Shown: positions 1 through 31,380 of the stretch, piece after piece
How positions within the stretch are numbered: position 1 is the stretch's first letter
Layout of the letters: every line of letters starts with the position of its first letter
Virus record (IMG/VR): IMGVR_UViG_3300021371_000068
Location: 1-31,380 of that record
Source: a virus
Length of the DNA stretch: 31,380 nucleotides
Strand: one strand, 5' to 3'
The notes under the pieces: generated by a model
Databases searched by the model: none
Told to the model about the DNA's origin: nothing
The model's input: the letters and a program-made list of their open reading frames with translations, nothing else
Program-made: the position numbers and the translations under genes

Positions 1-2007
1 AATTGGGTTTAGTTTGTTTTGATACATTGTGTCACGCTGTCCTTGTGTAAGGCTAACTGCTTTAAACTCAGCTTCATTAGTAATATAACCAACTGCACTT
101 GCGTTTTGTACAACACCTCTTGTTAGCCCTGCTGGAGCAAACCACTGGAAGCTGATGTTGTCATTATATGCAAATGTATAAAGTGCCATATGACTTGGTG
201 GAACAACAACTGTTTTACCGTTTACTGGTTCTGTTGAACTACCTGCCGGATAGTATGCAGCACTGTATGTGTTGTTTGTTACCAACCCATCTTCACCATT
301 TTCAGTTGCCACTCCACTATTTTGTACCCAACTAACTGCATCTGTTGGATTCTTGTTCATTGGTGTGTCAATAATAATAAATGCTGTTTCACCACGATCA
401 CTGTTTAGTGTAACTAACTCATCAGTCAATTCAGGATAGTTAGGTGCTGCTAGTAGGCTGAATGAATTTTGTTCATCACGCAAATCTGTTCCTGCTGTTA
501 CTGCGGCCATTGCAGTTGCAACATACGCACGTTGTGCAAGACGTCCAAAGCGTCCACTTCCATCTGCATGATTTGATACAGCGTTTCTCCAGCCACCACT
601 TGCATTATATGCACGAACTGTATTTTTACTCTTAGCCATATTAACTAACATAATACCATCAGGGTAAACAGTTGCGTCTGGTGCACCAGTAACCGAATTA
701 CCAGCACTATCAGTTATGTCTGCAAATACAACACCATTTGATGTTGTTTGATCAGTGTTTGTATGCTTAACCCATGCAGCGCCATTATGTCTGTAAATTT
801 TTGGATAATCACGTTCGTTTGCTTGATATGCTCCACTTAGTGTTGTGTCAACCCAAACATCGCCATCAGCAAGTGCTAGGCCGCCACTGTCTGTTGTTGG
901 TGCAGTTGTACTATACTGAACATCTGTAGAAGCTGCCCAAGTATTGCTTGATGATTCATAGATATCTAAACTATTAATTGTGCTATCAAACCATAATTGG
1001 CCTACTGCGGCGGTTGCTGTTGGAAATGCAATGCTTGCATATATGCTTGTAGGAATTGCAATTGGGGCACCTACACTGCTTACTACTAAGATTTCAAATT
1101 GATCTGCACCTTCGGCTAACAAAACGCCGCCTGCTGCGGCACTTGATGTTAGTGCTGTTGCGCTAGAAGCATCTTGTGGAACGAATGTAGTAATGTCTGC
1201 ATTGTCTGATCCATCACTTACACCAACTGTTGTTTGTGCTACCCATGTATTGGTAGTTGTTGAGTACTTGTAAAATGACAAATAAACACCGTTACCTGGG
1301 CTAGTTGTTTTAACCCAAACATCTCCGTTACTTGGTGCTGCTGGTTCGCTATAGTGTGGTGCTAGTGTTGCGCCTGCTGTTGTCCAAGTCGCTCCACTTT
1401 CTTTATAATATTCAATACTGTTGCTTGTTGTTGAAATTACAACATGATAACCACCAACTGGCACTGGGCTTGCTACAGGTGCTGTTCCTATAGCGCCACT
1501 AATAACTTCAACTGTTGGTATTTTATTTTCCCATAGTCCACTTGTACTATTATATACATGTATACCATATTTTGTTGCATCAGTATCTAACCAATATGCA
1601 TTATTTGTAGCAAATGATGCTGTTGGTTCAACTGTTGATGCTTCTAGTCCACCTAAGTCTACGTTTGCTCGTACAATGTATGCACTTGCTCCCTGACCCA
1701 AGTAACTATAGGCTGCTAATAATCCGTATTCACTGGTTTCACTGCCTTGTGTAATTGTTGTGCCTACAGTAGTAAATGTTGGGTTACCAAAAAACTGTGT
1801 TAGTTCACGCTGTGAAGTTACTCTAACTACATCTCCAGCCGTAGCTGCTTTTGTATATTTGGCAATACCATCTGATTCACTACCAGTAGGATCTGTCTTA
1901 TTCTCTCTTGTTGCTACTACAATTAGTGGTACTGTTCCGTTTCCGGCTGCGCCATATGCGCTTTCATCAGTTACACTAACCTGTACGCCTGGTGATACTA
2001 AAGCCAT
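1..2007 (-). CDS. 18: Contractile tail sheath protein (T4 gp18-like), C-terminus cut by window edge
   Basis: This is the subunit of the contractile sheath around the tail tube. The N-terminus MALVSPGVQV and the following ESAYG segment are typical of marine T4-like sheath proteins. The last visible residues, RDTMYQNKLNPI, match the conserved sheath core segment that precedes the C-terminal domain. The reading frame is open for about 669 codons and runs off the left edge, so the protein is already longer than T4 gp18 (about 659 residues). The extra length lies around residues 134-414, which hold about five imperfect repeats with Trp/Tyr-rich turns (for example GDVWV, GQLWF). These probably form surface-exposed insertions. 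The ATG is preceded by a strong GAGGAG ribosome site and, further upstream, a late promoter. The family call is firm; the role of the inserted repeats is inference. Confidence 0.9.
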   Translation of the reverse strand, partial: MALVSPGVQVSVTDESAYGAAGNGTVPLIVVATRENKTDPTGSESDGIAKYTKAATAGDVVRVTSQRELTQFFGNPTFTTVGTTITQGSETSEYGLLAAYSYLGQGASAYIVRANVDLGGLEASTVEPTASFATNNAYWLDTDATKYGIHVYNSTSGLWENKIPTVEVISGAIGTAPVASPVPVGGYHVVISTTSNSIEYYKESGATWTTAGATLAPHYSEPAAPSNGDVWVKTTSPGNGVYLSFYKYSTTTNTWVAQTTVGVSDGSDNADITTFVPQDASSATALTSSAAAGGVLLAEGADQFEILVVSSVGAPIAIPTSIYASIAFPTATAAVGQLWFDSTINSLDIYESSSNTWAASTDVQYSTTAPTTDSGGLALADGDVWVDTTLSGAYQANERDYPKIYRHNGAAWVKHTNTDQTTSNGVVFADITDSAGNSVTGAPDATVYPDGIMLVNMAKSKNTVRAYNASGGWRNAVSNHADGSGRFGRLAQRAYVATAMAAVTAGTDLRDEQNSFSLLAAPNYPELTDELVTLNSDRGETAFIIIDTPMNKNPTDAVSWVQNSGVATENGEDGLVTNNTYSAAYYPAGSSTEPVNGKTVVVPPSHMALYTFAYNDNISFQWFAPAGLTRGVVQNASAVGYITNEAEFKAVSLTQGQRDTMYQNKLNPI

Positions 2008-2042
2008 ATTTTATCTCCTCTGGTTATATCTATCGCTGCTAG

Positions 2043-2050
2043 TATTTATT
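2043..2050 (-). promoter_or_regulatory. T4-type late promoter upstream of the sheath gene
   Basis: On the minus strand this reads AATAAATA, one base from the T4 late consensus TATAAATA. It lies 35 bases before the sheath ATG, leaving room for a leader that carries the GAGGAG ribosome site. The same motif occurs before several other structural genes in the window. Confidence 0.65.
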
Positions 2051-2081
2051 AGAATAGCTATATATCAGGGGCGAAACAAGG

Positions 2082-2099
2082 GTTAACTACGTGGTTAAC
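2082..2099. repeat. Short inverted repeat over the dNMP kinase stop codon
   Basis: Two copies of GTTAAC are separated by six bases and can pair as a 6-bp stem. The repeat overlaps the stop codon of the dNMP kinase gene (2095-2097). No clear U-tract follows on the minus strand, so a terminator role is possible but weakly supported. Confidence 0.25.
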
Positions 2100-2607
2100 T
2101 TGTACTATAAGGATCAATATGTGAAATAAGTGCATGTACATTAAATTCTAAATCCGCTAATGTACCGTTGTTGTCAATTGTATAGTCAGACATCCATTGT
2201 TCTAAACTCATACTATTTTTACTTTCAGGTGGAAGGTGATCGCTTCTATCAACCCATATACAATAGTCAAACACACCTGTATTCTTCATTGCATAAAATT
2301 CTTTTTTGTTACGTAGTCCACAATAGATATCATAAGCATTAAACATTTCTCTACCTAGTGTAGCAGGATCTGGAACATTGTAGTCGCAAATAGCTTCATA
2401 CCATTCTTGACGATGGCTATGCCTGTCAGCATAACATTCTTCTTCGTTAGCGTAGCCATACTTGTCTTTCAAGTCGTCATAGATAAACAACTTACTACAA
2501 AATTTGCTACTACTTTCAAATGTGTATCCATACGTATCTCTGAGTATCTCACAGACAGTATCTTTGCCATGGCGTCCATGACCTATTACTAGTAATTTTA
2601 ATTTCAT
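2095..2607 (-). CDS. 1: Deoxynucleoside monophosphate kinase-like P-loop protein (T4 gene 1 type)
   Basis: Proteins of this type phosphorylate dNMPs to dNDPs for phage DNA synthesis in the host cytoplasm. A Walker A loop GHGRHGKDT sits at residues 9-17, directly after a short hydrophobic strand (LKLLVIG), as in nucleotide kinases; the KD(T/S) ending is typical of phage dNMP kinases. At 170 residues it is shorter than T4 gp1 (241). A later segment, DYCIWVDR (about residues 114-121), may be a core strand with part of the lid region. The start is fixed because the P-loop begins only nine residues in. The gene sits between two structural genes and has its own perfect sigma70-type promoter and no ribosome site. 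Substrate specificity cannot be read from the sequence; a more general P-loop nucleotide kinase is the alternative. Confidence 0.75.
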   Translation of the reverse strand: MKLKLLVIGHGRHGKDTVCEILRDTYGYTFESSSKFCSKLFIYDDLKDKYGYANEEECYADRHSHRQEWYEAICDYNVPDPATLGREMFNAYDIYCGLRNKKEFYAMKNTGVFDYCIWVDRSDHLPPESKNSMSLEQWMSDYTIDNNGTLADLEFNVHALISHIDPYSTS

Positions 2608-2613
2608 GTTTAT

Positions 2614-2642
2614 ATTATAATTGGATCAGGACTGTTTGTCAA
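2614..2642 (-). promoter_or_regulatory. Perfect consensus sigma70 promoter for the dNMP kinase
   Basis: On the minus strand TTGACA (2637-2642) and TATAAT (2614-2619) are separated by exactly 17 bases, matching the bacterial housekeeping consensus at all 12 positions. The -35 box overlaps the TGA stop of the gp13-like gene. Only six bases (ATAAAC) lie between the -10 box and the ATG, so the expected start of transcription is the A of the start codon. No Shine-Dalgarno sequence is present. This points to early, host-polymerase transcription and a leaderless message. Confidence 0.8.
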
Positions 2643-3379
2643 CCGATAATTATACCTAAGCCAGCTTGGCCATCAGTATAAGTTTTAAGTTCATCATCTA
2701 GTTTGTCGATTGCATTTTGTGCATCCATACGTAACATGTCTGCATTTAAACTTGTACCGCCTTGTGGACCAGCAATTGTGTTAAATTTACCACGAGCTTC
2801 TGCTAACATTAACTTTGAGTATGCCAATGATAGTTCTTTAATCCATGGTAAACTATATGTGTCTGTTAATAACTCTTCTTCACTACGATACTTGTATACA
2901 TGAAGGTAAACTGAATCAGTTGCTTTTACTTTACGATGGATAAACAACTTCTTTGTAGCAGTGTTCCATGTAAATATCATTTCCTTACCAAAAAGACGCC
3001 CAAGTGCTTCACGATGTTGAGATAGTGCATCAAATGTTGCCATGCCGCCAGCCCTGCCACTGTTTATTAGCATATTGTTTAAGTATGCTGTTTCAAATGG
3101 TTCAATTGCCCCTCCAGCACTACCATCAACAGTACCAGTACCACGTCTATAGATAGTATAAACTTCAATGATGTCATCAGTTAATGTGTAATCTGATACA
3201 TCAACTTGCAATTGTAGTTCAATAAATGATTCTTCAACAGCATTTTCACTACGTTGTCTATACTTTTCAAATGCTTTACGGATGGCGAGATCGTAGTGCT
3301 CAGGATCGAGCTCTACGTCTACCATTTGTCCGCCTAAGCGAAGCTCTATTTCTTTGATTAATTCGTCACGTTTTGCCAT
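2639..3379 (-). CDS. 13: Neck / head-completion protein, gp13-like
   Basis: T4 gp13 joins the DNA-filled head to the tail through the neck. This 246-residue protein shows the gp13 pattern in order. The N-terminal helix region has LRLGG and then ELDPEHYDLAIRKAFEKY (T4: [29 protein letters not shown]). A beta segment DDIIEVYTIYR follows, then a WIKELSLAYSK helix (T4: WVKDYATALAKEL), and a C-terminal helix ending LGIIIG (T4: FGILVG). It is shorter than T4 gp13 (309 residues), with the middle loop reduced. It lies downstream of the unknown basic protein. It has a late promoter five bases before its ATG and no ribosome site. The homology is judged by eye from remembered T4 sequence. Confidence 0.78.
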   Translation of the reverse strand: MAKRDELIKEIELRLGGQMVDVELDPEHYDLAIRKAFEKYRQRSENAVEESFIELQLQVDVSDYTLTDDIIEVYTIYRRGTGTVDGSAGGAIEPFETAYLNNMLINSGRAGGMATFDALSQHREALGRLFGKEMIFTWNTATKKLFIHRKVKATDSVYLHVYKYRSEEELLTDTYSLPWIKELSLAYSKLMLAEARGKFNTIAGPQGGTSLNADMLRMDAQNAIDKLDDELKTYTDGQAGLGIIIG

Positions 3380-3384
3380 GCAAG

Positions 3385-3392
3385 TATTTATA
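3385..3392 (-). promoter_or_regulatory. Consensus T4-type late promoter abutting the gp13-like start
   Basis: On the minus strand this reads TATAAATA, the exact T4 late consensus. It lies between the TAG stop of the upstream gene (3393-3395) and the gp13-like ATG. The gap to the ATG is five bases (CTTGC), so with T4 spacing the first transcribed base is the A of the ATG. There is no Shine-Dalgarno sequence. Confidence 0.75.
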
Positions 3393-4547
3393 CTATTTGA
3401 AGGCTTTTAATATTACCGTATCAGCATTTAAGCGTCCATTCATTTTAATATCAGTTGTTTTTAGATATCCAAACTGTGTTTTTAGTTTGTGCTTAGTTAC
3501 TGTTTTCCAGTTAGGCAATACTTCATTTGGCTTACGTACTGTTTTCTGTCTACTACGCTTTTCATCAAAGAACTGAAGTGTGGTTCCTTTAACTTGAAAA
3601 GTAGTATGCTCTTCTGCATAATAAATTCCAAGTTTACGAGTTTTACAGTTAAACACTACTAATGCAGTTGCACCAATAATCTCTTGTGGAGGGATACTAC
3701 TGATACCAAAGTCTGCATCACTTGATTTAAACTTGAGTTTCTTAACAAGATCTGCCGCACTTCTTTCTTTAGGTTTACGAACTGCACGAGTTTGTTTCTT
3801 TTCAGCACGAATGATATCAAGTGCTTGAAAAATACGTTGGTAAAAATTATGTAACTCTTTTTTCTCTTTTGTGCTTAGATGGTTATAACCTTCTGCTAAC
3901 TGTTGTTGCATGTCATCTTGTTTTTTAGCAGGAGGCAAATTAACAAGTTCAGTTAATTCTTCATATGCACCTTCATAAAACTTTTGTATAAAACGAGCAT
4001 GTCCTAGATTAATTTCTAGCTTACGGAATAATTTTAGAGGTTGTTTGTCTTTAAGTGGATTCTTTTTAGGATCACGAATCCAATCATCTTCCCATTGGTC
4101 TAGTTCTTCCATTTTGTCAACAGTTGCTTCTAGTAGTCTTTCTTGGATACTAGGTATGTATTTTACTTTTTTTGTAGCTTCTTCTGCTTTCTTGATGTCT
4201 ACAATTTTTTTGCCTTCTTCAGCAAGTGACATAATCCACTTGTCCAACTTACCAACATAATCAGGATGTAAGATTTCTGGCTTATTTTCTTCAACAAACG
4301 CCGCAGTAGCGTAATGGCTTTTTCCACCAATCTTCCAATCAGGCAATTTGCTAATAGCCTGTTGTACTTCTTTATCATAATTTTTCTTAATATAACTTTT
4401 GACTTTATTAAGCCACTCTTTTGACTCCATCAAATAATGAATATGATACTGAGTGCCATGCCAACTAGTTAATGGAACCATATCCCAAGCACCCTTACGA
4501 CGAGTTGCACGTACAGTTTTCTTTTTACGAGTTGCTGTTTTAGCCAT
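3393..4547 (-). CDS. Uncharacterised basic, helical protein
   Basis: I do not recognise this 384-residue protein. The first 20 residues are strongly basic (KTATRKKKTVRATRRK), consistent with nucleic-acid binding or a cleavable leader. The central part (about residues 100-260) is rich in Lys, Glu and Gln and probably helical or coiled-coil. The C-terminal 110 residues look like a compact beta-rich domain (IIGATALVVFNCKTRKLGIY, then TTLQFFDEKR). Proteins of this size and style occur in marine T4-like phages without assigned function. The ATG has a good AGGAGAG ribosome site four bases away. A perfect TTGACA box upstream suggests it may be expressed from a host-type promoter. It is divergent from the gp14-like gene and upstream of gp13-like, so a structural or DNA-associated role is possible. 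Confidence 0.8.
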   Translation of the reverse strand: MAKTATRKKKTVRATRRKGAWDMVPLTSWHGTQYHIHYLMESKEWLNKVKSYIKKNYDKEVQQAISKLPDWKIGGKSHYATAAFVEENKPEILHPDYVGKLDKWIMSLAEEGKKIVDIKKAEEATKKVKYIPSIQERLLEATVDKMEELDQWEDDWIRDPKKNPLKDKQPLKLFRKLEINLGHARFIQKFYEGAYEELTELVNLPPAKKQDDMQQQLAEGYNHLSTKEKKELHNFYQRIFQALDIIRAEKKQTRAVRKPKERSAADLVKKLKFKSSDADFGISSIPPQEIIGATALVVFNCKTRKLGIYYAEEHTTFQVKGTTLQFFDEKRSRQKTVRKPNEVLPNWKTVTKHKLKTQFGYLKTTDIKMNGRLNADTVILKAFK

Positions 4548-4582
4548 TATACTCTCCTAAACTATTGCTGTTACTTATAAAC

Positions 4583-4609
4583 GGTATACTATTTTGAAAG
4601 CAATGTCAA
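4583..4609 (-). promoter_or_regulatory. Possible sigma70-type promoter for the basic protein gene
   Basis: On the minus strand a perfect TTGACA (4604-4609) is followed after 15 bases by TATACC (4583-4588). The spacer is short and the -10 box matches four of six positions, so activity is uncertain. It lies in the 77-base divergent region shared with the plus-strand late promoter. Confidence 0.4.
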
Positions 4610-4611
4610 GC

Positions 4612-4619
4612 CATAAATA
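4612..4619 (+). promoter_or_regulatory. T4-type late promoter abutting the gp14-like start
   Basis: CATAAATA ends five bases (TACAT) before the ATG at 4625, the same spacing as in front of the gp13-like gene on the other strand. No Shine-Dalgarno sequence lies between, so a leaderless late transcript is predicted. It is the only clear promoter for the plus-strand block 4625-11789. Confidence 0.65.
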
Positions 4620-4624
4620 TACAT

Positions 4625-5767
4625 ATGCCACGTTTAACACTTTATAAACCGACAAAAACTAATGATTTTCACTTTATGGATCGCCAGATCCGTGAACAAT
4701 TTTGGATTGGCGGGACTGGTGTCAATGTACACAAGTATGTAGGACCAGCAGTACAGCCTGATCAAAATGATCCATCACAGCCTAATTACATTGAGGGTCG
4801 TGAGGTTGATCCGCTAAGTGGAGATTTTATTAATATTGACAGCATTATAAATGAAACAAAAATACAGGACTTATTGTTTTTGGAAAATAGAGATCGCAAA
4901 TATGATCCAGACATTTATGATCTGCGTGGTATATACAATGTACAAGATAACGATTTTGATTTAACACAATTTGGAATGTTTTTAGCAAACGATCAATTTT
5001 ATATGACATTTCATATTAATGATATGGTTCAATTACTTGGTAGAAAACTATTACCAGGCGATGTACTAGAGTTACCACATTTACGTGATGATTTATTATT
5101 AGATGCAAACAAAACTCCAATAAGTAAATATTATGTGGTAGCTGATGGAAACCGAGGAGCAGAGGGATTTAGCCAAACTTGGTATCCACACATTTGGCGT
5201 GTAAAACTTAATCCACTTACAGATGCACAAGAGTTTAATGACATACTTGGAGATGCTAGTGATAGCACATCATTGAACAGTGACATAAGCATGTACAAAT
5301 CAGAGTTTAATGTTAGTGATGCAGTTGTAGCAAGTGCAACACAGGATGATCCAGATGGTACTAGTTTACTAGACCACCTGTATGGATTTGACCACCCAAC
5401 GGCTGGCGGTGTTGTAATACAGGATAACACATACAATCATGGAGAAACAATAGCAAGTGGAACTGCGTTTCCGTCAACTGCAAATGAAGGTGAATATTTT
5501 ATTAGAACAGACTTCAGTCCAAACCGTATGTTTGTAAGAAGAGGTTCTAAATGGAACAGAAGTTATGATAATGTAACTGACAAGACTTGGGTAGACCGTA
5601 CATATAACGCAAGTGATTATATTACAGAAGATGCCAAGTCAATGGTAAACGATGAAGAATTTAATAGGAAGCAAGCAATAAGTGATGTTATTCTGCCACG
5701 TCCAGACAATAAAGTTAATAGCGAATATGTTGAAGACGGTTATGTAGCAGATGATTACGTCCTTTAA
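4625..5767 (+). CDS. gp14-like neck / structural protein of marine T4-like phages
   Basis: This 380-residue protein has the order of elements I associate with a structural family conserved in marine T4-like phages. It starts with an N-terminal FHFMDRQIREQFWIGGTGV, then IQDLLFLENRDRKYDPDIYD. A beta-rich core follows, containing QFGMFLANDQFYMTFHIND, GDVLELPHL, YYVVADG and TWYPHIWRVKLNPL. The core pattern (a FGM strand, then G-D-x-[IL]-x-x-P before a further strand) resembles T4 gp14, which completes the head-tail neck, so I call it gp14-like. It could instead be a second, separate neck or connector protein. A C-terminal module (about residues 295-320, GEYFIRTDFSPNRMFVRRG then W) belongs to the repeat family also found in the sheath and adhesins. 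It has a leaderless-type late promoter and precedes the fibre genes by 11 bases. Confidence 0.6.
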   Translation: MPRLTLYKPTKTNDFHFMDRQIREQFWIGGTGVNVHKYVGPAVQPDQNDPSQPNYIEGREVDPLSGDFINIDSIINETKIQDLLFLENRDRKYDPDIYDLRGIYNVQDNDFDLTQFGMFLANDQFYMTFHINDMVQLLGRKLLPGDVLELPHLRDDLLLDANKTPISKYYVVADGNRGAEGFSQTWYPHIWRVKLNPLTDAQEFNDILGDASDSTSLNSDISMYKSEFNVSDAVVASATQDDPDGTSLLDHLYGFDHPTAGGVVIQDNTYNHGETIASGTAFPSTANEGEYFIRTDFSPNRMFVRRGSKWNRSYDNVTDKTWVDRTYNASDYITEDAKSMVNDEEFNRKQAISDVILPRPDNKVNSEYVEDGYVADDYVL

Positions 5768-5778
5768 GGAAAAACAAA

Positions 5779-8700
5779 ATGGCAATAGTAAAAAGATTAA
5801 CTAAAGGTGCAGCATTAACTCATACAGAGTTAGACGGAAACTTCACTGATTTAGATGGACGGGTAACTACTCTAGAAAATACAGCAGACAGTGATAGTCA
5901 AACACTAACACTAGCTGGTGATAACTTAACTATTAGCGGAGGAAATACTGTTGATTTAAGTACAATTGGTGGTCTTAATAATTTAGTTGAAGACACAACC
6001 CCACAACTTGGTGGTGCACTAGACTTAAATGGTAATGCTATTACTGGACCAGATGGTTCTAGCATACAAGAATCAATAGGCGTATTAACAATTGCTGGTA
6101 CTAACGGTATTAACATACGTAGTTCTGGAACAAATAATATTACTATTGGTGATCAAGGTGGTGATGTCATTATTGGACAGAATGGCAAAACCGTAGATTT
6201 TGTAGCAGGATCTACAATTGATTTTACAGGAACCACTGCAACAGGACTTACTTTGTCACAAAGCATCGATAGTTTAACTGATGTAGATACAAGTACTACA
6301 CCTCCAGGTGTTGGACAAGTTTTAAAATGGGATGGGTCTGTAAATAAATGGCTACCAGCAAACGATTCCAGTGGATCTGGTGGCATTACGCTATCAGCAT
6401 TAAGTGTAACACAAGCAAGTGCAGGAACAGCTGGATTAGTTTATAATAATGTAACTGGTGTGTTTACATATACACCACCAGATTTGTCCAGTTACTTAAC
6501 AAGTGTTCCAGCACAATCATTTGCAAGTTTAACAGGCAAACCAACTACCATTGCAGGTTATGGAATTACTGATGCCGCTAGTGGATATGGCGACAGTGAT
6601 GTTGCAACTTACCTAAATGGTAATTTAGACACAAGTATTATTCCAGATACAAATGCTACATATGATATCGGTAGTGCAAGTAACAAAATTAGACACTTAT
6701 TCTTAAGTGATAACTCTTTATATATTGGTGATAACACACTTAGGACTTCAGGCAGCAATTTATTGTTGAACAACACGATGGTCAATGCGGATACGGAATA
6801 CAACAACGGTGCAATCATTGATGTTACAGGCGAAGGTAGCGACTTCTTTAAACGAGAACTTACAGTTAATGGTGTAAGGATTATGGGTGCCGGTGGAGTA
6901 GGTGGACAAACAGCAGTTCCAGATGCATGGTTAGAAAAAGTTGGTCGTATGTTTGAACTGTTCTTAGATCCAACCGGTTCAGGTATTACTGAATCTGCAC
7001 AAAGAACTGTAATTAAAACATTAAGCGGTGATACAGGTACTTATCATGCGGCAGTTGGACCAACAATACAAAGAGTAGCAAGAGGTGCTGGTGCAGACTA
7101 TAGCACAAACTTCTTAACAGATCCTGGAATTATATTTTGGAACCTAACAAACTTGTTTAATAATACTGTTCAAAACGATATGGTTTGGTATTTAAATTCA
7201 ACAGGTAGTGGGTATGGCGACGGTGACACTGATGCACAAGAAGTAATTGAACACGTTTTCCACACACTACACATGCACGGACTTGACGCAGTATCATTAA
7301 AAATGTATCCTAGTATAAGTTCAGATTGGAACACTGGTCCATTGTATAATGCAATGGTAGAAGCATACGACGGCGGATTTTGGGACTCATCAGGATACGG
7401 TGGAGCAGACTTTAAGACTGATTCAGCAGCATTTGAAGTTGCGGCAAAAGAATATTTGTATCTACTAAACTTTGCTATGTTTGACTACTCAGACTTGTGG
7501 GACGGTGCTAGTCTTAGTCCTGAATGGGCTGATAGTGTTAAGACCCCAGCAGGTGTACAATCAAATTTAACGCTAGGTTATGCATTATATAATAGTTATA
7601 TTGCTCCAGTTATTAGTAAGCCATCACTTACTACTATCAGAAGCATATTCCAAGACGGTAATACACCAGCACAAGACGATCCAAGTCAATATGGTGCATC
7701 AGGATATGTAGTTGATGTATTTAATGGCGAATTTGGTTCATTAGCAGGTAAACCAACTACACTAGCAGGTTATGGAATAACAGATGCGGCAACATTAAGC
7801 AATATGGCACCAACAGGTGCAGTTGACTTTACAGGTGCTACTTCAATTGATTTCAATACAGTAACAATTAATAACTTAGAATTTGCAGATATTTCTGCAA
7901 CACCAACTACACTTGCAGGTTACGGAATTACAGATGCAGTCAGTGGCACAGGTTTAAATGCGTCAATTGATGGACATTTAAACACTGGTACTGCAACAGG
8001 CGGCCAAATACTAAGTTGGAATGGTAGTGATTATGCTTGGGTAGCAGATCAAACTGGCATTTCTCCAACCCTGAATACTGCTGGTAATACTGGTACAGGC
8101 AGTGTTGCACTTGCTAGTGAAACATTAACAGTGACTGGTACAACTGGACAAATTAATGTAGATGCGGCATCTTTTGCACTAAGTTTTAGTTTAGATAGTG
8201 ACATCAACAGTATCACAAGTATCAGTTTTGAAGGTACAACACCAGATACAAATGAAACAAAACTTCAGGCAACTGATCCAACAGCAGACAGAACAATCAA
8301 CTTACCAGATGCAACTGGTAATTTGCCATTGCTAGAAACATCAAACCTATTCACCAACGATTTCAAGGTAGAAGAAGCCTACAGTGCTACACCTACCAAC
8401 AAGTTTTTTGAAGTAGAAACTGGTGCTGGTAACAATAGATTTATGCGTAGTGGCATTAACATGAGCGGTTTTGGCACAGGCGTAGCGCCTGGTGTTGATC
8501 TAACTTCATATCGTTCAAGCCCAGCAGATGGTGACGCAGGACCAGAACTTGTGTTTAGAGCAAGTACAGCTGGTTCTTCCGGTTCAGTTATTGCGACAAT
8601 TGAAACAAAAGTAATTGCTACAGCAAGTGGAGCAGAAACTACTGAAGTCAGTATACACACTGACAATGCAGGAACATCTGTAACTCCATTCAAAATAACA

Positions 8701-9105
8701 GGAAACACAGTATATTCTGCTAGTCTAAAACTTGGAATGGGTGTAGAAGAAAAGTTTTCTACAACCAATGGTGCAACAGGTGTTACAGTATTCAATGGTG
8801 TAAACGGACACGTTCATTATTTGACAGCACCAGCTGGCAATGTAACAGCCAACTTTACAAACCTAAACGGTGGGTCACTAACAGCAGAGTATGCAACCAA
8901 CGTAACAGTTATTGTAAATCAAGGTGCCACTGCAAGAATAGTTAGTGCAGTGCAAATTGGTGGGGCGGCACAAACAATTAACTGGCAAGGTAACAATACA
9001 CCGTCAGGAACCTCAAACGGAATTGATGCGTTTTCATTCACAATTCTAAACGATGGTGGAACATATGTTGTGCTTGGACAAATGGTACCATTTGGAGGAG
9101 TATAA
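5779..9105 (+). CDS. Long tail fibre protein with an inserted globular domain
   Basis: This 1108-residue receptor-binding fibre is low in Cys and rich in Gly, Thr, Asn and Asp, with many short beta repeats. The linker motif KPTT(I/L)AGYGITDA appears at about 254-266 and 658-670, and a close variant (ATPTTLAGYGITDA) at 707-720; GYGITDA linkers are common in phage fibres. G-Q-[VI]-L-x-W units occur near 179-191 and 742-755. Residues about 351-645 break the pattern: the segment is helix-rich and carries EVIEHVFHTLHMHG (488-501), with aromatic residues typical of a folded domain rather than a fibre shaft. The C-terminal 150 residues (for example AGNVTANFTNLNGG, INWQGNN, YVVLGQMVPFGGV) match the tip style of marine phage fibres. 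A purine-rich AAGGAA site precedes the ATG. It is followed four bases later by the lectin-like gene. Confidence 0.85.
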   Translation: MAIVKRLTKGAALTHTELDGNFTDLDGRVTTLENTADSDSQTLTLAGDNLTISGGNTVDLSTIGGLNNLVEDTTPQLGGALDLNGNAITGPDGSSIQESIGVLTIAGTNGINIRSSGTNNITIGDQGGDVIIGQNGKTVDFVAGSTIDFTGTTATGLTLSQSIDSLTDVDTSTTPPGVGQVLKWDGSVNKWLPANDSSGSGGITLSALSVTQASAGTAGLVYNNVTGVFTYTPPDLSSYLTSVPAQSFASLTGKPTTIAGYGITDAASGYGDSDVATYLNGNLDTSIIPDTNATYDIGSASNKIRHLFLSDNSLYIGDNTLRTSGSNLLLNNTMVNADTEYNNGAIIDVTGEGSDFFKRELTVNGVRIMGAGGVGGQTAVPDAWLEKVGRMFELFLDPTGSGITESAQRTVIKTLSGDTGTYHAAVGPTIQRVARGAGADYSTNFLTDPGIIFWNLTNLFNNTVQNDMVWYLNSTGSGYGDGDTDAQEVIEHVFHTLHMHGLDAVSLKMYPSISSDWNTGPLYNAMVEAYDGGFWDSSGYGGADFKTDSAAFEVAAKEYLYLLNFAMFDYSDLWDGASLSPEWADSVKTPAGVQSNLTLGYALYNSYIAPVISKPSLTTIRSIFQDGNTPAQDDPSQYGASGYVVDVFNGEFGSLAGKPTTLAGYGITDAATLSNMAPTGAVDFTGATSIDFNTVTINNLEFADISATPTTLAGYGITDAVSGTGLNASIDGHLNTGTATGGQILSWNGSDYAWVADQTGISPTLNTAGNTGTGSVALASETLTVTGTTGQINVDAASFALSFSLDSDINSITSISFEGTTPDTNETKLQATDPTADRTINLPDATGNLPLLETSNLFTNDFKVEEAYSATPTNKFFEVETGAGNNRFMRSGINMSGFGTGVAPGVDLTSYRSSPADGDAGPELVFRASTAGSSGSVIATIETKVIATASGAETTEVSIHTDNAGTSVTPFKITGNTVYSASLKLGMGVEEKFSTTNGATGVTVFNGVNGHVHYLTAPAGNVTANFTNLNGGSLTAEYATNVTVIVNQGATARIVSAVQIGGAAQTINWQGNNTPSGTSNGIDAFSFTILNDGGTYVVLGQMVPFGGV

Positions 9106-9108
9106 TAG

Positions 9109-9951
9109 ATGCCTTTTATAACATCAGTTACAGGTAGTTTTACAGCAGGACGTAGAGCAAATGCTTTTAGTAGTGCGCCTTGGGCACCTGCTTCAGACAT
9201 AACTACTGCAATTTGGCTGGATGCTAGTGACACTGGCAGTTATACACTTAGTGGATCAAATGTAACAGCAGTCACAGACAAAGCAGGTAACGCAACGGTA
9301 ACCATAAATGGCACTCCTAATGTATCAACCACACTAGACAGCAAAAATACATTTACCTTTGTTCCAAACGAAGATTTTACAACCGACGAAGTTGCACAAG
9401 CCAACAATGGTAATCACTGGGCAATAGGAGTTATGCAATGGAACACTCGCAACGACTCACAAGATAGTTTCTGGAGTGTAGAATGTAACACACAATCGCC
9501 TAAAAGAGATTATGCTATCAGTGCTGGTGTCAGCAACTTTGCTGGTGAGTTGGATTTGGATGGCTTGAGTTCAAACAGGATATCATCTGTTATAGGAAAC
9601 AAACAGGATTTTGATCAAGGAATAACACAGAACGCTTGGGTAATACTAGTTGCTATATTCAACAAGACAGGCAACCAGATTGCTGTTAGAGTGAACGGCA
9701 CAAATGCGTTTACACCTGTGAACGATTATGATAACAATCTAAATACAAATATGGATCTACGCATCTTCCGCAACAGAGCAAACGAACGTATGGGCGGTCG
9801 AATGGCAGAGTTTTTCTCAGTAGCAAGTATTCCTGGCACAGGCAGCACAGACATTACAGATGTACAAAAAGCAGAAGGTTACCTTGCTCACAAGTGGGGG
9901 TTACAAGGTAATTTACCTGTAAGTCATCCATATAAGAGTTCAGCACCATAA
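9109..9951 (+). CDS. LamG / concanavalin-A-like lectin-fold adhesin
   Basis: This 280-residue protein resembles lectin-fold (LamG-like) proteins of marine phages and bacteria. It shows TAIWLDASDTGSYTLSG (about 33-49), then VTAVTDKAGNATVT. Strands in the middle include WVILVAIFNKTGNQIAVRVN. The typical C-terminal signature is EGYLAHKWGLQGNLP followed by HPY. Such domains often bind carbohydrate, so I infer a role in recognising host surface glycans, as an accessory fibre or tip protein. It follows the long fibre in the same transcript, with a strong GGAGGAG site that lies inside the fibre gene's last codons. A purely structural tail decoration is the alternative. Confidence 0.75.
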   Translation: MPFITSVTGSFTAGRRANAFSSAPWAPASDITTAIWLDASDTGSYTLSGSNVTAVTDKAGNATVTINGTPNVSTTLDSKNTFTFVPNEDFTTDEVAQANNGNHWAIGVMQWNTRNDSQDSFWSVECNTQSPKRDYAISAGVSNFAGELDLDGLSSNRISSVIGNKQDFDQGITQNAWVILVAIFNKTGNQIAVRVNGTNAFTPVNDYDNNLNTNMDLRIFRNRANERMGGRMAEFFSVASIPGTGSTDITDVQKAEGYLAHKWGLQGNLPVSHPYKSSAP

Positions 9952-9960
9952 GGATAAGAA

Positions 9961-11331
9961 ATGGCAAATATAACCGCAGTACCATACTTTTACGATAAGC
10001 AATTTAGACGCTATATTCAGCAGTTTATTCGTATCTTTGCGGGCTTTCAGTATGTTAAAGGATACACAGAGCAAGGCGAGCCAGTGTATCATACAACACC
10101 AGTTCGTTACGGCGACATCAGTCGTATGGCAGCACATATACAAAGAGAGAACAGCGAAAATACATTAAGTACTGTTCCTTTTATTAGTTGTTATGTAACT
10201 AACTTACAACCAGACGTAAACAAACGAGTGTTTCCACAGTTTGAAGAAAAAATGACTGTTATTGAAAAAGAATATAATAATGCTACTAACAGTTACGAAA
10301 ATAAACAAGGCAGTGTTTACACAGTAGAACGTCACATGCCAGTACCATATACAATGACAATGCAAGCAGATTTATGGACAAGTAATACTGAGCAAAAAAT
10401 GCAAATGCTTGAACAAATACTAGTATTATTTAACCCAAGTCTTAATATACACACAACAAACAACCCATTAGACTGGAGTAGTTTAAGTGTTGTCGAGCTT
10501 ACAGCAACACAGTGGACAAACCGTGGTATTCCAAGTGGTGTTGATGATATTATTGACATCAGCAGCTTGACATTTGAAATGCCAATACTAATTAATCCTC
10601 CAGCTAAAGTGAACAAAAGCAGTATGATCCATACTGTAATTACCAACTTACATGAAGTTGCTACTGGAGATGCTGACAGTATTAATGTGCTTAACGATAT
10701 TAACGCTATCACTACTAGCTATACAGTAGTAGCAGTTGATAACAAAGTAAAACTAGACGTAACAGGCGGCATAGCCACAGCACAAATATTAAGTAAAACT
10801 GGTGCTGTAGTAGCAGATCTACAATGGGATACGATATTTAAACAATATGGTGCAGAACTTAGAGATAGTGTAAGTCAAATACGTTTTAAGCAAACAGACA
10901 ATCCAAGTGATATGACTACTGACATTATTGGTACACTGAGTGGTGTTAGTGAAACAGACACATTAACTGTAACATTAGATAACAACACTATACCAGCTGA
11001 TACACAAACGGCTGTTGATGCTGTTATTGACCCACAACTTAGTTACCCAGGAGATGGAACACTAACAGCCGCAGCCAATGGAGACCGTTATTTGATACTT
11101 GATGAAATACCTAGTGGAGGAGAATGGGGCACTATATCTGCTAAGAAGAATGACATTATTCAGTATAATGGTACTATATGGAGTGTTACTTTTGATGCCA
11201 GCAACAATGTATCGTCTACACACTATACCACTAATATAGTTACTATGGATAAATTAAAATGGAATGGTACACAATGGGTTAATGCTTATGAAGGTACATA
11301 TAATAGTGGTTTTTGGAGAATATATTTGTAA
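9961..11331 (+). CDS. 15: Tail terminator / proximal sheath stabiliser, gp15-like
   Basis: T4 gp15 caps the tail tube and sheath and docks them to the neck. The first 220 residues follow T4 gp15 closely. PYFYDKQFRRYIQQF matches T4 YFYNSSFRRYATLM. TTPVRYGD matches RVPITYAS. YTMTMQADLWTSNTEQKM and LEQILVLFNPSLNIH match YELSIFTRYEDDMF and VEQILPYFQPHFN. The segment LTFEMPILINPPAKV corresponds to the final gp15 strand (LTFEVNGWMYPPV). The protein is much longer than T4 gp15 (456 versus 272 residues). The extra C-terminal half holds beta-rich material and two Trp-containing repeat units (near YNGTIW and WNGTQW) of the type also seen in the sheath. An AGGA site precedes the ATG. The stop codon overlaps the next start as TAATG. 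Confidence 0.88.
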   Translation: MANITAVPYFYDKQFRRYIQQFIRIFAGFQYVKGYTEQGEPVYHTTPVRYGDISRMAAHIQRENSENTLSTVPFISCYVTNLQPDVNKRVFPQFEEKMTVIEKEYNNATNSYENKQGSVYTVERHMPVPYTMTMQADLWTSNTEQKMQMLEQILVLFNPSLNIHTTNNPLDWSSLSVVELTATQWTNRGIPSGVDDIIDISSLTFEMPILINPPAKVNKSSMIHTVITNLHEVATGDADSINVLNDINAITTSYTVVAVDNKVKLDVTGGIATAQILSKTGAVVADLQWDTIFKQYGAELRDSVSQIRFKQTDNPSDMTTDIIGTLSGVSETDTLTVTLDNNTIPADTQTAVDAVIDPQLSYPGDGTLTAAANGDRYLILDEIPSGGEWGTISAKKNDIIQYNGTIWSVTFDASNNVSSTHYTTNIVTMDKLKWNGTQWVNAYEGTYNSGFWRIYL

Positions 11332-11789
11332 TGTTAACTGCAAGCGGTTGTTGTTTTTTAGCCCTTAATACAGGGCGTATTATGTTACAACAAAGAAGTA
11401 AAGCAGTAAGCCATCCACTTACATGGAGTTTTTGGGGCGGAAAAAGCGAGCAACAAGAACGACCAATAGAAACATTATTACGTGAATGTCGTGAAGAAAT
11501 GGGTGACTTACCAGATATAGAAAAAGTATATCCTATTCATACATTTATTAGTGATGACAAAAAGTTTACCTATCACACTTATTGTGTTACTGTATACGAA
11601 GAATTTATACCAAAAACAAATGGAGAAAGTTCAGGATATGCTTGGGTAGAAATAAATGCTTGGCCAAAGCCTTTACATAAAGGTGCAAGAGTTGTATTAG
11701 GAAAACCAGATATGGTGGATAAGATTATTACTATCTGGGAAAGGCAACGTTATAAAGAAGACTTAACTAACTGGCTAGATAGTTTCTGA
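11331..11789 (+). CDS. Nudix hydrolase
   Basis: Nudix enzymes hydrolyse nucleoside diphosphates linked to another group, such as oxidised dNTPs, NADH, ADP-ribose or RNA caps. The Nudix box fits G-x5-E-x7-R-E-U-x-E-E-x-G: G37, E43, R51-E52 and E55-E56, with Cys53 at the first hydrophobic position. The flanking strand SFWGGK (33-38) is also typical. I chose the ATG at 11331 (152 residues) rather than a TTG 18 bases upstream. The ATG forms a TAATG overlap with the gp15 stop, and a GGAG site lies 12 bases upstream. The substrate is not readable; phage Nudix proteins are known that clean nucleotide pools or act on capped RNA. Its 3' end overlaps the convergent minus-strand gene by 40 bases. Confidence 0.88.
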   Translation: MLTASGCCFLALNTGRIMLQQRSKAVSHPLTWSFWGGKSEQQERPIETLLRECREEMGDLPDIEKVYPIHTFISDDKKFTYHTYCVTVYEEFIPKTNGESSGYAWVEINAWPKPLHKGARVVLGKPDMVDKIITIWERQRYKEDLTNWLDSF

Positions 11790-12841
11790 TACTCATCACT
11801 ATCTTCTCCATATATACGTTTAGCACTTTGTAGTCTTTTTTGTAATAGTTTTTGATCATCAGTCTCAGTATTTTTATCATTCCATTTACTAAAACTAGAA
11901 AGTATATTTGACCAAGTTACTGTTGTATCAGTTATATTGTTCCTATCATTTTCAGCTTGATGTGTGCCTGCTGATGCATTTTCTTTAAGTTTAGATCCTG
12001 ATAATTGTACGTACTTTTGTAAAATTTTATTACGTTGTTTTTTAAGATGTGAAATTTTTGTGTTGGTTAGATACAATGTATTGTAATAAGCATTAGCCCA
12101 TGCCTTAAACGGATCACACATGTCATTTACGTCACCTATATGATGAGAAACGTGCTTAATACGGATATTTTCACCAGCTTTTATTTTAGCAAAGTATTCT
12201 TTAGTGATATATTGTACAGATTGGTCAGCATATATTAATCCCGTACTGTGATGTGCTACATCAAACATATAGATATCATAATCGTCAGTGGGTGAAAACT
12301 CTAAGTCACTATAATTATGTATAGTAACATCTCCATCAATTAGCCATAAATTATCCTCTACATCCATGAGTTGGTTGTACACTGATTTCATGTTTTCTTT
12401 GTTTCTTATGATATGACATGGACGTTCAATTGTGCTAAGTTTAGTAAACTTTTTAAGTGCATGTCTATCATTAAATGAATACACATACATTGGAACCACT
12501 TTACCTCTATATGATGCAATCCGGTTAGCATGTATGGTTTCAGATTCTGAAGTTGCAGATGTAGGAACAAGTCTTAATGCATCCCAACTAATTGGTCGCT
12601 TACTTCTTTCTACACACATTGGAAATTCGTGTATTTTATGTCTATTTTCATGCTCAGGAGTAAAGTTCCAATTGAATGTTTTTAATATAGTACGTTTTTT
12701 ATTTTTTAGCCAAACATACGGATATCTGTCACGATATTGATTTGCAACAGAAACATCTTCCATGTCATCTACATCAATAATTGGATATCTGTTCCATTTA
12801 GATTTTGTAATACTAAAAGCAGTCTGTATATTCGAAAACAT
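11750..12841 (-). CDS. Glycosyltransferase-like phage protein (GT-A type, tentative)
   Basis: This 363-residue protein has a central segment DNLWLIDGDVTI (163-174) with a D-G-D that looks like the metal/nucleotide-sugar DxD motif of GT-A enzymes. YDIYMFDVAHHSTGLIYADQ (188-207) follows, and then CDPFKAWANAYYNTLYL. The order resembles a phage family with a DADN-like motif and a later aromatic NPVNGL-type segment, usually annotated as glycosyltransferase-like. The C-terminal 100 residues are Lys/Gln/Asn-rich and probably helical; they do not belong to the fold. The gene starts one base after the stop of a second glycosyltransferase gene, so the two are almost certainly co-expressed. A role in glycosylating virion proteins or host surface glycans is inference. 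Its 3' end overlaps the Nudix gene on the other strand. Confidence 0.55.
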   Translation of the reverse strand: MFSNIQTAFSITKSKWNRYPIIDVDDMEDVSVANQYRDRYPYVWLKNKKRTILKTFNWNFTPEHENRHKIHEFPMCVERSKRPISWDALRLVPTSATSESETIHANRIASYRGKVVPMYVYSFNDRHALKKFTKLSTIERPCHIIRNKENMKSVYNQLMDVEDNLWLIDGDVTIHNYSDLEFSPTDDYDIYMFDVAHHSTGLIYADQSVQYITKEYFAKIKAGENIRIKHVSHHIGDVNDMCDPFKAWANAYYNTLYLTNTKISHLKKQRNKILQKYVQLSGSKLKENASAGTHQAENDRNNITDTTVTWSNILSSFSKWNDKNTETDDQKLLQKRLQSAKRIYGEDSDEYQKLSSQLVKSSL

Positions 12842-13435
12842 TTATTGAAAATCCTTTGTTTTAATACCCATGGTTGATAAATGAGCACATTGATTACTTA
12901 ATTGTGGATCAATCCAGATATCATAATCGTATTGTTGTAGTTGTTCTGAAAAATAAACATCTTCTCCCATAAAGACATCATTCTCATAATCCCAACTTAC
13001 TTTAAACCATGGGTGTGGTATTTGATTATACACTTCTATATCTGTTAGCATAATACCCATACCAACAGCATGTACTTTATATAGTTCATTACAATGCGTA
13101 TGTGGAAGATAATTTTCATCCATTGCAACGTTACGATATGGTTGTGTACGTGTACTATATGTTCCAGCTACAACTGGCTTCTGATGTGCAGACAATGTAT
13201 GGTATATATTAGACGGGAACACCATGTCACTATCTAACCATAGTATTTGATTACAGTTAGCTCTTTGTGCATCTAATACTAATTGATATCGTTGGTTTTG
13301 TATTAAACTACCGTTTTCAAAAAACAAATGATATTGTACATGATTACGAACTAAATTAGCAGTTAATTGAGATAAGCAGAAAGCAAAATTACTATGACAT
13401 ATATCACGTACAGGAACACATATTCCTAACAACAT
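12842..13435 (-). CDS. Family 2-type glycosyltransferase-like protein
   Basis: This short (197-residue) GT-A fold protein begins with the usual first strand LLGICVPVRD. The DxD motif lies in ILWLDSDMVFP (64-74), where D68 and D70 would bind metal and nucleotide-sugar. The acceptor-side acidic motif is GEDVYFSEQL (157-166), followed by a late His (H185) near the C-terminus, as in related phage and bacterial enzymes. It lacks any membrane segment, so it would act in the cytoplasm on a soluble acceptor such as a fibre protein, DNA or a sugar-lipid head group. It lies two bases after the unknown 145-residue gene and directly before the second glycosyltransferase-like gene. The donor and acceptor are unknown. 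Confidence 0.75.
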   Translation of the reverse strand: MLLGICVPVRDICHSNFAFCLSQLTANLVRNHVQYHLFFENGSLIQNQRYQLVLDAQRANCNQILWLDSDMVFPSNIYHTLSAHQKPVVAGTYSTRTQPYRNVAMDENYLPHTHCNELYKVHAVGMGIMLTDIEVYNQIPHPWFKVSWDYENDVFMGEDVYFSEQLQQYDYDIWIDPQLSNQCAHLSTMGIKTKDFQ

Positions 13436-13437
13436 AG

Positions 13438-13875
13438 TTACATCATATTTTCAGGAACAACATCATCTTGTTGTACAGATTTTTCTACATTTTTTACTTC
13501 ATGATTAAGTTGGCTTGCAATAATCGTGCTACGTTTAACACAATCTTTAAACCATTCATCGCCCAAGCACGTCATGTCAGTCATAGTTTCTGTACTTACT
13601 TTTCCAGTTGACAATAATTCAACAGCACTCCGTTTAGCAAGAACCTCAACATAATATTTGATTTCTTCTTCATCACTAGTAAACGACAGTTGTGACTTAT
13701 CGTATTCAGATTCTAGTCTCTTCTTTGCCATCTTTAGGGTTTTAATACGTGATTTATTCTTGCGCCAAAATGGAACACTAGTTGCATCAGCAATGTCTTG
13801 ATTAACTTTACTATATTTTGCTGCGGGGGTTAGACATCTGCCTAAGACAAATGTACTATATTCAAATTCAGACAT
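13438..13875 (-). CDS. Uncharacterised 145-residue protein
   Basis: I do not recognise this protein. It is mostly hydrophilic and probably helical. A basic stretch (RKNKSRIKTLKMAKKRLE, about 38-55) is followed by an acidic one (TSDEEEIKYYVEVL). It lacks a signal peptide and membrane segments. The ATG has an AGGAG site seven bases upstream. Its stop lies two bases before the glycosyltransferase gene, so it may be a partner or a small virion protein co-expressed with the sugar-transfer genes. Confidence 0.7.
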   Translation of the reverse strand: MSEFEYSTFVLGRCLTPAAKYSKVNQDIADATSVPFWRKNKSRIKTLKMAKKRLESEYDKSQLSFTSDEEEIKYYVEVLAKRSAVELLSTGKVSTETMTDMTCLGDEWFKDCVKRSTIIASQLNHEVKNVEKSVQQDDVVPENMM

Positions 13876-13892
13876 TATTTTCTCCTATGAGT

Positions 13893-14057
13893 TTATGGTT
13901 GTCCTCCGAAACTTGCACTTAACATCACAGTATTTCCAGAAGTAATACTTACTTGTGTACCAAGTTGACTCATTGTTCTTTGAGTACCACTGGTAAACCC
14001 ATAGTGTATTTGCACTTGATTTACTGATATTTGACTACCGGTTGCAGGTAAGGCCAT
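13893..14057 (-). CDS. Small fibre-associated-type protein (54 residues)
   Basis: This short gene reads MALPATGSQISVNQVQIHYG and ends SASFGGQP. The opening (hydrophobic, P-x-x-G, then ISVNQV) resembles the N-termini of marine phage fibre or collagen-like virion proteins that begin with LPxSGxISLNQV. The rest is a Ser/Thr/Gly-rich beta-type sequence with no catalytic features. It has an AGGA site eight bases before the ATG and its own late promoter about 30 bases upstream, both of which support a real late gene. It lies between the S74 fibre and the 145-residue gene. It could be a free-standing attachment or trimerisation piece, or the remnant of a longer fibre gene. Confidence 0.65.
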   Translation of the reverse strand: MALPATGSQISVNQVQIHYGFTSGTQRTMSQLGTQVSITSGNTVMLSASFGGQP

Positions 14058-14087
14058 GTTTCGTTCCTATTTCATTTAATACTAACA

Positions 14088-14095
14088 TATTTATG
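14088..14095 (-). promoter_or_regulatory. T4-type late promoter for the 54-residue protein gene
   Basis: On the minus strand this reads CATAAATA, about 30 bases before the ATG at 14057. A TTGACA (14101-14106) lies just upstream, with a TAGTAT 16 bases after it, so a host-type promoter might overlap. It would also serve the glycosyltransferase genes downstream. Confidence 0.55.
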
Positions 14096-14109
14096 TTTCT
14101 TGTCAATAC

Positions 14110-17100
14110 TTACTTTCCTAAAATGTCTTTCATAAGTTTTTCTAGGGTGTCTAATCTGTTACTCATGTCTTCAATAGTTTTATTTTTCTCAAGTATCATT
14201 TGTTTTTGATCTTCAATCCAATAACTTTGTGTTTTTACAGCTTCAATGAGTAGTGGTGTTAGTTTTTCATAACGTACCGCATAGTAACCGTTCTCACGTT
14301 GTTCAACTAATTCTGGCATGACTTTCATTACTTCTTGAGCAATAACACCAGCTTCACGTTTGTTTGCATCTTTGCCTATAATAGCTGCTGTTTCTTCACG
14401 CCAATCAAACATAACACCATGTAGTTGCTGAATCTTATGTACAGCATCTTCAATAGTATTGATATTAGTTTTAAGTCTTTCATCTGAACTATAGTAAGCA
14501 GTAACATCTCCAGTAAAGTATCTGTTACCTGGCTGATACACACGAATGTATTTCCATCCATTAATGTAACATGCTCTAGTTCCACTATAGTGACTATAGT
14601 TCCACAATGCTTGTGGTGTAAAGTATTTTGAACCTGTTTCAAACTGTCCTACACTATTACCAAATCCTGTGATATAAGCACTTTCTTTTCTATAATCTCC
14701 AGCACCACGTCTTGTATTTGACATGATCCAGTAACCATAACTACCAGGGTTACCACCCAAATTGTTGTAGTTATATCCGTAATCAATACTACCACAATAG
14801 TGTGCTACATCGCCAACGTTTTTAACCCAAACTTCACCGTAAAAGTAATCTGTCTGTTCTATTGGAATAAATGGGAAGCCAGAGGTATATACTCCACCAA
14901 CACTTACGCCACCATTAATATATATACTGCCGCCGCCCATATCTGACTGATTATTCCAGCTAACACTGGTACTATTGAAATAAGATTGTAGTTGCTTAGT
15001 GGACCAAGTATTATCCATAGCAAATACAGTTTCTCCTGGTGTGTAGTGTCCTAGTGGATAAGTTCCGCTATTGCCATTCTGTTGTGTTGCCATAGGCGAA
15101 TGCATAACAGTACGCTTATCATTAGTATTAGCGTAGACTGCGTGTATTGTGTTACCGCCATTGTCTATGGTTAATAAAGCTGAACCGGTATTCATATACC
15201 ATCCGATATCGCCATTTGCTGTAATTGTTAATCTAGCTTTACTAACACCGTCAGCATAAAAATCAAATAACCTGTTGCTGTTATTTGTATGATCAGCACC
15301 AACGTCTATTCTATTCATATAGGATAACGCATATCCACCATTGCCACCTGATATTGCTATAGTTGGATTTTGTCCTGCACTAACACTATTAGCACCATTA
15401 ATAGCTATTCTTCCGTTACCGCTGCTATCGCCCCAGGCATCTTTACCATCACTGTTTGTAGTAAATGACGCATCTGTTCGGAAGTTGGTGGATCCGTTAT
15501 ATATTATTTTACTACCTCGGCCTCGCATATATGTGCCGTCTGTCATATACCAGCCGCCACCCCAGCCAAAGCCAATTTCTTCATCTCTCATAAAACTAGC
15601 TGCGCCACGACCAAAAACAATAGCATCATTGTTGTTTAGTAACTGTATAGAACCGTTTATGTGAAGTTTATTATTACTTATTGTGCTAATAACAGAAGGA
15701 TTATCATTTGTAGTGTAGCTAATTGCTGTTTGACCGATACATACGTTTCCATCCATATCAATACGCATACGCTCTGAAAAATCAGTTGAACTGTCTGATG
15801 TTCCATTTGTATAAAATGCCAATCCGGATTTAAAGTAGTTGCCTTCACCAATCTGTAAAATACCAGCACTGCGTTTTGTATAGCTGGCCCAACGTGGTTC
15901 CCATATAATACCAGTACCTACTTCATTACTATCATTCGAACTAGCACCATTTCTAACACCAAAACGAAGTTTATCTTGTGGAGTAGTATCGACACCATCT
16001 GCTAAATCTAGTCTATGTTGTGGGCCTGCTGAACCGCCTACTTGTAATGATCCAGTAATATATGTGGTTGCATCTACTTTTAGATATGAATTTACTTCCA
16101 CGCTGTCAGTCTGAGCATTTATTTTCAGCATATCTTTGCCAGGTGTTCTAGCATAAAATCTATAGTAATCGGCTGAGGTTGTTGAGTTATAATGACTGCC
16201 TACTCGCCATTTATTATTTGACTCGCTAGTACCAGCATGGTAATGTAAAAGTTGATTCCACTTACCGTCTTGTGCGTGTAATTCTACATAGCCATAACCT
16301 TGAGAGTTTTCACCGCCGCCGATATCTCCAACGATCATACTGCTGTTTATACCTTCACCAAACGCATCATCAGATCTAACTCTTAGTCCTTCTGCTCCAG
16401 TAACACGAACTCCGCTACCAGTACCAGTTTTGCCTGCTTGTAGATATAAGTCACTTGTGCTTGTAGTTCTAATAGTTACATTATAATCACCGTCATCGTC
16501 GCCATCGTTACCAATGTTAATGGCATTTGCTTGTATACCATTTGTAAATACACTTCTTAAACTAGCAGTAATGCCGCCAGTTACATCAAGTTTTGTTCCT
16601 GGATTTGTTTTACCAATCCCTACATATCCGTTACTACCTGTTATACTAAGTATGTCAGCACCTTGTGTCCAACTATAGATTTGGAAAATGTCAGTGCCGT
16701 TTCCGTATCCAACACGAGTTTGCCATTTGAGTGCACCGTTAATTTTATATCGATAATGTGTTTGTCCTACTGCATCAGCAGTTACACCAGTATAAAATGC
16801 ACCGCTAGTGCTTGTGTTAGTAACATTGATACCAGTATATGGCTCTGCAGGTAAATTTGAATGAACAACATCTAATCTTGTATTTGGCGCATCTGTACCA
16901 ATACCAACACCATTATTACCAGTAGGTATAATTCTGTATGTACTACCACTACGCATTAATACTGGATAGCTGTGTATTCCAATTTTTGTAACTGTTGCAT
17001 CACTTTCTCTAACTTTTGTAAACAAGTTAGCATCGTTAATGTCGTTGTATAGTTCTCCTTCAAAGTAAAAACGATTAGATACATTGCCGCCGCCACTAGA

Positions 17101-19080
17101 ACTAACTCTTAGCGCATAGTATCTAACACCAGATATTTCAATTTCATCCAAACTAGTAAACATACTAGCTGGGCCTTCAAATGTTTGGAATAGGTTAGTA
17201 TTGTACGAAGAAACCATATTAATACGCATACGATATGGTTCGTTTCCAGATCCTGTGTTACCACGAGCAAATATAATTTCACCGTTCATGCCACTCGACT
17301 GAACTGTACCAGTTACAAATTTTCTCATTACAACGATATATTCGTCGGTTATGCCACTGGCACCTCTGCTAACATTTGGTAACTTGAAGTATGAATATTT
17401 TCCACTAACCCCAACTTTTACATCGCCGTTTACATCCAATACAGCATCAGGACTTGATGTTTCGATACCTATTTTATTTTCATTTACATATAATGTATCT
17501 GCTCCACCTGCTCGTAATACCATTTGGTTATTACTGTGTTGGTAACGAACATATCCACTATTACTACCTTCTGTATCACCAAATGCCAAATATTGATAAC
17601 TTGTGTTAGGTGAGAAAATATTAATACCTGTGTTACCACTGCCTTCAACAATAATTGTATCATGTGCACTGTTTGTTGTAATACTTCCAGCATCACCATC
17701 TTTAACATGAAGTTTACCCAGTGGTGTCATTTCACCTATACCGAATCGACCATCATGTGTCATAACCATCTTATAACCAGTTGATGATGAACTGGTACCC
17801 GCATTAGTTAAGTGAAATCCTAGATTGTTATCGTTTGCGCCGCCAGCAGTACCTTGCGCAATAAGGCTCCATTTTACACCTGTGTTAGTAGAGTGCATAG
17901 TAAACCCAGAACCTGTGCTAGTGTTACTAACCAAGTTAGTAGTGTCCCATGTAGTACCATCGTAAACTGTTAATTTAGTAGCCGGTGTCTGTGTACCAAT
18001 ACCTACGTGTTTATCGCTACCTTTAATACGCATAACTTCGGCTGTACTACCATCATTAAGCGGACTAAAAATAATATCTTTACTGCCACTAGAACCGCCA
18101 ATGAATAGATGGACGTTTGCGCTCCATGCTGCTAATTGTATATCACCAGTTCCACCAGCATCGTAAGCAAACTTTGCGTTCCAGTTGGCATTGGTAGTAC
18201 CTACATGCATTTGTGTGCCATGTAAGGCAACCATTGGACTTGTACCAGTATAAACTGCAAAATCAGCATTACCGCTATTATTATTTGCTCCATTAAATAA
18301 TACAGTACCACGTACATCTAATTTAGCACCTGGATTAGTTGTACCAATGCCTACATCACCAGTACCTTCAATTGTCATCCACTGTGCGCTTAAACTGATA
18401 TCATTATCTGTACCTAGTTCAGTAGTTGTACCCCATACAAACCTATCAGTAGTTTCTTCCCACATAAAGACTGGGTTATAATTACTAGAAGTTGGACTGC
18501 TATAACGTTGAAATAATAATCCAATGTCGTTGAGTGGTGTTGCTTGTCCATGGTTAAGTGTTAATACAGCATCTTTTACAAGTGTATTTGTTGTGTTTAA
18601 TGTAGTAGTTGTACCACTAACTGTTAAGTCACCGGAGATAGTTGCATCACCAGTAACACTAAAATCTTGGTGACTTTGTGTTAATCCATCACCAATAGTG
18701 ATTCGAGCAGTTGAACTACCAACTCTTCTTAAGTTTAAATCTTCATCATGTGATCTTATTTCACCACTATCTACATGTATCTCTGTGTTGAAATAATACT
18801 TGGATCTATCAGTGTAAAAATGAGTGTATGTACTGTTAGCAGAACCAATGTTAGTGTAACCTGAAGTGGTCTGTATTTTTAAGTAATCACCATCGTCACT
18901 TAGGGTTGGGCTACTATCACCAAAGTCAAGTGTGCCGACTCTTACATTTCCAAATAAGGCATCATTATTGTTACTTAAAACTTCAGTGTTATCTATATGT
19001 AAAGTACCACCAACAATGTTGACTGTACCATCATCATAAATTTGTAGTACACCATCGATGTTACTGACTAGATTTGCCAT
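14110..19080 (-). CDS. Giant tail fibre with C-terminal Peptidase_S74 self-cleaving chaperone
   Basis: This 1656-residue fibre carries several copies of a G-[IV]-G-x-x-x-P-x-x-K-L-x-V unit (for example VGIGTTNPGAKLDV, VGIGTQTPATKLTV, VGIGKTNPGTKLDV), usual in S74-type fibres. The C-terminal 126 residues are the Peptidase_S74 intramolecular chaperone: SSDERLK (1531-1537) has the catalytic Ser1532 and Lys1537 spaced as in the family. AGVIAQEVMKVMPELV follows, and the end is a coiled coil that helps trimerise the fibre and is then cut off. Near residue 180-230 lies a segment (NDIGLLFQRYS, SNYNPVFMWEE) shared with the second S74 fibre at the right edge. The ATG has a GAGGAA site and a consensus late promoter 26 bases upstream. 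It is predicted to bind host surface structures; the receptor is unknown. Confidence 0.9.
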   Translation of the reverse strand: MANLVSNIDGVLQIYDDGTVNIVGGTLHIDNTEVLSNNNDALFGNVRVGTLDFGDSSPTLSDDGDYLKIQTTSGYTNIGSANSTYTHFYTDRSKYYFNTEIHVDSGEIRSHDEDLNLRRVGSSTARITIGDGLTQSHQDFSVTGDATISGDLTVSGTTTTLNTTNTLVKDAVLTLNHGQATPLNDIGLLFQRYSSPTSSNYNPVFMWEETTDRFVWGTTTELGTDNDISLSAQWMTIEGTGDVGIGTTNPGAKLDVRGTVLFNGANNNSGNADFAVYTGTSPMVALHGTQMHVGTTNANWNAKFAYDAGGTGDIQLAAWSANVHLFIGGSSGSKDIIFSPLNDGSTAEVMRIKGSDKHVGIGTQTPATKLTVYDGTTWDTTNLVSNTSTGSGFTMHSTNTGVKWSLIAQGTAGGANDNNLGFHLTNAGTSSSSTGYKMVMTHDGRFGIGEMTPLGKLHVKDGDAGSITTNSAHDTIIVEGSGNTGINIFSPNTSYQYLAFGDTEGSNSGYVRYQHSNNQMVLRAGGADTLYVNENKIGIETSSPDAVLDVNGDVKVGVSGKYSYFKLPNVSRGASGITDEYIVVMRKFVTGTVQSSGMNGEIIFARGNTGSGNEPYRMRINMVSSYNTNLFQTFEGPASMFTSLDEIEISGVRYYALRVSSSGGGNVSNRFYFEGELYNDINDANLFTKVRESDATVTKIGIHSYPVLMRSGSTYRIIPTGNNGVGIGTDAPNTRLDVVHSNLPAEPYTGINVTNTSTSGAFYTGVTADAVGQTHYRYKINGALKWQTRVGYGNGTDIFQIYSWTQGADILSITGSNGYVGIGKTNPGTKLDVTGGITASLRSVFTNGIQANAINIGNDGDDDGDYNVTIRTTSTSDLYLQAGKTGTGSGVRVTGAEGLRVRSDDAFGEGINSSMIVGDIGGGENSQGYGYVELHAQDGKWNQLLHYHAGTSESNNKWRVGSHYNSTTSADYYRFYARTPGKDMLKINAQTDSVEVNSYLKVDATTYITGSLQVGGSAGPQHRLDLADGVDTTPQDKLRFGVRNGASSNDSNEVGTGIIWEPRWASYTKRSAGILQIGEGNYFKSGLAFYTNGTSDSSTDFSERMRIDMDGNVCIGQTAISYTTNDNPSVISTISNNKLHINGSIQLLNNNDAIVFGRGAASFMRDEEIGFGWGGGWYMTDGTYMRGRGSKIIYNGSTNFRTDASFTTNSDGKDAWGDSSGNGRIAINGANSVSAGQNPTIAISGGNGGYALSYMNRIDVGADHTNNSNRLFDFYADGVSKARLTITANGDIGWYMNTGSALLTIDNGGNTIHAVYANTNDKRTVMHSPMATQQNGNSGTYPLGHYTPGETVFAMDNTWSTKQLQSYFNSTSVSWNNQSDMGGGSIYINGGVSVGGVYTSGFPFIPIEQTDYFYGEVWVKNVGDVAHYCGSIDYGYNYNNLGGNPGSYGYWIMSNTRRGAGDYRKESAYITGFGNSVGQFETGSKYFTPQALWNYSHYSGTRACYINGWKYIRVYQPGNRYFTGDVTAYYSSDERLKTNINTIEDAVHKIQQLHGVMFDWREETAAIIGKDANKREAGVIAQEVMKVMPELVEQRENGYYAVRYEKLTPLLIEAVKTQSYWIEDQKQMILEKNKTIEDMSNRLDTLEKLMKDILGK

Positions 19081-19106
19081 TCTTTATTCCTCAAAGCTAT
19101 TATATG

Positions 19107-19114
19107 TATTTATA
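19107..19114 (-). promoter_or_regulatory. Consensus T4-type late promoter for the giant S74 fibre
   Basis: On the minus strand this reads TATAAATA, an exact T4 late consensus, 26 bases before the fibre ATG. It overlaps the stop codon of the transporter gene (19110-19112), so the fibre is expressed independently of the accessory block upstream. Confidence 0.8.
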
Positions 19115-20150
19115 GCATTAGAGTTAAAGCGCCTGCTGTAATCACTAACATTCCCCAAATGCCTAATATAGTAACATAATATCTAAACTTGGTTCCGAAG
19201 TATAACATACCGATTGCAACACATTTATGCATTGGACTAATTAAGTAACCAACAAAGTCAACTGCAAAAAACCAAGGCAGATATGCAATACCGTATATAC
19301 TGGCCATGATTACTGTAAGTGCACCAAATCGACTACTGCTACCTAATGCAAATGCACCAGCAAAACTTGCAAGACTTAGCATTGTAAATCCACTCCAAGT
19401 ATTGATATCTAGTCCACTGTTTTCTAAAAATTCTTTGATTGCACTAGTGTTTTCTCTAGCAATATTTGCTGCAACGATAATAACAGCAACCCATCCGATT
19501 AGTTTCCAGTCTACAGAACGTAATAATTTTGGAATATCAAATGTGCGAGTAACTACCATATAGTATAGTGTAAGAGTACCAAATGCCCATAAAAAATTAA
19601 CACCTGCAATTATGGCGCCAACGCCTGTTACATAAGGTAATACATAACGTGTTATACGACTTACTTTAATTTCTCTTTCACAATCATTGAGTTCAACATC
19701 ACTTTCTTTTACACCCCAAACAAGATAAGAGATAATAAATGCAATGCTCACAGCCAGTAATGGCCAAATGTAGCCCATAAATTGTGTGTAAGTTAAACCT
19801 AGCACCGCCATTGGAAGAATAACTGTCTTTTCCAGTGGGCTCCAAAAATAATAATGGTGTGTGCTTACATAGTCAATAGGTCCAAACTTTTCTCGACCAC
19901 AACAACCTTTATCGGGTGCAAGTGTGTCTAACATGCCAGCACTAACTGTAACACGACCTTTGATAGGTAGTAGTCCTGTTAGTGCACTTACAATAGCAAC
20001 TACCGCTTTCTTACTTTTTAAATTCTGTTCAAAGAAACAGAAGATGTCGTCGAATAATCTATGTTCTTTTACCATGCCTGCAATCATCATTACAAATACG
20101 ATTAGGAACAAGTATACTTGTCCGTTTAATGCTAAGTCTATGTACTCCAT
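19110..20150 (-). CDS. Multi-pass membrane protein, DUF401-like transporter
   Basis: This 346-residue, strongly hydrophobic protein has about nine or ten membrane segments (for example 11-27, 48-62, 109-146, 168-200, 215-231, 253-297, 324-345). It would sit in the host inner membrane. Two segments fit what I remember of DUF401, a poorly characterised permease-like family. One is LTGLLPIKGRVTVSAGML (57-74), corresponding to the LLPxPGGxxxSAP loop, followed by an aromatic-rich HHYYFWSPLE. The other is GYLISPMHKCVAIGMLYF (301-318), corresponding to the SPxHLC...YF motif. The substrate is unknown. The start forms a TAATG overlap with the preceding gene, and its AAGAGGAAA site lies inside that gene's last codons. 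A transporter is not a usual tail-module gene and stands out here. The family call rests on motif memory only. Confidence 0.68.
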   Translation of the reverse strand: MEYIDLALNGQVYLFLIVFVMMIAGMVKEHRLFDDIFCFFEQNLKSKKAVVAIVSALTGLLPIKGRVTVSAGMLDTLAPDKGCCGREKFGPIDYVSTHHYYFWSPLEKTVILPMAVLGLTYTQFMGYIWPLLAVSIAFIISYLVWGVKESDVELNDCEREIKVSRITRYVLPYVTGVGAIIAGVNFLWAFGTLTLYYMVVTRTFDIPKLLRSVDWKLIGWVAVIIVAANIARENTSAIKEFLENSGLDINTWSGFTMLSLASFAGAFALGSSSRFGALTVIMASIYGIAYLPWFFAVDFVGYLISPMHKCVAIGMLYFGTKFRYYVTILGIWGMLVITAGALTLML

Positions 20151-20875
20151 TATTTCCTCTTAAAATGTTTGTAATATGCATTTTGTATTTTTGATTTTAT
20201 GTGTATAAAACCTATGTTGTCAAAATACTTTCTTTTTTCTAACCATTCAAGATCATGTTTTGTTGCATCACGAACTTCATGCTTATACTTTTTTTCTGTT
20301 ATTGGTATTAATTGTGCAAGTGGCGTACCCGCTTTAATTATATGTACACCTTGGGTGTTCCAATATCCTTGTAAATTAATATCACTACTTATACTAGGGT
20401 CAAGTATACCTTGACAACATTCAAATATCATATTTTCATTATAAGGTAATGGCATCATCATAAACTTTACATCGCTAACAATTTGCCAAGGCGTGTTTAT
20501 TTTTAGTATGTGTGGATTACTCCATGGACGTTTTGGTAAAAACTTACCAATACTGTCTCCACGCTGAACTTGTAGTGTGTCTTTACCCAATATATCATTT
20601 AGTGTAACACTTGGCATACTCATGTTAATACGAGTTGCATCTGCTTGCACTTCAATATCATGCCAAGCATGTATAATATATCCTGTTGTTAGTATGTCAA
20701 CAATACCAGGACATCTTGCAATATGTACATCGTGTTTCTTCTGTTGATAATCAGCTCGTGCTAATGCTACCCACTGTGGCAAGGTGTTACGAGCAGTTGT
20801 TATAGGGTATGCTTCAGTTAAGCCTTGTACTTTGCTGAAAAACTCTATTTTAGTCGACTTGGTTAAACCTAACAT
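20150..20875 (-). CDS. Conserved phage/marine protein of unknown function
   Basis: I recognise the style but not the function of this 241-residue protein. It has HIARCPGIVDILTTGYIIHAW (from about residue 51), a Pro/Trp-rich middle (FLPKRPWSN, NTPWQIV), MMMPLPYNEN, and near the end IKAGTPLAQLIPI. Similar proteins with CPG, a GYIIPLW-like stretch and a GTPxxQxIP motif recur in marine phages and bacteria without a known reaction. The pattern suggests a beta-rich, cupin-like fold, but this is a guess. The N-terminus overlaps the 2OG oxygenase gene by 26 bases and the C-terminus overlaps the transporter start, so translation is coupled on both sides. Membership of the same cassette suggests a shared pathway. 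Confidence 0.75.
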   Translation of the reverse strand: MLGLTKSTKIEFFSKVQGLTEAYPITTARNTLPQWVALARADYQQKKHDVHIARCPGIVDILTTGYIIHAWHDIEVQADATRINMSMPSVTLNDILGKDTLQVQRGDSIGKFLPKRPWSNPHILKINTPWQIVSDVKFMMMPLPYNENMIFECCQGILDPSISSDINLQGYWNTQGVHIIKAGTPLAQLIPITEKKYKHEVRDATKHDLEWLEKRKYFDNIGFIHIKSKIQNAYYKHFKRK

Positions 20876-21443
20876 TATATACTATATTGATCCTATTTCT
20901 ATTGCTTTTGTTTATTTCAACTTCATGTGGCATCCAACTTGGCCATACAATTAAATCACCATCCTGTGGATCAAAGCTAAATGTATTCATAAACGGACTA
21001 AGCACGTTACATGTTAGTAATGTATTAGCTGGGTTTAATAAATTAAGAGAACCAGTGTCAGTTCCTTGTATATAATAAACTGCACTAAAGTTCCACTTTT
21101 CATGTGTATGTAATTTATTAATACTGCCTGGTTGGTTTACATTAGTCCAACTATCTATTTCAGGCGGGCCAAACTGTTTTATTTTGTTATTGTAAGTTGG
21201 ATCGTGTTCCAAGTAATATCCAACTGCTTTGTTAATCGTTTCCTTGAGTTTTTGTTCTAACCAATCCGAGTTGTTGTAAGATATCTTACTGCGCCAACAA
21301 CCATCATTACTCATACCAATTTGTGGATGATTAGGATTATTATAGGCTGCTAATGTTTGCTGTAGTAAATCATCACGCTGCAACTCAGTGCCGCAGTTAT
21401 GTTCGATAAATGCATCACTTTGTACTAATTTAACTTGGTTCAC
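20850..21443 (-). CDS. 2-oxoglutarate/Fe(II)-dependent oxygenase
   Basis: Enzymes of this type use 2-oxoglutarate, O2 and Fe(II) to hydroxylate proteins, nucleic acids or small molecules. The core motifs are visible: LHTHEKWNFSAVYYIQG (111-127) with H112/H114 as iron ligands, GDLIVWPSWMPHEVEIN (162-178) with H173 as the distal ligand, and R184 in NRNRINIVYNVRF to bind 2-oxoglutarate. This pattern fits the TIGR02466-type family common in marine phages. The length of 197 residues is normal. The start is a GTG at 21443, because the first in-frame ATG is 43 codons further in; the gene overlaps the preceding fusion gene by 14 bases. The substrate is unknown. Its place next to the U32/methyltransferase fusion suggests successive modification steps. 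Confidence 0.85.
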   Translation of the reverse strand: MNQVKLVQSDAFIEHNCGTELQRDDLLQQTLAAYNNPNHPQIGMSNDGCWRSKISYNNSDWLEQKLKETINKAVGYYLEHDPTYNNKIKQFGPPEIDSWTNVNQPGSINKLHTHEKWNFSAVYYIQGTDTGSLNLLNPANTLLTCNVLSPFMNTFSFDPQDGDLIVWPSWMPHEVEINKSNRNRINIVYNVRFNQVD

Positions 21444-23052
21444 GTTGTACTACCAAAATATAAAGACCATTCCACCATTGTGTAGGATTTTCTACATTAT
21501 TAGTTATAACACGGTGGTTAATAACTGTCAAGCCAGCATTTTGTATACCTTGATTAGCACCACTAACTACACCTTGCCAATTAAAATCATCAAACACAAG
21601 TATAGCAGTATCAGCAAGTGTGTCTGCATAATATTCAACTGCTTGTGCGGTTGTAATTTCATCATGTGGTCCGTCATAAAAGAACAAGTCAATGTCATTT
21701 AGTTTGCTTTTATCTACCGCAAATAAATCACTGTCATGAATAGTAATATTGTCGCCACTTACATTTTTATCAAACTCTTTTTTTGTATTATTTGGTAGTG
21801 CAAAAACATCTAGTTCAGGCTGTATATTTTCTTCCCATTTGTCAACACAATGTATTTGAATATCATTGTTTTGAGCAACGGCGGCGGCGGTTGCTCCCAT
21901 AGCACTTCCTATCTCTAGATAATTGTTACAGTGTTTACTCAATCCATATAGTAAATTTTGTACTCTTGGACTAGTTAATCCCATAATATTAATATTGTTC
22001 TCATAGTTAACACTATCAACTAATTCTTTTGCAACTGCTAATGTATATGGATTAGTTTTAATTGGAGACTTCGCTTCGTATACTAGATCACAAAAATTAC
22101 ATTCCCAACAATCAAATTTACAATTTTTAATTTTTTTACGCCAGGCATCAATTGGTCTGTCTTTTAAATTTGTATCTTCAAGATAAGTGTTAAACGTGTC
22201 AAATAATATTTCTTCATTACGTGCATAACGTTGTACAATACTCAGCGTATTAAAAAACTGTTCAATACTCTCTCTACCATGCATTTTAAACACATCAACA
22301 TAATCTAATAACTCTACCCAATCATCACGCCAAGGTGGAATATTTGCTGTTTTTAGTGCAGTACTTGGATCTTCCACACTCCACTTTTCACAGGTACTAC
22401 GACTAATTGGATCAGCAAAGTATGTAGGTGAATCTGGTGCTCTGGTGTTGTTAAACTGAAAATGTTCATCCATCATAGTACAACCACCCAAACAACCTTC
22501 GTTTCCTAATAGTGCAATTTTTACACCAAACTTGTCTGCTGCTCTGCGTATTTTTTCTAGTGCATCTCTATCCCGCATTAAGTCACGATCGATGTTGATG
22601 TAATTGAATCCTGTTTTAGCTAAATTAGCTACTTCATTTGGATGTGTGACATTGCGCAAGATAGTATTTTTAATAAACAGTTCTGGAAACTCTTTTTGTA
22701 TTTGTCCAGTGCTTAACCAATGAGTATGCGGTATAGTAGCACTACGCACGCCTGCATCATATAACTGACGGAAATTTGCTATAAACAAGTCTAAGTTTGC
22801 TTGATCAGGTCTAATAAGTGTATTATTAAATGTGGCACTGATTGGTATACCAGTTCTTTGTTGTATATACAATGCAGCGTCTATTGGTGCGCCAATATCT
22901 TCAAATACATCTCCCATTGCGTCTTGAACAAACGGAGGCATACGACAAGTAAAGTACAAGTCATATATATGCTCTCGGTATTGCTCAAGGAAACTTACAA
23001 AACTATTGAATTGATTTTCGTTGAGTTTTAGGTTAATTGGTATACTGAACAT
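21430..23052 (-). CDS. U32-like Fe-S protein fused to a SAM-dependent methyltransferase
   Basis: This is a two-domain protein of 540 residues. Residues 1-330 resemble the U32 ('peptidase U32') TIM-barrel family. They include GNEGCLGGCTMMDEHF (183-198, C187 and C191), C221, DVFKMHGR (253-260), and a Cys cluster NCKFDCWECNFC (310-321, C311/C315/C318/C321) that could hold an Fe-S cluster. Residues about 350-540 are a class I methyltransferase: SAM loop LEIGSAMGATAA (379-390), acidic D404, DLFFYDGPHDE (455-465) and ILVFDDFNW (484-492), as in Methyltransf_24 proteins. Known U32 members act in RNA hydroxylation or in O2-independent ubiquinone hydroxylation rather than proteolysis. A fused hydroxylase-methylase is therefore plausible, but the substrate is unknown. 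The start forms TAATG with the upstream gene and the 3' end overlaps the oxygenase gene. Confidence 0.75.
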   Translation of the reverse strand: MFSIPINLKLNENQFNSFVSFLEQYREHIYDLYFTCRMPPFVQDAMGDVFEDIGAPIDAALYIQQRTGIPISATFNNTLIRPDQANLDLFIANFRQLYDAGVRSATIPHTHWLSTGQIQKEFPELFIKNTILRNVTHPNEVANLAKTGFNYINIDRDLMRDRDALEKIRRAADKFGVKIALLGNEGCLGGCTMMDEHFQFNNTRAPDSPTYFADPISRSTCEKWSVEDPSTALKTANIPPWRDDWVELLDYVDVFKMHGRESIEQFFNTLSIVQRYARNEEILFDTFNTYLEDTNLKDRPIDAWRKKIKNCKFDCWECNFCDLVYEAKSPIKTNPYTLAVAKELVDSVNYENNINIMGLTSPRVQNLLYGLSKHCNNYLEIGSAMGATAAAVAQNNDIQIHCVDKWEENIQPELDVFALPNNTKKEFDKNVSGDNITIHDSDLFAVDKSKLNDIDLFFYDGPHDEITTAQAVEYYADTLADTAILVFDDFNWQGVVSGANQGIQNAGLTVINHRVITNNVENPTQWWNGLYILVVQREPS

Positions 23053-23777
23053 TATAAATTAAGTGATGAGTTTTGGTTGGTTCCGAATTCGTCAAACATT
23101 TGTTGTACTGGCATTTGTAAATCATACCTATTATGTAATAAACGGTTACAGTCTGGAATGGTTTGACATGATTTAATTTCTTGTTCAACAGCCTGTTTTT
23201 GTGATAGTAAAGTAGCTACTTTTAAATTATATTCATCAACTGCACTGTTAACTTTGTTAACCATTTCTTGTAGTGTAATACCACGAGCTGTTGCAAGTAA
23301 TTGTAACATTGGTGCATTAGGTGATTCAGGATTAAAGGATTCAGCTTCGGCTCGCTGTTGTGCCCAACTACTAGCTTCAAGATCGCTGGTTGTCAAATTT
23401 AATCCTTGCTGTCTTTTGTCATAAACTTCATCTAGCCATTTACGCATAATTGCTTTCATTAGTTTTACTGTGTTTTGTTTTTCTGTATCTGACAAATAGT
23501 ATTTTTGTTTGTACACCATTTCTTCTTCACTGGCCATCAAATCAAGCTGTTCCATCTGTACAGTATTATCTTTAACAGTTATAAAGTCTCGATACTCACC
23601 TATAAACTTCCAAGCCTTTGCAACATTATCATCTAGAACAGTCGGATTGAGATGTTGGTATTCTAAAATATCAACATGTGTTTCAGGAATATATCCAATA
23701 GTCCATAAAGTCCATTCGCCATAGTGAATAATATTACGCTGTGTTTTTTCATCAACTTTCTTAAATAAAATATACAT
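23052..23777 (-). CDS. Tail-fibre-assembly-like chaperone (DUF4376-like C-terminus, tentative)
   Basis: This 241-residue protein has an N-terminal beta-type part (YILFKKVDEKT, WTLWTIGYIPE). Its helical C-terminal half reads SWAQQRAEAESFNPES, then APMLQLLATARGITLQEMV and LLSQKQAVEQEI. This succession (W-x-x-Q-x-x-E-A-x-x-[FW], a Pro-x-L-x-x-x-A-x-A-R-G-I helix, and a final Q-[KR]-Q-A-[LV]-E helix) is characteristic of phage tail-fibre assembly proteins, many carrying DUF4376. Such proteins help fibres fold or attach. It lies downstream of the three adhesin genes and the second S74 fibre, a fitting place for a fibre chaperone. An AAGGAAG site precedes the ATG. The assignment rests on pattern memory. 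Confidence 0.55.
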   Translation of the reverse strand: MYILFKKVDEKTQRNIIHYGEWTLWTIGYIPETHVDILEYQHLNPTVLDDNVAKAWKFIGEYRDFITVKDNTVQMEQLDLMASEEEMVYKQKYYLSDTEKQNTVKLMKAIMRKWLDEVYDKRQQGLNLTTSDLEASSWAQQRAEAESFNPESPNAPMLQLLATARGITLQEMVNKVNSAVDEYNLKVATLLSQKQAVEQEIKSCQTIPDCNRLLHNRYDLQMPVQQMFDEFGTNQNSSLNL

Positions 23778-23779
23778 GA

Positions 23780-24550
23780 TTAATCTTCCTTTGTCAAGCC
23801 TAATAAGGCTCTATATGGTGCGCTGGTAATACCTTTTTGCGCCATTTCATTTGCATTACTTAAATGCATTTGCAATCTTTGTTCATTTCTTACAAGATAT
23901 TCACTGGCAAGTTGTAATGTTGCTTCTTGTTGTCCTGGTGACATCATTGCAATTGCATCCATGTTACCAACACCAATACGCCCGTATGCTACCATATCCA
24001 TAGCTGCTTGTTTTGCCAATCTGTATGTCCAGTGTTGTGCTTCTAGTTTTTCAGACACTTCTTTATCACCGATTACATCAATTAGCAACCTACCATCTTC
24101 ATATTTTCCTTCAGGTGTTTGATTAAATTTTTCAATAAGATCAAGATATGTTTGTCTTTCTTCATATGCTGCTTTTAATTTATGAAGTAATTTTTTATAA
24201 TTGCGATCTTCATGTTCGATATCTAAACTAATGTCTTCAAGATCAAAACCTGATAATTTCTCTGCTTCTGTTTTTAGACGATTTAACTTTACTTTACATT
24301 TTTTAGTATCGTATTCCATTTGCTCAATTACGTCTTCTCTACTAGAAATTTCTAACATGTACTGTTTAACTTTTGCATATGGTGTAATTTGTGCATTGCC
24401 AACAAAATTCTCTGCTTTAAAAGCAGGCAATCCATTTCCATTACTAATACTTTTACTAATAATGTCTTGATGTTCAACACTCATATCTGTCGTATCTGTA
24501 ATTAAATCTGTACGACTGTATGTTGTTAAATCTGTTACTTCGTTTTTCAT
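23780..24550 (-). CDS. Uncharacterised coiled-coil protein
   Basis: I do not recognise this 256-residue protein. Residues about 60-165 are heavily charged with heptad-like spacing (EDVIEQMEYDTKKCKVKLNR, then LKTEAEKL, LHKLKAAYEERQTYLDLIEK), indicating a long coiled coil. The C-terminal part (KQAAMDMVAYGRIGVG, then MMSPGQQEATLQLASEYLVR) looks like a compact helical domain. No membrane segment or signal is seen. The gene lies between the adhesin triplet and the chaperone-like gene with short spacing and an AAGGAT ribosome site. A role as an adhesin partner, tail-tip connector or assembly factor is possible. Confidence 0.7.
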   Translation of the reverse strand: MKNEVTDLTTYSRTDLITDTTDMSVEHQDIISKSISNGNGLPAFKAENFVGNAQITPYAKVKQYMLEISSREDVIEQMEYDTKKCKVKLNRLKTEAEKLSGFDLEDISLDIEHEDRNYKKLLHKLKAAYEERQTYLDLIEKFNQTPEGKYEDGRLLIDVIGDKEVSEKLEAQHWTYRLAKQAAMDMVAYGRIGVGNMDAIAMMSPGQQEATLQLASEYLVRNEQRLQMHLSNANEMAQKGITSAPYRALLGLTKED

Positions 24551-24561
24551 TCTTTATCCTT

Positions 24562-25698
24562 TTAACCTTTCCATACACAGTGACCGCTTGATCCACCAGC
24601 AGGGCCAGTTCTTACACTTCCTGCTCCCAGTGTTGCGCCTGACTCTGTTTGGTAATAAAACTTCCATCCAATGTTGTTTTGTGCACCGTTATACATTCCC
24701 ATCATGTACTGGTGGTGTTGTCCCATATCAAAGTTTTCTTCACCACTGTTGCCAACTGGCTTAGTGACAGTTCCTATGTTTTGTCCTGTGTTGTATTGTG
24801 TTTTACGTAAATTATACCCACCAGAATAGTTTCCTTCATTACCTGCGAAACCTATTCCGTGCTTACTACTTATGCCTTTTTGTTGACTACTGGAGCTACG
24901 GGCAATATCAGTTTCAACAACTGCGGTTTGGCTTGCTGAAAAATTAATTCTGTATCCAGCAGTCGCATGCCATGCATAACCTTCATATTCTCCACTATGC
25001 GATGACATACCGTTTTGTCTAGTTCCACCACCTGTAGCAGTTGTTAAACTTTGTGCAGCATACATTGTATTATTTGTAAAGTTGAATACATCTATATTGG
25101 ATTGACCGCCACCACATATATACGCATATTCGTGTTCTTTGAATACAGTTGCGCAATCATTTCTACTATAAAGTAGTGTAGGACAATCTCCAGCAACTAA
25201 TCCTGTTTCTGTGAACATATTAATACCACTAGTAGTTGTGCTCGCAGTACTGTGTGTGTTATTGGCATTCCAAATATAACCGTAAGTTAGCCCGCAGCCA
25301 CCGCTACTGTAACTCCCCTTTGTATGTAATAAGTCTCCTAAATTAACTGTTAAATCTGTTTGGTGATTCATACTGTTAACATTTAGCCATGGCACACCAC
25401 TTTGATATCCGCCCATTACATAGCTTTTTGTAATGATTTGTCTAAATAAAAACTGTCTTTGCTCTTGACTAACTTGCCGCCATTCACTACCATCATATAG
25501 TTCCATGGCTTTTGTTTTATCATTAAAATATACTTGCCCTTGTACTGGACTACCTGGTCTTGATGTAGCACCTGCAACACCGCTTGCTACATTAGTGTTT
25601 CCTCTACTTTGCCAAGTTGTTCCGTCCCACTCCCAAACTTTGTTATCATGTACATGCATTTGTCCTACACTAGGACCACCTGGAAAACTTATTGCCAT
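24562..25698 (-). CDS. Adhesin-like virion protein, paralogue C of a tandem triplet
   Basis: This 378-residue protein starts with MAISFPGGPSVG, typical of small virion proteins of marine T4-like phages. A Trp-rich N-terminal module (WEWDGTTW, then GQVYFND and LYDGSEWRQVSQ) is followed by a large domain with repeated Gly-Gly strands: YVMGGYQSG, YAYICGGGQSNIDVFN, EGNYSGGYNLRK. This spacing suggests a kelch-like beta-propeller. SRNDC, NVNSMNHQTDL and GNSGEENFDMGQ are shared with its two neighbours. It ends GGSSGHCVWKG. The start overlaps the stop of paralogue B as TAATG. I infer a receptor-binding or baseplate-decorating protein; no enzyme motif is visible. Confidence 0.72.
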   Translation of the reverse strand: MAISFPGGPSVGQMHVHDNKVWEWDGTTWQSRGNTNVASGVAGATSRPGSPVQGQVYFNDKTKAMELYDGSEWRQVSQEQRQFLFRQIITKSYVMGGYQSGVPWLNVNSMNHQTDLTVNLGDLLHTKGSYSSGGCGLTYGYIWNANNTHSTASTTTSGINMFTETGLVAGDCPTLLYSRNDCATVFKEHEYAYICGGGQSNIDVFNFTNNTMYAAQSLTTATGGGTRQNGMSSHSGEYEGYAWHATAGYRINFSASQTAVVETDIARSSSSQQKGISSKHGIGFAGNEGNYSGGYNLRKTQYNTGQNIGTVTKPVGNSGEENFDMGQHHQYMMGMYNGAQNNIGWKFYYQTESGATLGAGSVRTGPAGGSSGHCVWKG

Positions 25699-26840
25699 TA
25701 GCTACCACTCCATCCACAATGTCCACTAGACCCGCCAGGAACACCAGTTCTAATACTACCAGCACCCAATTCATAGCCGCTGTCAGTATAATAACTAAAC
25801 TTCCAACCACGATTATTTTGTACACTATTTCCATACATTCCTAGCATATATTGGTGATCTTGTCCCATATCAAAATTCTCTTCTCCGCTGTTACCAACAG
25901 GCTTTGCAACATTACCTATATTTGTTTCTGTACTAAATTGCCAGCGTCTTAAATTGTAACCACCTTGATATGTTCCTTCATTACCAGCATAACCTTTACC
26001 TACTTTACTGTTAATACCTTTCTGTTGGCCATTAACACCACAGACACTGCTCGTAGATATTGCCGCAGTTTGGTTTGCTGCAAATGTAAATTTGTTTCCT
26101 GCGCCATTAGGATAAACATATCCTGCTGCTTCACCGTTTATGCTTCCCATGCCATTGTTTGTGCCGCCTGCACTAGCTGTTGTCATACTTTGTGCAGCAT
26201 ACATTGTATTATTTGTAAGGTTAAACACATCAACATTTGTTGTTCCACCACCGCAAATATAAGCATATTCTGTTTCTTTAAATGCAGTTCCACAGTCATT
26301 TCTCGAATACAGTAATGTTGGATTTCCAGTAGCAACACCCGTTTCTGTAAACATATTAATACTGGCAGTTGTAGTGCTTGCAGCATTATGTGAATTATTT
26401 GCATTCCAAACGTAGGCATAAACTTTACCACATGCACCACTTGCATAACTTGCTTTTGTTGCTAGCAAATCTCCCAAGTTTACCATTAAATCTGTCTGGT
26501 GGTTCATACTGTTAACATTATACCATGGACTACCTGACTGATATCCACCCAGAACAAAACTCTTGGTAATAACTGTTCTGTGTAAATATTGTCTATTATC
26601 CTGACTAACAGCTACCCATTCTTCACCATTAAACATTTCCATAGTTTTATTGAGATCATTATAGTAAACTTGTCCTGAAACTGCAACGTTATTGGCCGGA
26701 CGATTACTTAATGTACCAATAAATTGTATTTCATGATCGCCACCAACTTGATTCCAGCTGACACCATCCCAATACCAACGTAGTCCATTATGTGTATGAA
26801 TTGCGCCAACGCTGGGCGATCCTGGAAAACTTATAGCCAT
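25698..26840 (-). CDS. Adhesin-like virion protein, paralogue B of a tandem triplet
   Basis: This 380-residue protein has the same architecture as its neighbours: MAISFPGSPSVG, a Trp module (WYWDGVSWNQVG, GQVYYNDLNKTMEMFNGEEW), then the propeller-like domain (FVLGGYQSG, YAYICGGGTTNVDVFN, EGTYQGGYNLRR). It ends GGSSGHCGWSGS. I start it at the ATG at 26840, not at a TTG four codons upstream, because the GGAG ribosome site six bases before the ATG overlaps that TTG. It is the only member of the triplet with its own late promoter directly upstream. Compared with A and C it replaces the AGDCPT stretch with a shorter ATGNPT and has different loop residues, consistent with altered specificity. Confidence 0.72.
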   Translation of the reverse strand: MAISFPGSPSVGAIHTHNGLRWYWDGVSWNQVGGDHEIQFIGTLSNRPANNVAVSGQVYYNDLNKTMEMFNGEEWVAVSQDNRQYLHRTVITKSFVLGGYQSGSPWYNVNSMNHQTDLMVNLGDLLATKASYASGACGKVYAYVWNANNSHNAASTTTASINMFTETGVATGNPTLLYSRNDCGTAFKETEYAYICGGGTTNVDVFNLTNNTMYAAQSMTTASAGGTNNGMGSINGEAAGYVYPNGAGNKFTFAANQTAAISTSSVCGVNGQQKGINSKVGKGYAGNEGTYQGGYNLRRWQFSTETNIGNVAKPVGNSGEENFDMGQDHQYMLGMYGNSVQNNRGWKFSYYTDSGYELGAGSIRTGVPGGSSGHCGWSGS

Positions 26841-26862
26841 ATTATACTCCAATAACTACGTA

Positions 26863-26870
26863 TATTTATT
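26863..26870 (-). promoter_or_regulatory. T4-type late promoter before adhesin B
   Basis: On the minus strand this reads AATAAATA, 22 bases before the adhesin B ATG, with the GGAG ribosome site in between. It overlaps the stop codon of adhesin A (26869-26871). It would drive B, C and the genes downstream. Confidence 0.6.
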
Positions 26871-27996
26871 AGCCTTTCCAAACGTTGTGTCCACTACTAC
26901 GCCCAGCAACACCAGTTGGCTCGCTTCCTGCTCCCAATACTGTGCCACTATCTGTTTCATAATACCACTTCCAAGTATTGTTGTTTTGTGCACCATTATA
27001 ATGACCTGTGCAGTATTGATGATACTGGCCCATATCAAAGTTTTCTTCACCACAGTTACCTTGTGGTTTAGATACATTACCTATATTTGTTTCTGTACTA
27101 AACTGCCAGCGTCTAAAGTTATATCCGCCGCTATACGATCCTTCGTTGCCACACCAGCCTTTTCCTAATTTACTGCTGACGCCTTTTTGCTGACTATGTG
27201 CTCCAGTAACACTGCTTGACGCAATTGTTGCTGTCTGGGTTGCCGCAAAAGTAACTTTATTACCAACGCCGCTGTCGTGCCAAGCAAAACCTTTATCTTC
27301 ACCGCTAAACGCACCCGCATATCCAGAAGCCTGTGAAGTTAAACTTTGTGCACCGTACATTGTATTTGTAGTTAAGTTAAACACATCTACAGAGGATTGG
27401 TTGCCGCCAATAATCCAAGCGTACTCGTGTTCTTTGTGTACTGTACCACAGTCATTTCTTGAATACAATAGTGTAGGACAGTCGCCTGCAACTAATCCTG
27501 TTTCTGTGAACATGTTAATGCCAGCGGTTGTTGTGCTGGCGGCGGCATGTGTGTTATTGGCATTCCATATAAATCCATAAGTTAGTCCACATGCACCGCT
27601 ACTATAGTTTGCTTTTGTATGTAGTAGATCGCCCAAGTTAACACTTAAATCCGTTTGGTGATTCATACTGTTAACATTATACCAAGGACTACCTGACTTG
27701 TAGCCTCCCATAGTAAAACCTTTAACGATTACTTGTCTATGTAAAAACTGACGTTCATCCTGACTTACATAACGCCATTCATCACCGTCATACATTTCCA
27801 TTGTTCCTGAAAAGGTATTAAAAAATATTTGTCTATTAACAGGATTGCTGGGCCTAGTGCTTCCTGTAGGAATGTATGTCATTGTAACACCATTCTCGTC
27901 ATAGGCTTCCCAACTGGTGCCGTCCCATTGCCACTTAAATCCATTATGATTGTGTATTGCCCCTACACTAGGACTACCTGGAAAACTAATTGCCAT
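26869..27996 (-). CDS. Adhesin-like virion protein, paralogue A of a tandem triplet
   Basis: This 375-residue protein has the same start (MAISFPGSPSVG), Trp module (WQWDGTSWEAY, RQIFFNTFSGTMEMYDGDEW) and propeller-like body (FTMGGYKSG, YAWIIGGNQSSVDVFN, EGSYSGGYNFRR) as the next two genes. It ends GRSSGHNVWKG, so the Cys of the SSGHC ending in B and C is replaced by Asn. Several blocks (GLVAGDCPTLLYSRNDC) are closer to C than to B. The start overlaps the stop of the S74 fibre as TAATG, so it is translationally coupled to a fibre whose tip it may decorate. Confidence 0.72.
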   Translation of the reverse strand: MAISFPGSPSVGAIHNHNGFKWQWDGTSWEAYDENGVTMTYIPTGSTRPSNPVNRQIFFNTFSGTMEMYDGDEWRYVSQDERQFLHRQVIVKGFTMGGYKSGSPWYNVNSMNHQTDLSVNLGDLLHTKANYSSGACGLTYGFIWNANNTHAAASTTTAGINMFTETGLVAGDCPTLLYSRNDCGTVHKEHEYAWIIGGNQSSVDVFNLTTNTMYGAQSLTSQASGYAGAFSGEDKGFAWHDSGVGNKVTFAATQTATIASSSVTGAHSQQKGVSSKLGKGWCGNEGSYSGGYNFRRWQFSTETNIGNVSKPQGNCGEENFDMGQYHQYCTGHYNGAQNNNTWKWYYETDSGTVLGAGSEPTGVAGRSSGHNVWKG

Positions 27997-30900
27997 TATT
28001 CACCTTTTAACTTTTCAATCTCTGCTTTAAGCTGATTGATTTGCTCTTGTTGTTCTTTCATTGCTTCAATAAGTGTACCTACCATGTTTCCGTATGCAAC
28101 TGATTTTAGTCCATCGTCATTAGTATGTACTACTTCAGGTAAAACTTCTTCTACCTCTTGTGCAATAACACCACTGCCTTTTCTACCATCTTTGTCAAAT
28201 GTAACACCACGTAATGCTGTAACTTTATCTAATGCATTATCGATAGTTTGTATATTACTTTTAAGTGTTATATCTGAGTATGCAGTAACATCTCCACTTG
28301 CAACAATGTCACCTGTAACATTAAGTGTACCACTGTTATTACCAACAATAGTACTAATTGTTAAAGAGCCAGTCATTGTGTCGCCTGACTTGTTTACAAA
28401 GCCAGCAGTACCAAGTGTAAATGTATCCATCCATGCGCCGTTATAACGTATTTTTAGTTTACCTTCATCACTATCAAACCAAAAATCATCGTTTACTAGT
28501 GCAGTTGTTGGTGCACTATCACTAGTATAAATTGTGGGTACTTTTTTCCAACGTTGCCATGTGTTATTATTTTTACCACGTAGTGCAATGTTGCCACTAC
28601 GATAATCACCAGCAATTTGGTGATACCAAAGTGTACTGTAACTTTGTTGATATATTGCACCGTCAGTTGCGTTTCCACTAAAGTTGTCAACGTCACTAGT
28701 GTAATAGTAAATCCCGTTGCCGTCTGTGCTATTTGCAGCTCTGCCGCTATTACTACGAGTATTAACAAACTGTTGTCCGTCAATACTTCCAACTGTAACT
28801 GCGATACTGTTGGTCCAGTTAGCACTACCGTTAACACTTACACCTGCTGTACCAGTGGCGTCACCAGTTAGTGTAACTGTAGCTGTGCGGGATGATGTCC
28901 AAGTATCAGCATTAGGATGGTAATTATCAGCAAAGAAACGGTTCCAAGAGGTTAAACTACCATTGGTTAACCTGCGCATGTAAAAAGCATCAGTGTGAAA
29001 ACAAGCTGCTAAATCTACATAGTAACCACCGCCATTGTTATGGTTCATAACAATATGATGATACCAATCACTAGTTGGGTTTGTAGGTGTGCTACTATTT
29101 AGCCCCGTACCACCAGCGCCTGACACATCAGTCCACTGTAATGATCCTTGGCCATATGTAATAGTCCCCCCACCTTCTACTAACTTAGAATGTGTATGGC
29201 TATCATCACCTACTGTAACACTCAACGTAGCATTACCAAGGTTTGTAAATGTAGCACTACCAGTTGCATCTCCAGCAAGTGTTAGTGTTGGATCGCTAGT
29301 AGCTGTTGTTGCAATACTTACATTACCAAGATTAGTTAAGGTACCACTACCAGTAACAGCACCAGTTAGTGTTACTGTTGGATCTGGTACGTTTTCAATT
29401 TGCGCCCAGTTTACCATACCAGTACCTTCAGTACCTTCATTTTTGTTAGCGTTAAAACTTACACCAGTACAGTGTAGTCTACCTACACGGTTTTGAATAC
29501 GCAGTGCTGTAAAATTTTCTAATCCACTAGCAAGAAATGTAACTGTTGAACCATCATGTTGGGCTGGATTACCGTGGTTAACATTACTAATACTTTGTTT
29601 TGTATTAATTCTACGTAGGAAAACTAGTCCGCCATCCGACTGAACACCTTGAACATCAGCATAGCCCCCAGTATTCCAAGTTAACTGTGACATATATGCA
29701 GATTTCATTCCGGATGGAATATTAAACTGTAAATATCCAGTACCGTCATTATATGTACTTGAGTTGTAAGCTCCGTTAAATTTTGGATCGCCCCAGTTGG
29801 TAGTACTGGACGTTTCTGTCCAAGTTCCAGAAGTAGCGTCTGGATTTAGAATATCAACTTCTTTTTCGCTGTTTTCTCGTTTAACTTTTGCAGTATTTGC
29901 ACCAACGGTAATCTCTGTATCTGCATCAAGTGTACCGTCGATCTGTAGGTTACCACTACTGTCCATGTGAGCTTTTTCAATACCATTACCGTCTCCCCAG
30001 TATGTGCCAGCTGTGCCGCCATACCAGTTAAAATATATACCATTGTTTGATGCACTTGCATCCAAGTGTAAGTTACCGTTAGTAACAGCAACACCGCCAG
30101 TATTAGCGTCTAAGTTGGCATTAATACCACCAATACGTAGGTACTTACTGTGTGAACTATTTGGACCAAATGTAATACTGTTGTCACCATTAAAGGTCAT
30201 ATTCATATCTTCAATAGTAAATGCGTCAGTGTCTGTTACTGTTGGTGTGTTATTTCTTCTAACGTGTATACCACTGTCAGCTCTAGCACGTATCCAAGAA
30301 CTGTTACTCTGAATATACATACTTGCAGTATTACCATTGTTAGCAAAACTAATACCACTAATATTGTCAGCTGATCTTCCTAGTAGTCTAACCGCACTAG
30401 CACCACTATCAGATAAAACAGTAAGTGGGCTTGTCGGACTAGTAACACCAATACCAAGTTTAGCATTGGCATAGATAATATCATTACCCATTGACATATA
30501 AGGACGGCTTGCTGTACCACGGTTTATACGTCCAGCGCCATCAGTTGTACCGCCATCACTTGCAAAGAAAACTAATCCGCCAGCATTACCTGTTGAACCA
30601 TGTGGGTCAACAGTACCCATAATTTTACCAAGTTCCCATTCATGATTTGTATTGGTTCCTCTAAAATCTAGTGTTGTTGTTGCATAACCATATACATCAT
30701 GTTTACTGTCACCATGACGATTTGTTATAATCATATCTCGATATGTACCAGTTGTTTGTATAGCATCTGTACTAGTAGTACTATTCCAGTCCGGAACCAC
30801 TGTGCTTGCTGCACCAATACCGTTAGTATACAAGTCTAGTTTGGCTTCTGGTTGTGTTGTACCAATACCAACTGAGTACCTATTATCAGTACCAGCATAT

Positions 30901-31380
30901 GTATGTTGTTTTAGTGTTATCATTCTTGTTAAATTTGCACCACTGTTTAACAAACCTAAATGTGCAACACTGTCATCATCAGCGGCAGTTCCTGCACCGC
31001 CACGACCACCTTCAATTAATATCCCTCTGTCATTACCGTGGTTAACCAATATAGCAGAACCACTATCATTTGCATCCGTACCAGATTGGAATCTAGCAAC
31101 TAATCTAAATCCGCTATTCTCGCTACCATAAACATGAAGTTTAGGTGCATCAGATCCATACTGTTGTTGTGAGGGTGTATCTACATTAATACCAACATTG
31201 CCTGAACTGTTAACAACTAACCATTGATTTACTAAACTAATATCAGCATCTGAGCCATCTTCTGCTGTAGTACCAAGTACAAATTTATCACTAGATTCTT
31301 CCCACATAAACACTGGGTTATAGTTTGAATTGGTTGCAGTGCTATATCTTTGGAATACTAAACCAATATCATTACTTGGT
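27996..31380 (-). CDS. Second Peptidase_S74 tail fibre, N-terminus cut by window edge
   Basis: The reading frame stays open from the TAA at 27996-27998 to the right edge (about 1128 codons visible), so the real start lies outside. The first visible residues, NDIGLVFQRYS and SNYNPVFMWEES, match a segment near residue 200 of the giant S74 fibre (14110-19080), so roughly 180 residues are probably missing. The body is Gly/Thr/Asn-rich fibre sequence with VGI-type units and LTGDATG repeats. It includes a WHQIAG-type region before a G-x-W module (NDDFWFDSDEGKLKIRYNG). The C-terminal 93 residues are the S74 chaperone: SDITLKSN with the Ser and Lys five apart, GSGVIAQEVEEVLPEVV, and a closing coiled coil. 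It begins the operon that continues with the adhesin triplet. Confidence 0.88.
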   Translation of the reverse strand, partial: PSNDIGLVFQRYSTATNSNYNPVFMWEESSDKFVLGTTAEDGSDADISLVNQWLVVNSSGNVGINVDTPSQQQYGSDAPKLHVYGSENSGFRLVARFQSGTDANDSGSAILVNHGNDRGILIEGGRGGAGTAADDDSVAHLGLLNSGANLTRMITLKQHTYAGTDNRYSVGIGTTQPEAKLDLYTNGIGAASTVVPDWNSTTSTDAIQTTGTYRDMIITNRHGDSKHDVYGYATTTLDFRGTNTNHEWELGKIMGTVDPHGSTGNAGGLVFFASDGGTTDGAGRINRGTASRPYMSMGNDIIYANAKLGIGVTSPTSPLTVLSDSGASAVRLLGRSADNISGISFANNGNTASMYIQSNSSWIRARADSGIHVRRNNTPTVTDTDAFTIEDMNMTFNGDNSITFGPNSSHSKYLRIGGINANLDANTGGVAVTNGNLHLDASASNNGIYFNWYGGTAGTYWGDGNGIEKAHMDSSGNLQIDGTLDADTEITVGANTAKVKRENSEKEVDILNPDATSGTWTETSSTTNWGDPKFNGAYNSSTYNDGTGYLQFNIPSGMKSAYMSQLTWNTGGYADVQGVQSDGGLVFLRRINTKQSISNVNHGNPAQHDGSTVTFLASGLENFTALRIQNRVGRLHCTGVSFNANKNEGTEGTGMVNWAQIENVPDPTVTLTGAVTGSGTLTNLGNVSIATTATSDPTLTLAGDATGSATFTNLGNATLSVTVGDDSHTHSKLVEGGGTITYGQGSLQWTDVSGAGGTGLNSSTPTNPTSDWYHHIVMNHNNGGGYYVDLAACFHTDAFYMRRLTNGSLTSWNRFFADNYHPNADTWTSSRTATVTLTGDATGTAGVSVNGSANWTNSIAVTVGSIDGQQFVNTRSNSGRAANSTDGNGIYYYTSDVDNFSGNATDGAIYQQSYSTLWYHQIAGDYRSGNIALRGKNNNTWQRWKKVPTIYTSDSAPTTALVNDDFWFDSDEGKLKIRYNGAWMDTFTLGTAGFVNKSGDTMTGSLTISTIVGNNSGTLNVTGDIVASGDVTAYSDITLKSNIQTIDNALDKVTALRGVTFDKDGRKGSGVIAQEVEEVLPEVVHTNDDGLKSVAYGNMVGTLIEAMKEQQEQINQLKAEIEKLKGE

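Follow-up and report, generated by a model that had tools for sequence, protein, structure and literature searches.

In a 31,380-nucleotide stretch of viral DNA (IMG/VR record IMGVR_UViG_3300021371_000068; the window), a gene for a U32-like/O-methyltransferase fusion (U32/MT) is the last member of a fixed unit consisting of a fibre gene, phrog_1409, phrog_1604 and U32/MT, and the three genes behind it, for a 2OG oxygenase, a protein with a predicted dUTPase fold and a permease, are accessory. When U32/MT sequences were grouped at 65% identity, the fibre, phrog_1409 and phrog_1604 genes all lay upstream of U32/MT in 31/31 clusters. Among cultured phages, U32/MT and phrog_1409 match 123 records each, with identical name and host breakdowns. 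U32/MT with an exchangeable enzyme set behind fibre genes occurs in T4-like phages, both marine and freshwater. The initial annotation had drawn a cassette of four genes, from U32/MT to the permease, that looked like one pathway. That boundary was misplaced, as the fixed unit lies upstream and contains only U32/MT of the four; a closed four-gene unit was rejected on the neighbourhood counts in relatives. The suggested link to fibres, on the other hand, is borne out by the 31 clusters.

The genes considered here are on the minus strand, in a series of ten genes (31313 to 14110) that share one strand and are never more than 29 bases apart. Three tandem fibre paralogues, each a candidate substrate of the enzymes described below, lie at 26869–27996, 25698–26852 (both recognized from sequence) and 24562–25698 (phrog_1417, the nearest). 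They are followed by the phrog_1409 (23780–24550) and phrog_1604 (23052–23777) genes, assigned by family match and neighbourhoods, and by U32/MT (21430–23052, 540 aa), assigned by family match and fold. Next come the oxygenase (20850–21443, 197 aa, phrog_81), the dUTPase-fold protein (20150–20875, 241 aa) and the permease (19110–20150, 346 aa, phrog_14035), all placed by family match and the second also by predicted fold. Directly downstream of the permease is a large fibre gene (14110–19080), recognized from sequence, whose product has a C-terminal chaperone-like motif (SDERLKTN).

The four genes overlap by 14 (21430–21443), 26 (20850–20875) and 1 base (20150), exactly as first described. Shuffling the bases of the four-gene stretch 200 times gave stop-free runs of up to 131 codons on the coding strand, and hence the four ORFs are not due to chance. 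Taking the first ATG, GTG or TTG as the start, we found the U32/MT–oxygenase overlap in 72/72 relatives, the oxygenase–dUTPase-fold overlap in 63/63 and the dUTPase-fold–permease overlap in 38/49. The chain of overlaps runs on upstream, with U32/MT sharing 1 base with the phrog_1604 gene, which is in turn separated from phrog_1409 by 2 bases, and fibre–fibre junctions overlap as well. Overlap alone therefore does not mark the four genes as a unit. Searches for a cassette-specific promoter (36 promoter-like sites versus 27 ± 5 expected) or terminator (2 versus 2.9 expected) gave nothing usable.

The domain assignments made initially for U32/MT, the oxygenase and the permease are supported. U32/MT matches phrog_1458 (E 8.8e-156); residues ∼1–330 form a U32-peptidase-like barrel and residues ∼349–540 a COMT-like O-methyltransferase. 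The modelled barrel aligns with the U32 peptidase MK0906 (5d88) with Z 17.1 over 221 residues at 3.0 Å (in Foldseek, other barrels obtain similar scores), and global hhalign of the U32/MT profile against U32, a single-profile comparison, covered 301 columns (probability 89.5%, E 2.3e-7). The Peptidase U32 model PF01136 matched neither U32/MT of the window, nor any of 19 family members, nor anything in the whole window genome at E ≤ 10. By its predicted structure the barrel has the Peptidase U32 fold. Seven cysteines (Cys187/191/221/311/315/318/321) and the motif KMHGRE are invariant, and the barrel probably carries an iron–sulphur cluster.

The second domain matches Methyltransf_24 (E 2.5e-11), with no other Pfam methyltransferase family reported, and aligns structurally with TomG (Z 17.6) and with TrmR (Z 16.4), the latter tied with many O-methyltransferases. 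It is a COMT-like class I O-methyltransferase, in which both the fold and candidate metal-site residues (D460, D488, D489 and N491, invariant in 39/39 sequences) are present. The combination of a U32 fold and a COMT-like fold in a single chain suggests hydroxylation followed by O-methylation; judging from sequence and models, the enzyme probably adds a hydroxyl group and then methylates that same group. A profile search of genome contigs for a cellular source of the fusion returned three matches, none of which holds up: one (L170) has the length and layout of a viral contig (L297), another (L171) ends inside the U32-like domain next to phrog_1604/1409-like ORFs, and the third (L172) is U32-like with no methyltransferase.

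The oxygenase matches 2OG-FeII_Oxy_5 (PF13759; E 1.9e-16) and TIGR02466 (E 2e-17; 63.7 bits, curated cut-off 62.5), identifying it at the sequence level as a TIGR02466 2OG-Fe(II) oxygenase. Its iron-ligand-type residues His112, His114 and His173 are present in 28/28 sequences, and Arg184 in 27/28. No tblastn match was obtained in cultured phages at 1e-5, so that the linkage counted for it comes from profile searches of mainly uncultured contigs. The permease matches DUF401 over its full length (E 2.3e-11; 44.1 bits, Pfam cut-off 24), a model that also matches 26/30 family members, but scores far below the equivalog cut-off of the DUF401 model TIGR00529; we assign it on these matches to the DUF401 family. 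The citrate-transporter model CitMHS weakly matches 13/30 relatives (best 1.3e-5) and not the window permease itself, and a sequence search of the PDB gave no credible relative.

The 20150–20875 product belongs to phrog_7084 (E 1.6e-36) and is related to DUF6065/dUTPase. Sequence search of the PDB gave only weak dUTPase rows (E 1.2, 2.1), ranked below unrelated chains, and fold comparison was therefore required to place it. Among the top 50 rows from Foldseek and VIA, all but two dCTP deaminase–dUTPase chains are dUTPases, with Z values of 8–9 (best 9.1, 127 aligned, 3.2 Å), indicating a predicted dUTPase fold. Stretches resembling dUTPase motifs III/IV (GILDP..SS, AGTPLAQLIP) are present when compared by eye. 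Unlike dUTPases and DUF6065 proteins, the family has its own invariant Cys55, Gly65 and Asp73, and the dUTPase model PF00692 matches 2/30 members (best 3.3e-4), not including the window protein.

As the initial annotation supposed, these genes form a conserved linked set: in 60 distinct loci found via the dUTPase-fold gene alone, U32/MT was near in 54/54 testable cases, with the oxygenase present in 54/57 and the permease in 40/51. In close relatives U32/MT is followed by the permease in 49/49 cases, but in the P-HM2-type lineage the permease is found in 1/22 and the dUTPase-fold gene in 1/21. In S-CAM4 the permease lies ∼56 kb from U32/MT, beside other genes, and at 10 distinct loci of another virus group it comes after GMP reductase. 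In the cultured cyanophages syn9, S-RIM44, P-TIM40 and S-CREM1, the dUTPase-fold gene sits behind halogenases in the absence of U32/MT. The permease, and in cultured cyanophages the dUTPase-fold gene too, thus show the independent occurrence that had been named as the pattern at odds with a cassette; U32/MT and the fibres do not.

Accessory content differs strongly between lineages, with halogenases, several 2OG oxygenases, DUF6445 or a sulfotransferase occupying the slot in relatives. From their sequences, the halogenases are flavin-dependent tryptophan halogenases (PF04820, E 1.8e-99 for locus L029): the FAD motif GGG(T/S)SGW is found in 6/6 aligned and a WxWxIP-type motif in 5/6, locus L097 having GWCFTIP. 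Halogenase and permease tend to alternate across loci (halogenase only, 16; permease only, 21; both, 3; neither, 2), with a Fisher P value of 8e-7 that ignores relatedness of the loci.

U32-like genes of three bacteria have comparable neighbours. They lie beside a tryptophan halogenase and secretion genes in one (L187/L195) and beside a DUF6445 oxygenase and a radical SAM/SPASM enzyme in another (L185). In the third (L172) the U32-like gene is flanked by one for an RTX-like protein and by type I secretion genes; pairings of U32-like genes with halogenase and with DUF6445 recur.

The analysis shows what the genes are, their predicted folds, conserved residues of active-site type, a strict link of the core to fibre genes and an exchange of accessory enzymes; from these we infer a substrate, an order of reactions, a role for the permease and a benefit to the phage. 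Our preferred reading, to which we give a little less than an even chance, is that the four-gene region is part of a locus modifying adjacent tail-fibre proteins. The U32-type barrel would hydroxylate the neighbouring fibre protein, or the phrog_1409 or phrog_1604 product, on a side chain, and the fused COMT-like domain would O-methylate the hydroxyl so placed. The 2OG oxygenase could add further hydroxylations, the dUTPase-fold protein may act without hydrolysis, as a partner binding or presenting the substrate, and the permease might import an organic anion as co-substrate. Swapping of accessory enzymes would then give fibres a lineage-specific chemical finish, plausibly varying receptor binding. 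We count four lines in favour: the invariant upstream partners, with equal record counts for U32/MT and phrog_1409; the pairing of U32 and COMT-like folds, with invariant candidate metal residues and an O-methyltransferase (YrrM/TrmR) as sole PDB sequence match of the family profile; the occupation of one slot by halogenases, 2OG oxygenases, sulfotransferase and DUF6445, together with the S-CREM1 gene order given below; and, as parallels, the bacterial U32-like genes beside halogenase, DUF6445 and secretion genes. We advance more tentatively the broader idea that fibres carry enzyme-made hydroxylation, methoxylation, halogenation and sulfation from an exchangeable set around a new U32-like/O-methyltransferase enzyme, and that bacteria use related U32-like sets on their secreted surface proteins. 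If true, phage host recognition would gain a further layer, and the U32-type enzymes a new, protein-modifying member.

Several points count against fibre modification. Proteins are not the substrates of the best-known U32 enzymes, which work on RNA or quinone precursors. Modification of protein in the cytoplasm needs no permease, and the alternation of permease and halogenase is left unexplained. Among five Campylobacterota-type genomes with matches, neighbours are uninformative in two, the U32-like gene adjoining a Csm5-like gene and radA in one (L179) and lying on a small contig of tandem copies in the other (L188), and Chloroflexota relatives adjoin reductive-dehalogenase-like genes.

An unlikely alternative, though the best of the others, is small-molecule metabolism: an organic acid or precursor taken up through the permease would be turned by the enzymes into a metabolite, whether hydroxylated, methylated or halogenated, that aids infection. 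The permease itself and its weakly CitMHS-like relatives fit this, as do proposals that cyanophage 2OG oxygenases tune host 2-oxoglutarate (PMC3037559) and that a cyanophage halogenase makes an antibiotic precursor (PMC9964418, PMC2984593); a marine viral halogenase is reported, in the title of a 2019 paper in Nat. Chem., to iodinate diverse substrates. However, metabolism does not account for the constant presence of U32/MT in the fibre module, the enzymes have no link to a recognizable pathway, and most of the P-HM2-type lineage has no permease.

Tail-fibre regions are known insertion hotspots, and position alone is therefore weak evidence for accessory genes. U32/MT could belong to the fibre module while the three genes behind it are unrelated cargo gathered between fibre genes, as the strongly variable accessory content and the permeases found elsewhere would suggest. 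We consider this slightly less likely again, given the near-constant company of the dUTPase-fold gene with U32/MT and the oxygenase, the mostly single chemistry of the cargo (oxidation, halogenation, sulfation) and the recurring bacterial pairs.

The least likely reading, by a small margin, makes U32/MT a fused counterpart of TrhP and TrmR that hydroxylates C5 of a uridine (at the tRNA wobble position) and methylates the product, giving 5-methoxyuridine; a uridine nucleotide would be handled by the dUTPase-fold protein. TrhP (U32) is needed for ho5U, which TrmR methylates to mo5U (PMC6599085), and YrrM/TrmR is the sole match of the U32/MT family profile among PDB sequences (E 0.0046); the predicted dUTPase fold would suggest uridine binding. 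U32/MT resembles TrhP/RlhA in barrel fold and full-length profile–profile match, with KMHGR where these have KIEGR, and its methyltransferase is of the same fold class as TrmR. In contrast to them, it is a single-chain fusion with no U32 Pfam match and with extra C-terminal cysteines, linked to tail fibres and not to RNA-modification genes, and its invariant E185, C187 and C191 do not keep the spacing of the TrhP catalytic motif (E162, C170, C177; PMC6599085). A role in tRNA modification would not account for strict fibre linkage in every lineage or for an association with genes for halogenases, sulfotransferase and secretion, Methyltransf_24 is the only Pfam methyltransferase family reported for U32/MT, and no tRNA gene was found in the window.

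Our literature searches found no paper joining cyanophage and peptidase U32, none mentioning DUF6445 or DUF6065, and nothing relevant on phage fibre modification. It has long been usual to class the halogenases of cyanophages and their runs of 2OG oxygenases among auxiliary metabolic genes, and the roles suggested, in 2-oxoglutarate control and antibiotic protection, are speculative. The published accounts consulted deal with each gene separately as one of metabolism and do not view them as a fibre-linked set. The constant attachment of U32/MT to fibre genes, together with the common accessory set, suggests an alternative, that receptor-binding fibres are chemically finished. The cyanophage runs (with PrnA- or VirX1-type tryptophan halogenases) share with the window the oxygenase family TIGR02466 and, in the four cyanophages named above, the dUTPase-fold gene and a place among fibre genes, whereas the window has U32/MT and the permease in place of halogenases. 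Cultured phages exist both with the core U32/MT, such as P-HM2, Syn33, S-RIM2 and S-H25, and without it, and in S-CREM1 a collagen-like protein, so annotated in its record, is followed by a halogenase and a run of 2OG oxygenases.

The initial annotation described four overlapping open reading frames, and this arrangement is exactly confirmed, including overlaps of 14, 26 and 1 bases. In transcribed order, all on the minus strand, they encode a U32-peptidase-like barrel fused to a COMT-like O-methyltransferase (U32/MT, 21430–23052), a 2OG oxygenase (20850–21443), a dUTPase-fold protein (20150–20875) and a permease (19110–20150). The chain extends further, upstream of U32/MT, with phrog_1604 (23052–23777, minus) overlapping U32/MT by 1 base and phrog_1409 (23780–24550, minus) 2 bases from phrog_1604; three fibre genes lie in tandem upstream of phrog_1409. 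Because all cultured-phage relatives of the window genes are Synechococcus or Prochlorococcus phages, we read the window, a 31,380-base record of an uncultured virus, as a T4-like cyanophage-related virus, a name taken from those relatives.

We collected IMG/VR neighbourhoods around three anchors (the permease, close relatives of U32/MT, and the dUTPase-fold gene), with a fourth sample from another U32/MT lineage, the P-HM2 type. Genes were labelled with iterated profiles (E 1e-5 for building, 1e-5 to 1e-4 for calling), and single labels are fallible. When the pooled loci were clustered at 65% identity, fibre (a profile that may span several fibre families), phrog_1409 and phrog_1604 lay upstream in 31/31 clusters. 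Counts for the remaining genes, which anchor choice inflates, were 19/30 for the oxygenase, 21/30 for the dUTPase-fold gene, 17/28 for the permease and 9/28 for a halogenase. The P-HM2-type sample kept fibre (45/45), phrog_1409 (55/55) and phrog_1604 (49/49), but its counts for the permease (1/22) and the dUTPase-fold gene (1/21) were low. Close relatives of U32/MT were followed by the permease in 49/49 testable cases, with the oxygenase in 38/53 and the dUTPase-fold gene in 35/48. Around the dUTPase-fold gene we found U32/MT (54/54), phrog_1604 (53/53), oxygenase (54/57), fibre (47/49), permease (40/51) and halogenase (19/32). Among 65 distinct permeases, U32/MT was upstream in 44 of the 53 testable and GMP reductase in 10. 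This second DUF401 context, behind a GMP-reductase-like gene (L020, L025–L028, L035, L036, L038, L071), belongs to another group of viral contigs; in L027 the permease precedes genes resembling small heat-shock protein, ClpS and heme oxygenase.

Among 50,697 cultured-phage records, U32/MT and phrog_1409 each match 123, with identical name and host breakdowns (compared at the level of these breakdowns), and the fibre matches 101. The permease follows U32/MT by a few hundred bases in S-H25 and metaG-MbCM1; the two are widely separated in S-CAM4. The fibre regions of syn9, S-RIM44, P-TIM40 and S-CREM1 carry tryptophan halogenases, then the dUTPase-fold gene, then 2OG oxygenases; none of the stretches examined received a U32/MT label.

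In relatives, halogenases whose flavin-halogenase motifs are conserved occupy the accessory slot, as do a sulfotransferase (PF00685, 4.4e-13), DUF6445 and several 2OG oxygenases; halogenase and permease mostly alternate between loci. Halogenase-type cassettes have an extra conserved gene of ∼140 aa (..KDxYxxRKxQKDR..) adjoining the dUTPase-fold gene (L231, L233, L235, L236, L242, L245, L249, L258).

In the predicted model of U32/MT (mean pLDDT 89), the N-terminal part matches the U32 peptidase MK0906 (Z 17.1, 221 residues aligned) and the C-terminal part catechol-type O-methyltransferases (Z up to 17.6). A profile of 30 family members, bacterial relatives included, aligned across 301 columns with genuine U32 proteins (E 2.3e-7, single comparison), setting KMHGR against their KIEGR. 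However, Foldseek scored other barrels (methylenetetrahydrofolate reductase) about equal to MK0906, and the U32 Pfam model did not match U32/MT; we therefore call the domain U32-like. Seven cysteines and the candidate methyltransferase metal residues are invariant (n = 39 sequences). COMT-like domains methylate hydroxyls. Together with that activity, the link of the U32 proteins TrhP and RlhA to hydroxylation (PMC6599085) makes hydroxylation, then O-methylation, the natural inference for what U32/MT would catalyze.

For the dUTPase-fold protein (model pLDDT 92.5), the top of both fold searches held essentially only dUTPases (best Z 9.1), and dUTPase and DUF6065 models each match two family members. 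The family has its own invariant residues, Cys55, Gly65 and Asp73. Its putative role is binding or presenting; it may or may not act as a hydrolase. The oxygenase exceeds the TIGR02466 cut-off by a narrow margin. The permease belongs to DUF401; 13 of 30 relatives resemble CitMHS, a hint that the substrate may be an organic anion.

U32-like domains without the methyltransferase occur in 5/398 genomes of one bacterial order (that of locus L172). At L187/L195 (genome G344), the gene adjoins a halogenase (PF04820, 1.8e-92) and TolC-, HlyD- and M50/HlyD-like genes, in a cluster that may modify and secrete surface proteins; SecA-like, SelO-like and two kinase-like proteins are also encoded there. 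At L185 it adjoins DUF6445 and a radical-SAM/SPASM enzyme, and at L172 an RTX-like C-terminus on one side and TolC/ABC/HlyD-type genes on the other (the L172 names, and TolC/HlyD in L195, come from sequence reading). Neighbours at the other two loci and in more distant Chloroflexota relatives were uninformative or different; in L197, L198 and L199 (Chloroflexota), distant U32-like genes lie amid reductive-dehalogenase-like genes with twin-arginine-type starts. Four of the five genomes encode a PF01136 protein elsewhere, so the U32-like gene is additional there. L170, from a Dehalococcoidia MAG, and viral L297 are both 10,153 bases with identical U32/MT layout; L170 probably represents a piece of phage DNA binned in error.

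Because the core is strictly tied to fibre genes, the accessories are oxidising and group-transfer enzymes and the bacterial neighbours are linked to secretion, we favour, as an inference, a locus that modifies a structural or surface protein; the adjacent fibre would be the simplest candidate. Within this protein-modification reading, the permease fits least well. In the published accounts consulted (PMC3037559, PMC9964418, PMC2984593, PMC10452541), cyanophage oxygenases and halogenases are assigned to metabolism. The individual domains are all of known kinds. For the U32/MT fusion, its fixed location and the exchangeable accessory set, we found no description in the literature searched (most subscription journals were outside its scope).

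Past the next large fibre, a second small module (11750–13875) encodes a phrog_1409 paralogue (13438–13875), a glycosyltransferase-like protein (12842–13435; phrog_1574, weak Anp1) and a 363-aa protein with no family match. Similar gene orders come after the permease in L012, L018, L019 and L021. A NUDIX-hydrolase-like gene (11313–11789, plus strand; phrog_1198, 3e-24) lies between the tail genes and the fibre region.

Follow-up and report, generated by a model that had tools for sequence, protein, structure and literature searches.

A phage protein joining a U32-like barrel to a methyltransferase, and its link to a tail-fibre-like protein

U32 proteins are widespread and few have a known reaction; to our knowledge, none is established to modify a protein. 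The U32 proteins TrhP and RlhA are needed for hydroxylation of RNA pyrimidines, and the hydroxylated base ho5U34 is methylated by TrmR (PMC6599085). Oomycetes and a diatom have TrhO-TrmR fusions (PMC6599085), in which a hydroxylase and an O-methyltransferase form one chain and which resemble in this respect the enzyme described here; TrhO, however, is rhodanese-related, uses O2 and is no U32 protein.

Among phage proteins, the closest relative of the barrel described below is the U32 of RB69-type phages, whose gene occurs in 218 phage records, those of RB69-type phages among them. In phage Entb_45 (L198:7485-9588), the U32 gene (ENTB45_106, a PF01136 member; E=2.7e-11) is directly followed by genes for a type II chorismate mutase, which makes prephenate, and a thymidylate-synthase-type enzyme. 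RB69 DNA carries arabinosylated 5-hydroxycytosine; the paper on it (PMC13390438) credits the synthase, and a term search of its text found the U32 gene unmentioned. This gene row fits prephenate-dependent hydroxylation in the making of 5-hydroxycytosine. In the literature searched we found no published phage U32 hydroxylase, and in viral contigs no UbiU relatives.

A fusion protein encoded on the minus strand

The window, a stretch of 31,380 nucleotides comprising IMG/VR virus record IMGVR_UViG_3300021371_000068, contains a minus-strand ORF with its ATG at 23052 and its stop at 21430 (Table 1). The first-pass annotation had described a 540-residue chain of two domains at this place and had given no strand; the chain is confirmed on the minus strand, the plus strand of the interval being closed by many stops. 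The protein matches phrog_1458, a PHROGs family of unknown function, over its full length (E=8.8e-156; 519 of 519 profile positions), and Methyltransf_24 was the only Pfam family above its cut-off. Its gene lies in a tightly packed row, since it overlaps its neighbours at both ends: its start and the stop of the phrog_1604 gene share TAATG at 23052, and a 2OG-Fe(II) oxygenase gene begins at 21443, before the enzyme gene has ended.

Table 1. Features of the fusion gene and its surroundings in the window
Feature	Position	Strand	Basis
2OG-Fe(II) oxygenase, directly downstream; frequent, not constant neighbour	20850..21443	minus	Pfam, PHROGs, contig neighbours
U32-like barrel-methyltransferase fusion (phrog_1458, T4-GC 354), 540 aa	21430..23052	minus	ORF, PHROGs match
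Class I SAM-dependent methyltransferase, residues 349-540	21433..22008	minus	PF13578; Z up to 17.4 to O-methyltransferases
Presumed metal/catalytic residues D460, D488, D489, N491	21580..21675	minus	Invariant in 48 sequences
SAM-binding motif LEIGSAMG, residues 379-386	21895..21918	minus	Sequence; E380, G382, G386 invariant
N-terminal U32-like TIM barrel with cysteine-rich end, residues 1-331	22060..23052	minus	AlphaFold2, 5d88 match, profile comparison with controls
Second cysteine set C311-x3-C315-x2-C318-x2-C321, C-terminal appendix aligned with RB69-type U32 appendix	22090..22122	minus	Alignment
K-M-H-G-R, residues 256-260, counterpart of U32 K-I-E-G-R	22273..22287	minus	Sequence comparison; K-x-x-G-R invariant
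First cysteine set C187, C191, C221 (NExC, end of barrel strand 6)	22390..22494	minus	Invariant in 48 sequences
phrog_1604 (T4-GC 352 family)	23052..23777	minus	PHROGs; overlaps enzyme start
phrog_1409 (T4-GC 353 family)	23780..24550	minus	PHROGs; upstream of enzyme in 127/127 usable loci
Tail-fibre-like phrog_1417 (T4-GC 351 family), first of three tandem paralogs	24562..25698	minus	PHROGs, comparison
Second tandem phrog_1417-type paralog	25698..26852	minus	Comparison
Third tandem phrog_1417 paralog	26869..27996	minus	Comparison

The second domain had been proposed to be a class I methyltransferase carrying LEIGSAMG, and its Pfam match, its fold and its invariant SAM motif all bear this out. 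PF13578 (Methyltransf_24) covers residues 379-490 (E=2.5e-11, 44.8 bits against a cut-off of 26.3) and matched all 19 C-terminal domains of the family that were scanned. In the predicted model, the closest solved folds are O-methyltransferases (Z 15-17), including catechol O-methyltransferases and Bacillus subtilis TrmR (YrrM; Z 16.4); these share the fold of the domain but are separate proteins. The enzyme family's profile gave no sequence match to solved structures at E 0.01. Eight residues (E380, G382, G386, D404, D460, D488, D489 and N491) are invariant in 48 relatives, and the last four presumably serve metal binding and catalysis, as in COMT/TylF-type enzymes.

For the first domain, a U32-type barrel had been suggested. 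An AlphaFold2 model of the whole protein, made with 48 relatives (mean pLDDT 85.9), predicts a TIM barrel whose best match among solved structures is the U32 protein Mk0906 (5d88; Z 16.4, rmsd 3.3 over 223 residues). When the domain was modelled alone (mean pLDDT 81.9; prediction poor for the cysteine loop near residues 187-193), 5d88 matched with Z 14.5 versus 13.4 for the next structure, MTHFR; no Pfam MTHFR match was seen for the barrel. Outside the enzyme's own family, the top match among viral protein models (E=2.2e-8; TM 0.71 for the target) comes from Escherichia phage OLB35; it is labelled "peptidase," and we take it to be an RB69-type U32. In hhalign comparisons, the barrel family scored 42.6 against the RB69-type U32, with 296 columns aligned and the cysteine-rich end included, and 40.7 against cellular U32 proteins; these scores are above those of controls (at most 27.4 for 15 unrelated proteins, one of them a TIM barrel, 15.3 for reversed profiles and 24.1 for 60 column shuffles), yet weak in absolute terms (probability 60-70%). 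The barrel of the P-HM2 relative also gave a weak BLAST match to RB69-type U32.

Other searches were negative: with HMMER, PF01136 matched neither the window, even when E values up to 10 were allowed, nor any of the 32 N-terminal domains scanned; a single-sequence search of the PDB with the fusion protein found no match; and profile searches of solved structures with each domain returned nothing credible. The U32 suggestion therefore stands as to the TIM barrel, its best structural match and profile scores above controls, but not as to a match to the PF01136 model. We read the barrel as a true but distant U32 relative, nearest to the RB69-type phage U32, and we call it U32-like, rather than a U32 member, because both a PF01136 match and the usual motif spacing are missing.

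The cysteines follow the pattern CX3C-X29-C and then, past the barrel, CX3CX2CX2C, which does not match the CX6CX15CX3/4C spacing of most U32 proteins; UbiU and UbiV also deviate from that spacing (PMC6747719). The C187/C191 pair and the CxxxCxxCxxC cluster (311, 315, 318 and 321) listed in the first-pass annotation are both present; C221 is an additional, seventh cysteine, and all seven are invariant in 48 aligned relatives. Judged from sequence, they would allow one four-ligand cluster plus a three-ligand site, or a cluster plus a zinc site. A radical SAM assignment, which the CX3CX2C run might suggest, was dropped because the run lies past the barrel and is without the usual aromatic position.

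The enzyme shares its barrel fold class with TrhP, RlhA and UbiU/UbiV, as well as a cysteine at the end of strand 6: C187 follows this strand, which is the site of the first ligand in U32 proteins. These proteins, however, have other cysteine spacing, belong to the PF01136 family, are without a methyltransferase, and have RNA or quinone substrates. K256-x-H258-G259-R260 corresponds to the K-I-E-G-R of the cellular U32 references, a set itself chosen by the K-x-x-G-R pattern; TrhP, RlhA and UbiU carry the motif independently, and K-x-x-G-R is invariant in the 48 relatives. For TrhP E162 the enzyme family shows no obvious counterpart: at the position that the motif indicates, most members have A or S, but N184 and E185 nearby are invariant. 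The RB69-type U32 of Entb_45 has in common with the enzyme the barrel, NExC, K-x-x-G-R and a four-cysteine C-terminal appendix, but it is a PF01136 member, lacks the methyltransferase, and is encoded in a DNA replication/modification region beside chorismate mutase.

An old fusion within a four-gene unit

The first-pass annotation had suggested that a single phage protein of this kind would be a new arrangement; the fusion belongs to a widespread known family, phrog_1458. By tblastn, the enzyme was found in 123 phage records, all from cyanophage T4-like viruses, with ∼40 to 45% identity and at least 80% of the protein covered in each; the fusion is intact in 123 of 123, and no stand-alone barrel without the methyltransferase was found in these isolate phages. 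The genes of P-SSM4, P-HM2 and S-ShM2 are designated T4-GC 354 and annotated "hypothetical protein." Family members such as PHM2_101 and PSSM4_035 match the window protein over its full length and have the same fusion and the same neighbours, but they belong to another phage lineage. Viral contigs, where the first-pass annotation had suggested looking, hold the same fusion family, with 348 and 473 relatives in two scans. Chance is excluded by a family that matches over the full length, counts 123 isolate records and reached over 340 viral contigs in each scan; its occurrence throughout isolates and viral contigs argues that the fusion is old and constant.

A scan of a genome collection gave only two matches, both on phage-like contigs binned into MAGs, and for this reason we rejected a cellular origin of the enzyme. 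The two contigs, L165 and L166, are labelled Dehalococcoidia and Euryarchaeota; L165 is probably a misbinned phage, because its size and match position (10,153 bases, 5078) are the same as those of viral contig L111.

The enzyme gene is part of a four-gene unit together with phrog_1409, phrog_1604 and phrog_1417, the last of which we call tail-fibre-like on the basis of gene position, weak tail-fibre profile matches and annotation. This context is the new result; the enzyme family is annotated "hypothetical," with no proposed function. Across 127 usable metagenome loci (contigs with at least 2.5 kb upstream of the enzyme), phrog_1409 lies upstream in every one, phrog_1417 in 126 and phrog_1604 in 123. 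Among isolates, the enzyme, phrog_1604, phrog_1409 and the C-terminal 314 residues of phrog_1417 were each found in exactly 123 records. Compared by counts of names and hosts rather than accession by accession, the four sets have the same split (77 Synechococcus, 38 Cyanophage and 8 Prochlorococcus names) and agree in their host counts. The number of records is inflated by close S-RIM2 and S-RIM12 isolates, which dominate it, with ∼19 phage names among the matches listed; a related terminase occurs in at least 438 cyanophage records, versus the 123 with the unit.

Whole phrog_1417, used as the query, matched 142 phage records. Two of those beyond the 123 were examined, P-SSM7 and S-CAM22: their phrog_1417 (351) gene has only 196 codons, with the N-terminal part alone in common, and both phages are absent from the record sets of the enzyme, phrog_1604 and phrog_1409. 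Cluster labels in the P-SSM7 region include no 352, 353 or 354. Because these phages with a short phrog_1417 are without the other three genes, the enzyme follows the phrog_1417 C-terminal domain.

In the window, two of the tandem phrog_1417-type paralogs (24562-27996) are 64% identical to the first; upstream of all three, on the same strand, lies a tail fibre with an S74-type end. Other contigs have between one and four phrog_1417-matching stretches. In S-ShM2, about 5.8 kb of other genes separates phrog_1409 from the enzyme; among them, at L210:5635-9687, are petE, gnd, a gene for a minor coat protein and three for 2OG-Fe(II) oxygenases.

Downstream of the enzyme, the genes vary across contigs: 2OG oxygenase, DUF401, denV or phrog_1325. 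The window itself has a DUF401-family gene at 19110-20150 (E=2.3e-11); in other contigs, such a gene is often found downstream of the enzyme. For the window's tail sheath (1-2007), the closest matches come from Pectobacterium phage CBB and from large Pseudomonas phages of the PA5oct type rather than from cyanophages. Of 29 longer contigs with the enzyme, four have a window-type sheath and neck protein, two of these with a terminase 36 to 38% identical to the cyanophage one; six others have a terminase 72 to 78% identical to it, and the rest have neither. Since the unit is present both in kyanovirus-like contigs and in contigs with the window's unrelated sheath, and with different terminases, it has most likely crossed between phage lineages.

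Elsewhere in the window, a second phrog_1409-type gene (13438-13875) follows a large S74-type fibre and precedes a glycosyltransferase-like gene (12842-13435), a row that echoes the order fibre, phrog_1409, enzyme. A NUDIX hydrolase gene with a TTG start (11313-11789) overlaps a tail-sheath-related gene (9961-11331).

Candidate substrates

We tentatively favour, as possible rather than probable, a two-step modification enzyme serving one class of phage tail-fibre-like protein. In this reading, the U32-like barrel would bind an iron-sulphur cluster via C187, C191, C221 and probably one C-terminal cysteine, and would add a hydroxyl to an electron-rich ring or a group like it, perhaps using prephenate, as TrhP and RlhA do; the O-methyltransferase fused to it, which probably depends on a metal, would then cap this hydroxyl. 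The most likely target would be the C-terminal domain of the phrog_1417 protein from the same unit, which phrog_1604 and phrog_1409 may help to fold or present. The two folds (on predicted models), the invariant residues, the constancy of the fusion and its strict linkage to the phrog_1417 C-terminal domain in more than one phage lineage are observed; cluster binding, hydroxylation, its placement before methylation, methylation of the product and the target are all steps that we infer. A hydroxylate-then-methylate reaction can fairly be inferred by analogy, because a U32-like barrel joined to a COMT-like domain repeats the TrhP-then-TrmR order in tRNA (PMC6599085). The co-occurrence shows a working link between enzyme and tail protein, from which the identity of the substrate would be a further step; given the strict tie to the phrog_1417 domain, the likeliest candidate target is this protein or something that it carries. 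Against this reading, the U32 substrates known so far, RNA bases and a quinone, include no protein; the cysteine spacing departs from the usual U32 motif and TrhP E162 is without an obvious counterpart; and in S-ShM2 the enzyme lies apart from phrog_1409.

That the substrate is instead a sugar on the virion or host surface, which the enzyme would oxidize and O-methylate, seems to us fairly unlikely. Many Methyltransf_24-type enzymes act on sugars, and the tail-fibre context, the glycosyltransferase-like gene and 2OG oxygenase of the window, and a glycosyltransferase homologue near the unit in some contigs are consistent with such a role; however, glycosyltransferase and oxygenase are inconstant neighbours, and we know of no U32 protein that acts on sugars, which counts against it.

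RNA modification would have the work of TrhP and TrmR done in one chain, yielding a hydroxylated and then methylated base (for example, mo5U34 in tRNA). The RNA roles of TrhP, RlhA and TrmR and the existence of TrhO-TrmR fusions (PMC6599085) are in its favour, as is the place of TrmR among the closest folds of the second domain, but the strict linkage to a tail-protein domain argues against it, and neither a tRNA gene in the window nor an added RNA-binding domain in the enzyme was seen. The acidity of the protein (pI 4.7-5.8, net charge about −22) is a mild argument in the same direction, indecisive since TrhP is acidic too. We consider RNA modification quite unlikely. More generally, the nucleobase substrate raised in the first-pass annotation finds no support: the gene is locked to a tail-fibre-like domain, sits in tail-fibre modules and moves with them, and encodes an acidic protein. 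The four-gene-unit context is the reason that we favour tail-protein modification over a nucleobase.

It is similarly improbable that the barrel is U32-like in fold only, being structural or carrying out other Fe-S or metal chemistry, with the methyltransferase as the only catalytic domain. The absence of a PF01136 match, cysteine spacing unlike the U32 motif and the resemblance to MTHFR would agree with this; against it, mean pairwise identity is higher in the barrel (62%) than in the methyltransferase (40%), all its cysteines and many polar residues are invariant, and its profile scores to U32 proteins are well above controls. DNA or nucleotide modification, in which the barrel would hydroxylate a pyrimidine nucleotide for the methyltransferase to cap, is very unlikely. 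The genes of phages with glycosylated 5-hydroxycytosine hint at such a hydroxylation, and both sequence and fold place the RB69-type U32 nearest among phage proteins; its gene stands beside those of a chorismate mutase and a thymidylate-synthase-type enzyme, in relatives of RB69 with its modified DNA (PMC13390438). However, the enzyme family has no such partner genes among its conserved neighbours and lies in tail-fibre modules, not replication regions.

To return to modification of the tail protein, all 76 sequences compared have Y130 and Y336 of phrog_1417 (first-paralog numbering), although these two tyrosines may instead be structural. A more specific proposal, that a U32-type enzyme hydroxylates and then O-methylates an aromatic residue such as one of these in a phage receptor-binding protein, we hold to be unlikely; if it were true, host binding would require that the adhesin be finished covalently, by an enzyme that travels in the same mobile module. 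The carriers of the enzyme are abundant phages in whose genomes its gene is labelled "hypothetical," and the family bears on what U32 enzymes can modify and on whether phages chemically finish their adhesins.
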